Assembly: GCF_019355395.1 (NCBI RefSeq)
Contig: NZ_CP048829.1
Span: 2,197,501-2,261,500 of the forward strand
Direction of reading: 5' to 3'
Source: Chordicoccus furentiruminis
GTDB lineage: Bacteria; Bacillota; Clostridia; Lachnospirales; Lachnospiraceae
DNA length: 64,000 nt
Position 1 is the stretch's first letter. Each line of letters opens with the position of its first letter. Of this stretch, positions 1 through 64,000 are shown piece by piece. The notes under the pieces were generated by a model. That model was not told the DNA's origin. It did not search any database and was given only the letters and a program-made list of their open reading frames with translations. The position numbers and the translations under genes are program-made.

Positions 1-123
1 GAGTTTGTGAAACCTGATAGCACGATCCATCCGAGTTTTGGGGTGAAGCGAACGAGACCGACAGATACTGCTAGCTTGTCCCGGGCGTGAGTGAGGAGTG
101 CCGGTCTTAGGTGTATCATCCTA
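1..123. other. Left-edge region, possible 3' tail of a gene
   Basis: Frame 1 on the plus strand is open from base 1 to a TGA at 88-90, about 29 codons. It could be the C-terminus of a gene that starts outside the window, but no motif is recognisable and the stretch is too short to judge. Nothing else was found here. Confidence 0.2.
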
Positions 124-146
124 CAGTTTATGGAATACATAAACTG
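124..146. promoter_or_regulatory. Palindrome CAGTTTATG-N5-CATAAACTG upstream of dus
   Basis: Perfect 9-bp inverted repeat with a 5-nt spacer, about 70 nt before the dihydrouridine synthase start. The half-site CATAAACTGC recurs in the palindromes ahead of the neighbouring DUF4143 ATPase (2426-2444), so this may be an operator or recombination site belonging to that element. The role is inferred. Confidence 0.45.
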
Positions 147-217
147 CGCTATAGTTATTTTATGGCTCCGGCTGAACGCGGAGCGCCTGGCACCCGATAC
201 GTAAGGAACGTGCGACA

Positions 218-1192
218 ATGAAGATCTATTTTGCCCCGATGGAGGGGATCACCACAAGCCCTTTCCGCAACGCTCACGCCGCAATCTTTAAGGGCGTAAA
301 CAAATATTATGCACCCTTTATCAATGTGACTGAAGCGAAGGGTCTCAGCCGGTCAGAGAAATACGACCTTTCTGCGGATGGGAACCCGGAATTTGACATC
401 CGTGAGGGCAGGCTCGTGCCGCAGCTGATGGGGAAAAATCCGGATTTTCTGGCAAATGCAGTCCGAGGGCTGGAAATGGCCGGCTATCCCGAAGTGAACC
501 TGAATTTCGGATGCCCGTCCCCGACCGTGACCAGTCGAGGCAGAGGAGCAGGTATACTACGTGATCCGGAAGAAGTTGACAGGCTTCTTGACGGTATTTT
601 TCTGAGACTTGACGGGAAGATATCGATTTCCGTCAAGACCAGAATCGGCATGGAAGAAAATCTGATGCCTCAGCTGATCCAGGTCTACAATCAGTATCCG
701 TTGTCAGAAGTCACGGTCCATCCCAGACTTGGAAATCAGGGGTATAAGGGATCGCCTGATCTCGAAAGCTATGGGGAGGCGGCTGCATTTTCGACTAATT
801 CGGTCGTGTATAATGGCGACATTCTGAAGTCTTCCGATGCAGAAGCGATCATGACGAGGTTCCCCGAAACGTCCGCCATCATGATTGGCAGGGGGCTGGT
901 GATGAATCCTGCCCTGGCGGAATCCATCCTTGGGATCGCGGAAGAGGGCAGCAGGATGAAACACTTCCAAGACCGGATCCTGCGTCTTTATAGAAATGCA
1001 CCCGCCGACGATGGAGGAATCCTCGCCAGGATGAAAGAGCTGTGGGGATTCTGGGTCAGACCTCTTGAAGATGAGGACGGCACGCTGCCATCCCGGATCA
1101 GGAAGCATTATAAGGCACTGAAAAAATCGCGGAATATGGCGGAGTACGTGGCGGCATCGGAGATACTCATGGAATGTATTCAAGAGGCATAA
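218..1192 (+). CDS. tRNA-dihydrouridine synthase (Dus family)
   Basis: FMN-dependent enzyme that reduces specific uridines in the tRNA D-loop to dihydrouridine with NADPH, in the cytoplasm. The 324-aa length and motifs fit a Dus TIM barrel: N-terminal APMEGIT (6-12), the FMN and tRNA segment NLNFGCPSPTV with the catalytic cysteine at about C99, SVKTRIG around K140, TVHPR around H168, NGDI near 199 and the phosphate-binding IGRGLVMNP near 223-231. A Shine-Dalgarno-like AAGGAA lies about 10 nt before the ATG. It is followed by the convergent DUF4143 ATPase. Which Dus subfamily it belongs to, and so which uridine it modifies, cannot be fixed from sequence reading. Near-identical GAGYGCCTGGCACC motifs lie before (181-194) and after (1203-1216) the gene. 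Confidence 0.9.
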   Translation: MKIYFAPMEGITTSPFRNAHAAIFKGVNKYYAPFINVTEAKGLSRSEKYDLSADGNPEFDIREGRLVPQLMGKNPDFLANAVRGLEMAGYPEVNLNFGCPSPTVTSRGRGAGILRDPEEVDRLLDGIFLRLDGKISISVKTRIGMEENLMPQLIQVYNQYPLSEVTVHPRLGNQGYKGSPDLESYGEAAAFSTNSVVYNGDILKSSDAEAIMTRFPETSAIMIGRGLVMNPALAESILGIAEEGSRMKHFQDRILRLYRNAPADDGGILARMKELWGFWVRPLEDEDGTLPSRIRKHYKALKKSRNMAEYVAASEILMECIQEA

Positions 1193-1220
1193 GATAACGG
1201 GGGAGTGCCTGGCACCTGGC

Positions 1221-2375
1221 TCACGGAAAGCGATAATCCCGATAATTGGCAAATGTTCCCGCGGATGTCGCATAATCCTTTCCACGGTAAAGGCAGGTCA
1301 GATGAGAGGCCGGTATCCCCGACAGGTCCGCAAAGTTATCCAGCCCTTTCAGAAATCTCCGGTTCATCGTCTCCGAAAGTTTGATTTCATATGCGTTGAG
1401 ATCCGTCCCGCGTTCTGTCAGGAGATCCACCTCGTTCTGGTTTGTATCACGCCAGAACCAGGCGGCCGGCTCCCTTCCCAGAATATATTGCTGCTTCATA
1501 TATTCCGTAACAACCATATCTTCAAAAACGGCCCACGCCTGGTCGCTTTTCTTCAGCTGTTCTTCCGTCTCGATTCCAAGAAAATAGCAGAGCAGACCTG
1601 TATCATAAAAGTACAGTTTAGGTGATTTGATCAGCCTCTTTGAATAATTTCGGTAATAGGGATGAAGCCGATAGATGACATAACTCTGCTCCAGAATAGA
1701 GAGCCATGCATTCGCAGTCGGAATGGTGATGCCTGCCTCATTTGCCAGAGAGGTCATGTTCAGCACCTGTCCGACCCTGGATGCACATAAGCGGACAAAC
1801 AGTGAAAACTGCGCATTGTCTGCGATCCGTCTTACGGATCGGACATCTCTCTCGATATAAGTCATTACATAGCTGGGAAAGTAATCCGTCGGATCGATTT
1901 TCTTGTCATACAGCCGGGGATATCCTCCGACCAACATCTGATTCCAGACAGATTCCGGAAGAATGCCGGCATCCTTCAGTTCGCCAATGGAAAAAGGTGC
2001 CATTTTCAGAACCGCACATCTTCCTGCAAGGCTTTGCGAAATGGATTCCATCAGCAGAAAATTGTGGGAACCGGAGAGAATGTATTGCCCTGTTTCATCC
2101 CGTGCATCAATCTTTGTCTGAATATAAGAGAAAAGTTCCGGAACCCGCTGCGCCTCATCAATGATCACATGATCATCATATTCTGAAAGGAAAGCCCTCG
2201 GGTCTTCCATAGCCAGTTCACGGATATCCGGGTCTTCCAGTGAAACATAACGGTATTCCGGCAGGGCATGCTTCAGAAGAGTCGTTTTGCCGCACTGTCT
2301 TGTTCCCGTCACGGTCACAACCGGAAACTGTCGGATGGATTTGCTTAATTCTGCCTGGATCGCTCTGCTGATCAT
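1221..2375 (-). CDS. AAA ATPase with DUF4143 / nuclease-like C-terminal domain
   Basis: A 384-aa member of the AAA_14 plus DUF4143 family, whose function is not established. Walker A is GTRQCGKTT (24-32) and Walker B is VIIDEA (70-75), followed by a winged-helix-like middle region. The C-terminal domain contains NEVDLL followed by AYEIK, the spacing expected of a PD-(D/E)xK nuclease-like core. The start is set at the ATG at 2375 because AAGGGA (2390-2385) sits 9 nt upstream; an upstream in-frame GTG at 2393 would put that ribosome binding site inside the gene. It is preceded by two AT-rich palindromes (2426-2467). Such genes are scattered in Clostridia and often look mobile. A role in defence or element maintenance is only a guess. 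Confidence 0.85.
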   Translation of the reverse strand: MISRAIQAELSKSIRQFPVVTVTGTRQCGKTTLLKHALPEYRYVSLEDPDIRELAMEDPRAFLSEYDDHVIIDEAQRVPELFSYIQTKIDARDETGQYILSGSHNFLLMESISQSLAGRCAVLKMAPFSIGELKDAGILPESVWNQMLVGGYPRLYDKKIDPTDYFPSYVMTYIERDVRSVRRIADNAQFSLFVRLCASRVGQVLNMTSLANEAGITIPTANAWLSILEQSYVIYRLHPYYRNYSKRLIKSPKLYFYDTGLLCYFLGIETEEQLKKSDQAWAVFEDMVVTEYMKQQYILGREPAAWFWRDTNQNEVDLLTERGTDLNAYEIKLSETMNRRFLKGLDNFADLSGIPASHLTCLYRGKDYATSAGTFANYRDYRFP

Positions 2376-2425
2376 GACGATATGTCCCTTCACAATTGGT
2401 CGTTTTATGAAAATACCATATCACG

Positions 2426-2467
2426 GTTTATGAAAATCATAAACTGCATTTTATGATTTTCATAAAA
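2426..2467. promoter_or_regulatory. Pair of AT-rich palindromes upstream of the DUF4143 ATPase
   Basis: Two perfect inverted repeats stand side by side: GTTTATGA-AAA-TCATAAAC (2426-2444) and TTTTATGA-TTT-TCATAAAA (2449-2467). A partial third copy, TTTTATGAAAATA, lies at 2403-2415. The array is just upstream of the minus-strand ATPase, where an operator or promoter would be, and resembles the palindrome at 124-146. Autoregulation or a recognition site for the ATPase is inferred. Confidence 0.5.
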
Positions 2468-2531
2468 ACCAATAGAGATTTTGACTGTTTTCGCTTCATC
2501 ATCGGGCTCATACGGACAGGCGGCATTTCCT

Positions 2532-3232
2532 CAGGTTTTCTTGTTCCGAATACAACGCGGAGAATTGAGAATCTTGTGAAAGACTGGTATCCCATCGTGG
2601 AGCGTCACGACGGGAATGGAGAGTCAAGGCTTGTTGTCGTAAATGACGGGAGCAAGGATGATACCTGCGAGATGCTCCTGAAACTTGCTGAGGAAAGACC
2701 TTTGCTTAAGCCGCTGACAAAGAAGAACGGCGGGCATGGTTCGGCGGTACTTTTCGGCTATCGCTATGCTGTCCGGCATGGAGCGGATTTTATCTTTCAG
2801 ACCGATTCGGATGGCCAGACCAATCCGGACGAATTCGAGGAATTCTGGAACCACAGGAATGAATATGACGCCCAGTTCGGAAACCGCACTGTCCGTGGCG
2901 ACGGGCAGCAGAGGGCGTTTGTCGAGAAGACCCTCTGCCGCATTCTGAAGCATTATTTCAAGGTTGAGATCCCGGACTCCAATGCACCCTTCCGGCTGAT
3001 GACAAGAGATTATGTCGATGAGTATATTCAGAAAATGCCAGCCGATTATAATTTACCCAATGTCATGCTGACGACGTTCGGGGCCTTTTACCACAGGAAG
3101 ATCCATTTTGCCCCGATTTCATTCAGGCCCCGCCAGGGCGGTGTCAATTCGATCAACGTGAAGAAAATCGTGAAGATCGGACGGCAGGCCCTGAGGGACT
3201 TCAGAAAATTCCGGGAAGAGATGGGCGTCTGA
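2532..3232 (+). pseudogene. 5'-degraded family 2 glycosyltransferase (copy 1)
   Basis: From residues IENLVKDWYP onward the translation is closely similar to the intact 239-aa glycosyltransferase at 8256-8975, including VVNDGSKDDT, the DSD metal-binding triad in FQTDSDGQ and the C-terminal RPRQGGVNSINVKK. The first strand of the nucleotide-sugar-binding fold, VVPAYNEAAN in the intact copy, is scrambled here: only a GTTCCG stretch and degenerate flanks align, and no start codon with a ribosome binding site exists at the equivalent position. An in-frame ATG at 2453 would give 259 aa with an unrelated N-terminus, but it overlaps the palindromes ahead of the divergent ATPase. I judge it non-functional. 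It converges on the mannitol-dehydrogenase gene, whose stop is only 6 nt away. Confidence 0.75.
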
Positions 3233-3238
3233 TAAGGA

Positions 3239-4852
3239 TTACCCCACGTACCGGTGAATCGTATCCCGCACGGCTCCGGGCCCCGCGAGCATTTCCCGAA
3301 ACATCGCTTCCACCTTGTCACCGACCCCGGCTTTGTAGAGATCGATGAAGAAAATACGCTCGTTGGAAAGGATCGGACGGAGCTGGTCCGTGAACGTCTC
3401 CGATTTTCCGACCACGATCCCCATGAGGGCGTCTGTCAGCTCCTCGTTCATTGGATCGGGCGCGAGCTCGAAGCGGCTGCCGTTATCGTCGACTGCGAGC
3501 AGATAGCGGAGCCAGCCGGCGATGCCGAGCGGGATGGCGGTCAGTTTTTCGGCGCTGCCATATTTCGCGACATAGGCCTTGATCGTCTCGCCGAAACGGA
3601 TCCCGACCATCTGCGAGACGTCGACAGACAGACGGAGGTTGGTGTCGCCCAGATATTCATTTACGAAGCGGTCGCGGAACAGTTCGTCTGCAAATGCTTT
3701 CGGTGAGAGGATCTTCGGGTCCTCGACCATCGCGATGCCTTCTGCCTCCACCATCTGCGCCATCTTCATCGCGTCCGGATTGTGATTCAGCATATGCGCG
3801 AACAGCGGCTCACCGAGCACCACGCCGATCGGACCGAGCGCGGAATGCACTGGATTGAGGCAGGCCGTGACTTTCATCCGCTCCGCGAGGTTGACAGTCT
3901 TCCGGTCCGTCAGATAGACTCCCTGGCCTTCTTCAAGAGCCGGCCGTCCGTTCGGGAAGTGGTCCTCGATCACCAGGTACTGCGGCTTCTCGGCATTTGC
4001 GAATGGCGCGATGAAAGTCTTCTTTGACGTGATGACAGGCTGCATGTTTTCGACACCCATTTTCTCAAGATCATCCGCGATTGCCTCGCTCGGGCGCGGT
4101 GTGATTTTGTCGATCATCGTCCATGGAAATGCAACTGTCTGTTCATCCTGCACGTAGGATACGAAATCGTCTCCGACGAATCCCTTCTTCTGCCACTCAT
4201 CGACCATCGTGAGGACGGCATCTCTCAGTTTCTTTCCATTCTGGGAGCAGTTGTCCATCGAGACGAGCGCAAGCGGTTTCTTTCCGTTCTGGAAGCGGGT
4301 GTAGAGCATAGAGGTCACAATCGCGACCGCACTGGTTGCCTTTTCCGGACCGTTTTCGATGTCGTTCTGAATGAATGGAAAATAGGTGCCATCTGACTTT
4401 TTCAGCGCGTATCCTTTCTCCGTGATCGTGAAGGAGACGATCTGAAGGTCGGGGCTTGAGAAAACCTCCTTCAGGCGATTCCACTGGACCGCATCATGGC
4501 AGTCTGCTTTGACCGCTTCAGCGAGGGATGCGATCACGCGGACATCGCGGGTCCCGTCTCCGTTTAAGATCACACTCAGGCCCAGGTTGTCGAACGGCCT
4601 GTAGATTTTGTCGACGATCTCGTAGTCGAACGTCTCCACGCAGGTGAGGCCCCGGTCCAGAAGGCCTCTCTCGATCAGGTCATCCGCAATGCCTCCGATG
4701 AAGATCCGGAAGATGTTGCCGATGCCGAAATGCACCCATCTGGGCGCGCGGATGGCCTTCTCTGTCACGCCCCGGACATTATAGGACGGCAGGACGATGC
4801 CGGCTTTTTCCCATTGTGCCTTGTCTTTTAAACCTTCATCTGACAGGATCAT
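3239..4852 (-). CDS. Mannitol dehydrogenase family oxidoreductase
   Basis: Member of the long-chain polyol dehydrogenase family (mannitol 2-dehydrogenase, fructuronate reductase, tagaturonate reductase), which interconverts a ketose or keto-acid and the polyol or aldonate with NAD(H). The protein is 537 aa, as expected. The N-terminal dinucleotide-binding loop is HFGIGNIFR and the family signature K-x5-N-x2-H is present in KVTACLNPVH. The start at 4852 is favoured by GGAGGG at 4864-4859 with 6-nt spacing; an in-frame start at 4906 has no such site. The exact substrate cannot be told from the sequence. The gene is bracketed by 13-bp direct repeats (3289-3301, 4903-4915), and a trace of a lost second copy lies at 9046-9103. 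Confidence 0.85.
   Translation of the reverse strand: MILSDEGLKDKAQWEKAGIVLPSYNVRGVTEKAIRAPRWVHFGIGNIFRIFIGGIADDLIERGLLDRGLTCVETFDYEIVDKIYRPFDNLGLSVILNGDGTRDVRVIASLAEAVKADCHDAVQWNRLKEVFSSPDLQIVSFTITEKGYALKKSDGTYFPFIQNDIENGPEKATSAVAIVTSMLYTRFQNGKKPLALVSMDNCSQNGKKLRDAVLTMVDEWQKKGFVGDDFVSYVQDEQTVAFPWTMIDKITPRPSEAIADDLEKMGVENMQPVITSKKTFIAPFANAEKPQYLVIEDHFPNGRPALEEGQGVYLTDRKTVNLAERMKVTACLNPVHSALGPIGVVLGEPLFAHMLNHNPDAMKMAQMVEAEGIAMVEDPKILSPKAFADELFRDRFVNEYLGDTNLRLSVDVSQMVGIRFGETIKAYVAKYGSAEKLTAIPLGIAGWLRYLLAVDDNGSRFELAPDPMNEELTDALMGIVVGKSETFTDQLRPILSNERIFFIDLYKAGVGDKVEAMFREMLAGPGAVRDTIHRYVG
3289..3301. repeat. Direct repeat GCATTTCCCGAAA, left copy
   Basis: Lies inside the 3' end of the mannitol-dehydrogenase gene. 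Its exact partner is at 4903-4915, just upstream of that gene. Recombination between the two would remove nearly the whole gene and leave the arrangement seen at 9046-9103. Confidence 0.8.
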
Positions 4853-4902
4853 GTCATTCCCTCCATTTCCATCATGTTGATAAGGTGTTCCCGGTCTGGT
4901 CT

Positions 4903-4915
4903 GCATTTCCCGAAA
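4903..4915. repeat. Direct repeat GCATTTCCCGAAA, right copy
   Basis: Exact 13-bp match to 3289-3301. The following bases (TGACCACGATGAAGCC and onward) align with 9104-9190 next to the second glycosyltransferase copy. Confidence 0.8.
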
Positions 4916-5028
4916 TGACCACGATGAAGCCTGTTATGATGCTGCGGCGCTTCTCTCAATCCATCTTACCACGGGTGCGTTCTTTTGTGTTCTCTCAGCT
5001 TGTTTGTTCCGGCCATCCCGGTGTTTCG

Positions 5029-5037
5029 TGGTATAAT
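5029..5037 (+). promoter_or_regulatory. Extended -10 promoter (TGGTATAAT)
   Basis: TG-N-TATAAT about 40 nt before the membrane glycosyltransferase-like gene. No good -35 box is seen at 17 nt, consistent with an extended -10 promoter. Confidence 0.55.
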
Positions 5038-5076
5038 AGCAGGGTCTGTTTGTATTGTATGAGGGGAGCTTGATTT

Positions 5077-6567
5077 ATGACCGATGAGAAGAAAAAGGTT
5101 TTCTGGCCGATTCTTGAAATTTTTATCATAGGAATTCTTGCACTTGGCTTCTCGACGTATGCCTCCTGTAATTTCTGGGTGGTGAGAGATAATACTTCCG
5201 ATTCCAGCGTTTTTTCATATGTCGCAAGAGTGATTTTAAACGGCGGAATGCCCTATCGGGATGCTTTTGACCATAAAGGACCGCTTATCTATCTGATCAA
5301 TGTCGTCGGTCTTCTGATTTCCGATTGGAAAGGGATCTGGGTCATTGAAGTGGTGACGCTCTTTTCGACGTTCTTTATTATGTATCGGATTGCCCGGCTT
5401 TTTGTATCGAGGATCTGGTCGCTCCTGATTCTTCTGACCTCTTCGTGCCTTCTCGGAACATTTTATAAGGGCGGAAATCTCACGGAAGAATATGCGATGC
5501 CCTTTATCGCGGCAGGGATCTATATATTTATTGATTATTTTGTCAATCACCGTATTTCGAAGATCCGTCTTGTGATCTGCGGCGCTTCCTTCGCGGCAGT
5601 TCTGATGCTTCGGGCCAATATGTGTGCTCTTTGGATTGTGATGTGCATTGTGGTTCTGGTCCAGTGCATCATCGAAAAGAGATACAGGGACCTGGGAGGA
5701 TTTCTCTTATGGTTTATCACAGGCGCCCTGCTGGTGATCCTGCCGATCGTCATCTGGCTTGGTGCAAATGGTGTGTTAAAAGCATTTGTTCAGGATTATC
5801 TTGTTTTCAACGGGAAGTATACATCTGATTCGAAATGGGCATCTACCGGTCATAAGGTCGATTCTTTTACCTATTTCGCGAACCGGAGCATTGTTCTTTT
5901 CACGGGAATCGGGATGCTGTATGTTTCTTACAGAAAACGAAAAATCTTTGATATCACATATACGCTTTATCTTGTTGTGAATATGCTGATGATCAGTATG
6001 TCCGGTCAGTCTTATGAGCATTACGGCATGATTCTGATCCCGGCTTTTGTCTATCCATTTGTGAGGATGACAGGGATTCTGTATGAGAGCCGGAACAGAA
6101 CACTGGCAGACTTCTTCATGCTGTACCTGATCTGCATCTTTGCCGCCCCGTTCTGGCTCGGGGCATTTGATAGTGCGGTACAGGTCATGTCCGCAAGAAA
6201 GCATGGCAATTCGGATCAGATGTCGATCAGTGTGAAAGAGACGGCGGGTATTGTGGATGGAAATACATCTGAGAACGACCGCATCATGGTATTTGGAAAC
6301 TGGGATATCATCTACAATCTGTCAGACCGGTTCGCATCAAATGAATATTCGTATCAAGCGCCGGTTCTCTCCATCGACAAGGAAAAGGCAGCTGATTTCT
6401 GGAACAAGATGAATGAGAACAAGCCAAAAGTGATTGTTTACCCGAACAACGTCGGCCCATCTCATAGAGAAAAATGTGATGCATTCCTGAGGGATAACGG
6501 GTACGTTGAAATCGGGAGAACGACCAATCAGGGCACGCCCGGGGCGGCTATCTATGCGCTCCAATGA
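5077..6567 (+). CDS. Polytopic membrane protein, GT-C / family 39-like
   Basis: A 496-aa integral membrane protein with roughly ten hydrophobic segments and a C-terminal soluble tail. The first extracytoplasmic loop after helix 1 contains FDHKGPL at about residue 68, the acidic/HKGP motif typical of GT-C glycosyltransferases that transfer a sugar from a polyprenyl-phosphate donor. The C-terminal ~110 residues, containing VFGNWDIIYN and PKVIVYPNN, look like a globular domain. Family membership is inferred; acceptor and donor are unknown. Neighbouring GT2 genes of the dolichol-phosphate-mannose-synthase type could provide a lipid-linked donor. The gene is A+T-richer than the core of the window, fitting an acquired cell-surface module. 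Confidence 0.65.
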   Translation: MTDEKKKVFWPILEIFIIGILALGFSTYASCNFWVVRDNTSDSSVFSYVARVILNGGMPYRDAFDHKGPLIYLINVVGLLISDWKGIWVIEVVTLFSTFFIMYRIARLFVSRIWSLLILLTSSCLLGTFYKGGNLTEEYAMPFIAAGIYIFIDYFVNHRISKIRLVICGASFAAVLMLRANMCALWIVMCIVVLVQCIIEKRYRDLGGFLLWFITGALLVILPIVIWLGANGVLKAFVQDYLVFNGKYTSDSKWASTGHKVDSFTYFANRSIVLFTGIGMLYVSYRKRKIFDITYTLYLVVNMLMISMSGQSYEHYGMILIPAFVYPFVRMTGILYESRNRTLADFFMLYLICIFAAPFWLGAFDSAVQVMSARKHGNSDQMSISVKETAGIVDGNTSENDRIMVFGNWDIIYNLSDRFASNEYSYQAPVLSIDKEKAADFWNKMNENKPKVIVYPNNVGPSHREKCDAFLRDNGYVEIGRTTNQGTPGAAIYALQ

Positions 6568-6636
6568 GAGAAAGAAGGAAGAGCAAGTTTGAAAAAAGAG
6601 GTAGGCGGTTAGATATCGTAAAGAGGGCATAGCAAA

Positions 6637-6655
6637 CAAACCCTCAAGGGGTCTT
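6637..6655 (-). terminator. Hairpin downstream of the IS110 transposase
   Basis: Read on the minus strand, ACCCC-TTG-AGGGT is followed by a T-rich stretch (TTGTTTG). It could terminate transposase transcription or protect the upstream membrane-protein mRNA. Confidence 0.35.
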
Positions 6656-6682
6656 TGAAAAGCAAATATAGACACGACCTAA

Positions 6683-7942
6683 TCAGGAAGCAGTGACGGG
6701 CAGATCGTCTTTGATGACGTAGCCTCTGAGCTTCAGCAGATTAAGTGCCTGCGAAGTAGTGAGAATCTTTTCTGTCTTCACAGGCCGCGGAGCAAGATAC
6801 CCTTCAGCTGTATACGGCTTCAGATCTGTCAGTATGTGCCAGATAGCGGTCAGGAGCATACGGCAGACAGCGATGATGGCTTTCTTGTGCCCGCGGTGGG
6901 ATTTGATACGGCGGTAACGTTCTGTGATCTCCGGATGTTTCTTCGATTTGATCAAAGCATTTGCAACTTGCACCAAAACTGGTTTAAGATAGGAACCAGC
7001 ACGGGAAATCCGAGTGGATTTGATCTTGAAATTGCTTTGATCGTTACGGGGACAGCATCCTGCCCAGGAAACAAGATGTTTGTCTGTCGGGAACACAGAC
7101 ATGTCGCCGCCAATCTCAGAGAGAATCTGAATCGCCGTAAAAGGGTTTTTGTCGAAACCGGGGACAGTGCGGATCAGTTCGAGAGCGTCAAGGTACGGAT
7201 CAGAAACGCGAAGGATTTCCCGTTCCATTTCTGCCTTGTGCTTTTCCAACTCATCGATGTGGTCCAGACACTGACGAAGCTTTATAGCCTGTTCTGGAGA
7301 GACAGCGCCGTCAACAGCGGCTTGGATTTCTTCAATTGGGGTCTTGCATCTTCTATCCACAAAAGGAGTGACATCAAAGGTTTCACCGGGATGGGCGAGG
7401 ATGTATTCCGTAATCGATCTGGAAGACTTCCCGAACACGTCGCTGAAGACATCGTCAAGTTTGAGGTTTGATACAGTCAGACAATTCTGTGCACGGTTCT
7501 TCTCACCTGTCAGCATGTTGGTGAGTTTGAACCGGTACCGCACTAAATCCCGAAGATGACGAATCTCGGCGGGTGGGATAAAGGAAGGCTTGATCATGTC
7601 GCACATGAACAGATCGCATATCCACTTCGCGTCCTTACGGTCGGTCTTATTCCCTTTTTGTGGTTTGGTGTACTTAGGGTGAGCAAGTATCACGTTGCAT
7701 GTCTTTTCAAGGACATTGAATACCGGGATCCAGTACTTGCCGGCAGATTCCATGCATACATCGGTACAGTTGTAAGAGGCGAGCCATGCGGCGAGATCCC
7801 GCAGACCTCTGGAGAAAGAGGAAAACATCTTTTCCTTATATTCTGTCCGGCCGTTTGCATCCGTGAGTCCAATGCAGGCAAAGATCCAGGTCTTGTGGAC
7901 ATCAAGGCCACAGCAGTTAAAACGAAAGATTTTAAAAGCCAA
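6683..7942 (-). CDS. IS110-family transposase (DEDD recombinase)
   Basis: A 419-aa recombinase that moves the element through an RNA-guided, Holliday-junction-like reaction in characterised relatives. The N-terminal RuvC-like DEDD domain shows GLDVHKTW, CMESAGKYW and NKTDRKDAKW. The C-terminal Transposase_20 domain shows TVPGFDKNPF, SWAGCCPRND and the likely catalytic serine in TRISRAGSYLK. The start is a TTG at 7942 with AGGAGG 7 nt upstream; the frame is open further upstream to 8011 but without a ribosome binding site and into the non-coding end. The reading frame is intact, so the element may be active. Confidence 0.9.
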   Translation of the reverse strand: MAFKIFRFNCCGLDVHKTWIFACIGLTDANGRTEYKEKMFSSFSRGLRDLAAWLASYNCTDVCMESAGKYWIPVFNVLEKTCNVILAHPKYTKPQKGNKTDRKDAKWICDLFMCDMIKPSFIPPAEIRHLRDLVRYRFKLTNMLTGEKNRAQNCLTVSNLKLDDVFSDVFGKSSRSITEYILAHPGETFDVTPFVDRRCKTPIEEIQAAVDGAVSPEQAIKLRQCLDHIDELEKHKAEMEREILRVSDPYLDALELIRTVPGFDKNPFTAIQILSEIGGDMSVFPTDKHLVSWAGCCPRNDQSNFKIKSTRISRAGSYLKPVLVQVANALIKSKKHPEITERYRRIKSHRGHKKAIIAVCRMLLTAIWHILTDLKPYTAEGYLAPRPVKTEKILTTSQALNLLKLRGYVIKDDLPVTAS

Positions 7943-8150
7943 TAAAACACCTCCTGATATTTTGTAGTTGCAGGAGCGGCGGTGACTGGTCATCCGGCGA
8001 AATCGAGACAACTTCGGAAGAGATAAGTTTACGGGCTACGAGATGCGCCATTCATTGATGCCTTAAGGATGACCGGCAACATATAGATATGCGAGGTAGG
8101 CCGCTATACCGCCCCGCCACTCACCTCCACGTGCTCTGTAGTGTGCCGAC
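7943..8150 (-). ncRNA. Candidate bridge RNA region of the IS110 element
   Basis: This stretch lies immediately 5' of the transposase, where IS110-group elements encode their bridge RNA. It has no plausible coding frame. Segments 8067-8074 (GGATGACC) and 7988-7995 (GGTCATCC) are exactly complementary and would close a domain of about 70 nt containing a smaller AACTT/AAGTT stem. Family knowledge plus this pairing supports the call; the guide loops were not resolved. Confidence 0.4.
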
Positions 8151-8255
8151 CCTGCAAGAAAAAGATATCAGGAATTGAGAATAGTAGAAAGAGCGAAAGC
8201 ACCTCGATTTTCATGACCCCATCGGTGCCTTTCGCCAGAAAGGCGGAAAATAGAT

Positions 8256-8975
8256 ATGGTTGATCAGCTTTATATCGTGGTTCCGGCCTATAACGAGGCT
8301 GCAAATATTGAGAATCTGGTAAAAGACTGGTACCCCGTCGTGGAACAGCATGACGGGGGCGGGGCGTCAAGACTTGTTGTCGTGAATGACGGGAGCAAAG
8401 ATGATACCTATGAGATACTTCTGAAACTCGCCAAGGACAGGCCTATGCTTCAGCCACTTACAAAGAAAAACGGCGGTCATGGCCCGGCCGTGCTGTTCGG
8501 CTACCGCTATGCGGTTGAAAAAGGAGCCGATTTTATCTTTCAGACCGATTCGGACGGCCAGACCAATCCGGACGAATTTGAGGCATTCTGGGATAAACGG
8601 TATGAGTATGACGCACAGTTCGGGAACCGCACGGTGCGTGGTGACGGGCAGCAGAGGGCGTTCGTCGAGAAAACGCTCTGCCGGCTTCTGAAGCATTACT
8701 TCAAGGTGACCATACCGGATTCAAATGCACCGTTCCGACTGATGACAAGAGATTATGTCGAAGAATACATTCAGAAAATGCCGGCTGATTATAATCTCCC
8801 CAATGTCATGCTGACGACGTTCGGGAACTATTACCACAGGAAGATCCGCTTTATTCCGATCTCCTTCAGGCCCCGCCAGGGCGGCGTCAATTCGATCAAC
8901 GTGAAGAAAATCGTGAAGATCGGACGCCGGGCCCTGAAGGATTTCAGAAATTTCCGGGAAGAGATGGGCGCTTGA
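8256..8975 (+). CDS. Family 2 glycosyltransferase (copy 2, intact)
   Basis: A 239-aa soluble GT-A glycosyltransferase of the dolichol-phosphate-mannose-synthase-like group, expected to transfer a sugar from a nucleotide donor, possibly to polyprenyl phosphate at the inner membrane face. Key motifs are VVPAYNEAAN (8-17), VVNDGSKDDT, the metal-binding DSD in FQTDSDGQTNP, and RPRQGGVN near the C-terminus. No membrane helices follow the catalytic domain. It is about 85% similar in amino acids, by eye, to the damaged copy at 2532-3232. The ribosome binding site is weak (GGCGGAAAATAG). A small hairpin, TTTCGCC/GGCGGAAA, sits directly before the start. Context is the IS110 element upstream and the scar of a deleted mannitol dehydrogenase downstream. 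Confidence 0.85.
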   Translation: MVDQLYIVVPAYNEAANIENLVKDWYPVVEQHDGGGASRLVVVNDGSKDDTYEILLKLAKDRPMLQPLTKKNGGHGPAVLFGYRYAVEKGADFIFQTDSDGQTNPDEFEAFWDKRYEYDAQFGNRTVRGDGQQRAFVEKTLCRLLKHYFKVTIPDSNAPFRLMTRDYVEEYIQKMPADYNLPNVMLTTFGNYYHRKIRFIPISFRPRQGGVNSINVKKIVKIGRRALKDFRNFREEMGA

Positions 8976-8987
8976 TGCGATCACATT

Positions 8988-9026
8988 CTTCCCCCCGTGG
9001 TTTCCGGGGGAAGATATGCTTTTTAT
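8988..9026 (+). terminator. Rho-independent terminator after GT2 copy 2
   Basis: CTTCCCCC (8988-8995) pairs with GGGGGAAG (9006-9013), followed by ATATGCTTTTTA. Copy 1 has no counterpart; there the dehydrogenase gene converges directly on the glycosyltransferase. Confidence 0.7.
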
Positions 9027-9045
9027 GAAATGCACCCGCCCCCGC

Positions 9046-9190
9046 ACCCATCCCGGTGAATCGCGGCCAGCACGACACAGAGATCCGCGTGTATTTCCCA
9101 AAATGAACACGATGAAGCCCGTTATGATGCTGGGGACTTTTCTGCACTCGTCTTACTATGTCGGGTGCTTTTTTGTGCTTTTTCCTGACT
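9046..9190. other. Deletion scar: remnant of a second mannitol dehydrogenase locus
   Basis: Bases 9047-9090 resemble 3241-3288, the last codons of the dehydrogenase; the minus strand reads IHR where the intact gene reads TIHRYVG. GTATTTCCCAAAA (9091-9103) then matches the direct repeat, and 9104-9190 resembles 4916-5000 upstream of the intact gene (shared TGA-CACGATGAAGCC, GTTATGATGCTG). The gene body between the repeats is missing. Confidence 0.7.
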
Positions 9191-9237
9191 GCATTATAGC
9201 GGATCATTCAGAAAGCTCATAGAAATGAATCGATGAT

Positions 9238-9253
9238 TATCACTGTAGTGATA
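9238..9253. promoter_or_regulatory. Palindromic operator candidate TATCACT-GT-AGTGATA
   Basis: Perfect 7-bp inverted repeat with a 2-nt spacer, followed 11 nt later by a strong ribosome binding site (GAGGAGG) and the ATG at 9277. It suggests that a regulated gene once started, or still starts, here. Confidence 0.5.
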
Positions 9254-9276
9254 TAGTAAAAGAGGAGGTATAAAGA

Positions 9277-9625
9277 ATGATGACCCGCGCATACCGAAAA
9301 ATCGATCTGAATCTTCTCCGGAAAACTGAAGAGCACGGACTGGACCAATTCGGCGGGCGTTCTCGATGCGCCGGCGATGAAGATCCGCTTTATGCATTTT
9401 TATCATATCATCAAAGTGACAGACGATGGAAAGGCGAGCTGTCGCCTCATCCTTCTGCATGGCAGAAATATCAGATTTTATCTTAGCACGGCAGGCGAGT
9501 CTTTCGCTTTGTTTACGCTGCTGAACCGAAAAGAATCCCTTGAGGCGGATCAATTGACAACACGTTCGACCGGTGCTAATCTGAGTGTACAGTTGAAAGT
9601 ACAATTCTATGGAATCGCGGATGAC
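9277..9625 (+). pseudogene. Unrecognised small gene, probably frameshifted and decayed
   Basis: A good GAGGAGG site and ATG at 9277 open a 69-codon frame ending at 9486. The following plausible coding signal is in another frame (from about 9312, including MKIRFMHFYHIIKVTDD and RNIRFYLSTAGESFALF), with no stop until it has run through the glycine riboswitch at 9626. A real protein would not be expected to end inside that RNA structure. The simplest reading is a frameshifted relic with a truncated 3' end. No family is recognised, and an overlapping minus-strand frame of similar length cannot be fully excluded. Confidence 0.3.
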
Positions 9626-9808
9626 GGATATGGGAGAGACCCGGCGGGACTTTATTTCATGAGGCCGGGCGCCGAAGGGGCCAGAAACTCTCAGGCAGAC
9701 GAACCGTATCCTGACGCACCCTGGAAAGCGGAAGCGCCGACGAAGTAACGTGCGGACAGGGTGACACAAGTCCGGAAGGCACGGAATCTTTCAGGCAAAG
9801 AGACAGGG
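9626..9808 (+). promoter_or_regulatory. Tandem glycine riboswitch (gcvT motif)
   Basis: Two aptamers in series. Aptamer 1 (9626-9711) is closed by GGATATGG/CCGTATCC and contains GGAGAGACC, GCCGAAGGGG and CTCTCAGGCAGA. Aptamer 2 (9719-9808) is closed by CCCTG/CAGGG and contains GCCGACGAAG and CTTTCAGGCAAAGAGACAG. This order and these conserved cores are characteristic of the cooperative glycine riboswitch, and it lies upstream of gcvT. The closing strand of aptamer 2 overlaps the 5' arm of the downstream terminator, so glycine binding should prevent termination and switch the operon on. Confidence 0.92.
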
Positions 9809-9868
9809 ACATGCAGCTGCCAGCCCAATTGGATCGGGCTGGCGGGCTGCATGTCCCTGTCGTTTTAT
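9802..9868 (+). terminator. Riboswitch expression-platform terminator
   Basis: A very long hairpin: GACAGGGACATGCAGC pairs with GCTGCATGTCCCTGTC, with an inner GCCAGCCC/GGGCTGGC stem, followed by GTTTTATT. It begins within the 3' end of aptamer 2 and precedes gcvT by about 90 nt, the arrangement expected of an ON-type transcriptional glycine switch. Confidence 0.9.
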
Positions 9869-9959
9869 TCGGGTAAGCTGCGTCTGGCAGCAGGATTCTC
9901 GTTCCGGGCTTGCACGAATGGCGTGGCGTGTGGGTCTCGAAAAGGAAAGGAGGAAGGTT

Positions 9960-11051
9960 ATGGAACTGAAGAAGACGCCGCTTTATGACGCGCATGTGGC
10001 AGCGGGCGGGAAGATGGTGGAATTCGGCGGCTACTGTATGCCGGTTCAGTACAGGACGGGCGTGATCCGGGAGCATATGGCTGTGCGTGAGGACTGCGGG
10101 CTCTTCGATGTCTCCCATATGGGGGAAATTCTTGTGGACGGCCCGGACGCGGTGGCGAACCTGAACGAGCTTTTGACGAATGATTATACGGAGATGGATG
10201 TCGGCCAGGTACGTTACAGCCCGATGTGCAACGAGAATGGCGGCACGGTGGACGATCTCATCGTGTACAAGTTCGGGCCGGGCCACTATTTTGTCGTCGT
10301 CAACGCGGCCAACAAGGACAAGGATTTCGAGTGGATGACAGTGCACCGTTTCGGAAACTGCACGATGCAGGATATTTCATCCTCCGTGGCGCAGCTCGCC
10401 TTGCAGGGGCCGAAGGCAGAGACGATTCTGAAGCGGCTGACCGCGGAGGAGAACATCCCGAAGAAGTACTACACAGCTCTCCGGGACCGTCCGGTCGGGC
10501 CATACAGCTGTGTGATTTCGCGCACAGGCTACACAGGATCAGACGGGTTTGAGTTCTACATTGCCTCTGACCACGCAGTTGATCTCTGGAATCTTCTTCT
10601 TGAGACGGGAAAGGACGACGGGCTGATCCCGTGCGGACTCGGTGCCCGCGACACGCTTCGTCTGGAAGCCGGCATGCCTCTCTACGGGCATGAACTTTCG
10701 GACAGTATCTCTCCGCTTGTGGCTGGCCTTGGGATGTTCGTTAAGATGGAGAAGCCATCGTTTATCGGAAAGGTGGCGCTTGAGAAGGCAGGGAAGCCGA
10801 CAGAGCGGCGTGTGGGACTTAAAGTCACGGGACGCGGCATCGCCCGTGAGCACCAGGGCGTCTGGGCCGATGGACGGCAGATCGGCGAGACGACATCCGG
10901 CACGATGGGACCGTACGTCGGGTATCCCTGCGCGATGGCGATTGTCGATATCGCGTTCCAGGAGCCGGGGATGCAGGTCGAGGTGGACGTCAGAGGAAGA
11001 CGCGTCGCGGCGGAGGTCGTGAAGCTGCCGTTCTACAAGAAGAATGGTTGA
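9960..11051 (+). CDS. gcvT: Glycine cleavage system T protein (aminomethyltransferase)
   Basis: Transfers the methylene group from aminomethyl-lipoyl GcvH to tetrahydrofolate, releasing ammonia. The 363-aa length is normal. N-terminal KTPLYDAHVAAGGKMVEFGG, VSHMGEI, LTND and the C-terminal SGTMGPYVG and IALAYV-like segment (here CAMAIVDI) are typical. The start at 9960 is set by AAGGAGGAAGG immediately upstream; an open frame from 9918 lacks one. It is the first gene of the riboswitch-controlled gcv operon, with gcvH 111 nt downstream. Confidence 0.96.
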   Translation: MELKKTPLYDAHVAAGGKMVEFGGYCMPVQYRTGVIREHMAVREDCGLFDVSHMGEILVDGPDAVANLNELLTNDYTEMDVGQVRYSPMCNENGGTVDDLIVYKFGPGHYFVVVNAANKDKDFEWMTVHRFGNCTMQDISSSVAQLALQGPKAETILKRLTAEENIPKKYYTALRDRPVGPYSCVISRTGYTGSDGFEFYIASDHAVDLWNLLLETGKDDGLIPCGLGARDTLRLEAGMPLYGHELSDSISPLVAGLGMFVKMEKPSFIGKVALEKAGKPTERRVGLKVTGRGIAREHQGVWADGRQIGETTSGTMGPYVGYPCAMAIVDIAFQEPGMQVEVDVRGRRVAAEVVKLPFYKKNG

Positions 11052-11162
11052 GGGTAAGCCTGATAGTAACCGCTGCTGTGAGTTTTGAAGGGGCGGGGAA
11101 CGAGTGGTACTTCTTCTCCGCACGGCGGGGAAGATGCATTTTCAAAAAGAGGAGGAACGCAC

Positions 11163-11552
11163 ATGAACATTCCGGAAGAGCTGAAGTACACGAGAACGCA
11201 TGAGTGGGTGAAGACGGAAGACGGTGAGGCAGTGATCGGTATCACGGACTACGCGCAGGACGCGCTCGGGGACCTTGTCTTCGTCAATCTGCCGGAGGAA
11301 GGTGATGACGTGACGAAGGGCGAGGCATTTGCGGACGTTGAGTCGGTCAAGGCGGTCTCCGACGTGATCTCGCCGGTGACGGGAAGTGTGAGTGCGGTGC
11401 ATGAGGAGCTGGCGGACGAGCCTCAGAAGATGAATGAGGATCCGTACGGCGCCTGGTTCATCCGGGTGAAGGACATCACCGATACCGAGGAGCTGCTTTC
11501 GGCAGAGGAGTACGCAGCGTTTGTGAAGGAAGAGCAGGAAAAGGCGGACTGA
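11163..11552 (+). CDS. gcvH: Glycine cleavage system H protein
   Basis: A 129-aa lipoyl carrier that shuttles the aminomethyl group among the P, T and L proteins. The lipoylated lysine is K63 in [13 protein letters not shown], at the usual position. The N-terminal TRTHEWVK and [12 protein letters not shown] are family hallmarks. The start is the ATG at 11163 with AGGAGG 7 nt upstream rather than the upstream in-frame start at 11085. Its modification could be done by the lipoate-protein ligase encoded four genes later in the same operon. Confidence 0.96.
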
Positions 11553-11585
11553 ATTTCCCGGAAACTCTGTGAAAGGAGGATTGCG

Positions 11586-12905
11586 ATGGGAGACTATGTG
11601 CCGGTCACAAAAGAAGAGCAGCAGGAGATGCTGAAGACTTGTGGCCTTGAGAAGATGTCTGACCTCTACCGGGACATTCCGGACGAGGCGCGCCTTAAAA
11701 AAACACTCGATCTTCCGGAGGGGAAGAGCGAACTGGAGGTGCGGCGTGTGCTTGGAGGTCTTGCCGCGCGGAACCACATCTTTCCGACGATTTTCCGCGG
11801 GGCGGGGGCATACCGCCACTATATTCCGGCGATCGTTGATCAAGTAACGGACCAGGAGGAATCGCTTCGGACCGCGTATACGCCGTACCAGGCGGAGATC
11901 AGCCAGGGCGTGCTGCAGGCGATTTTTGAGTACCAGACTGATATCTGTGAGCTGACCGGCATGGACGCGTCCAACGCGTGCGTCTACGACGGTGCGACCG
12001 CTGCCGCAGAAGGCTGCGCGATGTGCCGTGACCGGAGGCGCACGAAGATCCTGGCGGCCGCGACGGTGGACCCGAAGGTACTCTCGGTCGTGAAGACGTA
12101 CAGTTTCGGATCGGGTGCTCAGGTGGAGGTGATTCCGGAGAAGGACGGCGTGCTCGATCAGGATGCACTGATAAAGGCACTGACGCCGGACGTGGCCTGT
12201 CTTCTCCTGCAGTCACCCGATTATTACGGAAATATCGAGGAGGTCCGCGCGATTGCGGATGCGGTGCATGCGGCAAAGGCAAAGATCGTGCTCAGCATGA
12301 ACCCGATCGCGATGGCCGTGCTCGAGACGCCGGGAGAAGCCGGAGTGGACGTGGCCGTGGGCGAAGGTCAGCCGCTTGGCCTTCCGCTCGGGTTCGGCGG
12401 CCCGTATGTCGGGTTTATGGCGACGACGGCGAAGATGATGCGTCATCTGCCGGGCCGGATCGTCGGCGAGACGACGGATGTCGACGGAAAGCGGGGCTAC
12501 GTGCTCACACTTCAGGCCCGTGAGCAGCATATCCGCCGGGAGAAGGCGAGTTCCAATATCTGCTCGAATGAAGCGTTCTGTGCGCTGAAGATTTCAGCTT
12601 ATCTGGCTGCGATGGGACCGGAAGGACTTCGCGAGGCAGCCGTCCAGTGCAGTTCGAAGGCGCATTATCTTCAAGGCGTGCTCGCGGAAGCAGGCGTGAA
12701 ACCCGTCTATGATAAGCCGTTCTTCCATGAGTTTGTGACGGACTGCCCGGATGCTGGAAAACTTCTCCGGGCGCTTGAGGAGAAAGATATTCTCGGAGGT
12801 CTGCCATTATCGGATAGAAGAATCTTATGGTGCGCGACCGAGATGAATACAAAGGACGAGATGGATCTGACCGCGTCTGTCGCAAAGGAGGTGTTCGGAT
12901 CATGA
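11586..12905 (+). CDS. gcvPA: Glycine dehydrogenase (decarboxylating) subunit 1
   Basis: The N-terminal half of the split P protein found in Firmicutes; with GcvPB it forms the PLP-dependent glycine decarboxylase. At 439 aa it matches the family. Motifs include FRGAGAYRHYIPAIVDQV, TAYTPYQAEISQGVLQ and the FGGPYVGFMA segment. AAAGGAGG is placed 6 nt before the ATG. It overlaps gcvPB by the ATGA arrangement at 12902-12905, implying translational coupling and equal amounts of the two subunits. Confidence 0.96.
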   Translation: MGDYVPVTKEEQQEMLKTCGLEKMSDLYRDIPDEARLKKTLDLPEGKSELEVRRVLGGLAARNHIFPTIFRGAGAYRHYIPAIVDQVTDQEESLRTAYTPYQAEISQGVLQAIFEYQTDICELTGMDASNACVYDGATAAAEGCAMCRDRRRTKILAAATVDPKVLSVVKTYSFGSGAQVEVIPEKDGVLDQDALIKALTPDVACLLLQSPDYYGNIEEVRAIADAVHAAKAKIVLSMNPIAMAVLETPGEAGVDVAVGEGQPLGLPLGFGGPYVGFMATTAKMMRHLPGRIVGETTDVDGKRGYVLTLQAREQHIRREKASSNICSNEAFCALKISAYLAAMGPEGLREAAVQCSSKAHYLQGVLAEAGVKPVYDKPFFHEFVTDCPDAGKLLRALEEKDILGGLPLSDRRILWCATEMNTKDEMDLTASVAKEVFGS

Positions 12906-14341
12906 AGCTGGTATTTGAGCGAAGCAGGTCAGGACGGGGCACAGCCTATCTTCCCGCGCTGGACGTACCGGAGGTTCTGCCGGACAGTCCGGAGCGCGGA
13001 AAGCCTCTCCGGCTGCCGGAGCTGCCGGAGATCGAGGTCGACCGGCACTACACGGAGCTGGCGCGTGAGGCCTACGGCGTGAACGACGGTTTCTATCCGC
13101 TCGGTTCCTGCACGATGAAATACAACCCGGCGATCGATGAGGCTGTGGCGTCTCTTACGGGATTCAAGGATATTCATCCGCAGCAGCCGGGGGAGACAGT
13201 GCAGGGCAGTCTTGAGCTGATCCATGAGACTGAGCATGCGCTCTGCGAGATCACAGGTGTGGATTCGTTTTCGCTTCAGCCTGCGGCAGGTGCTCACGGA
13301 GAATTCACGGGGATGCTGCTGATCAAGGCTTATCATACCTCCCGCGGGGACACGAAGCGGACGAAGATCATCGTGCCGGACTCTGCGCACGGGACGAACC
13401 CGGCGAGCGCGGCGATGGCAGGGTTTGAGGTCGTGAGCATCGCATCGGATGAGCACGGCTGCGTCGATCTCGATGCTTTAAGAGCGGCTGTCGGGGAGGA
13501 CACCGCGGGTCTTATGCTCACAAACCCGAACACGGTCGGCCTTTTTGATCCGCATATTCTGGATATCACGAAGATTGTGCATGACGCGGGCGGCCTCTGC
13601 TACTACGACGGGGCGAATCTGAATGCGATCATGGGTATCGCCCGCCCGGGCGACATGGGCTTCGACGTCGTGCACCTTAATCTTCATAAGACGTTCGCCA
13701 CGCCGCACGGCGGCGGAGGTCCGGGCAGCGGGCCGAGCGGATGCAAGGCGTTCCTTGCTCCGTTCCTCCCGGGAACAAGGACGGAGGAGTTGCCGGAAGG
13801 AACCTTTACTGAGGTTAGAGGCGCTGAGAGCGTCGGGGACGTCCGCTCGCAGCGGGGCAACTTCCTTGTCGTCGTGAAGGCATACGCCTACATCCTGTCC
13901 CTCGGAAGGGAGGGCGTGGCGCATACCGCAGAGAGCGCGGTACTCGATGCCAACTATATGATGGCCAAGCTTAAAGATTATTATCCGATGGCGTATGACA
14001 CGATCTGCATGCACGAATTCGTGATGACGCTCGAGAAGATGAAACACGAGATCGGTGTCAGCGCACTCGATGTGGCGAAGGCACTTCTTGATGAGGGGAT
14101 CCATCCGCCGACCATGTATTTCCCGTTGATTGTACATGAGGCACTGATGGTGGAACCGACCGAGAGCGAGACGAAGGAGACGCTGGACGCAGCCGTCGAC
14201 GTGCTGATCCGGATCCACGATGAGGCGTACCGCGATCCGGAGAAGATGCACAGGATGCCGTATCACACGCCGGTCCGGCGGCTTGACGAGGTGAAGGCGG
14301 CCCGGACGCCGGTGATCCGGTATAATTTCGGAGAAGGCTGA
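12902..14341 (+). CDS. gcvPB: Glycine dehydrogenase (decarboxylating) subunit 2
   Basis: The C-terminal half of the split P protein, 479 aa, carrying the PLP-binding lysine in HLNLHKTFATPHGGGGPG. Also seen are YPLGSCTMKYNP, LQPAAGAHGE and DSAHGTNPASA, all family signatures. The ATG at 12902 overlaps the gcvPA stop, and AAAGGAGG upstream lies within gcvPA. Together with GcvT, GcvH and the operon's LpdA it completes glycine cleavage to CO2, ammonia and methylene-tetrahydrofolate, producing NADH. Confidence 0.96.
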   Translation: MKLVFERSRSGRGTAYLPALDVPEVLPDSPERGKPLRLPELPEIEVDRHYTELAREAYGVNDGFYPLGSCTMKYNPAIDEAVASLTGFKDIHPQQPGETVQGSLELIHETEHALCEITGVDSFSLQPAAGAHGEFTGMLLIKAYHTSRGDTKRTKIIVPDSAHGTNPASAAMAGFEVVSIASDEHGCVDLDALRAAVGEDTAGLMLTNPNTVGLFDPHILDITKIVHDAGGLCYYDGANLNAIMGIARPGDMGFDVVHLNLHKTFATPHGGGGPGSGPSGCKAFLAPFLPGTRTEELPEGTFTEVRGAESVGDVRSQRGNFLVVVKAYAYILSLGREGVAHTAESAVLDANYMMAKLKDYYPMAYDTICMHEFVMTLEKMKHEIGVSALDVAKALLDEGIHPPTMYFPLIVHEALMVEPTESETKETLDAAVDVLIRIHDEAYRDPEKMHRMPYHTPVRRLDEVKAARTPVIRYNFGEG

Positions 14342-14482
14342 AACACACCCCATGGGCTGCCGGCTTGTCATCGATCGGAGGAAAAGACAGGGACTGCAGC
14401 TCTTTCGGAGGGATAGGATGGTTTCCGAAATGGGCAGGACAGCGCAAAGCATTCAGTGCGATGGACAGGAAGGGAGCGGACT

Positions 14483-15478
14483 ATGGTCACAGAACTTGCG
14501 ATGATTGAGACGAAGAATACGGACCCGCGTCACAACCTGGCGCTCGAGCGGTACCTGACCATGCACACGGAAGAGGGCGAGTGCATTCTCTACCTCTGGC
14601 AGAACCGGAAGACGGTCGTGATCGGGCGGAATCAGAACGCCTGGAAGGAGTGCCGGGTCGACGCGCTTACGCGCGACGGAGGATTTCTGGTCCGCCGTCT
14701 CTCGGGTGGCGGCGCGGTCTTTCATGATCTCGGGAACCTCAATTTCACTTTCTGTGTCCGGAAGGCGGATTACGACCTTCCGCGGCAGCTCGAGGTGATT
14801 CTCCGGGCGGTCCGGAAACTGGACATTCACGCGGAGAAGACCGGGCGCAACGATATCACGGTCGACGGGCGGAAACTTTCGGGGAATGCATTTTTCGAAA
14901 GCGGTGATTTCTGCTATCACCACGGGACGATCATGCTGAGCGTCGACACAGACCAGATGACCCGGTACCTCAACGTCCCGGAGGACAAGCTGCGCTCGAA
15001 GGGCGTTGCGTCCGTCCGCGCGCGTGTCGTGAACCTTGTGGAACTCTGCCCTGGGATCACGGTGCCGTCACTTTCGGAGAAGCTCCGCGAATCGTTCGGC
15101 GAGGTGTACGGTTTGCCGGTGGAGACAGTGACGGAAGCGGACGCGGACAGCCGGGAGGTGACGGAGTGGACAGAGCGGTTTTCGTCCTGGGATTGGATAT
15201 ATGGCCGCCGGATCCCGTTCACCAATGAGCTCAAGTGGCGCTTCTCCTGGGGAAATGCAGACCTCGCCGTGAAGGTAAACGGGGGCAGGATTGAAGCGTG
15301 CCGGATCTGGTCGGATGCGATGGAGCAGGAGAAAATTTTGGCGGCGCAGGAAGCGCTGACTGGGTGCCGGTATGACCCGGCGGAGATAGCGGAGACGCTT
15401 CGGTATGTCCCGGAACTTCAGGGGGCGCCCGGGATGCGGGATGACCTGATTGCTCTTTCGGAAGTGCTTTGCTCCTAA
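14483..15478 (+). CDS. lplA: Lipoate-protein ligase A
   Basis: ATP-dependent attachment of lipoate to apo-proteins; here the obvious client is GcvH of the same operon. The 331-aa protein has the BPL/LplA catalytic fold with RRLSGGGAVFHDLGNLNF and the lipoate-pocket lysine region GRNDITVDGRKLSGNAF, then a C-terminal accessory domain (about 245-331). The start at 14483 has AGGGAGC upstream; the longer frame from 14456 has no good site. The 141 nt between gcvPB and this gene shows no clear terminator, so read-through from the gcv promoter is likely. Confidence 0.93.
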   Translation: MVTELAMIETKNTDPRHNLALERYLTMHTEEGECILYLWQNRKTVVIGRNQNAWKECRVDALTRDGGFLVRRLSGGGAVFHDLGNLNFTFCVRKADYDLPRQLEVILRAVRKLDIHAEKTGRNDITVDGRKLSGNAFFESGDFCYHHGTIMLSVDTDQMTRYLNVPEDKLRSKGVASVRARVVNLVELCPGITVPSLSEKLRESFGEVYGLPVETVTEADADSREVTEWTERFSSWDWIYGRRIPFTNELKWRFSWGNADLAVKVNGGRIEACRIWSDAMEQEKILAAQEALTGCRYDPAEIAETLRYVPELQGAPGMRDDLIALSEVLCS

Positions 15479-15617
15479 GGCAAGAACGGGCACTGCGATG
15501 GAGTGCGAAGTAAGGGAGGCGTTTCGGAAGAATCTGAAACAAGTCCGGATTTCTGATGCCTGGATATGAGAAGGATGCAGAACGATGTGCCGGGAGGACA
15601 AGGAGGATTCCGTTCAA

Positions 15618-17078
15618 ATGAGTGAAAGAGAAAGATTTGATCTGGTCGTGATCGGCGCAGGGCCTGGTGGTTATGAAGCAGCATTTGAGGCCTCGCGCCT
15701 CGGGATGACCGTTGCCCTGATTGAAAAAGAAGCGCTCGGCGGAACGTGCCTCAACCACGGCTGTATTCCGACAAAATCACTGCTGCACGCGGCCGATCTT
15801 TACGATGAGATGAAAAGAGCGGATCGGTTCGGGATTCACGCGAACGCGGTCACATACGACCTGAAGGCGATGAAGGAACGGAAGGACGACGTGGTCCTTG
15901 CACTTCGGGACGGGATCGCGGCGACCGCGAAACAGAAGAAAGTGACTGTGCTGACAGGCGTCGGAGTGATCGAGGGACCGCATACGGTCCGCGTGGGTGA
16001 TGAGGAGATCGAAGCCCGTTTTATCCTGATCGCCACCGGTTCCCGGGCCTTCGTCCCGCCGATTCCGGGGGCGGATCTTCCGGGTGTGGTGACAAGCGAC
16101 GGGCTGCTGGAGCAGACGGAGCCCTGCCGGAGGCTTGTGATCATCGGCGGCGGAGTGATCGGAGTGGAATTCGCGTCGCTCTACAGCCGTCTGGGAGCGG
16201 AGGTGACGGTGATGGAGGCGCTGCCGCGCGTTCTTTCGAACATGGACAGCGAGCTCTCCCAGAGTCTTAAGATGCAGCTGAAGAAGCGCGGCGTCCGCGT
16301 GCTGACTTCTGCGCGGGTGGAGGAGATTCGCCGGACGGAGGAGGGGCTGACCGTATTGTACGAGGAAAAGGGAATCCGGAGCGAGCAGGGCGCCGACCGG
16401 GTGCTCATCGCAGTGGGGCGCAGGCCGTACACAGAAGGACTCTTCGGGGAACACACGGAGAGACCGGCGGCGGAGCGCGGACGGATTCTCACCGATGAAT
16501 ACGGGCGGACCAGCGTGCCGTCGCTGTATGCCTGCGGCGATGTCACCGGCGGCGTCATGCTCGCCCACGCGGCGGCGGCGGAAGGCCGGAACGCGGCGGC
16601 TCATATGCGATGGGTGCTTGACCGGGAGCGGGCGGCAGGCGGAAACCGGGAGGAAGGCGCGGCGGATGCGGACAGCCTGCCGGAAAGCGCGCTCCGGACC
16701 GAAGAGGAGCTGAAGAGGAGTCTCATTGATACATCGGTGGTTCCTTCCTGCGTCTATACAAGTCCGGAGATCGCTTCCGTGGGGCTGACGGCGGCTCAGG
16801 CGAAGGAACAGGGCATCAGGACGGTGACAAAAAAATATGTGATGACCGCCAACGGACGCACGGTCCTTTCGGGCGGGGAACGAGGCTTTATCCGGCTGGT
16901 GTGCGCCGGGGAGGACGGCCGGCTGCTGGGCGCACAGCTCTTCTGCGGGCGGGCGGCGGACATTGCGGGTGAGCTGGCGGACGCGGTGGTGAACGGCCTT
17001 ACGGCCGGAGATCTGGGACGCGTGATCCGTCCTCATCCCACCTTCTGCGAGGCGGTCACGGAGGCGGCGCGGAGCTGA
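15618..17078 (+). CDS. lpdA: Dihydrolipoyl dehydrogenase (glycine cleavage L protein)
   Basis: FAD enzyme that reoxidises dihydrolipoyl-GcvH with NAD+. It has the N-terminal FAD fold VVIGAGPGGYEAA, the redox-active disulfide in GGTCLNHGCIPTK, a second dinucleotide fold IIGGGVIGVEFAS and the C-terminal His-Glu pair in RPHPTFCEAV. The start at 15618 (485 aa) follows AAGGAGG at 11-nt spacing; an ATG at 15585 is an alternative. About 25 extra residues, rich in Glu, Ala and Arg, are inserted before VVPSCVYTSPEIASVG compared with common homologues. No 2-oxoacid dehydrogenase genes are nearby, so service to glycine cleavage is likely. Confidence 0.93.
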   Translation: MSERERFDLVVIGAGPGGYEAAFEASRLGMTVALIEKEALGGTCLNHGCIPTKSLLHAADLYDEMKRADRFGIHANAVTYDLKAMKERKDDVVLALRDGIAATAKQKKVTVLTGVGVIEGPHTVRVGDEEIEARFILIATGSRAFVPPIPGADLPGVVTSDGLLEQTEPCRRLVIIGGGVIGVEFASLYSRLGAEVTVMEALPRVLSNMDSELSQSLKMQLKKRGVRVLTSARVEEIRRTEEGLTVLYEEKGIRSEQGADRVLIAVGRRPYTEGLFGEHTERPAAERGRILTDEYGRTSVPSLYACGDVTGGVMLAHAAAAEGRNAAAHMRWVLDRERAAGGNREEGAADADSLPESALRTEEELKRSLIDTSVVPSCVYTSPEIASVGLTAAQAKEQGIRTVTKKYVMTANGRTVLSGGERGFIRLVCAGEDGRLLGAQLFCGRAADIAGELADAVVNGLTAGDLGRVIRPHPTFCEAVTEAARS

Positions 17079-17311
17079 GCGCCGGCCGCGCCGCCTTCTC
17101 CGCGGCGTCACGGTGACTGTCCGGCGGATCCGGTCCGCACCGTTTTTGCCTTCTGCCGGTCTGCCGCGCCGGACGGAATAAGAAGACGGCCGGATTGCTC
17201 TGATGAAAGAACAATCCGGCACGCTTTGTTTGTTTATGACAGAAGAAGCGGACAAAAAGGCAAAATACAAAAACAATGTGATGATGCAGAACAATCTGTC
17301 AGATAAATGGA
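17079..17311. other. Intergenic region after lpdA
   Basis: No gene seen. It contains the hairpin GCCGGATTG (17189-17197)/CAATCCGGC (17212-17220) followed by a T-rich stretch, a likely weak terminator for the gcv operon. Confidence 0.5.
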
Positions 17312-17347
17312 TTGACGATTCTGCCCGAAGCCTTTATCATGATAAAG
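17312..17347 (+). promoter_or_regulatory. Promoter with overlapping palindromic operator
   Basis: TTGACG (17312-17317), a 17-nt spacer and TATCAT (17335-17340). A perfect 16-bp palindrome, CTTTATCATGATAAAG (17332-17347), covers the -10 box, so a repressor bound there would block transcription of the BMP-type importer. The regulator is not identified. Confidence 0.7.
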
Positions 17348-17404
17348 TGAAAAAATGATCAGGACGGATGGATGTCCGGACAGACAAGAAGGAGGAATGA
17401 ATCA

Positions 17405-18445
17405 ATGAAGAAGCTGATCGCAATCGGGCTGAGCGCGATGATGACGATGTCGATGACGTCGGTGGCGGCGATGGCGGATTCGTCGGCGGCCGAGGCGCCG
17501 GATGTGGATCTGAGCGGGAAGAAGATCTGTCTGATCCTCCCCGGCAGCATCGATGACCAGGGCTGGAACGCGACAAACAACGCAGGCGCGGAAGCCGCCG
17601 AGAAGGAACTGGGCGTGAAGATCGATGTGGTCGAGTCCGTTCCGGCGGAGGAATACGAGTCGACTTTCGTGGAGTACGGGGAGAAGGGCTATGATCTGAT
17701 CATGGCAGCCGGCAGCCAGTTCGACGAGGCGGCGACGACGGTCGCCCCGGATTATCCGGACTCTCTGTTCTGCGTCATCAACGGCCAGGCGGCGGAATCC
17801 GACAATCAGTGCCCGGTCTTCCCGAAGGAATACGAGGGTTCTTATCTGGCGGGCATCATGGCCGGCTACGCGACGACGAACGGCCAGTTCGCGACGATGG
17901 GCGGCGAATCCAACGAGCCGATGGTCAAGCTGCTGGATACATATGAAGCGATGGCGACGAAGATCGCCGGCGACCGCGGCATCAGCGGCGCGAAGGCGAC
18001 CCGTTCCTTCGTCAATTCCTGGACGGATGTATCCGCGACGAAGGACCTCACTTCCTCGATGATCGACAACGGAGCGGACACGGTCTTCTGCTACTCCAAC
18101 GAGGGGACGTCCGGCGCGATCCAGGCGGCCGAGGAGAAGGGCGCGAAGTTCATCGGCTTCTCTTCCAACAAGAATGACGAGTCCGACTGTGTGTACGGCT
18201 CGGTGGCGATGGACTGGGCGAACGTCTATCCGACGATCGTGAAGAACGTGATCAGCGGCGCATGGACCGGCGAGACCCAGATCGGCGTGAAGGAAGGCGT
18301 CTTCGCGGTCGACTACACGGATCAGTGCTCGGATGAGTGCAAGGCGGCGGTCGATCAGGCCGTGAAGGATATCACGGACGGCAAGATCGACTTCACACAG
18401 TATTTCGGGGACACGGTCTCCGGAGCGGAATCCGCCGCTTCATGA
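17405..18445 (+). CDS. BMP-family ABC transporter substrate-binding protein
   Basis: Extracytoplasmic binding protein of the BMP/PnrA type, usually for nucleosides, feeding the downstream ABC importer. The 346-aa protein has a signal peptide (MKK, hydrophobic core, AAMADS at about 25-30), then KICLILPGSIDDQGWN and YDLIMAAGSQFDEA. Start at 17405 with AAGGAGGAATGAATCA upstream. Unlike most Gram-positive binding proteins it has no lipobox cysteine after the signal core, so it appears processed by signal peptidase I rather than lipid-anchored. A terminator-like hairpin separates it from the ATPase gene, which would give excess binding protein over transporter. Confidence 0.88.
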   Translation: MKKLIAIGLSAMMTMSMTSVAAMADSSAAEAPDVDLSGKKICLILPGSIDDQGWNATNNAGAEAAEKELGVKIDVVESVPAEEYESTFVEYGEKGYDLIMAAGSQFDEAATTVAPDYPDSLFCVINGQAAESDNQCPVFPKEYEGSYLAGIMAGYATTNGQFATMGGESNEPMVKLLDTYEAMATKIAGDRGISGAKATRSFVNSWTDVSATKDLTSSMIDNGADTVFCYSNEGTSGAIQAAEEKGAKFIGFSSNKNDESDCVYGSVAMDWANVYPTIVKNVISGAWTGETQIGVKEGVFAVDYTDQCSDECKAAVDQAVKDITDGKIDFTQYFGDTVSGAESAAS

Positions 18446-18461
18446 CCGGATCGCCGGAAGG

Positions 18462-18495
18462 GGAGGGGCGGTGCGTCGGCACGGCCCCTCCTTTT
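18462..18495 (+). terminator. Partial terminator between binding protein and ATPase
   Basis: GGAGGGGC (18462-18469)/GCCCCTCC (18484-18491) followed by TTTT. Position inside the operon suggests partial termination that sets the ratio of binding protein to membrane components. Confidence 0.75.
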
Positions 18496-18546
18496 CGGCT
18501 GTGACGATCCGGTATTGATGCGGAATCAGGAAGGATGGAGTGAACT

Positions 18547-20070
18547 ATGGAAGCACCGGTTGTTGAGCTGCGGCATATCACCAAGCGGTTCGCGAAGGTC
18601 CTCGCCAACGACGATGTGTCGCTTTCGGTAGGATGCGGCGAGGTGGTGGCGCTGCTCGGAGAAAACGGGGCCGGCAAGAGCACGATCATGAAGATCCTCT
18701 ACGGCCTCTATCATGAAACCTCCGGAGAGATTCGGGTCGACGGCGTCCGGCGCCGCATCCGGTCGCCGAAGGACGCGATGGCGCTCGGAATCTCGATGAT
18801 CCAGCAGCATTTCTCGCTGGTGGACGCCCACACGGTGACGGAGAACATCATCCTCGGCACCGTGCGCGGACGGATCGACTACGCAGCCGAGGAGGAGAAG
18901 ATTCAGCGCCTGTCCGACCGCTATCATTTCGGCGTGCCCGCCGGCGCGCGGGTCCGGGATCTTCCCGTCGGCATCCAGCAGAAGGTGGAGATCCTGAAGG
19001 CGCTGCACCGCAACGCCCGGATCCTCATCATGGACGAGCCGACCGCCGTGCTTCTCCCTCAGGAGATCGAGACGCTGATGCAGTTCATCCGTTCCTTCGC
19101 GGCGGAAGGCAATTCCGTGATCTTCATCACGCATAAGATGAAGGAGGTCATGGAGGTCGCGGACCGGATCATCATCATGCGGAACGGCCGGATCAGCGGC
19201 GAGGTGGAGAAGACCAGGACGAGTACGTCCGAGCTGGCAAGGCTTATGATCGGACACGACCTCGAGGCGCTTCGGAAGGAAAGCGATCCGGAAGGCGGGC
19301 GGAAGGTCCGGCTTGAGGTGAGGGATCTCACGGTTCAGCCGGAGAACGGCGTGGCGCTGCTCGACCATCTGAGCTTCGACCTTCATGCCGGCGAGATTCT
19401 CGGCGTGGCCGGCGTATCGGGCAACGGACAGCAGGAGCTCTGCGAGGCGCTGTACGGCGCGCTGCCTCCGACGGACGGCACGGTCCGGCTCGACGGAACG
19501 GACGTCACGCGTCTTGACGTCGGGGGCCATATCCGGAAAGGGGTCGGCTACTGCGCGTCGGACCGCTACCGCTACGGGATGGTACCCGCGATGTCGCTCT
19601 CGGAGAATATGATCCTGAAGGCGAGCCGCCTCGGCCGCTGGGACCGTCACGGCTTCATCAGCTGGCGGAAGGTTGACCGCTACACCGCGGAGCAGATCCG
19701 GGCGTATCAGATCAAGGCGCCGGATCCGTCGGTGACGGCCGGCTCGCTCTCGGGGGGCAACCAGCAGAAGCTGGTAGTCGCGCGGGAGGCGGATATGGGC
19801 GAAAGCCTCCTGATTTTCGACCAGCCGACGCGGGGGCTCGACCTCGGGGCGATCAACAATGTGCAGAAGGTGATTCTCCGGGAGCGGGCGGCCGGCAAAT
19901 GCATTCTCCTGATCTCCACCGAACTGTCCGAGCTCTTCGAACTGGCGGACCGGATCGCGGTGATGTTTCAGGGACGCTTCATGGGAATTTACCGGCCGGG
20001 CGACCTGACGATGGAATCCATCGGACTTCTGATGGCCGGCGTCCGGCCCGAAGCAGCGAAGGAGGAGTGA
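18547..20070 (+). CDS. ABC transporter ATP-binding protein (two NBDs, nucleoside-type)
   Basis: A 507-aa duplicated ATPase like those of BMP/Nup nucleoside importers and sugar RbsA-type systems. The first domain has Walker A GENGAGKST (about 37-45) and LIMDEPTA. The second has the degenerate P-loop GVSGNGQQEL, the signature LSGGNQQKL and LIFDQPTRGLD. It energises uptake through the two permeases that follow at 3-nt spacing. Substrate assignment rests on the BMP-type binding protein and is not proven. Confidence 0.9.
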   Translation: MEAPVVELRHITKRFAKVLANDDVSLSVGCGEVVALLGENGAGKSTIMKILYGLYHETSGEIRVDGVRRRIRSPKDAMALGISMIQQHFSLVDAHTVTENIILGTVRGRIDYAAEEEKIQRLSDRYHFGVPAGARVRDLPVGIQQKVEILKALHRNARILIMDEPTAVLLPQEIETLMQFIRSFAAEGNSVIFITHKMKEVMEVADRIIIMRNGRISGEVEKTRTSTSELARLMIGHDLEALRKESDPEGGRKVRLEVRDLTVQPENGVALLDHLSFDLHAGEILGVAGVSGNGQQELCEALYGALPPTDGTVRLDGTDVTRLDVGGHIRKGVGYCASDRYRYGMVPAMSLSENMILKASRLGRWDRHGFISWRKVDRYTAEQIRAYQIKAPDPSVTAGSLSGGNQQKLVVAREADMGESLLIFDQPTRGLDLGAINNVQKVILRERAAGKCILLISTELSELFELADRIAVMFQGRFMGIYRPGDLTMESIGLLMAGVRPEAAKEE

Positions 20071-20073
20071 CGA

Positions 20074-21138
20074 ATGGACAGAAAACATGAAGCGGCAGAC
20101 CTGATTCTCTGGACAGGTCTTGCCTTTATTCTCGGACTGGCCGTCTGCTTCGCCTTCCTGCCGCTGATGGGGATCCGTCCGGGCGAAGCGTTCGTGACGA
20201 TGTTCGGCGGCGTGTTCTCGGATACCTACACGATGGGAAACATCCTGGTCAAGACAGCTCCGCTGATCCTGACGGGACTCGCATTCGCCTTCACGTTCAA
20301 GGCGAACCTCTACAATATCGGCGCCCAGGGCCAGTTCTATGTCGGCTGTACCTGCGCCGTGTCGGTGTCGCTTGGCCTTGCCGGGAAAATGCCCGCGCCG
20401 GCCGTCATCGTGCTGGCGATGCTCGCCGCGATGGGCGGCGGAGCGGCGGTGGGCTTTCTGATCGGCTTTCTGAAGGCGCGCTGCCACGCCAACGAATTTC
20501 TTGTCAGCATGATGTCCACCTATGTGATCACATATATGATGCAGCTGCTGCTCCGGACCGTTCTGCAGGAAAAGAAGCATGAGTACATCAAGACCAACCA
20601 GCTGGACCGGTCCGTCTGGCTGCCGAAAATCATCGACGGAACCTCGGTCTCCGCGGGCATCATCATCTCGGTCGTCACAGCGGCGGTGATCTGGGTGATT
20701 CTCTACCGGACGACCTTCGGGTTCCGGATCCGCGTCACCGGACTCAACGCGGAGGCCGCGAGACTTTCGGGCATCAGCCCCGCGAGGGAGTGCATGGCGG
20801 CGTTCGCGGTCAGCGGCGCGGTCGCCGGGCTGGCCGGCTTCATCGAGGTCAACGGGATGCAGCACATGCTGCTGACCGGGCTGGACTCGTCAGTGGGCTC
20901 CTATGGCATCGGCATCGCGATTATGGCGAACGCGAACCCCATCGGCGTGATCTTCGCCTCCCTTCTTTTCGGAATTCTTCAGGTCGGAGGAACGGTGCTT
21001 TCCCACTCCACGGACGCGCCGTCGAGCATCATCGACCTGATGCTGGGATTTGTGATGCTGTTCGTGCTGATTTCCTTCTTCTTCCGGCGGCGGGCGGCCG
21101 TGGCGAGGATGAAGAAGCGCAAAGCAGGGGAGGAATGA
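20074..21138 (+). CDS. ABC transporter permease 1 (BMP/nucleoside-type)
   Basis: A 354-aa integral membrane protein of the branched-chain/ribose/nucleoside permease superfamily with eight to ten hydrophobic segments. The signature NLYNIGAQGQFYVG is near residue 73, and the coupling region FGFRIRVTGLNAEAARLSGI contacts the ATPase in relatives. AAGGAGGAG precedes the ATG; the gene starts 3 nt after the ATPase stop and ends 3 nt before the second permease. The C-terminus is basic and cytoplasmic. Confidence 0.9.
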   Translation: MDRKHEAADLILWTGLAFILGLAVCFAFLPLMGIRPGEAFVTMFGGVFSDTYTMGNILVKTAPLILTGLAFAFTFKANLYNIGAQGQFYVGCTCAVSVSLGLAGKMPAPAVIVLAMLAAMGGGAAVGFLIGFLKARCHANEFLVSMMSTYVITYMMQLLLRTVLQEKKHEYIKTNQLDRSVWLPKIIDGTSVSAGIIISVVTAAVIWVILYRTTFGFRIRVTGLNAEAARLSGISPARECMAAFAVSGAVAGLAGFIEVNGMQHMLLTGLDSSVGSYGIGIAIMANANPIGVIFASLLFGILQVGGTVLSHSTDAPSSIIDLMLGFVMLFVLISFFFRRRAAVARMKKRKAGEE

Positions 21139-21141
21139 CAT

Positions 21142-22062
21142 ATGCAGAATCTGATCAATCTGCTGGCGCGGGCGCTGTTCATGAGCACGCCGCTGATCCT
21201 CGGCGCGCTGGGCGAGGTGATCGCCGAGCGGACCGGCATGATGATGTGCGCGGTGGAAGGCGTCTTTTTAGCCGGAGCCTGGGGCGGTTTCGTCGGCGCG
21301 TATCTGACGGGCAGCATCGCGGCGGGGTTCCTTACGGCTATCCTCTGCGGGATGCTGGTCGCGATGCTCTACGGCTTCTGCACCATCTATCTGGAGCAGC
21401 ACCAGATCGTCATGGGAACCGCGGTCGCGATTCTGATGACGGGCTTCTGCACCTTCTTCTACCGCGTGATCTTCGGCACGCCGACTTCGCCTCTTAAAAT
21501 CACGCCGCTCAGGGTGATCCGGATCCCGCTGCTCTCCCGGATCCCGTTCATCGGGCCGATCCTGTTCTCCCAGAATCTCGTGACGTATATCACGGTCCTC
21601 CTGGTGCCGGCGGTCTTCTTCCTGATCTACCGTACGGCCGCGGGGCTTACGCTCCGCTCCTGCGGAGAGAACCCGGAGGCGGTGGAGACTGCGGGAATTG
21701 ATGTCCGCCGGGTGCGTTTTCTCGCCGTGATGGCTGCGGGCTGTCTCGGCGGTGTCGCGGGCGCCTACTACTCGCTGTGCAATGTGGGAATGTACAATTC
21801 CGAGATCATCAGCGGCCGCGGATGGATCGCCTTCGGCATCTGCTTTCTCGGCAACTGGAATCCGGCCGGGGCGCTGCTCTTCGGGATCGTGTTCGGCATT
21901 TCCGATGCGATCGGCACGTACATCAAGGCGCTGGGGGCGTCGGGCCTTCCGAGCGAGCTCTTCAGCGCGCTGCCGTATTTTCTGGTGATTGTGCTGACGG
22001 CTCTCAAGAAGCAGTTCAACGTGCCGGCGCAGCTGGGCACGACGTTCCGGAAGGAGGAGTGA
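21142..22062 (+). CDS. ABC transporter permease 2 (BMP/nucleoside-type)
   Basis: A 306-aa polytopic partner of permease 1. The first segment carries TPLILGALGEVIAERTGM and VEGVFLAGAW, equivalent to the NIGAEGQ region of the family. LTLRSCGENPEAVETAGIDV is the EAA-like coupling loop. GGGGAGGAAT precedes the ATG. It ends the transporter operon; the 117 nt to the next gene contain a new promoter. Confidence 0.9.
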   Translation: MQNLINLLARALFMSTPLILGALGEVIAERTGMMMCAVEGVFLAGAWGGFVGAYLTGSIAAGFLTAILCGMLVAMLYGFCTIYLEQHQIVMGTAVAILMTGFCTFFYRVIFGTPTSPLKITPLRVIRIPLLSRIPFIGPILFSQNLVTYITVLLVPAVFFLIYRTAAGLTLRSCGENPEAVETAGIDVRRVRFLAVMAAGCLGGVAGAYYSLCNVGMYNSEIISGRGWIAFGICFLGNWNPAGALLFGIVFGISDAIGTYIKALGASGLPSELFSALPYFLVIVLTALKKQFNVPAQLGTTFRKEE

Positions 22063-22145
22063 ACGGGATGGGCGGTCCGGGACGAGTCTTCCGCCCGATT
22101 CGATCCGCGCGTTCCTGTTTGACTCTGTTTTACACGCGGCGTTTG

Positions 22146-22154
22146 TGATACAAT
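22146..22154 (+). promoter_or_regulatory. Extended -10 promoter TGATACAAT
   Basis: TG-N-TACAAT 26 nt before the GTG start of the glycosyltransferase gene, with a poor -35 region. Confidence 0.45.
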
Positions 22155-22179
22155 GCGACGCGGAGGAGGACGTGGCACA

Positions 22180-23211
22180 GTGAAAGATTCTGTTTTGTAT
22201 TTTGTGATCCCCTGCTACAACGAGGAGGCGGTGCTTCCCGAGACGGCCAAACGGCTGTACAACAAATGCGATCACCTGATCCGCGCCGGCAAGATTTCCG
22301 ACAAGAGCCGTATCCTTTTTGTGGACGACGGAAGCAGGGACGCTACCTGGACGATTATCGAAAAGCTTCATGACTTCAAACCTGTCTTTTCCGGCCTGAA
22401 GCTCAGCCACAACCGCGGCCATCAGAACGCCCTGCTGGCCGGGCTGATGTACGCGAAGGACTACTGCGATATTTCCATCTCGATGGACGCCGATCTGCAG
22501 GACGACATCGAGGCAGTGGACGAGATGATCGCCAAGTACGAGGGCGGCTGCGACATTGTGTACGGCGTCCGCAACAATCGGGATACGGATACCTGGTTCA
22601 AGCGCACCACCGCGCTCAGGTATTACAAACTGATGGAGCGTCTGGGCGTCGAGCTGGTCTATGACAGCGCGGATTACCGTCTGATGAGCCGCAAGGCGCT
22701 GCTCGCGCTCTCCGAGTTCAGGGAAGTCAATCTCTTCCTGCGCGGTCTTGTCCCGATGATCGGGATGAAGAGCGACAAGGTCTACTATAAAAGAGGCGAG
22801 CGCTTCGCCGGCGAGAGCAAGTATCCGCTGAAGAAGATGCTCAGCTTCTCGATGGAGGGCATCACCTCCTTCAGTGTGAAGCCGATCCAGATGATCACCA
22901 ATCTGGGCGTGCTGATCTTTCTCGTCAACATCGTGTTCCTGATTCTCGGGATCGTTCAGAAGGTACATGGAACGGCTGTGCCGGGCTGGCCCTCCGTGAT
23001 CGTCTCAATCTGGGCGATCGGCGGGCTGATCCTGATCGCGATCGGGGTGATCGGCGAGTACATCGGCAAAATCTATCTGGAGACGAAGGGACGTCCGCGC
23101 TTCATTCTCGACCGTGTCCTCAATGACGGGCCGAAGAAGGAGGAGGATCCTGTGTCGGTGCAGGATCTGATCGACCGGATCAACGAAGAGACGTCCCGCG
23201 TCAGCCGCTGA
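22180..23211 (+). CDS. Bactoprenol-type family 2 glycosyltransferase with two membrane helices
   Basis: A 343-aa GtrB/DPM1-like enzyme, expected to transfer a hexose from a nucleotide sugar to undecaprenyl phosphate on the inner membrane face. The N-terminal GT-A domain has FVIPCYNEE, FVDDGSRDATW and the metal-binding DADLQDD. Two C-terminal hydrophobic hairpins (about residues 238-262 and 274-300), with IGEYIGKIYLETKGRP after the second, match the GtrB topology. The GTG at 22180 follows GGAGGAGG at about 10 nt. No flippase or GT-C partner is adjacent. Confidence 0.88.
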   Translation: MKDSVLYFVIPCYNEEAVLPETAKRLYNKCDHLIRAGKISDKSRILFVDDGSRDATWTIIEKLHDFKPVFSGLKLSHNRGHQNALLAGLMYAKDYCDISISMDADLQDDIEAVDEMIAKYEGGCDIVYGVRNNRDTDTWFKRTTALRYYKLMERLGVELVYDSADYRLMSRKALLALSEFREVNLFLRGLVPMIGMKSDKVYYKRGERFAGESKYPLKKMLSFSMEGITSFSVKPIQMITNLGVLIFLVNIVFLILGIVQKVHGTAVPGWPSVIVSIWAIGGLILIAIGVIGEYIGKIYLETKGRPRFILDRVLNDGPKKEEDPVSVQDLIDRINEETSRVSR

Positions 23212-23221
23212 GGACCGGAAT

Positions 23222-23728
23222 ATGCGGACAGAGCCGGTTTTTGTCACTCATGGGTTCGGGCCGTTTTTCCGCCCGGATTCCCGCTGGCTGATTCTGGGCA
23301 GCTTCCCTTCGGTGCGCTCCCGGGAGGCCAGCTTCTACTACGCGCATCCCCGGAACCGTTTCTGGAAAATTCTCGCGGCGGTCTTTGAGGACGGCGTACC
23401 GGAGGAGACGGAGGCGAAGCAGGCGTTTCTGATCCGGCACCGCGTGGCGCTCTATGACGTGATCGAGAGCTGCCGGATCACAGGCTCCTCGGACAGCAGC
23501 ATCCGGGACGTGACCGTGACGGATCTCCGACCGGTTCTCGCCGGTTCCGGCGTGGGGGACCGTGTCTTCGCCAACGGCGCGCGTGCCTTTGACCTGTATA
23601 TGCGTTGGCAGTATCCTGTGACCGGAATCCATCCGGTAAAGCTGCCTTCCTCGTCTCCGGCCAACGCCGCCTGGCCGCTGGACCGCCTGACCGGCGTCTG
23701 GCGCGGCGCGCTGAAGGGCGTTGTGTGA
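23222..23728 (+). CDS. DNA-deoxyinosine (hypoxanthine) glycosylase, UDG superfamily
   Basis: A 168-aa DNA repair enzyme of UDG family 6, which removes hypoxanthine formed by adenine deamination. The diagnostic motif 1 is GSFPSVRSREASFYYAHPRN followed by RFW (about residues 26-48). The second motif region is IHPVKLPSSSPANA near the C-terminus, in place of the HPSP-type loop. It starts 10 nt after the glycosyltransferase stop and is probably co-transcribed, though functionally unrelated. A strong terminator follows. Confidence 0.85.
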   Translation: MRTEPVFVTHGFGPFFRPDSRWLILGSFPSVRSREASFYYAHPRNRFWKILAAVFEDGVPEETEAKQAFLIRHRVALYDVIESCRITGSSDSSIRDVTVTDLRPVLAGSGVGDRVFANGARAFDLYMRWQYPVTGIHPVKLPSSSPANAAWPLDRLTGVWRGALKGVV

Positions 23729-23765
23729 ATATTTCATAAGTTATCAGATATGTTATCCAATTCAA

Positions 23766-23800
23766 GGAGGCCGGTTCCGGAGGGAACGGCCTCCGTTTTT
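23766..23800 (+). terminator. Rho-independent terminator
   Basis: GGAGGCC-GGTTCC pairs with GGAAC-GGCCTCC, then GTTTTTG. It ends the glycosyltransferase/glycosylase transcript. Confidence 0.85.
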
Positions 23801-23840
23801 GTGATAGTGCATAAAATGCAGCCGGCGATTTGTGAGTTAA

Positions 23841-23891
23841 GCACAAAGTGAAGACGGCCTGTTGACGCGTGCTTTGTGCACATGATACATT
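23841..23891 (+). promoter_or_regulatory. Promoter and upstream inverted repeats for the lacI-type operon
   Basis: TTGACG (23862-23867), 18-nt spacer, TACATT (23886-23891) with an upstream TG. GCACAAAG (23841-23848) and CTTTGTGC (23872-23879) form an inverted repeat around the -35 box, and TGTGCACA (23875-23882) is a palindrome in the spacer. These could be regulator-binding half sites. Confidence 0.55.
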
Positions 23892-23895
23892 GAAT

Positions 23896-23915
23896 TTGTG
23901 AAACCGATGTCACAA
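23896..23915. promoter_or_regulatory. Operator candidate TTGTGA-N8-TCACAA
   Basis: Perfect 6-bp inverted repeat just downstream of the -10 box, 20 nt before the regulator start. A LacI-family repressor encoded by the first gene would block its own operon from here. Inferred from position and symmetry. Confidence 0.55.
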
Positions 23916-23934
23916 TTACCGGAGGTCAGGCAGA

Positions 23935-24918
23935 ATGAATATCGGTGATATCGCAGAGATGGCAGGCGTCTCACGGGCCGCCGTATCCCGCTATCTGAAC
24001 AACGGCTATATCAGTGAGGAGAAGAAGGAAAGGATCCGCGAGGCGATCGAGAAGACGGGCTACAAGCCGTCTGTGATGGCGCAGACGCTTCGGACGAAGA
24101 AGACGAGGCTGGTCGGCGTCATTTTGCCGCGGATTCATTCCGACTCGATCTCCAGTATCGTTGAGGGGATCGGGACGAGGCTGAACGCGGGCGGATACGA
24201 CATGCTGCTGGCGACGACGGAAAACGATCCTTCGAGGGAACTCGATTTCCTGCGGATCTTTTCCAATCACCGGGTGGACGGCGTGATTCTGCTCGCCACC
24301 GTCATCACGAAGGAGCACAGGAAGCTGCTCCGCGAGATGAAGGTCCCGGTGGTGCTGGTCGGGCAGAGTCTCTCCGGCGTCTCCTGCATTTACCATGATG
24401 ACCTTCACGCGGGGGAGGAGCTCACCCGTCTGATGCTGCAGAGCGGACGGAAGCATATCGGCTACATCGGCGTGCTGAAGGAGGATGTGGCCGTGGGGCA
24501 GCATCGCCGCGAGGGATATCTCAGCGCGATGGAGGCGGCCGGCCTGGCGGTGACGGACGCGATGACGGTGACCGCGGACTTCTCGGTGGCCTCCGGCTTT
24601 GACCGGATGAAGCAGCTGCTCTTCCAGTATCCGGAGGTGGACGGTGTGATCGGCGCGACGGACAGCATCGCGCTCGGCGCCATGAACTGTCTGAAGGCGG
24701 CGGGGCGCCGCGTTCCGGAGGATGTGGCGGTGGCGGGCTTCGGCGACAACCGGATCGCCCGTGTTACGACGCCGACGCTTTCAACCGTGCATTTCCATTA
24801 TAAGGAGAGCGGAGGAACAGCCGCCGGCAAGATGATCGAGCTGATGGAAGGACGCGCGCACGCGACGATGGAGATCCGGCTCGGTTATGAGGTGATCCGG
24901 CGGGATTCCATTGCGTGA
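23935..24918 (+). CDS. LacI-family transcriptional regulator
   Basis: A 327-aa repressor with an N-terminal helix-turn-helix (MNIGDIAEMAGVSRAAVSRY, 1-20) and hinge helix (YKPSVMAQTLRTKKT), then a periplasmic-binding-protein-like effector domain (VGVILPRIHSDS to the C-terminus; VDGVIGATDSIALGAM, VAVAGFGDN). GGAGG is about 9 nt before the ATG. It heads the sugar operon and is expected to respond to the PTS sugar or its phosphate. Symmetric sequences flank its promoter, consistent with autoregulation. Confidence 0.92.
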   Translation: MNIGDIAEMAGVSRAAVSRYLNNGYISEEKKERIREAIEKTGYKPSVMAQTLRTKKTRLVGVILPRIHSDSISSIVEGIGTRLNAGGYDMLLATTENDPSRELDFLRIFSNHRVDGVILLATVITKEHRKLLREMKVPVVLVGQSLSGVSCIYHDDLHAGEELTRLMLQSGRKHIGYIGVLKEDVAVGQHRREGYLSAMEAAGLAVTDAMTVTADFSVASGFDRMKQLLFQYPEVDGVIGATDSIALGAMNCLKAAGRRVPEDVAVAGFGDNRIARVTTPTLSTVHFHYKESGGTAAGKMIELMEGRAHATMEIRLGYEVIRRDSIA

Positions 24919-24964
24919 CAATCACAACAGGTGGTTTCAGAACGAGTAGAGGAGGGCAGAACAC

Positions 24965-26869
24965 ATGATTGACAGGAACTGGGAACCGGAATTTCAGGAG
25001 CGCCTGAAGAAGAACTATGACGAGCTCAAATGGCTGTATTTTGAGCTTTACCATAACGATCAGCAGGCCTTCGACTATTTCTGCTCCATGCTCCACGAGT
25101 ACTATCAGCAGCGGCCCGCGTCGCTGAAGGAATGGGACGACGCGCGTCTTATGGTGCCGGACTGGTACAAGGGCAACGAGATGCTGGGCATGCTGATGTA
25201 CACGAACTGCTTCGCGGGCAATCTGAAGGGCGTCCGGAGCCATCTTGACTACCTGAAGGACTGCGGCGTGGACTATCTTCACCTGATGCCGCTGCTCGAG
25301 AGCCCGGCGGGACGCAGCGACGGCGGCTACGCGGTAGCTGATTTCAGAAAGGTTCAGCCGGAGCTGGGAACGATGCAGGATCTGGCGGACCTCGCCGACG
25401 AGTGCCACCGGAACGGCATCTGCATCTGCCTCGATTTCGTGATGAATCATACCTCGGAGGACCATGAGTGGGCAAAGCGGGCCAGAGCCGGGGAGAAGGA
25501 ATATCAGGACCGGTATTTCTTCTTTGACAACTGGGATATCCCGAATCAGTTCGAGAAGACGGTGCCTCAGGTCTTCCCCCAGACCGCGCCGGGCAACTTC
25601 ACATGGTGCGAGGAGGCCGGCAAGGTGGTGATGACCACCTTCTATCCGTATCAGTGGGATCTGAACTACGCCAACCCCACGGTCTTCAACGACATGACCG
25701 CCAACATGCTCTACCTCTGCAACAACGGCGTCGACATCATCCGGCTCGACGCGGTTCCGTACATCTGGAAGACGCTCGGCACCACCTGCCGCAACCTTCC
25801 GCAGGTGCATACGCTGGTCCGCATGATGCGGATGGCCGCGGAGGTGGTCTGCCCCGGCACGCTGCTTCTGGGCGAGGTGGTGATGGAGCCGTCGAAGGTG
25901 GTGCCGTATTTCGGCACGCTGGAGAAGCCGGAGTGCCATATGCTCTATAACGTCACCACGATGGCCAGCACGTGGCATACGGTGGCGACCCGGGACGTCC
26001 GTCTCCTCCGTCATCAGCTGGAATCGGTGTTCGCACTCCCGAAGGAGTACACCTTCCTCAACTATCTCCGCTGCCATGACGACATCGGCTGGGGCCTCGA
26101 CTACGATTTCCTGAAGCAGTTCGGCATTGAGGAGGTGCCGCACAAGAAGTATCTGAACGACTATCTCACCGGCCGCTGGTACGGGAGCGATGCCCGCGGC
26201 GAGCTCTACAACGACGACCCGAGGCTTGGCGACGCGCGTCTGACGGGCACCACCGCCTCTCTCTGCGGCGTCGAGGCGGCGGAATACGAGAAGAACGAGG
26301 AGAAGCTGACGCGCGCGATCACGCTGGACCTTATGCTTCACGCGTTCCTGCTCACGCAGAGCGGCATTCCGGTTCTCTACAGCGGCGACGAGATCGGCCA
26401 GAAGAACGACTACACCTATCATGACGACCCGCTGAAGCGGGACGACAGCCGCTATCTGCACCGGGGAAATCTCAACTGGAACGACGTCGCGAAGCGGAAC
26501 GATCCGAAGACGCCGGAGGGCCGGATCTTTGAGGGGATCCACAGGCTGGTGGAGATCCGCCGCACCTACGATGTGTTTGAGAGCGCCGCGGACACCTGGA
26601 TCGTGGAGACCTACAACGATCACATCCTCGGCATCGGCCGCTACTATAAGGGCGAGAAGCTGATTGCGCTCTTCAACTTCAGCGAGTATGACCAGACGGC
26701 GTGGGTCAATGAGGTGGAGGACTACACGGATCTGCTGACCGGAGAGCCCCGTCCTGCGAAGGCCGTTGGGATTCCGGCGTACAGCTTCGCGTGGCTTCTG
26801 ACGTCTTTTAAGACAAAGCCGTCCGCGCCGAAGAAGGCGCCGAAGCTGGATCGGAAGAAGGAGAAATGA
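24965..26869 (+). CDS. Amylosucrase-like GH13 alpha-glucosidase/transglucosidase
   Basis: A 634-aa member of glycoside hydrolase family 13 resembling subfamily 4 (amylosucrase, sucrose hydrolase): long N-terminal helical domain (1-70), then the catalytic barrel. The triad is D262 (DIIRLDAVPY), E304 (LLGEVVMEP) and D372 (LRCHDDIGWG), with LDFVMNHTSEDHEWA as conserved region I. A basic, Lys/Pro-rich tail ends the protein; no signal peptide, so it is cytoplasmic. With a PTS transporter in the operon the substrate may be a phosphorylated disaccharide, which is atypical for amylosucrases. Substrate and whether it hydrolyses or polymerises are not decidable here. Confidence 0.85.
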   Translation: MIDRNWEPEFQERLKKNYDELKWLYFELYHNDQQAFDYFCSMLHEYYQQRPASLKEWDDARLMVPDWYKGNEMLGMLMYTNCFAGNLKGVRSHLDYLKDCGVDYLHLMPLLESPAGRSDGGYAVADFRKVQPELGTMQDLADLADECHRNGICICLDFVMNHTSEDHEWAKRARAGEKEYQDRYFFFDNWDIPNQFEKTVPQVFPQTAPGNFTWCEEAGKVVMTTFYPYQWDLNYANPTVFNDMTANMLYLCNNGVDIIRLDAVPYIWKTLGTTCRNLPQVHTLVRMMRMAAEVVCPGTLLLGEVVMEPSKVVPYFGTLEKPECHMLYNVTTMASTWHTVATRDVRLLRHQLESVFALPKEYTFLNYLRCHDDIGWGLDYDFLKQFGIEEVPHKKYLNDYLTGRWYGSDARGELYNDDPRLGDARLTGTTASLCGVEAAEYEKNEEKLTRAITLDLMLHAFLLTQSGIPVLYSGDEIGQKNDYTYHDDPLKRDDSRYLHRGNLNWNDVAKRNDPKTPEGRIFEGIHRLVEIRRTYDVFESAADTWIVETYNDHILGIGRYYKGEKLIALFNFSEYDQTAWVNEVEDYTDLLTGEPRPAKAVGIPAYSFAWLLTSFKTKPSAPKKAPKLDRKKEK

Positions 26870-27696
26870 TGGGGGAGAGAAAGCTGATTTTTCTCGATAT
26901 TGACGGGACGCTGACGCTTCCCGGCCAGAACGTGCCGCCGGAGGGCGCGCTGGATGCGATCCGGAGGACACAGGAGAAGGGCAATCTGGTCTTTCTCTGC
27001 ACTGGCCGGAACTACGCGATGCTGAAGCCGCTGCTTGCCTACGGCTTCGACGGGATGGTGGCCGGCGCGGGCGGCTATGTGGTCTGCGGGGACGAGGTGC
27101 TGTTCGACTGTCCGATGACGAAGGAGCAGACCGCGCTCGCGCTTGACGTGCTGCACCGGAACGGCGTCTTCTGTACGCTGGAGACGAAGGAGGTCACCTA
27201 CGGCGACGAGAACCTGAGCGATTTCCTCGCCGGACAGCCGGAAGGGAACAGCGAGATCGAGCGGTGGCGCGAGGCGCTGTCGAAATCCCTCGACATCCAT
27301 CCGATGAAGGAGTACGGCGGCGCGCCGGCGTACAAGGTGGTGATCATGTGCCTTCGTCCGGAGCAGCTCGAGGAGCCGAGGAGGCTTCTTGAGAAGGACT
27401 TCGATTTCGTGATTCAGGAGGTCAGGGCGCACAGCTGTCTGAACGGCGAGCTGATCAACCGGAAATATGACAAGGGACAGGGCGTCCGCCAGATCTGCGG
27501 GCATCTCGGCGTGCCGCTTGAGGATACATACGGCTTCGGCGACAGCATGAACGATCTCAGGATGATCGAGACGGTCGGAACGAGCGTCTGTATGGCGAAC
27601 GGAAGCGAACAGCTGAAGGCGGCGAGCGATCTTGTCTGTCCGGCCGTCGGGGAGGACGGACTGCGCATCGCCTTCCGGCAGCTGGGACTGATCTGA
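26866..27696 (+). CDS. Cof-type HAD-superfamily sugar phosphatase
   Basis: A 276-aa HAD hydrolase of subclass IIB. Motif I is FLDIDGTLT (residues 8-16, nucleophile and acid/base aspartates), motif II CTGRN, motif III lysine in the NRKYDKGQG segment and motif IV YGFGDSMNDLRMIE. It overlaps the preceding gene by ATGA, with AAGGAG upstream, so is translationally coupled. A role in dephosphorylating a sugar phosphate made by the pathway is inferred from the operon. Confidence 0.88.
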   Translation: MMGERKLIFLDIDGTLTLPGQNVPPEGALDAIRRTQEKGNLVFLCTGRNYAMLKPLLAYGFDGMVAGAGGYVVCGDEVLFDCPMTKEQTALALDVLHRNGVFCTLETKEVTYGDENLSDFLAGQPEGNSEIERWREALSKSLDIHPMKEYGGAPAYKVVIMCLRPEQLEEPRRLLEKDFDFVIQEVRAHSCLNGELINRKYDKGQGVRQICGHLGVPLEDTYGFGDSMNDLRMIETVGTSVCMANGSEQLKAASDLVCPAVGEDGLRIAFRQLGLI

Positions 27697-27741
27697 GTTC
27701 ACAATAACATCATGTTTCATTTATAGAAGGGAGAACGTGAG

Positions 27742-29601
27742 ATGGCACTGGATTACCGCAAATGTGCCCAGGAGATCGTCGATCATATCGGCGGCAGGGA
27801 GAACGTGGCTCAGGCGGCGCACTGCGCGACGCGGCTGAGACTCGTGATCAAGGACAACAGCAAGGTGGACAAGGAGTATCTTGACAACATCGACGGCGTG
27901 AAAGGCATGTTCGAGTCCAACGGTCAGCTTCAGCTGATCATCGGAACCGGCACCGTCAACAAGGTCTACGACGAGTTCCTCGACATCACCGGCATGACGG
28001 CTGCGACCAAGGATGATGTGAAGGCCGCGGCGGCGGCGAAGCAGCCGCTGTGGAAGCAGCTGCTGAAGCCGATCGGCGATGTCTTCGTCCCGATCCTGCC
28101 GGCGATCGTGGCCTCCGGCCTCCTGATGGGGATCGTCGAGGCGCTGGGCAAGGCGTATCCGGCCTTCGCCTCCACGGACTGGTACGGATTCCTCGATCTG
28201 GTTTCCAACACCGCGTTCGCCTATCTGCCGGTGATCGTCGCGATTTCGGCGGCACGGGTCTTCGGCGGCAACATCTTCCTCGGCGCGGTCATCGGACTGA
28301 TGATGGTTCATTCGTCGCTGACGAACGGATGGAACGCGGCGGACGGCTACAAGGTATGGTATCTGTTCGGGCATATTAAGATCGGGAATTATACGCTCGG
28401 TCAGGTCAACCAGCTCGGTTACCAGGGGCACGTCATCCCGGTCATGCTGGCTGTGCTCTTCATGAGCAAGCTGGAGAAGTGGCTTCACAAGCACGTGCCG
28501 GAGATGATCGACCTCTTCGTCACGCCGCTGACGACGGTTTTCCTCACCGCGCTCGCGACCTTCGTCGTGATCGGCCCGATCTTCTCGGGACTTGAGACGC
28601 TGGTGCTGAGCGGCGCGAAATGGCTCGTTCAGAACCCGATCGGCTCCTGCGCGATGGGCGCCCTCTATCCGGTGACGGTGGTGATGGGCCTGCATCATAT
28701 GTACAACGTGATCGAGGCCGGCATGCTGGCGAAGACGCCGATCGGCGGCAATATCTGGATGCCGATCGCTTCGGCGGCCAATTTCGCCCAGTTCGGCGCC
28801 TGCCTTGCGGTTGCCATCAAGACGAAGAGCGAGAAGACCCGCTCGGTGGCGGTTCCCTCTTCCCTCTCCGCGGCTCTCGGCATCACGGAGCCGGCGATCT
28901 TCGGTGTCAACCTCCGCTTCTACAAGCCGTTCGTCGGCGGTATGGTCGGCGGCGCGGTGGGCGCGCTGCTCGCTTCCTTCATGGGAATCGGAGCCTCCGC
29001 TTACGGCGTGACGGGTATTCCCGGCTATCTGACCATTGAGCAGCCGCTGCAGTACACGATCGTGATCTTCACGGCGGCGGCGATCGCCTTCGCGATCACG
29101 TTCACGACGTATACGGAAGCGGCGCCGAAGAAGGCGATGACCGCGTCGGAGGATAAGGATACCGCGCCGGCGAATGTGATCATGACATGCGACGAGGGCG
29201 AGGTTATGGCTCCGGTGGCAGGCAAAGTGGTCAGCCGGGACCAGATTCCGGACGACACCTTCGCGTCGGGCGTTCTGGGCGACGGCGTCGGCATCGAACC
29301 GGCGGAGGAGACCGTCTTCGCGCCCTTCGACGGGACGATCTCGACGGTCGCCGAATCGAAGCACGCCATCGGCATCACGGGCCCCGGCGATATGGAACTG
29401 CTGATCCATGTGGGCGTGGATACGGTCGCGATGAACGGAGACGGATTCACCCCGTTTGTCAGGGAAAGCGACACCGTGAAGAAGGGACAGAAGCTGCTCG
29501 CCTTTGACAGGAAGAAGATCAAGGCGGCCGGCCATCCGGACATCGTGGTGGTGCTGCTTACAAACTCGGATGATATGACGAATTTCAGTATCAGTCACTG
29601 A
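27742..29601 (+). CDS. PTS beta-glucoside/sucrose-type transporter EIIBCA
   Basis: A 619-aa single-chain PTS permease that imports and phosphorylates its sugar. EIIB comes first with the phosphorylated cysteine C28 (AAHCATRLRL); the membrane EIIC domain spans about 105-460 with roughly ten helices (ILPAIVASGLLMG, HHMYNVIEAGM, GITEPAIFGVN); EIIA is C-terminal with phospho-histidine H556 (MELLIHVGVDTV). The domain order and motifs are those of the glucoside family that includes sucrose, trehalose and beta-glucoside permeases. GGGAGAA precedes the ATG. Sugar specificity is unknown; the alpha-glucan-type GH13 neighbour argues for an alpha-linked sugar. Confidence 0.92.
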   Translation: MALDYRKCAQEIVDHIGGRENVAQAAHCATRLRLVIKDNSKVDKEYLDNIDGVKGMFESNGQLQLIIGTGTVNKVYDEFLDITGMTAATKDDVKAAAAAKQPLWKQLLKPIGDVFVPILPAIVASGLLMGIVEALGKAYPAFASTDWYGFLDLVSNTAFAYLPVIVAISAARVFGGNIFLGAVIGLMMVHSSLTNGWNAADGYKVWYLFGHIKIGNYTLGQVNQLGYQGHVIPVMLAVLFMSKLEKWLHKHVPEMIDLFVTPLTTVFLTALATFVVIGPIFSGLETLVLSGAKWLVQNPIGSCAMGALYPVTVVMGLHHMYNVIEAGMLAKTPIGGNIWMPIASAANFAQFGACLAVAIKTKSEKTRSVAVPSSLSAALGITEPAIFGVNLRFYKPFVGGMVGGAVGALLASFMGIGASAYGVTGIPGYLTIEQPLQYTIVIFTAAAIAFAITFTTYTEAAPKKAMTASEDKDTAPANVIMTCDEGEVMAPVAGKVVSRDQIPDDTFASGVLGDGVGIEPAEETVFAPFDGTISTVAESKHAIGITGPGDMELLIHVGVDTVAMNGDGFTPFVRESDTVKKGQKLLAFDRKKIKAAGHPDIVVVLLTNSDDMTNFSISH

Positions 29602-29638
29602 AGCATCAGCCGCTGAGGGCAGGGAGGAAATTCCGGAT

Positions 29639-31249
29639 ATGGAGATGTACAGAGGAAAGGCATCCTTCAAGGGTGTGGCGATCGGGCGGATTGCGGAGAT
29701 GAAAAAGGCGTCGACGGTGGTCCGCCGGACGCATATCGAGGACCCGGACGCGGAGATTGAACGGTATCACAGGGCGAAGGAGCAGGCGCAGTCCGAGATC
29801 CTCGCTCTGAAGGAGAAGGCCGAGAAGGAAGTGGGAGAGGCCCAGGCGGAGATCTTCGAGGTGCACGCGATGTTCCTCGACGACTTCGACGACTCGGTGG
29901 AGAACATAATCCGGGAGCAGGGCGTCAACGCCGAGTACGCGGTGGCGGCCACCGGGGACAACACGGCGGCGATGCTGGCCGCGATGGAGGACAATCCCTA
30001 CATGCAGGCCCGCCAGACGGACGTGAAGGACGTGGCGGACCGGGTGATACGGGATATGAGCGGCGGAGACGGCGACGCCAACCGGTTCAGCGAGCAGGTG
30101 ATTCTGGTGGCGGACGACCTCGCGCCGTCGGAGACCGTCCAGCTCGACAAATCCATGGTGCTTGCCTTTGTCACAAGAGAGGGCTCGACCAACTCACACA
30201 CGGCGATTCTTGCCCGGACGATGAACATTCCGGCGCTCTGCCAGACGCCGGTTCCGAAGGACGCGGACGGCCGGATGGGAATCGTGGACGGCGCGAAGGG
30301 CGTCATCTATGTGGACCCGGACGAGGAGACGCTGGCGAAGTACAGAAGGATGGAAGAGGAGGAGGCCGAGAAGGCCCGTCTTCTGAAGGAACTGAAGGGC
30401 AAGGAGACGGTCACGAAATCGGGGCGGAAGATCAGGCTCTACGCCAACATCGGCGGTATCGGCGATCTCAACTTCGTCCGCGACAACGATGCGGCGGGCA
30501 TCGGGCTGTTCCGCTCAGAGTTTCTCTACCTCCAGAGCAAGGACTATCCGACTGAGGAGGAGCAGTTCAAGGCGTACCGTACCGTGGTCGAGATGATGGC
30601 CGGCAAGGAGGTCGTTGTCCGGACACTGGACATCGGAGCGGACAAGCAGATCGACTACTTCCATCTCGATAAGGAGGAGAACCCGGCGCTCGGATACCGC
30701 GCGATCCGGATCTGCCTCACCCGCGAGGACATCTTCCGCACGCAGCTGCGTGCGCTCTACCGGGCGTCCGCCTACGGCAATCTCGACATCATGTTCCCGA
30801 TGATCACCTCCGTCTGGGAGGTGGAGCGGGCGAAGCAGATCGCGTCCGAGGTCCGGGCGGAGCTGACGGCCCAGAGCGTACCGTTCAAGGAGGTGCCGCT
30901 GGGAATCATGGTGGAGACGCCGGCGGCGGTGATGATCGCCGACGAGCTCGCGGAGCTGGTAGACTTCTTCAGCATCGGAACCAACGATCTCACGCAGTAC
31001 ACGCTGGCGATCGACCGGCAGAACCAGAAGCTGGACCGGTTCTTCAATCCGCATCATCCGGCCGTTCTCCGCGAGATTCAGATGACGATCGAGGCGGGCC
31101 ACCGGCACAACACATGGGTCGGGATCTGCGGCGAGCTGGGCGCGGACCCGGAGCTCACCGAGACCTTCGTGAAGATGGGAATCGACGAGCTTTCCATGAG
31201 CCCGGGTTCCATTCTGCCGGTCCGGAAGATCATCCGCGAGATGGACTGA
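29639..31249 (+). CDS. ptsI: PTS enzyme I (phosphoenolpyruvate-protein phosphotransferase)
   Basis: General PTS component that takes phosphate from PEP and passes it to HPr. A 536-aa protein, somewhat shorter than the usual ~570. The phosphorylated histidine is H187 in GSTNSHTAILART; the PEP-binding barrel has LFRSEFLYL, SIGTNDLTQYTLAIDR and the C-terminal catalytic cysteine in GICGELGADPE. GGGAGGA precedes the ATG by 9 nt. Its place as last gene of a sugar-specific operon, without ptsH, is unusual; HPr must be encoded elsewhere. The gene is followed by a hairpin terminator. Confidence 0.93.
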   Translation: MEMYRGKASFKGVAIGRIAEMKKASTVVRRTHIEDPDAEIERYHRAKEQAQSEILALKEKAEKEVGEAQAEIFEVHAMFLDDFDDSVENIIREQGVNAEYAVAATGDNTAAMLAAMEDNPYMQARQTDVKDVADRVIRDMSGGDGDANRFSEQVILVADDLAPSETVQLDKSMVLAFVTREGSTNSHTAILARTMNIPALCQTPVPKDADGRMGIVDGAKGVIYVDPDEETLAKYRRMEEEEAEKARLLKELKGKETVTKSGRKIRLYANIGGIGDLNFVRDNDAAGIGLFRSEFLYLQSKDYPTEEEQFKAYRTVVEMMAGKEVVVRTLDIGADKQIDYFHLDKEENPALGYRAIRICLTREDIFRTQLRALYRASAYGNLDIMFPMITSVWEVERAKQIASEVRAELTAQSVPFKEVPLGIMVETPAAVMIADELAELVDFFSIGTNDLTQYTLAIDRQNQKLDRFFNPHHPAVLREIQMTIEAGHRHNTWVGICGELGADPELTETFVKMGIDELSMSPGSILPVRKIIREMD

Positions 31250-31257
31250 AGACAGAC

Positions 31258-31334
31258 TTGACAGGTCTGCTATGATTCTTATATGATGCAATGACAATCA
31301 GACTGTCATACTCCATGGAGTATGGCAGTCTTTT
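31258..31334 (+). promoter_or_regulatory. Promoter followed at once by a terminator-like hairpin
   Basis: TTGACA (31258-31263), 18-nt spacer, TATGAT (31282-31287). A strong hairpin, GACTGTCATACTCC/GGAGTATGGCAGTC with TTTT (31301-31334), starts a few bases after the expected transcription start. It ends the ptsI operon and may also attenuate the exporter gene. A second GC-rich hairpin (CGCGCGGCG/CGCCGCGCG) follows before the exporter's ribosome binding site. Confidence 0.6.
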
Positions 31335-31390
31335 GCGGTTCGCGCGGCGTCCGGTGTTCCGGCGCCGCGCGGCTGTCCGAACGGAGGAAT

Positions 31391-32257
31391 ATGACGCGGA
31401 TGATACTGGATGTACTGCTTGACGCGGCCGGAGACTGTCTGAAGGATCTGCCGTTTTTATTTATCGCTTTCCTGCTGCTGGAGGCGCTGGAGCACCACGC
31501 GTCCGGCAGAATGAACCGGATGCTGGCGAAGGCGGGGAGGTTCGGTCCGCTGGCCGGCGCGCTGCTCGGCTGCGTGCCGCAGTGCGGCTTTTCCATCATG
31601 GCCTCCGATTTCTACGCGGGCGGCGTCATCACGATGGGGACGCTGCTCAGCGTCTATCTTGCAACGTCCGACGAGGCGCTGGTGATTCTGCTCTCGGGCG
31701 GGACGGGAGCGGGTGTGATCGGACGGCTTCTGCTGACGAAGATTCTGATCGGCGTCACGGCGGGCTTTCTGGTGCAGGCGGCCGAGACGCTCTGGAAACG
31801 GCGCCATCCCTCCCGGGAGAAGGAGATCGGCGATCTCTGCCGGAGCTGCGGCTGCCACGAGGAGGAGAACGGGATTCTGAAACCGGCTCTTCACCATACG
31901 GGGGAAGTGCTGCTGTTTCTTTTCCTGTTCACCTTCGCGCTGAATCTTCTGATGGAGCTGATCGGCATGGAGAATCTCTCACGGATTCTTCTCGCGGATT
32001 CGGTCTTTCAGCCGGTGATGGCGGCGCTGATCGGACTGATCCCCAACTGCGCGGCTTCGGTGATCCTGACGCAGCTCTATGTCGACGGCGTCATCAGCTT
32101 CGGGTCCGCGGTGGCGGGACTCTGCTCGGCCGCGGGGCTCGGGCTGATCGTCCTGTTCCGCGTGAATGAAGACAAAAAAGAGGATATCCGGATCACCGTT
32201 CTTCTGCTCGGCATCGCGATCCTGTCGGGCGTTCTGATTCAGGCAGCCGTCGGTTGA
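31391..32257 (+). CDS. Putative heavy-metal/arsenic exporter (ArsP_2-like, 10 TM)
   Basis: A 288-aa integral membrane protein with two homologous halves of about five helices, each with a re-entrant-like motif: LLGCVPQCGFSIMASDFYAGG and LIGLIPNCAASVILTQLYVDG. These fit the family annotated as putative 10-TM heavy-metal or arsenic exporters. The loop between halves carries LCRSCGCHEEENG, a Cys/His-rich metal-binding segment. Start at 31391 with ACGGAGGA upstream; the longer frame from 31322 would run through the leader hairpins. The actual ion is unknown. Confidence 0.75.
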   Translation: MTRMILDVLLDAAGDCLKDLPFLFIAFLLLEALEHHASGRMNRMLAKAGRFGPLAGALLGCVPQCGFSIMASDFYAGGVITMGTLLSVYLATSDEALVILLSGGTGAGVIGRLLLTKILIGVTAGFLVQAAETLWKRRHPSREKEIGDLCRSCGCHEEENGILKPALHHTGEVLLFLFLFTFALNLLMELIGMENLSRILLADSVFQPVMAALIGLIPNCAASVILTQLYVDGVISFGSAVAGLCSAAGLGLIVLFRVNEDKKEDIRITVLLLGIAILSGVLIQAAVG

Positions 32258-32310
32258 CGGCTGCCTCTTGCATTTTCCGGACATTGCGTGTATTCTCTAA
32301 TCATAGAAAA

Positions 32311-32324
32311 CCAATAGGAAATAC
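32311..32324. promoter_or_regulatory. Candidate Rrf2 operator (CCAATAGGAAATAC)
   Basis: Resembles TCAACTAGGGATTG at 32836-32849 downstream of the cysK promoter; shared core CAAYTAGGRA. Position upstream of the rrf2 gene suggests autoregulation. Confidence 0.4.
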
Positions 32325-32342
32325 GAAGAATGGAGGACGGAC

Positions 32343-32780
32343 GTGAAAGTTTCGACGAAAGGACGGTATGCGCTTCGCATCATGCTGGATCTGGCGTTTC
32401 ACAATTCGGGCGGGCTGGTTCCGCTGAAGGACATCGCGAAGCGTCAGGATATCACACTGAAGTACATGGAACAGATCATCTCGCCGCTCTCGAAGGCCGG
32501 GTTCGTGATCAGCCTCAGAGGCTCTTCCGGCGGCTACCGGCTCGCGAGAAAGCCTTCCCAGTACACCTGCGGCGATATTCTGCGGGTGGTGGAAGGTCCG
32601 CTGGTTCCGACGGTCTGCCTTGAGAACGGTGTGACCGTGGACTGTCCGCGGGCCGACGAGTGCCCGACCATCAGTTTCTGGAAGGGGCTGTCGGACGTGA
32701 TCAATCAGTATGTGGACAGCGTGACGCTGGAGGATCTGATGAACCGCCAGCTGGCGGCCGCGGACGACTACGTGATCTGA
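32343..32780 (+). CDS. Rrf2-family transcriptional regulator
   Basis: A 145-aa winged-helix regulator related to IscR and CymR, which sense Fe-S status or cysteine supply. The N-terminal DNA-binding region is MKVSTKGRYALRIMLDLAF, with the recognition helix around LKYMEQIISPLSKAGF and the wing GSSGGYRLAR. Three cysteines, C92, C101 and C107 (VCLENG, DCPRADEC), are placed much like the cluster ligands of IscR but with wider first spacing. The start is GTG at 32343 with GGAGG 5 nt upstream. The next gene is cysK, so cysteine or Fe-S control is likely. Confidence 0.88.
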   Translation: MKVSTKGRYALRIMLDLAFHNSGGLVPLKDIAKRQDITLKYMEQIISPLSKAGFVISLRGSSGGYRLARKPSQYTCGDILRVVEGPLVPTVCLENGVTVDCPRADECPTISFWKGLSDVINQYVDSVTLEDLMNRQLAAADDYVI

Positions 32781-32797
32781 TTTCCAAAGAAAACGGC

Positions 32798-32849
32798 TTG
32801 ACAGACGAATGTGATCGTCCTATAATCCATATAAATCAACTAGGGATTG
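32798..32849 (+). promoter_or_regulatory. Consensus cysK promoter with Rrf2-site candidate
   Basis: TTGACA (32798-32803), exactly 17 nt, TATAAT (32821-32826), a fully consensus sigma-A promoter. TCAACTAGGGATTG (32836-32849), just after the start point, resembles the sequence ahead of rrf2; a repressor there would block this otherwise very strong promoter. Confidence 0.8.
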
Positions 32850-32963
32850 AAGGAAATGCAGACGGCGCGCCGTTCCGTCCTGCAAAGACCCGGTTGAGCG
32901 TACGGCACACAGACGAATACCGACAGGTGGGGGAATGCATTTCCCGGAAAAAGGAGGAGACAT

Positions 32964-33896
32964 ATGGCACGGATTTACGGCAGCGCCGCGGAGCTGATCG
33001 GCGGGACACCGCTTGTGGAGTTCAAGAATATCGAGAAGGAACTGGGCGTCAAGGCGAGAGTGCTGGCGAAACTGGAATACTTCAATCCGGCGGGTTCGGT
33101 CAAGGACCGGATCGCGAAGGAGATGATCGAGACCGCTGAGAAGGAGGGCAAACTGAAGCCCAGGTCCGTGATCATCGAGCCGACGTCCGGCAACACGGGA
33201 ATCGGACTTGCGTCCATCGCCGCCGCGAAGGGGTACCGTCTGATCCTGACGATGCCGGAGACGATGAGCGTGGAGCGCCGCAACATTCTGAAGGCCTACG
33301 GCGCGGAGATCGTTCTGACCGACGGCGCCAGGGGAATGAAAGGCGCGATCGCAAAGGCCTCCGAGCTGGCGGAGGAGACGCCGGACAGCTTCATCCCGGG
33401 CCAGTTCTCCAATCCGGCCAACCCGCAGGCGCATTACAAGACCACCGGGCCCGAGATCTGGAAGGATACGGACGGAAATGTGGACGCGTTCATCGCGGGT
33501 ATCGGAACCGGCGGCACGCTGACCGGCACAGGGAAATATCTGAGAGAGCAGAAACCGGACGTGAAGATCTACGCGCTCGAGCCGGCTTCCTCCCCGGTGC
33601 TCTCCGAGGGCCATGGCGGACCGCATAAGATTCAGGGTATCGGCGCCGGCTTCGTTCCGGACGTGCTGGATACAAAGCTGTACGACGGCGTGGTGACGGT
33701 GACGAACGACGACGCCTTTGCGACGGCCAAGCTGATCGCCCACAAGGAAGGCGTGCTCGTCGGGATTTCCTCCGGCGCGGCGTACTACGGCGCGCTTGAG
33801 CTGGCGAAGAAGCCGGAGTTCGAGGGGAAGACGATCGTCGCGATCCTTCCGGATTCCGGAGACCGGTATTACTCGACGGCACTCTTCCAGGACTGA
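32964..33896 (+). CDS. cysK: Cysteine synthase (O-acetylserine sulfhydrylase)
   Basis: PLP enzyme making cysteine from O-acetylserine and sulfide. At 310 aa it is typical. The PLP lysine is K47 in [12 protein letters not shown]; the substrate loop [12 protein letters not shown] and the phosphate-binding [15 protein letters not shown] are complete. AAAGGAGGAGACAT precedes the ATG. The mRNA leader is about 130 nt long. Control by the adjacent Rrf2 regulator is inferred from the shared candidate operator. Confidence 0.95.
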
Positions 33897-33956
33897 TGCG
33901 GAGCGGATCGGCCGGCTGACGGAAAGCCGGGCATGCGCGGGATAAAAGAATGGTAC

Positions 33957-33978
33957 GGGCCGGGCTTCCGCCCGGCCC
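33957..33978 (+). terminator. Strong hairpin after cysK
   Basis: GGGCCGGGC-TTCC-GCCCGGCCC, a perfect 9-bp stem with a tetraloop, followed only by TGGTTCG. No proper U-tract, so it may be a processing or stabilising hairpin rather than a full terminator. The rest of 33897-34124 shows no gene. Confidence 0.5.
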
Positions 33979-34124
33979 TGGTTCGATTGCGGAACCAGAC
34001 GGGTGTGCGGCTGCGGCCCGCGTCCGTTTGCAGGAGAATGACTCCTGGCGCAGCCTGCGGGAGCGGCCTGCGCAGATCTTCGCGGATGAATTTATAAAAA
34101 TCTTACGGATTTGGTTCGCGGTAC

Positions 34125-34153
34125 TTGACATTTGCCGATCCGGGGCGTATTAT
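34125..34153 (+). promoter_or_regulatory. tRNA-Arg promoter
   Basis: TTGACA (34125-34130), 17 nt, TATTAT (34148-34153), ending 26 nt before the tRNA. Confidence 0.85.
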
Positions 34154-34179
34154 TTGATCTGCTGTTGAAAATACAGTGT

Positions 34180-34253
34180 GTGAGCGTAGCTCAGCTGGAT
34201 AGAGCGTCTGGCTACGGACCAGAAGGTCGCGAGTTCGAATCTTGTCGCTCACG
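34180..34253 (+). tRNA. tRNA-Arg (anticodon ACG)
   Basis: Full cloverleaf: acceptor GTGAGCG/CGCTCAC, D-arm GCTC-AGCTGGATA-GAGC, anticodon arm TCTGG-CTACGGA-CCAGA with anticodon ACG, T-arm GCGAG-TTCGAAT-CTTGT. The CCA end is not encoded. Wobble A34 should be deaminated to inosine so that CGU, CGC and CGA are read. Confidence 0.96.
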
Positions 34254-34260
34254 CTTTTAC

Positions 34261-34288
34261 CGGATCCCTTTCAGGGGTCCGTTTTTTT
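34261..34288 (+). terminator. Terminator after tRNA-Arg
   Basis: CGGATCCC-TTTC-AGGGGTCCG followed by TTTTTTT, 8 nt after the tRNA. Confidence 0.9.
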
Positions 34289-34320
34289 ATGCCGAAATGC
34301 GCGGCTGACTGGGAATCGTC

Positions 34321-34420
34321 TCTCCGGCGGCCGCGCTTCTTTCAGCCCGGGGAAACAAAGCGGACGCATGCGAGTATCCGGGCGCGTCTGCCCGCGTCTG
34401 ACTCTCCGGCGGCCGCGCTT
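34321..34420. repeat. Two copies of an 18-bp GC-rich repeat
   Basis: TCTCCGGCGGCCGCGCTT occurs at 34321-34338 and 34403-34420, each followed by a similar purine-rich segment (CCCGGGGAAAC, TCCGCGGAAAC). No gene is supported between the tRNA and the next promoter. Confidence 0.7.
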
Positions 34421-34449
34421 ATTTTGTCCGCGGAAACCGGGTATGGCTG

Positions 34450-34458
34450 TGCTATAAT
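34450..34458 (+). promoter_or_regulatory. Extended -10 promoter TGCTATAAT
   Basis: TG-N-TATAAT 33 nt before the start of the HAAS-domain gene. Confidence 0.6.
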
Positions 34459-34491
34459 CCCCATATATGACTTCAATGGAAGGAGATGCGT

Positions 34492-35202
34492 ATGACCAGA
34501 CAGGAATTTACAGACCGTCTGGCCGCCCGGCTGGCGGAGTCACTCCCGCCGTCGGCGGTCCGGAGCCAGGTCCGGTACTATGAAGGGTACATCGACGCGG
34601 AGATCCGGAACGGCAAGACGGAGGAGGAAGCCACAGCCGGGCTGGGCGATCCGGTTCTGATTGCCCGCTCCATTCTCGAGTCGCCGCACAGCGAGGCGGA
34701 TTTCACGGTGAGTGACGGAGACGCGTACGAAGAGGGCAGCTATCAGGGCGCGAACCAGCCGGGTGAGAGCGGAGCCGGCGACGCGCTGACGGATACGACC
34801 CCGGGCGGGACGGAGAACGGCAGCGGGCGGGAAGCGGCGGAAAGAGGCCGGACGGAGACGGCGGGCAGCCGGAATGAGGCGGAAGACAGCCGGACGGAGA
34901 CGGCGGGCAGCCGGCATGAGGCGGAAGACAGCCGGACGGAGACGGCGGGCAGCCGGGCGGAGACGGCGGACCGCAGGAAAGAGACAGACAGCCGGACGAA
35001 ACCGGAGCGGAACCGCGTGTTCCGCGACGACAGCGGACGGCCGGACATCGGGCTGATCATGGTGATCGTGCTGGCTGTCATTGTGGTCGTGTCGCTCGTC
35101 CGCATCGCAGCCGGAGCAGCCGTTCCGGTGATTCCGGTGCTTCTGCTGATCCTGGCCTTGCTGCTGGTCTGGTTCATGTATTCCGGAAGACGCCGGTCGT
35201 AA
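34492..35202 (+). CDS. HAAS/DUF1700-domain membrane protein with 14-residue repeats
   Basis: A 236-aa protein in three parts. The N-terminal 65 residues (RQEFTDRLAARLAESLPP, YYEGYIDAEIRNGKTEEEA, LGDPVLIAR) are a HAAS/DUF1700-type helical domain, often linked to PadR regulators and membrane sensors. A hydrophilic linker (about 70-175) contains tandem RTETAGSR-EAEDS units. Two C-terminal hydrophobic segments (about 185-225) anchor it. The ATG at 34492 follows AAGGAGA; an ATG two codons earlier overlaps that spacing. No PadR partner gene is adjacent. Function unknown. Confidence 0.7.
   Translation: MTRQEFTDRLAARLAESLPPSAVRSQVRYYEGYIDAEIRNGKTEEEATAGLGDPVLIARSILESPHSEADFTVSDGDAYEEGSYQGANQPGESGAGDALTDTTPGGTENGSGREAAERGRTETAGSRNEAEDSRTETAGSRHEAEDSRTETAGSRAETADRRKETDSRTKPERNRVFRDDSGRPDIGLIMVIVLAVIVVVSLVRIAAGAAVPVIPVLLLILALLLVWFMYSGRRRS
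34849..34962 (+). repeat. Tandem 42-bp coding repeat
   Basis: Units start at 34849, 34891 and 34933 (the third partial) and encode RTETAGSRNEAEDS, RTETAGSRHEAEDS and RTETAGSRAETAD. Nearly identical DNA points to recent slippage expansion in the linker of the HAAS-domain protein. Confidence 0.85.
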
Positions 35203-35254
35203 GACCGCGGCGACGGGTGCATTGACCTGAATTCCCAAAGGAGACGAAAGCGTT

Positions 35255-37210
35255 ATGGAAACGATGGAGCGCAGATATCTGGAACGGCTGTCGGAACTCT
35301 ATCCGACGATCGCGCGGACAGCGACGGAGATCATCAACCTGTCCTCTACCCTCAACCTCCCGAAAGGAACCGAGCATTTCATCACGGACATCCATGGTGA
35401 GTATGAGGCGTTTTCTCATGTGCTGCGAAACGGATCCGGCGCAGTCCGGAAGAAGGTGACGGAGGTCTTCGGGAGAACACTCTCGGCGGATGACATCCGG
35501 GAGCTGTCCACGCTGATCTACTACCCGAGGGAGAAGACCGCTCTGGAAAAGAAAAAACGGACGCCGGAGCAGATGGAGGACTGGTACAGGGTGATGCTCT
35601 ACCGGCTCGTTTCGGTGTGCCGGTATACGGCGGGAAAATACACCCGCAGGAAGCTGCGGCGCTATCTGACAGAGGACTTCGCATTTGTCATTGAGGAGCT
35701 GATCACCGAGCGGGACGACATCACGGACAAGGAAGCCTACTACGAGGAGATCATCAACACGATCATCCGGATCCAGCGTGCGGATGAGCTGATCGCGGCG
35801 CTCGCGGACCTGATCCCGAAGCTGACTGTGGATCATCTGCATATTCTGGGGGACATCTATGACCGGGGCAGCGGCGCGGACGACATCATGGACAGCCTGA
35901 TGGAGTACCACAGCCTTGACGTCCAGTGGGGCAACCATGACATCGTCTGGATGGGCGCGGCGGCCGGTCAGCTCTGCTGCATCGCCAATGTGGTGCGGGT
36001 CTGCGCCCGATACGGCAATCTGGATACGCTGGAGGACGGCTACGGCATCAATCTGCTTCCGCTCGCGACCTTCGCGATGAAGGCTTATGCCGACGATCCG
36101 TGCACCTGCTTCCGGATCCGGACCGTGGAGAAGTCCGCGCCGGATGATGCGGCGCTCAACATGCGGATCCACAAGGCGATTTCGGTGATTCAGTTCAAGC
36201 TTCAGGGACAGTTCGCGAAGAAACGGCCGGAGCTTCATATGGAAGACCGGGCCATGATGGAAAAGATCGACTACGGGAACGGAACGGTTGCGCTTGACGG
36301 GAAGACATACCGGCTGCTGGACAGCCATTTCCCCACGGTGGATCCGGACGATCCGAACCGGCTTTCCGATGAGGAGGCGCAGGTGATGGAGCGGCTTCAG
36401 AACGCGTTCACCGGCTGCCGGAGGCTTCAGCAGCACATGCAGTTCCTGCTCAACAACGGTTCCTTCTACAAGGTCTTCAACGGCAACCTTCTGTATCACG
36501 GCTGCATGCCCCTCGATGAAAAAGGCCATTTCAAGGATGTGGCCGTGTACGGGAAAACGTGCCGGGGCAAGGCGCTCTACGACCGGCTGGACGAGCTGGT
36601 GCGGCGCGCCTTTTACTCGACGGATCCGTATCGCCGGGACGAGGGCCGCGACATCCTCTGGTGGATCTGGTGCAGCAAGGACTCGCCGCTCTTCGGAAAA
36701 GACAGGATGGCGACCTTCGAGCGGTATTTTCTGGCGGAGAAGGAGACACACGAAGAGAAGAAGAACGCCTACTACGATCTGCTGGATGATGAGGATACCG
36801 TGAACCGGATTCTCACGGAATTCGGTCTCGGCGGTGAGCACAGCCACATCATCAACGGCCATGTGCCGGTGAAGAAGGGCGAGTCGCCGATCCACTGCGG
36901 CGGGAAACTGCTGGTGATCGACGGAGGGTTTTCGCGGGCCTATCAGAGCGAGACGGGGATCGCCGGCTATACGCTGATCTTCAACTCCTGGGGCGTCCGT
37001 CTGGTGGCGCACGAGCCGTTTACGTCCACGGAGGACGCGATCCGGTTCGGGACGGATATTCATTCCGACCGGGTGATGGTGGAGCAGTACACGACGAGAC
37101 TTCGGATCGCCGATACGGATCTCGGCAGCGGAATCCGTGAACGGATTCGTGAGCTGGAAATGCTGCTGGAGGCATACAGGAGCGGGCAGATCGCCGAACG
37201 GACGAGATGA
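35255..37210 (+). CDS. fbp: Fructose-1,6-bisphosphatase, class III
   Basis: Gluconeogenic phosphatase that converts fructose 1,6-bisphosphate to fructose 6-phosphate. The 651-aa size is that of the Firmicutes-specific class III enzymes. Metallophosphoesterase motifs are visible: ITDIHGEYEAF (about 43-53), LGDIYDRG, QWGNHDIVW and, late, IINGHVPVKKGESP. AAAGGAGACG precedes the ATG. It stands alone between the HAAS gene and alaX; no regulatory element is obvious. Confidence 0.95.
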   Translation: METMERRYLERLSELYPTIARTATEIINLSSTLNLPKGTEHFITDIHGEYEAFSHVLRNGSGAVRKKVTEVFGRTLSADDIRELSTLIYYPREKTALEKKKRTPEQMEDWYRVMLYRLVSVCRYTAGKYTRRKLRRYLTEDFAFVIEELITERDDITDKEAYYEEIINTIIRIQRADELIAALADLIPKLTVDHLHILGDIYDRGSGADDIMDSLMEYHSLDVQWGNHDIVWMGAAAGQLCCIANVVRVCARYGNLDTLEDGYGINLLPLATFAMKAYADDPCTCFRIRTVEKSAPDDAALNMRIHKAISVIQFKLQGQFAKKRPELHMEDRAMMEKIDYGNGTVALDGKTYRLLDSHFPTVDPDDPNRLSDEEAQVMERLQNAFTGCRRLQQHMQFLLNNGSFYKVFNGNLLYHGCMPLDEKGHFKDVAVYGKTCRGKALYDRLDELVRRAFYSTDPYRRDEGRDILWWIWCSKDSPLFGKDRMATFERYFLAEKETHEEKKNAYYDLLDDEDTVNRILTEFGLGGEHSHIINGHVPVKKGESPIHCGGKLLVIDGGFSRAYQSETGIAGYTLIFNSWGVRLVAHEPFTSTEDAIRFGTDIHSDRVMVEQYTTRLRIADTDLGSGIRERIRELEMLLEAYRSGQIAERTR

Positions 37211-37334
37211 AGAAGCTGCAGGACAGGTGAAAGGATTAAAAGAAAAACGCGGCACGGACGGGGGGAGGGCTTTGCCGCCGGATGGATGACACGGTCCGGC
37301 GGGCTGCACCGTCCGGACAGGGAGGATTGAAGCG

Positions 37335-38525
37335 ATGCAGGATGCGGCAGAGGTGACGGCGGAAAAACTGTATGACCGGGACGCCTACAGGACGGACTTT
37401 ACGGCCCGGGCGGTTCGGACAGAAGGCAGCGGCGTGGTGCTGGACCGGACGCTCTTCTTCCCGGAGGAGGGGGGACAGTCCCCGGACCGGGGCGTGCTGG
37501 GCGGGTTTCAGGTAACTGACGTTCAGATCCGAGGCGGAGAGATCATCCACACCGTGGACGCCTCGCCGGAAGAAACGGCCGCGTCTTTTCCGGCCGGCGC
37601 GGAGGTGGAGGGACGGATCGACTGGGCGAACCGGTTTTCGAACATGCAGCAGCATTCGGGCGAGCATCTGATATCGGGACTGGTGCACCGGGAGCTGGGC
37701 TTTGACAATGTGGGATTTCACCTGAGCGCCCGGGAGGTGACGCTTGATTTCAGCGGCGTGATCGAGCCGGAAGAGATGGAGCGGATCGAGGAGCTCGCCA
37801 ACGAGGCGGTGACAAAGAACATCGAGACGAAGATTTTCTTCACCACGAAGGAGGAACGGGCGGATCTGGATTACCGGAGCAAGCTGGATCTGGAGGGGAC
37901 GGTCCGGATCGTCGAGTTTCCGGGCTATGACCGATGCGCCTGCTGTGCGCCGCATGTGAGACGGACGGGCGAGATCGGCCTCATCAAGGTGACGGATCTC
38001 GAACATTACAAGGGCGGCGTCCGGGTCCGGATCCTCTGCGGAAGCCGGGCGATGGCGCTTTTCAGGACGGAGCACGCGATCGTGACCGGGACGGCCCGGT
38101 ACCTCACCACGTCGCCTGATCAGATCGGAGCGCAGGTGAGGAAGATGAAGGAGGAGCTCCGGAAAACGCATGCCGATCTTCTGGAGATGTCGCGCGCCGC
38201 GCTGGCCCGCGCCGTGGAGGACGCCGATCCCGGAGCCGCCGACGTGCTTCTCTTCTTCCCGGATACGGATCCCCGGGCGGCCCGGGAGGCGGTGACGGAT
38301 CTGGCGAAGCGGCACGCCGGATACGCCGGAATCTTCACCGGGACGGACGAGACCGGCTATCAGTTTGTGATCGCTTCGGACGGGGCGGACGCGCGCGAAG
38401 CTGCGTCCGTCCTGCGCCGCGAATTCGGCGCCCGCGGCGGCGGACGCTCCGCGATGGTGCAGGGATCGGTGCAGGCCGCCGCCGCGGCGATCCGGGCGGC
38501 GCTCTCGGCGCGCGGAACGGTGTGA
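37335..38525 (+). CDS. AlaX-type alanyl-tRNA editing protein with DHHA1 domain
   Basis: Free-standing homologue of the alanyl-tRNA synthetase editing domain that hydrolyses mischarged Ser- or Gly-tRNA-Ala. The 396-aa protein begins with the second AlaRS-like beta-barrel (FFPEEGGQSPDRG), then the zinc-binding editing site HSGEHL (about 105-110) and CACCAPHV (about 207-214), a coiled-coil segment (LRKTHADLLEMSRA) and a C-terminal DHHA1 domain ending GGRSAMVQGS. This is the long AlaX-L layout. Start at 37335 with GGGAGGA 9 nt upstream. Confidence 0.9.
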   Translation: MQDAAEVTAEKLYDRDAYRTDFTARAVRTEGSGVVLDRTLFFPEEGGQSPDRGVLGGFQVTDVQIRGGEIIHTVDASPEETAASFPAGAEVEGRIDWANRFSNMQQHSGEHLISGLVHRELGFDNVGFHLSAREVTLDFSGVIEPEEMERIEELANEAVTKNIETKIFFTTKEERADLDYRSKLDLEGTVRIVEFPGYDRCACCAPHVRRTGEIGLIKVTDLEHYKGGVRVRILCGSRAMALFRTEHAIVTGTARYLTTSPDQIGAQVRKMKEELRKTHADLLEMSRAALARAVEDADPGAADVLLFFPDTDPRAAREAVTDLAKRHAGYAGIFTGTDETGYQFVIASDGADAREAASVLRREFGARGGGRSAMVQGSVQAAAAAIRAALSARGTV

Positions 38526-38582
38526 GGCCGCGTCCGCTCCGGATGCGGCAGGCAAAAAGCCGGTCCTTCCGGGGAAAAACGC

Positions 38583-38635
38583 TTGACGGCCGGACACAGG
38601 GTGACGTACAATAAACGGGCGTGTCGTGGACACGC
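38583..38635 (+). promoter_or_regulatory. str operon promoter and leader hairpin
   Basis: TTGACG (38583-38588), 18 nt, TACAAT (38607-38612). The leader opens with GCGTGTC-GTG-GACACGC (38619-38635) followed by TCGTTGTTTTA, terminator-like, then ATGCGC/GCGCAT-like symmetry. Attenuation of ribosomal protein expression is possible. Confidence 0.65.
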
Positions 38636-38732
38636 TCGTTGTTTTATGCGCAAAAACGCATGTTCATACGAAGACAACAGCCGAACCGCCGCATGGGTCA
38701 TGCGGACTTTGTAAAGGAGGAAACATCAAGGA

Positions 38733-39152
38733 ATGCCTACATTCAATCAGTTAGTCAGAAAAGGAAGAGAGACTTCTGTGAAAAAGTCCAAGGCGCCGGC
38801 TCTTCAGAGCTCGTTCAACTCGCTGAAGAACAGAGCCGTTGACGCCAAGTCTCCGCAGAAGCGCGGCGTCTGCACCGCCGTCAAGACCGCTACCCCGAAG
38901 AAGCCGAATTCCGCTCTTCGTAAGATCGCGAGAGTTCGTCTTTCCAACGGAATCGAAGTCACGTCCTACATCCCGGGCGAAGGCCACAACCTGCAGGAGC
39001 ACAGCGTGGTCATGATCCGCGGCGGCCGTGTCAAGGACCTTCCGGGTACCCGTTATCACATCATCCGCGGCACGCTGGATACCGCCGGCGTGGCGAACCG
39101 CCGCAAGGCGCGTTCCAAGTACGGCGCGAAGAAACCGAAGGCGGGCAAGTAA
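38733..39152 (+). CDS. rpsL: 30S ribosomal protein S12
   Basis: Decoding-centre ribosomal protein, 139 aa. The loop [11 protein letters not shown] carries the usual lysine whose substitution gives streptomycin resistance, and the second loop [10 protein letters not shown] is normal too, so the sequence looks streptomycin-sensitive. AAAGGAGGAAACATCAAGGA precedes the ATG. It is the first gene of the str operon; no rpoC gene lies just upstream. Confidence 0.98.
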
Positions 39153-39310
39153 GGCGGAAGAGCAAATAAAGTAAGAAGCATTGCAGTGTAGCAAGTACGG
39201 TATTCCGGATTCCCTTTTTCGGCTGTGGGATATAAGGATTACGTCCGTGCGAACACATACAGTATGTGAGTACCTGTGATGAAATCTTGATGATTTAGGA
39301 GGGAAGTAAC

Positions 39311-39781
39311 GTGCCACGTAAAGGACATACTCAGAAGAGAGAAGTCTTAGCAGATCCGATTTACAACAGCAGACTGGTCACAAAGCTGATCAATCAGATT
39401 ATGCTGGACGGCAAGAAGGGCGTTGCGCAGAAGATTGTCTACGGCGCATTCGCTCAGGTGGAAGAAAAGACGGGCAAGCCGGCGGTCGACGCGTTCGAGG
39501 AAGCGATGAACAACATCATGCCGCAGCTTGAAGTCAAGGCGAGACGAATCGGCGGCGCGACCTATCAGGTTCCGGTCGAGGTTCGTCCGGAGAGAAGACA
39601 GGCGCTCGGCCTTCGCTGGCTGACCGACTTCTCGCGCAAGAGGTCCGAGAAGAGAATGGAGGACCGTCTCGCCAACGAGATTATGGACGCCATCAACAAC
39701 ACGGGCGCGTCCGTGAAGAGAAAAGAAGAAATGCACAGAATGGCAGAAGCCAACAAGGCCTTCTCCCATTACAGATTCTGA
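39311..39781 (+). CDS. rpsG: 30S ribosomal protein S7
   Basis: Primary 16S rRNA-binding protein that organises the 30S head, 156 aa as usual. The N-terminus [19 protein letters not shown] and [19 protein letters not shown] are diagnostic. It starts with GTG at 39311 after AGGAGGGAAG. The 158-nt rpsL-rpsG spacer is long enough for a structured S7-binding leader, though none was identified with confidence. Confidence 0.98.
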
Positions 39782-39796
39782 TAGGAAGGAGATTCA

Positions 39797-41920
39797 ATGG
39801 CTGCTTCTGGAAGAGAGTATCCTCTTGAGAGGACCAGAAATATCGGTATCATGGCTCATATCGATGCCGGCAAGACGACACTGACCGAGCGGATTCTTTA
39901 CTACACCGGCGTCAACTACAAGATCGGCGAGACTCATGACGGTACCGCTACCATGGACTGGATGGTCGAGGAGCAGGAGCGCGGCATCACGATCACGTCC
40001 GCTGCCACCACGTGCCACTGGACTCTGGAAAAAGAAACCAAGCCCGCGCCGGGCGCGCTGGAGCACCGCATCAACATCATCGATACGCCGGGGCATGTAG
40101 ACTTCACGGTTGAGGTCGAGCGTTCGCTCCGTGTGCTGGATGGCGCGGTCGGTGTCTTCGCGGCCAAGGGCGGTGTCGAGCCGCAGTCGGAGAATGTCTG
40201 GCATCAGGCGGATAAGTACAATGTTCCGCGTATGGCTTTCGTCAACAAGATGGACGTCGTCGGCGCTGACTTCTACGGCTGCGTCGAACAGATCAAGACC
40301 CGTCTGGGCAAGAACCCGGTCTGCATTCAGCTCCCGATCGGCAAGGAAGACACCTTCCAGGGTATTGTCGACCTGATGGAGATGAAGGCGTACCTCTATG
40401 AGGACGAGAAGGGTACGAAGATCGAGGTCACGGATATCCCGGACGACATGAAGGATCAGTGCGAGGAGTGGCACACCAAGATGGTGGAGCAGCTCTGCGA
40501 CCTCGATGAGGACCTGATGATGCAGTACCTGGACGGCGAGGAGCCGTCTCAGGAGGACCTGAAGAAGGTGCTCCGCAAGGGCTGCTGCGAAGGTACGGCC
40601 ATCCCGGTGACCTGCGGCACGGCTTACCGCAACAAGGGCATCCAGAAGATGCTCGACGCGGTAATCGAGTATATGCCGAGCCCGCTGGATATCCCGCCGG
40701 TCGAAGGCACGACGCCGGACGGCGAGCCGGATCACCGCGATTCCTCCGATGAGGAACCGTTCTCGGCGCTGGCGTTCAAGATCATGACGGATCCGTTCGT
40801 CGGCAAGCTGGCGTACTTCAGGGTTTACTCCGGTACGCTCAACTCCGGTTCCTACGTCTACAATTCCTCGAAGCAGAAGAAGGAGCGTGTCGCGCGTATC
40901 CTTCAGATGCACGCCAACAAGCGGATGGAGCTGGACAAGGTGTATTCCGGCGACATTGCGGCGGCTATCGGCCTCAAGTTCACCGGAACGGGCGATACGC
41001 TCTGCGACGAGCAGCACCCGATCATTCTGGAGTCCATGGAGTTCCCGGAGCCGGTCATCGAGCTGGCGATCGAGCCGAAGACCAAGGCCGGCCAGGAGAA
41101 GCTGGGCGTCGCGCTGAGCAAACTGGCCGAGGAGGATCCGACCTTCAAGCAGCATACGGATCCTGAGACCGGACAGACCATCATCGCCGGCATGGGCGAG
41201 CTGCATCTGGAAATCATCGTCGACCGTCTGCTCCGCGAGTTCCATGTGGAGGCGAACGTCGGCGCGCCGCAGGTTTCCTACAAGGAGACATTCGGCCACG
41301 AGGTGCAGCAGGAGTACAAGTACGCGAAGCAGTCCGGCGGCCACGGCCAGTACGGTCACTGCAAGTGCATCTTCACTCCGATGGATCCGAATGGCGAGAA
41401 TCTTTACGAGTTCGAGAGCACGGTCGTCGGCGGCGCGATCCCGAAGGAATACATCCCTGCGATCGACGACGGTATTCAGGAAGCGATGAAGTCCGGTACG
41501 CTGGGCGGCTATCCGGTTGTCGGCATCCACGCGAACGTATACGACGGTTCGTATCACGAGGTCGACTCCTCCGAGATGGCGTTCCATGTCGCGGGATCGA
41601 TGTGCTTCAAGGAAGCGATGGCCAAGGCGGATCCGATCCTTCTCGAGCCGATCATGAAGGTTGAGGTCACGATGCCCGAGGAATACATGGGCGATGTCAT
41701 CGGCGACATCAACTCCCGCCGCGGACGCATCGAGAGCATGGAGGATATCGGCGGAGGCAAGCAGGTCAATGGCTTCGTCCCGCTTTCCGAGATGTTCGGC
41801 TACGCGACGGATCTTCGTTCCCGCACGCAGGGCCGCGGCAACTATTCGATGTTCTTCGAGCGCTATGAGCCGGTCCCGAAGAATGTGGCCGCGAAGATTC
41901 TCAACAGCAAAGAGAACTGA
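39797..41920 (+). CDS. fusA: Elongation factor G
   Basis: Translocation GTPase, 707 aa. G1 [10 protein letters not shown]2 region around [11 protein letters not shown]3 DTPGHVD and G4 NKMD are intact. About ten extra residues ([12 protein letters not shown]) lie between the effector region and G3 compared with shorter bacterial forms. It starts 15 nt after rpsG with AGGAAGGAG upstream, and is followed by a large hairpin before tuf. Confidence 0.98.
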
Positions 41921-41940
41921 CAACCAGCTGTGATGCCGGG

Positions 41941-41999
41941 AGGAGGCGGCCGCCGGGTGCATGTCACGGGACATGCATGCCGCGGCGGCGCGCTTCCTG
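41941..41999 (+). terminator. Large GC-rich hairpin between fusA and tuf
   Basis: The region folds on itself: GGTGCATGTC-ACG-GGACATGCA inside CCGCC/GGCGG and an outer AGGA/TTCCT. There is no U-tract, so it may act as partial terminator or mRNA 3' protection before the separate tuf promoter. Confidence 0.5.
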
Positions 42000-42006
42000 A
42001 ATTTGC

Positions 42007-42035
42007 TTGCAAATGAGCGGGCTTTGAAATATAAT
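42007..42035 (+). promoter_or_regulatory. tuf promoter
   Basis: TTGCAA (42007-42012), 17 nt, TATAAT (42030-42035). It gives tuf its own start besides any read-through from fusA. Confidence 0.75.
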
Positions 42036-42110
42036 ACAAGATAGTGAACCTTAGAAAACAGAAAGGTTATTCTGCCTGTTTTAAGTATTCATCAAGGAGG
42101 AATTTCTAAA

Positions 42111-43307
42111 ATGGGAAAGCAGCATTTTGAGAGAACCAAGCCGCATGTCAACATCGGTACGATCGGCCACGTCGATCACGGCAAGACAACCCTGACCGCA
42201 GCCATCACAGAAGTTCTCGCAAGGAGAGTTCCGTGCCCGGGTAACCAGTTCGTCGAATTCGGTAATATCGATAAGGCTCCGGAAGAGAGAGAGCGTGGTA
42301 TTACGATCAATACAGCACACGTTGAGTATGAGACCGAGAAGAGACATTACGCACATGTCGACTGCCCGGGGCATGCTGACTACGTCAAGAACATGATCAC
42401 CGGCGCAGCTCAGATGGACGGCGCGATCCTCGTCGTCGCGGCTACCGACGGTGTTATGGCCCAGACAAAGGAGCACGTCCTTCTGGCCCGTCAGGTCGGT
42501 GTGCCGAGAATGGTCGTCTTCCTTAACAAGTGCGATATGGTCGACGATGACGAGCTCCTTGAGCTGGTCGAGATGGAAGTCACCGAGCTTCTGACCGAGT
42601 ATGATTTCGAGGAGGATACCCCGATCATCCGCGGCTCTGCTCTTCAGGCTCTGAACGATCCGGACGGCAAGTGGGGCGATGCCATCATGAAGCTGATGGA
42701 CGCTGTCGATACCTGGATCCCTGAACCGGTCCGTGACAACGACAAGCCGTTCCTGATGCCGGTTGAGGACGTCTTCACGATCTCCGGCCGTGGTACGGTT
42801 GCGACCGGCCGTGTCGAGCGTGGTACGCTGAAGCTGAACGATCCGGTTGAGATCCTCGGCGTCAAGGATGCGAAGTCCACTTCCGTTGCGACTGGCATCG
42901 AGATGTTCCACAAGATCCTTGACTTCGCTGAGGCGGGCGACAACATCGGTATCCTTCTTCGTGGTATCGACCGTACGGGCATTGTCCGTGGCCAGGTCGT
43001 CGCAAAGCCGGGTACGGTTACCTGCCATCACAAGTTCACCGCTCAGGTGTACGTTCTGACGAAGGATGAAGGCGGCCGTCATACCCCGTTCTTCAACAAC
43101 TATCGTCCGCAGTTCTACTTCAGAACAACGGATGTCACGGGTGTGATCTCTCTTCCGGAAGGAACCGAGATGTGCATGCCGGGCGATAACGTCGAGATGA
43201 CGATCGAACTGATTCACCCGATCGCGATGGAGCAGGGCCTTACTTTCGCGATCCGTGAAGGCGGCCGTACGGTTGGTTCGGGCCGTGTCGCGACGATCAT
43301 CGAGTAA
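42111..43307 (+). CDS. tuf: Elongation factor Tu
   Basis: GTPase that brings aminoacyl-tRNA to the ribosome, 398 aa. G1 GHVDHGKTT, the effector RGITIN, G3 DCPGHADY and G4 NKCD are present. AAGGAGGAATTTCTAAA precedes the ATG. Codon use is visibly biased to a few preferred codons, as expected for one of the most abundant proteins. A strong terminator follows directly. Confidence 0.98.
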
Positions 43308-43332
43308 TGAAGAATCATTACTTTTCATGGCA

Positions 43333-43364
43333 CCCGGGGACAGTGTTCTGTCCCCGGGGCTTTT
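43333..43364 (+). terminator. tuf terminator
   Basis: CCCGGGGACAG-TGTT-CTGTCCCCGGG, a perfect 11-bp stem followed by GCTTTTATTT. Confidence 0.95.
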
Positions 43365-43387
43365 ATTTCCTATCGAGTGCTATTTGT

Positions 43388-43416
43388 TTGACACTCGGTT
43401 CGGAAACCGGTATACT
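43388..43416 (+). promoter_or_regulatory. modA promoter with inverted repeat in the spacer
   Basis: TTGACA (43388-43393), 17 nt, TATACT (43411-43416). CGGTT-CGGA-AACCG (43397-43410) occupies the spacer and could be an operator. About 140 nt of leader follow before modA; no known riboswitch was identified there. Confidence 0.7.
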
Positions 43417-43563
43417 GGGAATCACGAGAGAATCCGGATCGTAACAAGACGGGCCGTACGTGAGCGGGATGAAGCGAAACATCCATCCCACGGCGCGAAA
43501 AAGCTTCTGGGAGAGAACGGCGGAGAAAAAGAATTTTCCGTCGGACAGGAAGGAGGAAATGTC

Positions 43564-44472
43564 ATGATGAAAAAAATGGTGGCATTATGCGCGGTATGCA
43601 CGATGGCGGCAGGATTTCTCGCGGTTCCTGCCGCGGCCGCTTCCAGTACGTCGGAGAGTCGTGCGGCAAGCGGCGCGGAGAGCGTTGCCGAGCGGCCTGC
43701 CTACAGCGGGGAGAAGCTGTCCTCCGCCAGTATCACGCTGTTCGCGGCCAAGTCGCTGAATCAGGTGATGGAAGAGCTGATCGTAAAGTATAATGCGTTC
43801 CAGCCGGATGTGAAGGTAGTTGGAAGCTATGACAGCTCCGGCACGCTGATGACGCAGATCGAGGAAGGCGCGCCCTGCGACGTGTTCTTTTCGGCGGCGC
43901 AGAAACAGATGGACGAGCTGTCTGACAAAGGCATGATCGAGAAGAATACAAGAGCTGACGTTGTGAATAACCAGGTATGTGTCGTGACGTATCCTGGCAG
44001 CGGTACGAAGGTCACCGGGCTTGAAAATCTGGGAGATGCTTCGTCTCTCGCGATCGCGGACGGATCGGTTCCGGTCGGGAAATACACGCGGGAGGCGCTG
44101 GTGAATCTCGGCATTCTCAGGAAAGCGGAGGATGCCTCCAGGATCACGACGGCGGAGATTTCGGAAGCCCTTGGCGGTGTGACAATCAATGAGTGCGCAA
44201 ATGTCGGCGCCGTGACGGCCGCGGTCTCCGAAGGCTCCGATGAGGTCGGAACGGTGTATGTCTCGGATCTTCACGGGCTCGGGGATAAGCTTGAGATTCT
44301 GGAGAAAGTGCCGTATGATCTAACAGGTGACGTCATCTATCCGGCGGCCCAGGTGAAAAACCCGGAGGCGGACGACGCGGAGAAGACGGCTGCGCAGGAT
44401 TTCGTGCAATTCCTCTGCTCTGCGGAGGCACAGACAATCTTTGATTCGTACGGCTTTGATACGAATCTCTGA
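43564..44472 (+). CDS. modA: Molybdate ABC transporter substrate-binding protein
   Basis: Extracytoplasmic oxyanion-binding protein, 302 aa, likely for molybdate or tungstate. After a signal peptide (about 1-26) and a Ser/Ala-rich linker, ITLFAAKSLNQVMEEL, GSYDSSGTLMTQIEEGAPCDVFFSA and VPVGKYTREAL match the ModA fold. The start is ATG at 43564 (or the adjacent ATG at 43567) after AGGAGGAAATGTC. As with the BMP protein, no lipobox cysteine is present; cleavage after PAAAA is predicted. Confidence 0.9.
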   Translation: MMKKMVALCAVCTMAAGFLAVPAAAASSTSESRAASGAESVAERPAYSGEKLSSASITLFAAKSLNQVMEELIVKYNAFQPDVKVVGSYDSSGTLMTQIEEGAPCDVFFSAAQKQMDELSDKGMIEKNTRADVVNNQVCVVTYPGSGTKVTGLENLGDASSLAIADGSVPVGKYTREALVNLGILRKAEDASRITTAEISEALGGVTINECANVGAVTAAVSEGSDEVGTVYVSDLHGLGDKLEILEKVPYDLTGDVIYPAAQVKNPEADDAEKTAAQDFVQFLCSAEAQTIFDSYGFDTNL

Positions 44473-44593
44473 TGAAGTCCGGACCGTACGCGTCCTTCAT
44501 AGGCCGCCTGCGGCGGGCAGGCCGGGAAGCGGTGATGCCGGCAGCATTGGCCGCACAGGCGCTGCTTTCCGGGATCATACTGATGGGGAATAA

Positions 44594-45316
44594 ATGATGC
44601 AGACGTTCCTGAAGTTTCTCGCGGAGACGGACTGGAGTCCGCTTCTGATCTCGCTGAAGACAGGAGTCGTCGCCACGGTGGCCGCCTTCTTTCTGGGGAT
44701 CTTCGCGGCGGCGAAGGTGGTGAAGGCTTCGCCCGGCGTTCGGGCCGTGGCAGACGGACTTCTGACGCTGCCGCTGGTGCTGCCGCCGACGGTGGCCGGG
44801 TTCATCCTGCTGCTGATTTTTTCGCTCCGGAGGCCAGTGGGCGCCAAGCTGATGCATACGTTCGGCATCCGGGTGGTCCAGACATGGCTGGGATGCGTCC
44901 TCGCGGCGACGGTGATCGCGTTTCCGCTGATGTACCGGAACGCGCGGGCTGCGTTTGAGCAGGTGGACAGCAGCCTGATCTACGCCGCCCGGACGCTGGG
45001 GATGTCGGAGACAACGATCTTCTGGCGCGTCGTGATGCCGGCGGCCTCTCCGGGCGTGCTGTCGGGAACGATCTTAACCTTCGCGAGAGCACTGGGTGAG
45101 TACGGCGCGACCTCCATGCTGGCCGGGAACATTCCGGGACGGACGGGAACCATCTCTCAGAAGATCGCGATGGTGATACAGGACGGCGATTACGCGACGG
45201 CGGGATTCTGGGTCGCGGTGATTCTGGTGATCGCCTTCGTGATCGTGGTGCTGATGAATCTGGCGACGATGAGCGGAAAACGGCATGGGAGGCCGGCCGG
45301 AAGAGCGGGCCGCTGA
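44594..45316 (+). CDS. modB: Molybdate ABC transporter permease
   Basis: A 240-aa inner-membrane permease with five to six hydrophobic segments. The segment LLTLPLVLPPTVAGFILLL and the coupling loop AARTLGMSETTIFWRVVMPAASPGV-type EAA motif (around residues 132-155) identify ModB. It lies 121 nt after modA. The start may be 44594 or the next codon; the ribosome binding site (GGGGAA) is modest. Confidence 0.92.
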   Translation: MMQTFLKFLAETDWSPLLISLKTGVVATVAAFFLGIFAAAKVVKASPGVRAVADGLLTLPLVLPPTVAGFILLLIFSLRRPVGAKLMHTFGIRVVQTWLGCVLAATVIAFPLMYRNARAAFEQVDSSLIYAARTLGMSETTIFWRVVMPAASPGVLSGTILTFARALGEYGATSMLAGNIPGRTGTISQKIAMVIQDGDYATAGFWVAVILVIAFVIVVLMNLATMSGKRHGRPAGRAGR

Positions 45317-45351
45317 AAAAGACGGGCCGCACGGAACGACGGAGATATGTG

Positions 45352-46473
45352 ATGGAGGTCAGAATCAGGAAACAGCTGGCGCAGTTTGCACTGGATGTCT
45401 CATTTCAAACCGGGGAGGGCGTGTTCGCCCTCCTCGGCGCGTCCGGCAGTGGAAAATCCATGACGCTCAAGTGCATCGCCGGCATCGAGCGCCCCGACGA
45501 GGGAAGAATCGAGCTCGGCGGGCGAGTGCTCTTTGATTCGGAGCGGGGAATCTGCCTCCCGCCCCAGAAACGGCGCGTGGGGTATATGTTCCAGGATTAC
45601 GCGCTGTTTCCCAACATGACCGTCCGCCAGAACGTGATGGCGGGCATGCCGATGCGGAAGAAAGACGGATTCTCCGGTCCGGACGGAAAGAGCGCGGACG
45701 GCAGAGGGAGGCGGAGCCGTCTGCTCTCCGGGGTCCGCCGCAGGGAGAGATACGTGGATGAGGACCGGCTTGAGTCGATCCTCCGGCAGTTCCATATTGA
45801 CGAGCTTCAGGAGGAGTACCCCGCGCGTCTCTCGGGCGGACAGAAACAGCGGGTGGCGATGGCACGTCTGGTGGCGCAGGACCCGGATGTGATCCTGCTG
45901 GACGAACCGTTTTCGGCCCTCGACACCCATCTCCGCTGGCAGCTGGAGCAGGAGATGAGAAACGTTCTTCGGGACATGCACCGGCCGGCCGTTTTCGTCT
46001 CCCACGACCGGGACGAGGTCTTCCATCTCTGCGACACGGTCTGCTGCCTGCACCGGGGACATGTGGAGGTGATCGAGCCTGTGCGGGACTTCTTCACGAA
46101 CCCGGAGACAAAGGAGGCCGCGATTCTGTCCGGATGCAAGAATGTGGCGGACGCCGTCCGGATCGACAGACACCGTCTCTACATTCCTTCCTACGGGATC
46201 ACGATCACACTCAGTCGGGACATTCCGGAGGACGTGACGGCGGTGGGCATTCGCGCGCACAGCTTTTCCGCCGTGGATAAGGACGGCGGGACGCCGCTGC
46301 CGGTGCTCTCCGCAGTTCCCCGGGAGGATCCGTTCGAGTGGACCGTGTTTTTCCGGTGCGCGGAGGGCGCGGACATGATGCAGTGGAAGATATCGAAGGG
46401 AGAGATGCCGTCCGTGCGGATTCCGGAGCGGCTCGCGCTGCCGGAGAACGCGGTGATGCTGCTCCGCAGCTGA
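45352..46473 (+). CDS. modC: Molybdate ABC transporter ATP-binding protein
   Basis: A 373-aa ATPase that energises ModB. Walker A GASGSGKS (29-36), Q-loop FQDYALFPNMTV, signature LSGGQKQRVAMARL and Walker B VILLDEPFSALD are complete. A lysine/arginine-rich insert (about 100-135, KKDGFSGPDGKSADGRGRRS) stands between the Q-loop and signature. The C-terminal 120 residues form a short oligonucleotide-binding-like regulatory domain. ATG at 45352 with GGAG 7 nt upstream; the codon before it is GTG. Confidence 0.92.
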   Translation: MEVRIRKQLAQFALDVSFQTGEGVFALLGASGSGKSMTLKCIAGIERPDEGRIELGGRVLFDSERGICLPPQKRRVGYMFQDYALFPNMTVRQNVMAGMPMRKKDGFSGPDGKSADGRGRRSRLLSGVRRRERYVDEDRLESILRQFHIDELQEEYPARLSGGQKQRVAMARLVAQDPDVILLDEPFSALDTHLRWQLEQEMRNVLRDMHRPAVFVSHDRDEVFHLCDTVCCLHRGHVEVIEPVRDFFTNPETKEAAILSGCKNVADAVRIDRHRLYIPSYGITITLSRDIPEDVTAVGIRAHSFSAVDKDGGTPLPVLSAVPREDPFEWTVFFRCAEGADMMQWKISKGEMPSVRIPERLALPENAVMLLRS

Positions 46474-46579
46474 GATCTGCTGGCGGGAATGGACGCAGCA
46501 GCCCGGCCCTGCTGTCCGGCGGCGGGAGCCGCTCCGGGAGTGAGCACGGACGGATGCATTCTCAATAAAAGGAGGAAAC

Positions 46580-47581
46580 ATGATGAAGCTGGTCAGAACC
46601 GAGGACGCGGTGGGGCAGGTGCTCTGCCACGACATGACGCAGATTATCCGCGGCGTCACGAAGGACGCCGTGTTCCGCAAAGGTCATGTGATCACGAAGG
46701 AAGATATTCCGGTGCTTCTCAGCATCGGGAAGGAGCACATCTACGTCTGGGAAAAGGACGATTCGATGCTCCATGAGAACGAGGGCGCCGAGATCCTGCG
46801 CCGCCTCTGCCAGAATGAGCATATGCGGGCTACGGAGCCGAAGGAGGGCAAGATCAGTCTGCTGGCCGAGTGCCCGGGCGTGCTCAAAGTCGATCACGAG
46901 CGGCTCGTCGCGGTCAATTCAGTGGGCGAGGTGATGATCGCGACGAAGCGGGGCGATACGCTTGTCCGGAAGGAGCAGGTTTTCGCCGGCATGCGGGTGA
47001 TCCCGCTGGTCATCAGCAAGGAGAAGATGAAACGGGTCGAGGAGGCAGCCGGACCCGGTCCGCTTCTCTCTCTGCTGCCGCTGAAGCCGAAGAGGTGCGC
47101 GATTCTCGCGACAGGCAGCGAGATCTTCAAGGGACGGATTCAGGACACCTTCACGCCTGTGGTGGCGGACAAGCTGACGGAGCTCGGGGCGGAAGTGGCC
47201 GATCACCGGATTCTGGACGACAACGCGGCCGTGACGACCCGGACCATTCTGGAGGAGGCTGACCGGGGCGCGGAGCTGATCTGCGTGACCGGCGGGATGA
47301 GCGTGGATCCGGACGACCGGACGCCGCTCGCGATCCGGGAGACCGGAGCTGAAGTGATCAGCTACGGCGCGCCGGTGCTTCCGGGCGCGATGTTTATGCT
47401 TGCGTATCTTCACAGAACGGACGCGGACGGAACCAAGCGCCGGATTCCGGTGGCAGGACTGCCGGGCTGCGTGATGTACGCGAAGCGGACGATTTTCGAC
47501 CTGGTGCTGCCGCGTCTTCTGGCGGACGATCCGGTGAAGGCGGAGGAACTGGCGCGTCTGGGCGAGGGCGGGTTGCTGTAA
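46580..47581 (+). CDS. Molybdopterin-binding (MoeA/MogA-like) protein
   Basis: A 333-aa protein whose second half is a MoCF-type molybdopterin-binding domain: ILATGSEIFKGRIQDTF (about 173-189), LDDNAAVTTRTI, CVTGGMSVDPDDRTP and VAGLPGCVMYAKRT. The first half (TEDAVGQVLCHDMTQIIRG, FRKGHVI) is related to the MoeA N-terminus. Such proteins lie next to molybdate transport and molybdoenzyme genes in Clostridia and are thought to aid metal insertion. AAAAGGAGGAAAC precedes the ATG. Confidence 0.85.
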   Translation: MMKLVRTEDAVGQVLCHDMTQIIRGVTKDAVFRKGHVITKEDIPVLLSIGKEHIYVWEKDDSMLHENEGAEILRRLCQNEHMRATEPKEGKISLLAECPGVLKVDHERLVAVNSVGEVMIATKRGDTLVRKEQVFAGMRVIPLVISKEKMKRVEEAAGPGPLLSLLPLKPKRCAILATGSEIFKGRIQDTFTPVVADKLTELGAEVADHRILDDNAAVTTRTILEEADRGAELICVTGGMSVDPDDRTPLAIRETGAEVISYGAPVLPGAMFMLAYLHRTDADGTKRRIPVAGLPGCVMYAKRTIFDLVLPRLLADDPVKAEELARLGEGGLL

Positions 47582-47672
47582 GCGCCGGACCGGAGGCACG
47601 GCCCTTCCGCTGTCAGCCGGCTCTCACAGCAGGCCGGCGCGGAACCCCGTACGAAGCGGATTCGGAACCATT

Positions 47673-47704
47673 CCGGAGGGGACGATTTCCCTCCGGTTTT
47701 TTTT
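47673..47704 (+). terminator. Terminator after the molybdenum operon
   Basis: CCGGAGGG (47673-47680)/CCCTCCGG (47689-47696), then eight T residues. Confidence 0.95.
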
Positions 47705-47767
47705 GCCGATGTTTTCTTCGCCGGACGATCTGCGCATTTTGCGGTACCGAAACGGCCGTGCAGGCAT

Positions 47768-47773
47768 TATAAT
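47768..47773 (+). promoter_or_regulatory. rex -10 box (TATAAT)
   Basis: Consensus -10 about 43 nt before the rex start; the -35 position is poor. Confidence 0.45.
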
Positions 47774-47815
47774 GATAAGACATGCACAAAACGGAAACGG
47801 AGACGGAACGGCACA

Positions 47816-48499
47816 ATGAAACGAAACGCGCAGGAAGCGAAAAACACCTATCTGACAAAGCAGGCACTGCAGCGCATGCCTTATTATCTGCAGTATCTGA
47901 AGGGCGCGAAGGCGGAAGGGAAGAGCCACGTATCGGCTGCCGCCATCGCGGAGGAGCTGGAGCTGAGCGACGTGCTGGTGCGGAAAGACATCGCGGCGGT
48001 CAGCTCGAAGCAGGGCCGACCGAAGGCCGGTTTCGAGGTGGATACGCTGATCGAGGATATCGAGCTCTACATGGGTTATCATCACACCAAGGAAGCGGTC
48101 CTCGTGGGCGCGGGCTCGCTCGGGCGGGCGCTGCTCGGAAACCGGGAATTCGGGGCTTACGGCTTTCAGATTGTCGCCGCCTTTGACGTGCGCCGCAGCG
48201 TGATCCGCAAGACGATCAGCGGCGTCGAGGTCCTGTCACTGGCGAAGCTGAGGGACTACTGTCTCCGGAGAAATATTCAGATCGGCATCATCACGGTGCC
48301 GGCGGAGGCCGCGCAGGACGTGGCCGACCGGATGGTCGACGGCGGCATCCGGGCAATCTGGAATTTCGCGCTGGTGAAGCTCAAGGTGCCGGAGGGCGTG
48401 CTCGTCCAGAATGAGGATCTTGCCTCGTCGCTGGCGATGCTGTCTCAGCACCTGCGGCTTGGAAACGAGATGGACAGCTCGTCCGGATGGATGGAATGA
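47816..48499 (+). CDS. rex: Redox-sensing transcriptional repressor Rex
   Basis: NADH/NAD+ sensor that represses fermentation and NADH-consuming pathways when NAD+ is high. A 227-aa protein with N-terminal winged helix (LTKQALQRMPYYLQYL, LSDVLVRKDIAAVSSKQGRP) and a Rossmann domain with VLVGAGSLGRAL (G98-G103), then the C-terminal domain-swap helix (NEDLASSLAMLSQHL). The ribosome binding site is GGAGACGG. It lies directly upstream of the fumC-hdr-flx-frd cluster, which uses NADH, and a Rex-like palindrome sits at that operon's promoter. Confidence 0.95.
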   Translation: MKRNAQEAKNTYLTKQALQRMPYYLQYLKGAKAEGKSHVSAAAIAEELELSDVLVRKDIAAVSSKQGRPKAGFEVDTLIEDIELYMGYHHTKEAVLVGAGSLGRALLGNREFGAYGFQIVAAFDVRRSVIRKTISGVEVLSLAKLRDYCLRRNIQIGIITVPAEAAQDVADRMVDGGIRAIWNFALVKLKVPEGVLVQNEDLASSLAMLSQHLRLGNEMDSSSGWME

Positions 48500-48532
48500 C
48501 GAGATAAAAAACATAATCCCGACTGAAACAGT

Positions 48533-48578
48533 ACGGTTTTATCGATAATGCAATATCGATAAAACCGTTAGTTTGTAT
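48533..48578 (+). terminator. Terminator after rex
   Basis: A perfect 15-bp inverted repeat, ACGGTTTTATCGATA (48533-48547) and TATCGATAAAACCGT (48554-48568) with a 6-nt loop, followed by TAGTTTGTATT. It separates rex from the fumarase operon. Confidence 0.85.
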
Positions 48579-48607
48579 TGTTTAACTGTAAACCTGTATG
48601 CTACTAT
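48578..48607 (+). promoter_or_regulatory. Promoter of the fumC-hdr-flx-frd operon with Rex-like operator
   Basis: TTGTTT (48578-48583), 18 nt, TACTAT (48602-48607). TTGTTTA-ACTG-TAAACCT (48578-48595) overlaps the -35 box and resembles the Rex consensus TTGTTAA-N4-TTAACAA in half-site spacing and sequence, with an exact GTTTA/TAAAC core. Binding by the adjacent Rex is inferred. Confidence 0.5.
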
Positions 48608-48694
48608 CAGCTTATGTAGGCCGCACAGGTATCTTTTGATGCGCCTATCAAGTTTCCTCTCCAACCATTTTTCCAGTCATACAGGAGAATACAC

Positions 48695-50074
48695 ATGGAA
48701 TATCGGATTGAGCATGATTCAATGGGTGAAGTCAGGGTGCCCGCGGACCGACTCTGGGGCGCGCAGACCGAGCGCAGTCATGAGAATTTCCTGATCGGTG
48801 TCGGGATTGAGACCATGCCGCGCGAGATCACGCATGCCTTCGGCATTCTGAAAAAGGCGGCGGCGCAGGCGAACCATGAGCTGAAGCCGGAGAAGATGAC
48901 GGACGAAAAGCTGGAGGCCGTCACGACGGCCTGCGACGAGGTGATCTCCGGCCGGCTGAACGACAATTTCCCACTGGTTGTCTGGCAGACCGGATCCGGC
49001 ACGCAGTCGAACATGAACACCAATGAGGTGATCGCGAACCGGGCCAACGCCATCGCGGGCAAGCGGCTGTGCCATCCGAACGACGATATCAATATGAGTC
49101 AGTCCTCGAACGACACGTTCCCGACGGCGTTGCATATCTCCGCTGTGGTCGCGCTGGAGGACAGCCTGATTCCCTCCGCGGAGCGGCTGATCGCTGCGTT
49201 CAGGGATCTCGAGGCGGCCAATCCGACGATCGTGAAATCCGGGCGCACTCATCTTCAGGACGCGGTCCCGATCAAATTCTGCCAGGAAATTTCCGGCTGG
49301 CGGAGTTCCCTTGAGAAGGACGTGGAGCTGGTCCGTCTCGCGCTGGAGCCGCTGAAGACGCTGGCGCTGGGCGGCACGGCGGTTGGCACCGGCCTCAACG
49401 CGCCGAAGGGCTTCGATGTGCTGGTGGCGGAGAAGGTCTCGGCGCTCACCGGCAAGACCTTCCGCACGGCGGAGAACAAGTTCCACGCGCTGACCTCGAA
49501 GGACGAGGTCGTCTTCGCTCACGGCGCGGTGAAGGCGATGGCCGCCGATATGATGAAGATCGCGAACGACGTCCGCTGGCTGGCCTCCGGTCCCCGCGAC
49601 GGTCTCGGAGAGATCACGATTCCGGCCAACGAACCGGGTTCCTCCATCATGCCGGGCAAGGTCAATCCGACCCAGTGCGAGCAGGTGACAATGGTTGCGG
49701 TGCAGGTCATCGGTAACGATACGGCGATCGGCATGGCCGCGTCCCAGGGCAATTTCGAGCTCAATGTGTTCATGCCGGTGATCGCCTACAATTTCCTGCA
49801 GTCCGTGCGGCTTCTGTCCGAGTCGATGGAATCCTTCCGCAAGAACTGCGTTGTGGGAATCCGCGCCAATGAGGAGAAGATGCATCACAATCTTTACAAT
49901 TCTCTGATGCTGGTGACGGCGCTGAACCCCTACATCGGCTATGAGAAGGCGGCGAAGACGGCGCATCTTGCCTTCGAGGAGAACATTTCACTGAAGGACG
50001 CCTGCGTGAAGCTCGGCTTCCTGACGCCGGAGCGGTTCGACGAGGTCTTCCATCCGGAGGATATGGCAAACTGA
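48695..50074 (+). CDS. fumC: Fumarate hydratase class II
   Basis: Cofactor-free fumarase that interconverts malate and fumarate; 459 aa. Typical segments: TGSGTQSNMNTNEVIANRA, SSNDTFPTALH, KSGRTHLQDAVPI and the mobile catalytic loop GSSIMPGKVNPTQCE. ACAGGAGAATACAC precedes the ATG. It begins the operon that ends with a fumarate-reductase-like pair, so its likely direction in vivo is malate to fumarate, supplying the reductase. The next gene starts 38 nt downstream. Confidence 0.96.
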   Translation: MEYRIEHDSMGEVRVPADRLWGAQTERSHENFLIGVGIETMPREITHAFGILKKAAAQANHELKPEKMTDEKLEAVTTACDEVISGRLNDNFPLVVWQTGSGTQSNMNTNEVIANRANAIAGKRLCHPNDDINMSQSSNDTFPTALHISAVVALEDSLIPSAERLIAAFRDLEAANPTIVKSGRTHLQDAVPIKFCQEISGWRSSLEKDVELVRLALEPLKTLALGGTAVGTGLNAPKGFDVLVAEKVSALTGKTFRTAENKFHALTSKDEVVFAHGAVKAMAADMMKIANDVRWLASGPRDGLGEITIPANEPGSSIMPGKVNPTQCEQVTMVAVQVIGNDTAIGMAASQGNFELNVFMPVIAYNFLQSVRLLSESMESFRKNCVVGIRANEEKMHHNLYNSLMLVTALNPYIGYEKAAKTAHLAFEENISLKDACVKLGFLTPERFDEVFHPEDMAN

Positions 50075-50111
50075 AGACGGGTCTGTGAGAAGAAAGGAAG
50101 AGGACGGCAAA

Positions 50112-50975
50112 ATGGTTTACAGTTATTTTCCGGGCTGTACGCTGAAGAACAAGGCGCGCGATCTTGACGAGTACGGAAGACGCGCCGCCGAGGTGCTCGG
50201 CGCGACGCTGGAGGAGATCCCCGAGTGGCAGTGCTGCGGCGGTGTCTATCCGCTGTCGCATGACGAGATCGCCATCAAACTGAGCTCGGTCCGGGCGCTG
50301 GCGAAAGCCGGAGAGGAGAACCGGACGCTGGTCACGCTCTGCTCCGCCTGCCACAACGTCATCAAGCAGGTCAATCACGATATGGCGGCGGACGAGTACG
50401 TCTCGGAGCGCGCCAACAACTATCTGAAGGCCGACGGCATCAGCTATCACGGGGAGACGAAGGAAATCCACTATCTGGAGCTGCTCCGCGACGAGATCGG
50501 CTACGATCAGGTGAAGAAGGCGGTAAAGCATCCGTTCACGGGAAAGAAGATCGGCGCCTACTACGGCTGCCTGCTGCTCCGTCCCGGCAACGTGATGGCG
50601 ATGGACAATCCGGAGAATCCGACGATCATGGAGGATTTTATCCGTGCGATCGGCGCGGAACCGGTCGTCTACGCCCAGCGGAACGAATGCTGCGGCGGCT
50701 ACCTCGTGCTGGAGGACCGGACGATTCCGGAGAAGCGGGTGAAGGCGATCCTCGCCAACGCGAAGGATCAGGGCTGCGAGACGCTGATCACGGCCTGCCC
50801 GCTGTGCTACTACAATCTGCGGAAGCACGCGGAGGGCAGCGGAGTGGAGACCCGATACTTCACCGAACTGCTGGCTGAGGCGCTTGGCGTCAAGGATCCC
50901 GCGGAGACGCCGGCCGGCGCGGACGCCGCCGATGCGGTCTGTCCGGGCGTAAGAGCGGGAAAGGAGGGTGCGTGA
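50112..50975 (+). CDS. hdrB: Heterodisulfide reductase subunit B-like (two CCG domains)
   Basis: A 287-aa protein with two complete cysteine-rich CCG motifs: C9, C41-C42, C77, C80 and C153, C193-C194, C229, C232. In methanogen HdrB these hold the non-cubane clusters that reduce a disulfide. Both ligand sets are intact, so the catalytic subunit may still act on a disulfide or serve as an electron relay. Start at 50112 with AAGGAAGAGG upstream. Clostridia do not make coenzymes M and B, so the substrate, if any, is not the methanogen one. The hdrC start follows directly. Confidence 0.9.
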   Translation: MVYSYFPGCTLKNKARDLDEYGRRAAEVLGATLEEIPEWQCCGGVYPLSHDEIAIKLSSVRALAKAGEENRTLVTLCSACHNVIKQVNHDMAADEYVSERANNYLKADGISYHGETKEIHYLELLRDEIGYDQVKKAVKHPFTGKKIGAYYGCLLLRPGNVMAMDNPENPTIMEDFIRAIGAEPVVYAQRNECCGGYLVLEDRTIPEKRVKAILANAKDQGCETLITACPLCYYNLRKHAEGSGVETRYFTELLAEALGVKDPAETPAGADAADAVCPGVRAGKEGA

Positions 50976-51368
50976 ATGGCCTCTGAGTATGAAGTGACGA
51001 AGGAAGAGATCGAAGCCATCAGCGGCGCGAATCCGCTTAAATGCATGCGCTGCGGACGCTGCTCCGCGACCTGCCCGTCGTATGACAATATGGAATACCA
51101 TCCGCATCAGTTCGTGATGATGGTGGAAAAGGGAGAGCTCGACAAGCTGATGGCAAGCGAAAGCGTCTACCGCTGCATGTCCTGCATGGCCTGCATCGAG
51201 CGCTGCCCGCGGCAGGTTCAGCCGGCGAAGCTCATCGAAGCGGTCCGTCTGGCGATGGTCCGCCGTCAGGGCGCGAACCATCTGACACCCGACGACATCC
51301 CTGCGCTGCTTGATCCGGACCTTCCGCAGCAGGCACTGGTCAGCGCATACCGCAAGTTCACGAAATAA
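50976..51368 (+). CDS. hdrC: Heterodisulfide reductase subunit C-like (2x[4Fe-4S])
   Basis: A 130-aa iron-sulfur protein with two [4Fe-4S] motifs, CMRCGRCSATCP (about 23-34) and CMSCMACIERCP (about 67-78). It transfers electrons between HdrA and HdrB in characterised complexes. The ATG abuts the hdrB stop, with AAAGGAGGG inside hdrB. The gene order hdrB-hdrC-hdrA differs from the common hdrABC order but keeps all three together. Confidence 0.92.
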   Translation: MASEYEVTKEEIEAISGANPLKCMRCGRCSATCPSYDNMEYHPHQFVMMVEKGELDKLMASESVYRCMSCMACIERCPRQVQPAKLIEAVRLAMVRRQGANHLTPDDIPALLDPDLPQQALVSAYRKFTK

Positions 51369-51380
51369 AGGAGAAATCAA

Positions 51381-53384
51381 ATGCAGAGAATTGGCGTATT
51401 TGTGTGCTGGTGCGGCAGCAATATCGCGGCGACCGTGGATGTCAAGGCGGTGGCCGAGGCGGCGAGATCCGTACCGGGCGTGGTTTTCTCCGCTGACTAC
51501 CAGTATATGTGCTCCGAAGCCGGCCAGGAGCTGGTGAAGGAATCAGTGAAGAAGTATCAGCTGACCAACGTCGTGATGTGCACCTGCTCCCCGAGAATGC
51601 ATGAAAATACATTCCGCAAGGCAGTCCAGTCCGTGGGCATGAACCCATATATGCTCGAGGTGGCCAACATCCGTGAGCAGTGCTCCTGGGTCCACAAAGA
51701 CAAGGCGGTGGGGACGCAGAAGGCGATCGCGCTGATGAAGGCGGCTGTGGCAAAGGCGACGCTGGACAGCCCGCTGACCGCGGGCTCCACGCCTGTCACG
51801 AAGCGGGCGCTGGTGATCGGCGGCGGCATCGCGGGTATGCAGACGGCTCTCGATATCGCGGAGGCCGGATTCGACGTCGATATCGTGGAGTCGAAGCCGA
51901 CCATCGGCGGCAAGATGGCCCAGCTGGACAAGACCTTCCCGACGCTGGACTGCTCCTCCTGCATCGTCACCCCGAAGATGGTGGAGGTCGGCCAGAACGA
52001 GCGGATCCACATCTACAGCTACTCCGAGGTGGAGGCGGTGAAGGGCTTTGTCGGTCAGTTCACCGTCACGATCCGGCGCAAGGCCCGCTATGTCGACGAG
52101 ACGAAATGCACCGGCTGCGGCGAGTGCACCGAGAAATGCCCGATGAAGAAGGTGCCCGACGAGTGGAATTTCAACCTGAACAACCGGCGCGCGATCTATA
52201 TCCCGTTCGCGCAGGCGGTGCCCAAGGTGGCGACCATTGATCCACGGTACTGCATCAGGCTGAACACCGGGAAATGCGGCGTCTGCTCCAAGGTCTGCGG
52301 CGCCGGCGCCATCAACTACGAGGCGAAGGACGAGCTCATCGACGTGGAATACGGCGCGATCGTCGCGGCTACCGGCTATGAGATGATCGGCGTCGACCGC
52401 TTTGATGAGTACGCGTATTCCCAGAGCCCGGATGTGGTCACCTCCCTTGAATACGAGCGTCTGATGAGCGCGGCCGGCCCGACCGGCGGCCATCTGGTCC
52501 GGCCTTCCGACGGGAAGGAGCCGAAGACGATCGTCTTTGTCCAGTGCGTCGGCTCGAGAGAAACGGAGAACAGCTGCCACGGCGGCAAGACCTACTGCTC
52601 AAAGGTCTGCTGCATGTACACGGCGAAGCACGCGATCCTGACGAAGGATCATTATCCGGATACCGACATCTACGTCTTCTACATCGACGTCCGCACGCCG
52701 GGCAAGCTCTTCGACGAGTTCTATCGCCGGGCGGTGGAGCAGTACAACGTGCATTACATCAAGGGCGCGGTCGGCAAGGTCACCCCGAACCGGGCGACCG
52801 GAAAACTGGAGGTTCAGGCGTCCGACCTGCTGCTCAATGAGCAGCTTCACATCAACGCGGACATGGTCGTTCTGGCTGCGGCTCTCGAACCCAGCCGCAG
52901 CGCGCGTCATATCGCGACGATGCTGACGGCCTCGATGGACACGAACGACTTCTTCACCGAGGCGCACGCGAAGCTCCGCCCTGTGGAGTCCCCGACGGCC
53001 GGCGTCTTCCTCAGCGGATTCTGTCAGGGACCGAAGGATATTCCGGAGACGGTCGGTCAGGCAGGCGCGGCGGCGGCCAAGGTGATCGGACTTCTGACGA
53101 AGAACGAGCTGGTCGGCAACCCGTGCGTCGCCCGTCCGGATGAGATGATGTGCAACGGCTGCTCACAGTGCGAGACGGTCTGCCCGTACGGCGCGATCAC
53201 GTATATTGAGAAAGATTTCCGTATGCCGGACCGCACCACCAGAAAGCGCCGCGTCGCGTCGGTGAACCCGGCCGTCTGCCAGGGCTGTGGCGCCTGCACG
53301 GTGACCTGCCCGTCCGGCGCGATGGACCTTCAGGGCTTCTCGAACCAGGAAATCATGGCGGAGGTAGATGCGTTATGTCTGTAA
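51381..53384 (+). CDS. hdrA: Heterodisulfide reductase subunit A-like flavoprotein
   Basis: A 667-aa FAD protein, the bifurcating subunit in Hdr complexes. An N-terminal domain (1-130) carries CWCG and CTCSPRMHE. The FAD fold is VIGGGIAGMQTAL (145-157), followed by TIGGKMAQLDKTFPTLDCSSC, typical of HdrA. Ferredoxin-like clusters are C243-TGCGECTEKC and, at the C-terminus, CNGCSQCETVCP and CQGCGACTVTCP. The complete motif set fits electron bifurcation from the Flx module to ferredoxin and a high-potential acceptor. The stop overlaps mvhD by 10 nt. Confidence 0.92.
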   Translation: MQRIGVFVCWCGSNIAATVDVKAVAEAARSVPGVVFSADYQYMCSEAGQELVKESVKKYQLTNVVMCTCSPRMHENTFRKAVQSVGMNPYMLEVANIREQCSWVHKDKAVGTQKAIALMKAAVAKATLDSPLTAGSTPVTKRALVIGGGIAGMQTALDIAEAGFDVDIVESKPTIGGKMAQLDKTFPTLDCSSCIVTPKMVEVGQNERIHIYSYSEVEAVKGFVGQFTVTIRRKARYVDETKCTGCGECTEKCPMKKVPDEWNFNLNNRRAIYIPFAQAVPKVATIDPRYCIRLNTGKCGVCSKVCGAGAINYEAKDELIDVEYGAIVAATGYEMIGVDRFDEYAYSQSPDVVTSLEYERLMSAAGPTGGHLVRPSDGKEPKTIVFVQCVGSRETENSCHGGKTYCSKVCCMYTAKHAILTKDHYPDTDIYVFYIDVRTPGKLFDEFYRRAVEQYNVHYIKGAVGKVTPNRATGKLEVQASDLLLNEQLHINADMVVLAAALEPSRSARHIATMLTASMDTNDFFTEAHAKLRPVESPTAGVFLSGFCQGPKDIPETVGQAGAAAAKVIGLLTKNELVGNPCVARPDEMMCNGCSQCETVCPYGAITYIEKDFRMPDRTTRKRRVASVNPAVCQGCGACTVTCPSGAMDLQGFSNQEIMAEVDALCL

Positions 53385-53821
53385 ATGAAACGAAGGAATT
53401 TTCACCGAAGATCATCGCCTTCTGCTGCAACTGGTGCTCCTACGGCGGCGCGGATCTCGCCGGAACGAACCGCCTGAGCTATCCGGCCAACGTCAAGATC
53501 GTCCGCGTGCCCTGCTCCTGCCGCGTGAATCCGATGTTCATCCTGCGCGCCTTCCAGCGCGGCGCCGACGGCGTCATCGTCTGCGGCTGCCACCCGGGCG
53601 ACTGCCATTACAGCACCGGAAACTATCACACAAGGCGCAGGATGACGATGCTCTTCTCCATGCTGAACTATCTCGGAGTCGAGAGCGCGCGGACCCGCGT
53701 CGAGTGGGTCTCCGCCGCGGAGGGATCGAGGTTCAAGAGCGTCATGGACAGCTTTGTGGAAGATATCACCCGGCTGGGTCCGAACGTTAGACTGGAGGAT
53801 ATAAGATGCAAGCAGAACTGA
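53375..53821 (+). CDS. MvhD/FlxD-like iron-sulfur subunit
   Basis: A 148-aa [2Fe-2S] adaptor that docks an electron-input module to HdrA. Conserved cysteines lie in FCCNWCSYGGADLAG (about 14-28), VRVPCSCRVNP and VCGCHPGDCHYSTGNY. It overlaps the end of hdrA and the start of the next gene (53806), which indicates tight translational coupling. In Flx-Hdr clusters the equivalent subunit is FlxD. Confidence 0.9.
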   Translation: MSVNETKEFSPKIIAFCCNWCSYGGADLAGTNRLSYPANVKIVRVPCSCRVNPMFILRAFQRGADGVIVCGCHPGDCHYSTGNYHTRRRMTMLFSMLNYLGVESARTRVEWVSAAEGSRFKSVMDSFVEDITRLGPNVRLEDIRCKQN

Positions 53822-54783
53822 TCAAACGCGCCTGCGAGCTGCTCGAGGACGGAACCGTGAACCGTGTGCTCGGCTGGCAGAAAGGCCAGTTCGTCTACGA
53901 TATCACGCCGGCCGTCTTCACCAGCGCGGAGGATGTACGCAGTCATTTTGTCTACAACGATTTCTGCGCGGACAACCTTTCGAAGTATCTGATCAAAGAG
54001 TCGGAGAAGGAAGGGAAGGTGCTCGCGTTCCTGAAGCCCTGCGATACCTACAGCTTCAACCAGCTCGAGACCGAGCACAAGCTTCACCGGGAGAACATCT
54101 ACGTCATCGGGATTCCGAGCTACGGCAAGGCGGACATCGAGAAGCTCCGTGCCCGCGGCATTGACGGCATCACGGATATCGAGAATGAGAACGGCACGCT
54201 GAAGATCACGACGATCTACGGCGAGGAGACGGTCCCGGCGTACGAGGTGATGCTGGACAAGTGCCTCGCCTGCAAATCGAAGAAGCATGTGGTCTACGAC
54301 GAGCTGATCGGAGAGGACGGCGACGTGGTCCCGGATTCCGGACGTTTCGACCTCGTGGAGAAGCTTGACAGGATGAGCGCGAAGGAACGCTTCGAGTTCT
54401 GGCGCGGGGAGCTCTCACGCTGCATCCGCTGCAACGCCTGCCGGAACGTCTGCCCGGCCTGCACGTGCGAGAAGTGCGTCTTCGACAATCCGGCATCCGG
54501 CGTCCAGAACCGGGGCGCCCGCGACTCCTTCGAGGAGAATATGTTCCATATCATCCGCGCGTACCACGTCGCGGGCCGCTGCACGGACTGCGGCGAGTGC
54601 TCGCGCGTCTGCCCCGAGCATATCCCGCTTCATCTGCTCAACCGGAAGTTCATCAAGGATTTCAACGATCTCTACGGTGAGTTCCAGGCCGGCGCGGAGG
54701 TCGGCCAGATGAGCCCGATGTGCGCCTACACACAGGATCAGGACGCGGAGCCGTCCGTCGTGCAGAAAGGAGGCGCCGAATAA
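53806..54783 (+). CDS. FlxC-like 4Fe-4S dicluster protein (FrhB-like N-terminus)
   Basis: A 325-aa protein of the hydrogenase-associated iron-sulfur type. The N-terminal half (VLAFLKPCDTYSFNQLE, ENIYVIGIPSYG) resembles the F420-hydrogenase/dehydrogenase beta fold. The C-terminal half has two [4Fe-4S] sets, CIRCNACRNVCPACTCEKC and CTDCGECSRVCPEHIP. GGAGG is 9 nt before the ATG, within mvhD. It is placed where floxC/flxC lies in Flx-Hdr clusters; the exact homology is inferred from gene order and motifs. Confidence 0.75.
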   Translation: MQAELIKRACELLEDGTVNRVLGWQKGQFVYDITPAVFTSAEDVRSHFVYNDFCADNLSKYLIKESEKEGKVLAFLKPCDTYSFNQLETEHKLHRENIYVIGIPSYGKADIEKLRARGIDGITDIENENGTLKITTIYGEETVPAYEVMLDKCLACKSKKHVVYDELIGEDGDVVPDSGRFDLVEKLDRMSAKERFEFWRGELSRCIRCNACRNVCPACTCEKCVFDNPASGVQNRGARDSFEENMFHIIRAYHVAGRCTDCGECSRVCPEHIPLHLLNRKFIKDFNDLYGEFQAGAEVGQMSPMCAYTQDQDAEPSVVQKGGAE

Positions 54784-55811
54784 TGATCTATCAGATCGCG
54801 TTTGAGAAGCTGGATCAGCTGCTGGGTGCGCTCAGCAGGAATGAGACGGTTTACCTTCCGGTGGACAATGCTCAGGGAGAGGCGGATTTTGAACGCTACG
54901 AGGCAGGGAAGAAGCTGAGCACGCGCCTCAACACACGCCGCTCGGCGAAGGACTTCTTCTTCCCGCAGATCCAGCCGCTGGTGAAGTTCCGCCGCGAGGG
55001 AAAGAAGATCGAGATCTTCGACGAGCGGAAGGAATCCGAGGATTTCGTGATCTTCGGCGCGCGGGCCTGCGACGTCCGTTCCTTCAGCGTCCTTGACCGC
55101 GTGTTCCTCGCGGATCCGGTGGATACCAACTACAAGACGAGAAGAGAGCACAGCACGATCGTGACGCTGGCCTGCTCCCGGCCGGGAGAGACCTGCTTCT
55201 GCGGATCCTTCGGAATCGACGCGGCGAAGCCGTCGGACGGAGACGCACGCGCCTGGATCGCGGACGGCGTCTTCTACCTCGAGCCGATGACGGAGAAGGG
55301 CGAGAAGCTGGCCGCGCAGGCGAAGGATGTGCTCACGGAGGGCGGAGAGGAAGCCGTCGGTGCGGCGGTGGAGAAGGCCCGCGCGATTCTTGCGAGGCTG
55401 CCTCTGGCCGGCCTGAAGCCGTCTGACAACCGGGAGCGTGAGCTGGAGCTCTTCAATTCCCCGGAGTGGGACGAGCTCTCGAGCCACTGTCTCGGCTGCG
55501 GCGCCTGCACCTTCGTCTGCCCGACCTGCCAGTGCTTCGACATCAACGACTTCGATTCGGGCCACGGCGTCGAGCGGTACCGCTGCTGGGACAGCTGCAT
55601 GTACAACGATTTCACGATGATGGCGGCCGGCACGCCCCGCAAGACCCAGAAGGAACGGTTCCGCCAGCGCTTCATGCACAAGCTGGTGTATTATCCGATC
55701 CGGTATGACGGCGTCTTCAGCTGCGTCGGCTGCGGGCGCTGCCTCCGGAAGTGCCCGATTCAGATGAATATCGTGAAGGTGATGAAGACACTGGAGGTGG
55801 ACAAGGGATGA
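54783..55811 (+). CDS. FlxB-like 4Fe-4S dicluster protein
   Basis: A 342-aa iron-sulfur subunit resembling anaerobic sulfite reductase subunit A and FlxB. The N-terminal region (VYLPVDNAQGEADFERY, DFFFPQIQPLVKF, DFVIFGARACDVRS) is the conserved AsrA-like domain. Clusters are CLGCGACTFVCPTCQC and CVGCGRCLRKCP near the C-terminus. Its ATG overlaps the preceding stop by one base (TAATG), and its own stop overlaps the next start (ATGA), so it is translated in step with flxC and flxA. Confidence 0.8.
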   Translation: MIYQIAFEKLDQLLGALSRNETVYLPVDNAQGEADFERYEAGKKLSTRLNTRRSAKDFFFPQIQPLVKFRREGKKIEIFDERKESEDFVIFGARACDVRSFSVLDRVFLADPVDTNYKTRREHSTIVTLACSRPGETCFCGSFGIDAAKPSDGDARAWIADGVFYLEPMTEKGEKLAAQAKDVLTEGGEEAVGAAVEKARAILARLPLAGLKPSDNRERELELFNSPEWDELSSHCLGCGACTFVCPTCQCFDINDFDSGHGVERYRCWDSCMYNDFTMMAAGTPRKTQKERFRQRFMHKLVYYPIRYDGVFSCVGCGRCLRKCPIQMNIVKVMKTLEVDKG

Positions 55812-56638
55812 TGGAGAGAGAGGAATTGATTCCGCAGCTCGGTGTCGTGACGGATATCCGGAGAGATACGCCGGATGTCAAGACCTTCCGGGTCGTCGGA
55901 ACCGACGGAAAGAAGCTGTTCGAGCATATCCCGGGCCAGTGCGCGATGCTCTCGATCCCGGGGATCGGCGAAGGCATGTTCTCGATTACGTCCTCGCCGA
56001 CCAACGAGGAATACATGGAGTTTTCCATCAAGAAATGCGGCTGTCTGACAAGCTGGCTGCACGCGATGGACGTAGGTCAGGAGATCTGCGTCCGCGGTCC
56101 GTACGGAAACGGGTTCCCCGTGGATACGTTCTTCCGCGGCAAGGACCTGCTCTTCATCGCCGGCGGCATCGGCCTCGCGCCGCTGCGCAGCGTCATCAAC
56201 TACTGCCGTGACAACCGGGAAAACTACGGCCAGATCAACGTCCTCTACGGTTCCCGTTCGAAGGACGATCTCGTGGATTACCAGGAGATTCTGGACGAGT
56301 GGATGAACTGTCCCAATACGAACGTGTACCTCACCATCGACCGCGAGCAGGAGGGATGGGACGGCCATGTCGGATTCGTTCCGAACTACGTGACGGAGCT
56401 GAACTTCCCGACGACGCTGGTGCCGATCATCTGCGGACCGCCGATCATGATCCATTTCACGCTCGAGGGACTGAAGAAGCTGGGATTCAACGAGTCGCAG
56501 GTGTGGACGACGATGGAAATGAGGATGAAGTGCGGGATCGGCAAGTGCGGCCGCTGCAATATCGGCGACAAGTATGTCTGCAAGGACGGGCCGGTCTTCA
56601 GCTTCGATCAGCTGGCGAAGCTGCCTCCGGAATACTGA
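55808..56638 (+). CDS. FlxA-like FAD/NAD-binding oxidoreductase subunit
   Basis: A 276-aa flavoprotein of the ferredoxin-NADP reductase superfamily (like AsrB and PyrK), the likely NADH entry point. FAD domain: SITSSPTNEEYMEFSIKKCG; NAD domain: FIAGGIGLAPLRSVINYC and the late ICGPPIMI. A [2Fe-2S] cluster is predicted in MKCGIGKCGRCNIGDKYVC, with PyrK-like spacing. It begins with ATGATG overlapping flxB. Unlike the rest of the operon, it is followed by ~570 nt without a gene, filled by a repeat array. Confidence 0.88.
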   Translation: MMEREELIPQLGVVTDIRRDTPDVKTFRVVGTDGKKLFEHIPGQCAMLSIPGIGEGMFSITSSPTNEEYMEFSIKKCGCLTSWLHAMDVGQEICVRGPYGNGFPVDTFFRGKDLLFIAGGIGLAPLRSVINYCRDNRENYGQINVLYGSRSKDDLVDYQEILDEWMNCPNTNVYLTIDREQEGWDGHVGFVPNYVTELNFPTTLVPIICGPPIMIHFTLEGLKKLGFNESQVWTTMEMRMKCGIGKCGRCNIGDKYVCKDGPVFSFDQLAKLPPEY

Positions 56639-56654
56639 CAAGCTACGAGCCATG

Positions 56655-57152
56655 CGCGGATCGACTGACGCGACGGGAAGGCCGCTTGCGGCCGGACCGG
56701 AACGGCAGGAGAGACGCATACGGCGACAGCCGGAGCCTCCTGCCCGGAGGGCAGGAGGACATGGCTCGGAGCGCGGACAGCGCGGATCGACTGACGCGAC
56801 GGGAAGGCCGCTTGCGGCCGGACCGGAACGGCAGGAGAGACGCATACGGCGACAGCCGGAGCCTCCTGCCCTGAGGGCAGGAGGGCATGGCTCGGAGCGC
56901 GGACAGCGCGGATCGACTGACGCGACGGGAAGGCCGCTTGCGGCCGGACCGGAACGGCAGGAGAGACGCATACGGCGACAGCCGGAGCCTCCTGCCCTGA
57001 GGGCAGGAGGGCATGGCTCGGAGCGCGGACAGCGCGGATCGACTGACGCGACGGGAAGGCCGCTTGCGGCCGGACCGGAACGGCAGGAGAGACGCATACG
57101 GCGACAGCCGGAGCCTCCTGCCCTGAGGGCAGGAGGACATGGCTCGGAGCGC
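56655..57152. repeat. Four 126-bp tandem repeats inside the operon
   Basis: Units begin at 56655, 56781, 56907 and 57033; the last lacks six bases. The copies are nearly identical. Each carries the hairpin GGCCGC-TT-GCGGCC (first copy 56680-56693) and the stronger CCTCCTGCCC-NGA-GGGCAGGAGG (first copy 56736-56758), nested in GAGCC/GGCTC. Copies 1 and 4 share GGACATGG and copies 2 and 3 GGGCATGG after the second stem. The array fills the gap between flxA and frdB. Because 126 is divisible by three, long open frames cross it on both strands, but they only repeat a 42-residue low-complexity unit and are not taken as genes. Confidence 0.95.
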
Positions 57153-57207
57153 TCTTTTATCTTTGTAACCTGAAGTCCGATTCCAATATATGGAGGACGT
57201 ACCAATC

Positions 57208-57879
57208 ATGGCAAATGTGAATGTGTTCTTCTTCGGGAAGAAATACGAAGTGCCGGACAATCTGACGATCATGACGGCGATGGAATACGCCGGCTATCAG
57301 CTGGTCCGCGGCTGCGGCTGCCGCAACGGCTTCTGCGGCGCCTGCGCGACCATCTACCGCATCAAGGGGAAGCAGGAGCTTCAGATGGCGCTCGCCTGCC
57401 AGACGAAGGTCGAGGACAATATGTATGTCGCGACCCTGCCGTTCTTCCCGCTTGTAAAGCAGGTCTATGATATCAACAAGGTGGAGCCGACCCAGCAGAT
57501 CATGATGCAGCTCTATCCGGAAATTTATTCCTGCATCGGCTGCAACGCCTGCACGAAGGCATGCACCCAGGGCCTCGATGTTATGCAGTACATCGCCTAC
57601 GCCCAGCGCGGCGATTTCAAGAAGTGCGCGGAGCTCTCCTTTGACTGCGTGATGTGCGGCGTCTGCTCCTCCCGCTGCCCGGCGGGTATCTCCCATCCGC
57701 AGGTCGCGATGCTGGCGCGGCGCCTCAACGGCAAATATCTGACCCCGGATGCGGAGCATCTGAAGGCCAGAGTGAAGGAAATCTACGACGGCAATTTCAA
57801 GGATGCGATGGAAGCGTATATGAACAAGTCCGACGCGGAGATCCGTGAGATGTACAATAACCGCGACATTGAAGCGTAA
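57208..57879 (+). CDS. frdB: Fumarate reductase-like iron-sulfur subunit
   Basis: A 223-aa SdhB/FrdB-type protein. The N-terminal plant-type ferredoxin domain has CGCRNGFCGAC and a later cysteine (C36/38, C43, C46, C64). The C-terminal domain has CIGCNACTKAC (C109-C119) and CVMCGVCSSRC (C147-C157), which suit a [4Fe-4S] pair rather than the [3Fe-4S] of quinone-linked enzymes. No CCG domain is fused, unlike methanogen TfrB. GGAGG lies 9 nt before the ATG at 57208. It follows the 126-bp repeat array and precedes frdA by 17 nt. Confidence 0.88.
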   Translation: MANVNVFFFGKKYEVPDNLTIMTAMEYAGYQLVRGCGCRNGFCGACATIYRIKGKQELQMALACQTKVEDNMYVATLPFFPLVKQVYDINKVEPTQQIMMQLYPEIYSCIGCNACTKACTQGLDVMQYIAYAQRGDFKKCAELSFDCVMCGVCSSRCPAGISHPQVAMLARRLNGKYLTPDAEHLKARVKEIYDGNFKDAMEAYMNKSDAEIREMYNNRDIEA

Positions 57880-57896
57880 GCGACGGAGGAGAGAAC

Positions 57897-59519
57897 ATGT
57901 ATCCAGAAAGCTATAAGGAATCGATCGAAAAAGTCGCTGAGAAACGTGCGGCCAACGCGGCGGCGGAGCCGAGACGGATGACTGCGGAGGAGAAGGACGC
58001 GCTCCTTGCCGAGTTCCATCCGGATTACAACCAGGATGCCTTCGAGGAACTGAAGGTGGGGCCGAACAAGGGCGAGAAGGCGCCTCACGAGCTGGCTGCG
58101 ATGCTGGAAGCCCACGCGCGCGTACACGCCGGCGAGGTGGACCTCACGAAACCGGCTTATGACACGGACGTGCTCATCATCGGCGGAGGCGGAGCCGGCT
58201 GCTCGGCGGCCATCGAGGCCGACGACGCGGGGGCGAAGGTCCTGATCGCGACGAAGCTCCGCACCGGTGACGCGAACACCATGATGGCGGAGGGCGGCAT
58301 TCAGGCGGCGGACAAGCCGAACGATTCGCCGCAGCAGCATTTCCTCGACGCTTACGGCGGCGGCCATTTCATGGCGAAGAAGGAGCTCGTCGCGAAGCTC
58401 GTCACCGAGGCGCCGGAGGACATCCTCTGGCTGAACAAACTCGGCTGCGAGTTCGACAAGGACGAGAACGGCGACATGATCACGACGCACGGCGGCGGCA
58501 CGTCCCGGAAGAGAATGCACGCCTGCAAGGACTACTCCGGCGCCGAGATCATGCGGACCCTGCGGGACGAAGTGCTGAACCGCGGCATTCCGATTCTTGA
58601 GTTCACGTCCGCGATCGAGATTCTGAAGGATGACAAGGGAAATGCAGCCGGCGCGATTCTGCTCAACATGGAGACACTGGAGCTCTTCGTCGTCCGCGCG
58701 AAATGCGTGATTCTGGCGACCGGCGGCGCGGGCCGCATGCATTACCAGGGATTCCCGACCTCCAACCATTACGGAGCGACGGCGGACGGACTGGTGCTCG
58801 GCTACCGTGCCGGCGCAAAGCTGCTGTATCAGTACACTCTGCAGTATCATCCCACCGGCGTCGCCTATCCGGATCAGATTTACGGCGCGCTGGTGACGGA
58901 GAAGGTCCGCTCTCTGGGCGCCAAGGTGGTCAACAAGGACGGCGACATCTTCGTTCATCCGCTGGAGACCCGTGACGTGGAAGCCGCGGCGATCATCCGC
59001 GAGTGCCGGAAGGGCAACGGCGTGAAGACCGAGCACGGGTGCGGCGTCTGGCTTGACGCACCGATCATCGAAATCAAGAACGGTGCCGGCACGATCCAGA
59101 AAAGAATCCCGGCGATGTACCGGATGTTCGAGAAGCGCGGGATCGACATCACGAAAGAGCCGATCCTCGTCTATCCGACGCTGCATTACCAGAACGGCGG
59201 ACTCGACATCGACACGAACTGCGAAACCGGCGTGAAGAACCTTTTCGCTGCCGGCGAGGTGACCGGCGGCGTGCACGGCACGAACCGTCTGATGGGCAAT
59301 TCGCTTCTTGACGTCATCGTCTTCGGACGCGACGCGGGCCGGGCGGCCGGCGCGCGCTGCAAGGAAGTGACGGTCGGCCCGCTGAACATGGACCATGTGG
59401 CGGCCTATGAGAAAGAGCTGGACGCGGCCGGCATCCATACGGATCTTGTCTCTCCGAAGCTCCTTCCGAAGTATGTCCGCCAGCGCACGACGCTGGAGGG
59501 ACCGGGCATCATTCAGTGA
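57897..59519 (+). CDS. frdA: Fumarate reductase-like flavoprotein subunit (soluble)
   Basis: A 540-aa FAD protein of the FrdA/SdhA family. The FAD motif IIGGGGAGCSAA (94-105) comes after an unusual ~88-residue N-terminal extension. Dicarboxylate-site residues are kept: H318 (YHPTG), R359 (TRDVE), H430 (YPTLHYQNGG) and R464 (GTNRLMGNS). At the place of the histidine that covalently binds FAD in FrdA/SdhA there is N127 (DANTMMAEGG), so FAD should be non-covalent, as in NadB and thiol:fumarate reductase. The RGEGG stretch after TEKVR is also altered (SLGA). No membrane anchor genes follow. Fumarate reduction in the cytoplasm is the likely role; another enoate substrate is possible. Confidence 0.85.
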   Translation: MYPESYKESIEKVAEKRAANAAAEPRRMTAEEKDALLAEFHPDYNQDAFEELKVGPNKGEKAPHELAAMLEAHARVHAGEVDLTKPAYDTDVLIIGGGGAGCSAAIEADDAGAKVLIATKLRTGDANTMMAEGGIQAADKPNDSPQQHFLDAYGGGHFMAKKELVAKLVTEAPEDILWLNKLGCEFDKDENGDMITTHGGGTSRKRMHACKDYSGAEIMRTLRDEVLNRGIPILEFTSAIEILKDDKGNAAGAILLNMETLELFVVRAKCVILATGGAGRMHYQGFPTSNHYGATADGLVLGYRAGAKLLYQYTLQYHPTGVAYPDQIYGALVTEKVRSLGAKVVNKDGDIFVHPLETRDVEAAAIIRECRKGNGVKTEHGCGVWLDAPIIEIKNGAGTIQKRIPAMYRMFEKRGIDITKEPILVYPTLHYQNGGLDIDTNCETGVKNLFAAGEVTGGVHGTNRLMGNSLLDVIVFGRDAGRAAGARCKEVTVGPLNMDHVAAYEKELDAAGIHTDLVSPKLLPKYVRQRTTLEGPGIIQ

Positions 59520-59580
59520 CAGAACAGAAGCAAAGGCAAACCACGCGGCGGAGACGGCCGCAGGAGTAACCCGCGCACAG

Positions 59581-59613
59581 GCCGCAGGGCGGATCGGAAG
59601 ATCCCCCTGCGGC
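59581..59613 (+). terminator. Hairpin after frdA
   Basis: GCCGCAGGG (59581-59589) pairs with CCCTGCGGC (59605-59613) around an inner GGATC-GGAA-GATCC, followed by TGCTGTCTTGC. A probable operon end, although the U-tract is poor. Confidence 0.6.
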
Positions 59614-59662
59614 TGCTGTCTTGCGGTCTGACGTTTCGAAGCGCATCCGGTGTCAGGAAAAA

Positions 59663-59674
59663 CGGAACGTTCCG
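59663..59674. promoter_or_regulatory. 12-bp palindrome CGGAACGTTCCG
   Basis: Perfect palindrome about 90 nt before the MATE gene, possibly an operator. No regulator gene is adjacent. Nothing else is recognised in 59614-59760. Confidence 0.35.
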
Positions 59675-59765
59675 AACGAACGGGCGGCAGAGCGGCCGGG
59701 CAGGGGAATCCGGAGCGCCCGGGAAATTCTGCAGTGAAAATACAGAAACGAAGGGGAGGAACGAT

Positions 59766-61142
59766 TTGAGTCAGTCAGCCGCTTCATATGAAACATCCCA
59801 GTACCGGAAGATGACGGAGACGCCCGTACCGCGTCTGATCCTCTCCCTCGCCGTACCGACCATCATCAGCATGATGGTCACGAATCTGTACAATACCGCC
59901 GACACATGGTTCGTCAGCCGTCTGGGAACGTCCGCCGCCGGCGCGGTCAGCATTGTCTTCTCGCTGATGGCGATCTATCAGGCGATCGGCTTCATGTTCG
60001 GCCACGGAGCGGGCAGCAACATATCACGTAAGCTCGGCGCGAAGCATTTCGACGAGGCAAAAAAGTTCGCCTCGACGAGCTTCTTCCTCTCGATCGCGGT
60101 GAGCGCCGCGGTCTCCGCGGCCGGTCTGGTCTTCATGAATCCGCTTCTACGCGCGCTCGGCAGCACGAAGACGATTCTGCCATACGCTCGTCAGTACGTG
60201 TTCTGGATCCTGCTGTCCGGCCCGTTCCTTTCCGTGAGCTGTGTGCTCAACAACATCCTGCGGTACGAGGGCCATGCCGCCTACGCGATGGTCGGGCTCA
60301 CGACGGGCGGGATTCTCAATCTCGCCGGGGATCCGATTCTGATGTTCGGCTTCGGACTGGGTGTATCCGGCGCCGGTCTCAGCACCGCGCTGTCTCAGGT
60401 CGTCAGCTTTCTGATTCTGCTGTTCATGTTCCGGAGAGACGACGTCGTCAGCGAGTTCCACGTCCGGAATATTTCACGCAGCGGCGTTCTGGTCGGCTCG
60501 ATCATCGCGACCGGGATGCCCAGTCTCGTCCGGCAGAGTCTCAACAGTCTGACCACCATCGTGCTGAACCATCAGGCGGCTGTCTACGGAGACGCCGCGA
60601 TCGCCGCGATGGGCATTGTCGCGAAAGTGACCGCCTTCCTCGCGTCCATCGCGATCGGCATCGGACAAGGCTATCAGCCGGTCGCATCCTTCAACTACGG
60701 CGCGGGACGGTACGGACGGGTCCGGAAAGGGTTCCGGTTCACCTCGTCGTCGGGGACGGCTCTTGTCGGCGGTTTCGCGCTTCTCTGCGCGGTCTTTTCG
60801 CCGGAGATCATCCGCTGGTTCCGCGATGATCCGGAGGTCGTCGCGATCGGAGCGGCCGCGCTGAGATGGCAGTCCTTATCCGGTCTGTTCATGAGCTACT
60901 CCATCACGGCGGGGATGCTGTTCCAGAGCACCGGCGTCAGCGGACGGGCGACCTTTCTGTCCGCTCTCCGGGCCGGCATTCTCTTCCTCCCGCTGATTCT
61001 GATCCTGCCGGCGGTTTTCGGCCTCACAGGCATCGAAACCGCGCAGCCGGCGGCGGACATCCTGTCGACGCTGATCAGCATTCCGATCACAGAAGCCTTC
61101 CTCGCGGGGCTGAAAAAGGCGGGGACAGACGGATGGTCATGA
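59766..61142 (+). CDS. MATE-family multidrug/cation exporter
   Basis: A 458-aa membrane transporter with twelve predicted helices in two six-helix halves. The first half starts PVPRLILSLAVPTIISMMVTNLYNTADTWFVSRLG, diagnostic of MATE proteins; the second shows GIGQGYQPVASFNYGAGRYGRV. It exports cationic drugs or metabolites with Na+ or H+. The start is TTG at 59766 after GGGGAGGAACGA. No regulator is next to it, so the substrate is open. Confidence 0.92.
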   Translation: MSQSAASYETSQYRKMTETPVPRLILSLAVPTIISMMVTNLYNTADTWFVSRLGTSAAGAVSIVFSLMAIYQAIGFMFGHGAGSNISRKLGAKHFDEAKKFASTSFFLSIAVSAAVSAAGLVFMNPLLRALGSTKTILPYARQYVFWILLSGPFLSVSCVLNNILRYEGHAAYAMVGLTTGGILNLAGDPILMFGFGLGVSGAGLSTALSQVVSFLILLFMFRRDDVVSEFHVRNISRSGVLVGSIIATGMPSLVRQSLNSLTTIVLNHQAAVYGDAAIAAMGIVAKVTAFLASIAIGIGQGYQPVASFNYGAGRYGRVRKGFRFTSSSGTALVGGFALLCAVFSPEIIRWFRDDPEVVAIGAAALRWQSLSGLFMSYSITAGMLFQSTGVSGRATFLSALRAGILFLPLILILPAVFGLTGIETAQPAADILSTLISIPITEAFLAGLKKAGTDGWS

Positions 61143-61374
61143 GGTTGAGAGACGGAGACGCAGGCGGAATGGATTTCCGGGAGGCAAGGGTGCGGCATGC
61201 ATTCTCCGGAAAGATTACGGCATGCATTTCCGATATGAATGCGGATCCGTACCTGTTATAATCATCACGGCAGAAGACAGTGCGGAAGTCAGGACGTCCC
61301 GGCTGCGGCGTATGTCATTGCGGCCGTTGTTTCCTACTGGTGGATGATTCCGGAGAAGAAGGAGGAACAGGCAG

Positions 61375-61680
61375 TTGACAGAGAGAGAAGACGGAGTCAA
61401 AAATGAGCCGGTCTCCATCGTATTTGAGGAGAAGGCACAGCGGAGCGCCGCCTATCAGGACGGCCGGCTGATCGGAGAGTGCGAGTTCAGCGCCTCCGAG
61501 ACGGTGTGGATCATCACGCACACGGGCGTCCGGCCCGGACACGAAGGCCAGGGCATCGCGCGGAAGCTGGTGGAGAAGGTGATCGGGGAGGCACGGGTGA
61601 GGCACGTCCGGATCCTTCCGACCTGCTCCTATGCCAGAAAGCTGATGATCGGAAACGAGGCGTATCAGGACGTGCTGTGA
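61375..61680 (+). CDS. Small GNAT-type N-acetyltransferase (YjdJ-like)
   Basis: A 101-aa minimal acetyl-CoA-dependent acyltransferase. VRPGHEGQGIARKLVEKV (about 50-67) is the acetyl-CoA pyrophosphate loop and helix; ILPTCSYARKLM precedes the C-terminus. Its brevity fits the YjdJ/YidJ group of single-domain GNAT proteins with unknown substrates. The start is TTG at 61375, 9 nt after AAGGAGG. The 232 nt before it hold a TATAAT (61257-61262) and two GGCATGCATT repeats but no gene. Confidence 0.8.
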   Translation: MTEREDGVKNEPVSIVFEEKAQRSAAYQDGRLIGECEFSASETVWIITHTGVRPGHEGQGIARKLVEKVIGEARVRHVRILPTCSYARKLMIGNEAYQDVL

Positions 61681-61829
61681 CAGGTACGCAGAATGCCCCG
61701 GGGCAGGTTCGGACGCGCGGCCGCCGGCATTTTCCGGGATTTACGCTTTGTTCAGATAAATGCAATTCAAAGCGCGGGGGCTTTTCGGGCTTTCGCGGAC
61801 AGAGACCGTCTGAGAGGAAACAGGGCAAT

Positions 61830-62471
61830 ATGGCAGAAAAACACGCTTTTTATCAAAAGAGGAAGGCAGCTGATAAAAGGGCAGCGGCCGTCCATGAAAT
61901 CTGGAAGCCGTCGAATCTTCTGGCTCCGGTACCCGCGGTCATTGTGACATCCGCGGATGGAGAGGGGCACTCCGATCTGATGACGGCGGCGTGGGCGGGA
62001 ACGGTATGTTCCGATCCGGTGATGGTGTCCGTTTCCGTAAGACCGTCAAGGCTGACGCATGACTATATTGAGAAGACGGGAGAATTCGTGATCAATCTGA
62101 CGACCCGGAAACTGACGAGGGCCGCCGATCTGGCCGGCGTGAAGAGCGGCCGGGATGCCGACAAATGGGCGCTGACCGGGCTGACGCAGCTGCGGTCTTC
62201 CAGCGTCGCGGTTCCGGGCGTCGCGGAGAGTCCGGTGTGCCTTGAATGCCGGGTGCGGAACACGCTGCATCTGGGTTCCCATGACATGTATGTGGCGGAG
62301 GTTCTCGCCGTCGACGTGGATTCTTCCCTGCTCGACGGAAAAGGCCGGCTGGATCTCGGGAAGGCGGATCTGATCGCCTACTCGCACGGAGAATACTTTG
62401 CCCTCGGGGAAAAGCTCGGAAGATTCGGGTTTTCTGTGAGGAAGCCCGACAGAAAAAGAAAACAGACATAA
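61830..62471 (+). CDS. Flavin reductase family protein
   Basis: A 213-aa FMN-binding split-barrel protein of the DIM6/NTAB type. PVPAVIVTSADGEGHSDLMTAAWAGTVCSDPVMVSVSVRPS (about 34-74) is the flavin site and TGEFVINLTT follows, both typical. Such proteins act as flavin reductases or bind FMN in redox pathways of anaerobes. The start at 61830 follows AGAGGAAACAGGG; a longer frame upstream overlaps the GNAT gene in another frame and is not used. A hairpin terminator follows. Confidence 0.88.
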   Translation: MAEKHAFYQKRKAADKRAAAVHEIWKPSNLLAPVPAVIVTSADGEGHSDLMTAAWAGTVCSDPVMVSVSVRPSRLTHDYIEKTGEFVINLTTRKLTRAADLAGVKSGRDADKWALTGLTQLRSSSVAVPGVAESPVCLECRVRNTLHLGSHDMYVAEVLAVDVDSSLLDGKGRLDLGKADLIAYSHGEYFALGEKLGRFGFSVRKPDRKRKQT

Positions 62472-62480
62472 GAAGGGGCT

Positions 62481-62518
62481 CCGGTCCGGCCGCCATGTTT
62501 GAATGGCAGCCGGACCGG
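62481..62518 (+). terminator. Terminator between convergent genes
   Basis: CCGGTCCGGC and GCCGGACCGG pair across CGCCATGTTTGAATGGCA, which itself adds CCAT/ATGG pairing. ATTTCTGCTT follows. It could serve the flavin reductase gene and, from the other side, the DUF134-NifX gene. Confidence 0.7.
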
Positions 62519-62560
62519 ATTTCTGCTTGTGAGAAATGGCGGCTCCGGACGGATGGCTGC

Positions 62561-63337
62561 TTAAGAATGGCAGCCGTGACCGCAGGTACCCGCCTCATGT
62601 CCGCAGTCCCCGCCGTGATGCTCACCGTGATGGTCGCAGCGAACGTCCTCCTGATAATGCAGGCTGCCGTTCAGGAAATCGGAGACCGCCTGATCGGCGC
62701 TGCCGCTGCAGCCCCCGTACAGCCGGATTCCCGCTTCCGACAGCGCCATCTGCGCGCCGCCGCCGATGCCGCCGCAGATCAGCGCGTCTGCCTTCAGCTC
62801 TTTCAGAACGCCTGCGAGCGCGCCGTGACCCTGGCCGTTCGTGCTGACCACACGGGAGCCGGCGATCCGTCCGCCGTCGAGTTCGTAGACCTTGAAATAC
62901 TCTGTTCGTCCGAAATGCTGGAAGATATCGCCTGTTTCCTTTTCATAGGTGACGGCTACATTCATTGTCTCTTTTCCTTCCTTTCTTAAACCGTTGATGC
63001 CGCCGACCGCCGGCACAGACCGGAACTCCCATCTGCAGCAGCCGAAACGGCTGTCATCGGAGTATTCGACGTTTCCGCCGGCGATATGGATGGACTTTCC
63101 GTTGACCAGCGCGTCGGCTACTTTGCCGCGCGCGCCGCGGAGGATGTTCTGGGCGGTGGATCGCGCGACATGCAGCCGTTCCGCGCAGGCGGACTGATCC
63201 AGTCCCTCCTGATCGGTCAGCCGGATTGCCTCCAGCTCATCCAGCGTCAGAGATATATCGCCGGAAGAGGGGTCGGCGAGAAAACTCCTGCAGACCGGAA
63301 GCTGGTAGACGGTTCTCATTTTCTGCGGTCTCGGCAT
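62561..63337 (-). CDS. DUF134 DNA-binding domain fused to NifX/NifB-type domain
   Basis: A 258-aa two-domain protein. The N-terminal DUF134 part (MPRPQKMRTVYQLPVCRSF, LTLDELEAIRLTDQEGLDQSACAERLHVARSTAQNIL) is a sigma-factor-like helix-turn-helix. The C-terminal part from MNVAVTYEKETGDIFQHFG (about 123) through LKADALICGGIGGGAQ is a dinitrogenase Fe-Mo-cofactor-type domain, which binds Fe-S clusters. The tail is rich in His and Cys (CDHHGEHHGGDCGHEAGTCGHGCHS-like) and should bind metal. AGGAGG lies 5 nt before the ATG at 63337. An internal ATG of the second domain also has an AGGAAGGA site, so a separate NifX product is possible. Metal- or cluster-responsive autoregulation is inferred. Confidence 0.85.
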   Translation of the reverse strand: MPRPQKMRTVYQLPVCRSFLADPSSGDISLTLDELEAIRLTDQEGLDQSACAERLHVARSTAQNILRGARGKVADALVNGKSIHIAGGNVEYSDDSRFGCCRWEFRSVPAVGGINGLRKEGKETMNVAVTYEKETGDIFQHFGRTEYFKVYELDGGRIAGSRVVSTNGQGHGALAGVLKELKADALICGGIGGGAQMALSEAGIRLYGGCSGSADQAVSDFLNGSLHYQEDVRCDHHGEHHGGDCGHEAGTCGHGCHS

Positions 63338-63359
63338 CATGACCTCCTGTTGCAATTAT

Positions 63360-63371
63360 TGGCATATGCCA
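63360..63371. promoter_or_regulatory. Operator candidate TGGCATATGCCA
   Basis: Perfect 12-bp palindrome between the -10 box (63380-63385) and the ribosome binding site of the DUF134-NifX gene. The encoded DUF134 domain is a natural candidate to bind it. Confidence 0.5.
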
Positions 63372-63379
63372 TTAACTGC

Positions 63380-63408
63380 ATGATACACCTTCTGCCCGGG
63401 GTATGCAA
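63380..63408 (-). promoter_or_regulatory. Promoter of the DUF134-NifX gene
   Basis: On the minus strand TTGCAT (63408-63403), exactly 17 nt, TATCAT (63385-63380). Confidence 0.65.
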
Positions 63409-63546
63409 CACTTCGTTCTGACTTTGTCGATTTGGCATGGAAAGAACGATTCTGTGTCAAAATCAGTCCGAAAATGTTGGGAAGGCAACCGACGCGCGGA
63501 CCGTATGGCTCCATAATGAAGGCAGAAAGACAGGGAGGACATCGAA

Positions 63547-64000
63547 ATGAGTAAAATGATCGATCTTAACCGTTCGGTTTTTGAACTGGTCACAGAATAT
63601 CCGGAGATCGGGGACATCATGGAGAAGCTGGGATTCAGGGAGATCAGAAAGCCGGCCATGCTGCACTCGGTCGGAAAGCTGATGACGCTGCCGCGGGGAG
63701 CCAGGATGAAAAATATCCCGATGGAAAAGGTGATCGCGGCGCTGACGGAGCACGGCTTCACGTTTTCGGAGGAGAAGCCCGCGCCGCAGCCGCCGCGCCC
63801 GGAAAAGCCGGAAACACAGCCCGCGCCGCAGCCGCCGCACCCGGAAAAGCCGGAAACACAGCCCGCGCCGCAGCCGCCGCGCCCGGAAAAGCCGGAAACA
63901 CAGCCCGCGCCGCAGCCGTCGCGCCCGGAAAAGCCGGAAACACAGCCCGCGCCGCAGCCGTCGCGCATGGAGGATCTCAAGGGCTATCTGCGCCGTCTTG
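63547..64000 (+). CDS. DUF1858-domain protein with proline-rich repeat linker (partial; probable DUF438 type)
   Basis: The first ~70 residues (MIDLNRSVFELVTEYPEIGD, IMEKLGFREIRKPAMLHSVG, MTLPRGARMKNI) are a DUF1858-type domain, often found in anaerobe redox and nitrite-linked proteins. A proline-rich linker of 14-residue units PAPQPPRPEKPETQ follows. The last visible residues, MEDLKGYLRRL, match the start of a DUF438 domain, which in relatives leads to hemerythrin and PAS domains. The gene runs past the window edge. GGGAGGA precedes the ATG by 7 nt. It is divergent from the DUF134-NifX gene. Confidence 0.75.
   Translation, partial: MSKMIDLNRSVFELVTEYPEIGDIMEKLGFREIRKPAMLHSVGKLMTLPRGARMKNIPMEKVIAALTEHGFTFSEEKPAPQPPRPEKPETQPAPQPPHPEKPETQPAPQPPRPEKPETQPAPQPSRPEKPETQPAPQPSRMEDLKGYLRRL
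63778..63969 (+). repeat. Tandem 42-bp proline-rich coding repeat
   Basis: Units start at 63778, 63820, 63862, 63904 and 63946 (partial), encoding PAPQPPRPEKPETQ with H/R and P/S changes. It forms an extended linker between the DUF1858 and next domains. Confidence 0.9.

Follow-up and report, generated by a model that had tools for sequence, protein, structure and literature searches.

The window analysed here, 64,000 nt of contig NZ_CP048829.1 of Chordicoccus furentiruminis (positions 2,197,501 to 2,261,500), contains ten genes on one strand in the order fumC-hdrBCA-flxDCBA-frdBA (Table 1). All ten were found on the plus strand where the first-pass annotation had placed them. Neighbouring genes were separated by 37 nt (fumC-hdrB), 0 nt (hdrB-hdrC), 12 nt (hdrC-hdrA), 563 nt (flxA-frdB) and 17 nt (frdB-frdA), or overlapped by 10 nt (hdrA-flxD), 16 nt (flxD-flxC) and 4 nt (flxC-flxB and flxB-flxA). 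Pfam and NCBIfam matches of fumC, hdrB, hdrA and frdA had E values of 1e-18 to 1e-235, far above chance, and the assignment of frdB was weaker (best E 4e-11). Among the open reading frames listed between fumC and frdA there was no membrane-anchor gene, as had been noted before.

Table 1. Genes and sequence elements of the fumC-frdA region (positions in the window)
Feature	Positions	Strand	Basis
rex-like redox-sensing repressor, upstream neighbour	47816..48499	+	ORF; presumed from sequence
Perfect 15-bp inverted repeat, terminator-like, between rex and fumC	48533..48568	.	T-rich tail
fumC, class II fumarase	48695..50074	+	TIGR00979, 687.9 bits (cut-off 664.75 exceeded)
hdrB, two CCG domains (two non-cubane 4Fe-4S sites)	50112..50975	+	PF02754, two stretches
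hdrC, two 4Fe-4S clusters	50976..51368	+	TIGR03290, Fer4_8
hdrA, FAD and Fe-S clusters, predicted bifurcation site	51381..53384	+	5odc_A alignment
flxD / mvhD, 2Fe-2S, electron entry to HdrA	53375..53821	+	PF02662, E 1.9e-54
flxC-like, 4Fe-4S protein	53806..54783	+	Fer4_8 among matches
flxB-like, ShyB/AsrA-type 4Fe-4S protein	54780..55811	+	PF17179, NF040829
flxA-like, FAD and NAD(P)-binding subunit with 2Fe-2S	55808..56638	+	PF00175, PF10418
Four tandem copies of a 126-nt GC-rich repeat, flxA-frdB gap	56654..57152	.	sequence
frdB, 2Fe-2S and two 4Fe-4S clusters	57202..57879	+	profile matches, conserved Cys
frdA, fumarate reductase flavoprotein, predicted non-covalent FAD	57897..59519	+	profile matches, conserved residues

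The upstream neighbour, which we take to be rex-like from its sequence rather than from a family search, is probably on its own transcript, and a tblastn match to it was found in 15 of 100 relatives' loci. The range given in the first-pass annotation starts at 48578, just after the inverted repeat; fumC itself begins at 48695. When 79 regions upstream of fumC were scanned with the Rex consensus, they scored like shuffled sequence; the window gave 10 of 14 matches, and two loci (L138 and L139) reached 13. With this negative scan, Rex control of the operon is not claimed despite the adjoining rex-like gene. The long flxA-frdB gap and its repeat array, one unit of which folds strongly, were absent from the first-pass annotation. 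The gap is a local feature, because its median in 97 relatives was 18 nt (range 5-995), with more than 100 nt in 9 of the 97.

HdrA aligned with 5odc_A over residues 3-664 (E 1.4e-204). Its FAD glycines and 20 CxxC/CC cluster cysteines (243-306, 389-411 and 591-643) were kept in 82/82 relatives, so that HdrA has the FAD site and every cluster ligand expected of an electron-bifurcating HdrABC, as judged by the 5odc_A alignment and the 82 sequences. E359 and K416, placed at E356 and K409 of 5odc_A by counting along the alignment, were also invariant (82/82). We take these two residues to lie at the bifurcating FAD, although a search for them in one review gave no hit. In FlxA, the CGPP motif and four C-terminal cysteines were conserved in 99/99 sequences. 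By profile matches, an NADH-binding FlxA, an MvhD-like FlxD and HdrABC thus occur in one operon, the combination that characterizes FlxABCD-HdrABC. HdrB, which matched the PDB HdrB chains 8rvv_B and 5odc_B, kept all 10 CCG/CxxC cysteines (two sets of five) in 81/81 relatives, HdrC kept 8 cysteines in 81/81, and HdrB was the sole CCG protein of its own genome at the threshold used in the search. Both non-cubane ligand sets of HdrB would also suit disulfide chemistry.

FrdB had 12 cluster cysteines in 101/101 relatives, including all four of the motif CxxCxxCxxxCP at residues 149-160; the spacing CxxxxxC, which we take to mark a 3Fe-4S cluster, was not present in FrdB. The catalytic residues of FrdA were kept in 93/93 sequences, and the position of the covalent-FAD histidine of E. 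coli FrdA was occupied by asparagine (Asn127) in the same 93/93. The best NCBIfam model for FrdA was TfrA, at 355.6 bits, under the cut-off of 718 and covering profile positions 5-410 of 546. The protein carried an N-terminal extension of about 85 residues, and the profile search gave no match to Succ_DH_flav_C. Its predicted structure, of fair quality (pLDDT 79, pTM 0.84, low confidence at 127-140 and 196-209), matched E. coli FrdA with a TM score of 0.64; the FrdB model was poor (pLDDT 62.5) and was set aside. The genome encoded no second FrdA of the same kind. Its other matches were L114 (596 aa, 30% identity) and L115 (a short stretch), and L114, considered as a second fumarate reductase, looked by eye like a different FAD protein. 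The cofactor and catalytic motifs that had been read as intact in HdrA, HdrB, FlxA and FrdA proved invariant across the relatives' sequences. Judged from the sequences, the operon has what NADH oxidation, flavin-based bifurcation and fumarate reduction require.

The gene arrangement was then followed in relatives. A scan of one genome per species in 84,980 species gave at least 585 confirmed FrdB relatives, from which 80 close loci were compared. In 79 of these, frdBA adjoined flx or hdr genes; the remaining one (L093) begins at frdB. The nine genes from hdrB to frdA were found in the same order in 62 loci (in L055 and L110 a contig end truncates frdA), with fumC in front in 59 of them, and in 17 loci flxA precedes frdB although a contig end cuts the locus. 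All 20 divergent loci of the class had frdBA beside flx or hdr, and 18 had all nine genes. L131 and L132 are cut, and L121 is rearranged with frdBA at the front. In 17 of the 20, fumC was out of view, at least 3 of these being cut by a contig end. Across 291 genomes of the class, FrdB and this HdrB occurred together in 39, FrdB alone in 1 and HdrB alone in 2, the three discordant genomes being 62-77% complete.

The link was looser at the level of the phylum. This HdrB type was present in 27 of 398 genomes, all 27 of which had FrdB, but it was lacking in 10 of the 39 genomes with frdB, a count that excludes G537, truncated at the end of its contig, and G379, which has a weaker HdrB within the clade. 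This result indicated that FrdBA can use another donor. Among 38 phylum loci, frdBA had no adjoining hdr in 17, of which L141, L152 and L174 have just 1.4-2.5 kb of upstream contig, and 7 of the 17 genomes carried the same type of hdrBCA elsewhere. Another 5 of the 38 had hdrCB-frdBA with no hdrA nearby, and some paired frdBA with a different input module, such as L165, where 2-oxoacid:ferredoxin oxidoreductase genes lie beside frdBA. Lone and linked loci were interspersed in a tree of FrdB and FrdA, built without L128 and L149, in which a complete FrdA or FrdB was missing. Transfer to Treponema (L088) was set aside, its basis being the title of one MAG.

In the HdrB tree, one clade (94% ultrafast bootstrap) contained 43 of the 44 frd-linked HdrBs, the exception being L161 in the other clade, and left out 18 further HdrBs from such genomes. 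The same clade took in all 7 unlinked hdrBCA, which come from lone-frdBA genomes. The tree included 7 HdrBs of close loci, leaving out the remaining close loci and 9 further HdrB matches without a locus. Because some relatives keep only hdrCB-frdBA, HdrB looks like the partner of FrdBA. No HdrB-specific surface was found on FrdBA when 60 sequences from lineages with this HdrB were compared with 10 from lineages without it: the invariant columns changed were 0 of 58 in FrdB and 1 of 173 in FrdA. That frdBA is tied to hdr-flx physically and in evolution is strongly supported by the close and class loci, the co-occurrence and the HdrB clade. The first-pass annotation had named conserved separation of the two in relatives as a refutation of its bifurcating enzyme; part of the wider phylum shows such separation (the 17 lone loci of 38), though 7 of these genomes have hdrBCA of the same type at another place. 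As a whole, the first-pass reading is partly supported.

The first-pass annotation knew of no characterized enzyme of this composition. In the literature searched, we found no report of a purified bifurcating fumarate reductase or of biochemical proof; the idea itself is already in print. The passages on the 'succinate operon' of Pseudoclostridium (Clostridium) thermosuccinogenes in PMC7282089 describe the same gene set, a fumarate hydratase, seven Flx-Hdr and two frd genes in the same locus-tag order, and assume that it couples fumarate to ferredoxin reduction, citing a 2019 preprint. The ten-gene fumarase-flx-hdr-frd order is found here too, by comparison with that text rather than with the sequence. 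When CO2 was limiting, that operon rose about 4-fold, though the rise was not significant for every subunit (PMC7282089). Also by text alone, it is followed by a gene for a hypothetical protein, perhaps a transporter, and a MATE-like ORF lies 246 nt downstream of frdA here. What is new here is the frdBA-hdr/flx linkage, the co-occurrence counts and the HdrB clade across relatives.

Several known systems share parts of this operon. FlxABCD-HdrABC of Desulfovibrio vulgaris, reportedly described by Ramos et al. in 2015, has the seven flx and hdr genes in common; here frdBA and fumC are added, and the HdrB subtype tracks FrdBA. As in methanogen TfrAB, FrdB-like and HdrB-like parts serve one fumarate reductase. 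The operon differs from TfrAB in encoding FrdB and HdrB as two polypeptides, in having an HdrC as well, and in an FrdA that carries the N-terminal extension and has no counterpart to the C-terminal part of the TfrA model; the predicted donor is NADH instead of CoM-SH/CoB-SH. The 8-methylmenaquinol:fumarate reductase SdhABE likewise has an HdrB-like subunit beside FrdAB, yet HdrB scored far below the SdhE cut-off (132.7 against 500 bits). Unlike for SdhABE, we know of no quinone site for the operon here. Membrane-bound fumarate reductases and succinate dehydrogenases differ in the anchor, the covalent-FAD histidine and the 3Fe-4S pattern, none of which was seen here among the ORFs and sequences compared. 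The clusters of tubeworm symbionts and Thioflavicoccus (korABCD, tfrAB, flxABCD-hdrABC), as described in PMC6315080 and PMC11636981, have fumarate reductase genes among flx-hdr genes as well, and direct electron transfer was proposed for them; their setting is the autotrophic rTCA cycle with an interspersed 2-oxoglutarate:ferredoxin oxidoreductase, which is not so here. In the symbionts, tfrAB expression did not follow the flx-hdr cluster (PMC11636981), which counts against the explanation we favour.

That explanation, to which we assign a probability of about 0.7, is that the operon encodes a soluble, cytoplasmic fumarate reductase predicted to oxidize NADH and to reduce ferredoxin. FlxA would take hydride from NADH, and FlxB, FlxC and FlxD would relay electrons to the HdrA FAD, which would split them, one to ferredoxin and the other to HdrC and HdrB. 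From HdrB they would pass to FrdB and the FrdA FAD, where fumarate, supplied by FumC, would be reduced to succinate, with HdrB-FrdBA as the conserved terminal unit. We infer a single complex, the HdrB to FrdB transfer and ferredoxin reduction. The net reaction would be 2 NADH + fumarate + 2 Fd(ox) -> 2 NAD+ + succinate + 2 Fd(red), for which E0' values of +33, -320 and -420 to -500 mV give -33 to -49 kJ/mol by arithmetic. Ferredoxin would be re-oxidized by Rnf and hydrogenases; the genome has one RnfC above its cut-off, two [FeFe] hydrogenase matches and one ATP-PEPCK.

One complex might also work as a non-bifurcating NADH:fumarate reductase, with HdrA as a mere relay and ferredoxin unreduced or leakily reduced. 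The hdrCB-frdBA and lone frdBA loci suggest fumarate reduction without HdrA, and according to PMC5861303 the MvhADG-HdrABC complex uncouples easily, but the invariance of the HdrA FAD glycines, cluster cysteines and E359/K416 argues against a mere relay, and we regard it as unlikely. To about the same degree we doubt that the acceptor of Flx-Hdr is a soluble disulfide, as has been suggested in Desulfovibrio, with FrdBA fed by that thiol or another carrier and co-regulated only. The conservation of both HdrB CCG sites, the lone frdBA loci and the published title of Flx-Hdr as an NADH dehydrogenase/heterodisulfide reductase fit such a role. However, no CCG domain occurs in FrdBA itself, and the sole CCG protein found in the genome is HdrB, so that a thiol could feed FrdBA by CCG chemistry only via HdrB; moreover, the HdrB subtype goes with FrdBA rather than with Flx, and is kept in hdrCB-frdBA loci with no flx in view.

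Operation in reverse in vivo, with succinate oxidation and confurcation to NADH, is improbable. The electron chain is reversible in principle, and the oxidoreductase genes of L165 would suit it, but energetics favour fumarate reduction and the covalent-FAD histidine is replaced by Asn127 throughout; loss of the covalent FAD bond in FrdA abolishes succinate oxidation. We give still less credit to FrdA as an L-aspartate oxidase or a reductase of another unsaturated acid. NadB models matched it at 279 bits, and no further protein of the FrdA/NadB kind with comparable similarity was seen in the genome, but the TfrA model scored best, even if under its own cut-off, fumC lies in front and FrdB is the partner. 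The fumarate-site residues are kept too, most of which NadB also has.

Returning to the bifurcating NADH:ferredoxin,fumarate oxidoreductase, we consider it an even chance that a soluble bifurcating enzyme class exists with fumarate, not a disulfide, as the high-potential acceptor. In it, a dedicated HdrB subtype would relay electrons to a shortened, non-covalent FrdA, and HdrB(C)-FrdBA would be a modular terminal joined to different inputs: Flx, a large second HdrA that carries an MvhD-like fusion, or none in view. In many gut Clostridia, the formation of succinate would then yield reduced ferredoxin. Succinate serves as a hydrogen sink in rumen and gut, as does the propionate made from it. 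If succinate formation yields reduced ferredoxin and not a quinone-linked gradient, the energy balances of such fermenters would change, and the reduced ferredoxin could drive Rnf or hydrogen release. Of the 80 loci, at least 33 have record titles that mention an animal or a gut sample, and 79 have Clostridia-type or Bacillota names; with at least 585 FrdB relatives, the question therefore concerns more than a single organism. How Hdr complexes switched their high-potential acceptor can also be tested directly with the HdrB-FrdB pairing.

The first-pass annotation had read ten fumC, hdr, flx and frd genes as running in one direction, and this was borne out by their coordinates in the window (bases 2197501-2261500 of a host genome of 3.27 Mb in one contig). 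Five junctions abut or overlap, by 0, 10, 16, 4 and 4 nt. The flxA-frdB gap is 563 nt in the window; in relatives its median is 18 nt, and it exceeds 100 nt in 9 of 97. The 126-nt repeat in this gap had no match elsewhere in the host genome in a genome-wide search, and a single unit folds much more strongly than shuffled sequence (z -5.1); the array may dampen frdBA expression. We take the predicted operon to be genuine in the lineage, and the long gap to reflect a local insertion in the window. The palindrome upstream could be the rex terminator or an operator.

Features of the window and, in the last two rows, of loci from other genomes
Feature	Sequence	Position	Strand	Remark
fumC, hdrB, hdrC, hdrA, flxD, flxC, flxB, flxA, frdB, frdA, in order	window	48695-59519	+	
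Four tandem GC-rich repeats, 126 nt each, 98-100% alike	window	56654-57152		in flxA-frdB gap
Perfect 15-bp palindrome with T-rich tail	window	48533-48568		between rex and fumC
MATE-like (multidrug-export) predicted membrane protein	window	59766-61142		246 nt past frdA; named from sequence appearance only
Tandem repeats of 21/42 nt	window	34847-34985		
42-nt tandem repeats	window	63776-63966		within predicted ORF rich in Gly-Cys-Gly-Ala
hdrCBA, second large HdrA-like protein (1092 aa), 472-aa protein with MvhD-like stretch, frdBA	L165	9676-14562		2-oxoacid:ferredoxin oxidoreductase genes follow frdBA
Entire fumC-to-frdA block	L088	1721-12309		labelled as a Treponema sp. MAG

A search of other genomes, proposed earlier as a check on whether frdAB stays linked to hdr-flx, upheld the link among close relatives and within the class, and only in part across the phylum. 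flxA lay directly ahead of frdB in 79 of the best 80 of at least 585 confirmed FrdB relatives, and one locus, L093, begins at frdB. The nine genes from hdrB to frdA were complete and in order in 62 of the 80 (frdA is cut in two of these), with fumC ahead of the block in 59 of the 62. The closest named among the matches listed were Lachnospiraceae MAGs, whose FrdB is 92% (L033), 87% (L035) and 85% (L034) identical to that of the window, which suggests a Clostridia-type host. Because this sample is biased toward close relatives, 20 divergent loci (FrdB 50-73% identity) from the 40 class genomes with strong FrdB were also read. The link was kept in 20/20, all nine genes in 18 and fumC in 3; in the most distant locus, L121, frdBA is shifted to the front of the block. 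The Treponema block, with FrdB 79% identical to that of the window, is either a cross-phylum transfer or a misplaced contig.

FrdB was present in 39 of 398 phylum genomes, and all 38 loci other than the window were read. Adjacent hdr genes were found in 21 and frdBA alone in 17. The order was frdBA-hdrBCA-flxDCBA in four loci and hdrCBA-flxDCBA-frdBA in one; five had hdrCB-frdBA with neither hdrA nor flx in view. In 11, a second large HdrA-like protein and an MvhD-like stretch precede frdBA (L165, L156, L159, L161, L166-L170, L172 and L173; L159 and L173 are cut before hdrCB). No NCBIfam model matched the 472-aa protein of L165 at 1e-8, and the genes ahead of frdBA in such loci form a putative electron-input module. 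Neighbours of lone frdBA were scanned in three loci: L143 has class I fumarase and malic enzyme, L145 malic enzyme, and L151 pyruvate carboxylase. Lone and linked loci were interspersed in a tree of FrdB+FrdA from 70 loci, which implies repeated gain or loss of the link.

Among 291 class genomes, FrdB (E <1e-80) and HdrB (E <1e-20) occurred together in 39, FrdB only in 1, HdrB only in 2 and neither in 249 (Fisher p 8e-45, which ignores kinship among genomes); the three discordant genomes are 62-77% complete. In the phylum sample, all 27 genomes with HdrB above 200 bits, a threshold picked after the fact where the scores drop visibly from 201.7 to 181.6, had FrdB. The HdrB tree comprised 44 frd-linked sequences (7 from close relatives, 18 from divergent class loci and 19 from the phylum sample), 7 from unlinked hdrBCA and 18 others from the same search (n=69), with 9 further matches without loci left out. 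A single clade held 43 of the 44 and all 7; the 18 others and L161 fell outside. Just past the stretch examined, the genome of L161 (G563) has another HdrB, which is of the usual type (201.7 bits). By the counts and the clade, a single HdrB subtype thus accompanies FrdBA, both with and without flx in view and both where the genes are adjacent and where they lie apart. Of 17 lone-frdBA genomes, 7 had this HdrB type elsewhere, 5 had other HdrBs only and 5 had no match at E 1e-15; FrdBA can therefore use another donor.

The cluster motifs of HdrA and both CCG sets of HdrB had been reported as intact, and wider alignments agreed: 20 HdrA cluster cysteines were kept in 82/82 sequences, and both sets of five non-cubane cluster cysteines of HdrB in 81/81, as were eight cysteines of HdrC. 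An alignment to 5odc_A, an HdrA chain, covers HdrA residues 3-664 (E 1.4e-204), and FlxA has FAD/NAD-binding domains and a 2Fe-2S motif. By its cysteines, FrdB would hold one 2Fe-2S cluster and two 4Fe-4S clusters; quinone-linked enzymes have a 3Fe-4S cysteine pattern, and at that position FrdB has a four-cysteine site in 101/101. The FrdA dicarboxylate residues, likewise noted at first pass, align with E. coli FrdA H232, T244, E245, R248, R287, D288, H355 and R390 and were kept in 93/93. Asn replaces the covalent-FAD histidine of E. coli FrdA in 93/93, and Succ_DH_flav_C had no match in the two FrdA scanned (window and L034). FrdA is 528-545 aa long in 92 relatives with a full ORF, and about 85 residues ahead of its FAD domain are helical and confident in the predicted structure. 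Taken together, they indicate a soluble fumarate reductase that is independent of quinones and would not easily run as a succinate dehydrogenase.

P. thermosuccinogenes is reported to carry the same operon, about 4-fold up under CO2 limitation although not significantly for every subunit, and a link between fumarate reductase and ferredoxin reduction was assumed there (PMC7282089, citing a 2019 preprint). Direct Hdr-Flx to thiol:fumarate reductase transfer has been proposed in tubeworm symbionts (PMC6315080, PMC11636981). No purified bifurcating fumarate reductase was found in the literature searched, most subscription journals and preprints lying outside it. We therefore file the window operon as a further case of an already described, biochemically still unproven kind. 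In the literature consulted we found no statement that one HdrB subtype is inherited together with FrdBA, none of the hdrCB-frdBA or alternative-input arrangements, and none of how widely gut Clostridia carry the operon; some of this may be in the 2019 preprint.

Most likely, NADH electrons would enter at FlxA and be carried by FlxB/C/D to the HdrA FAD, where the pair would split, the low-potential electron going to ferredoxin and the other through HdrC, HdrB, FrdB and FrdA to fumarate. With E0' of -320 mV for NADH, +33 mV for fumarate and -420 (PMC5861303) to -500 mV (PMC12773636) for ferredoxin, the calculated energy of the coupled reaction is -49 to -33 kJ/mol under standard conditions. The RnfC, [FeFe] hydrogenase and PEP carboxykinase genes present in the host genome are consistent with a branch from PEP to succinate in which ferredoxin is re-oxidised.
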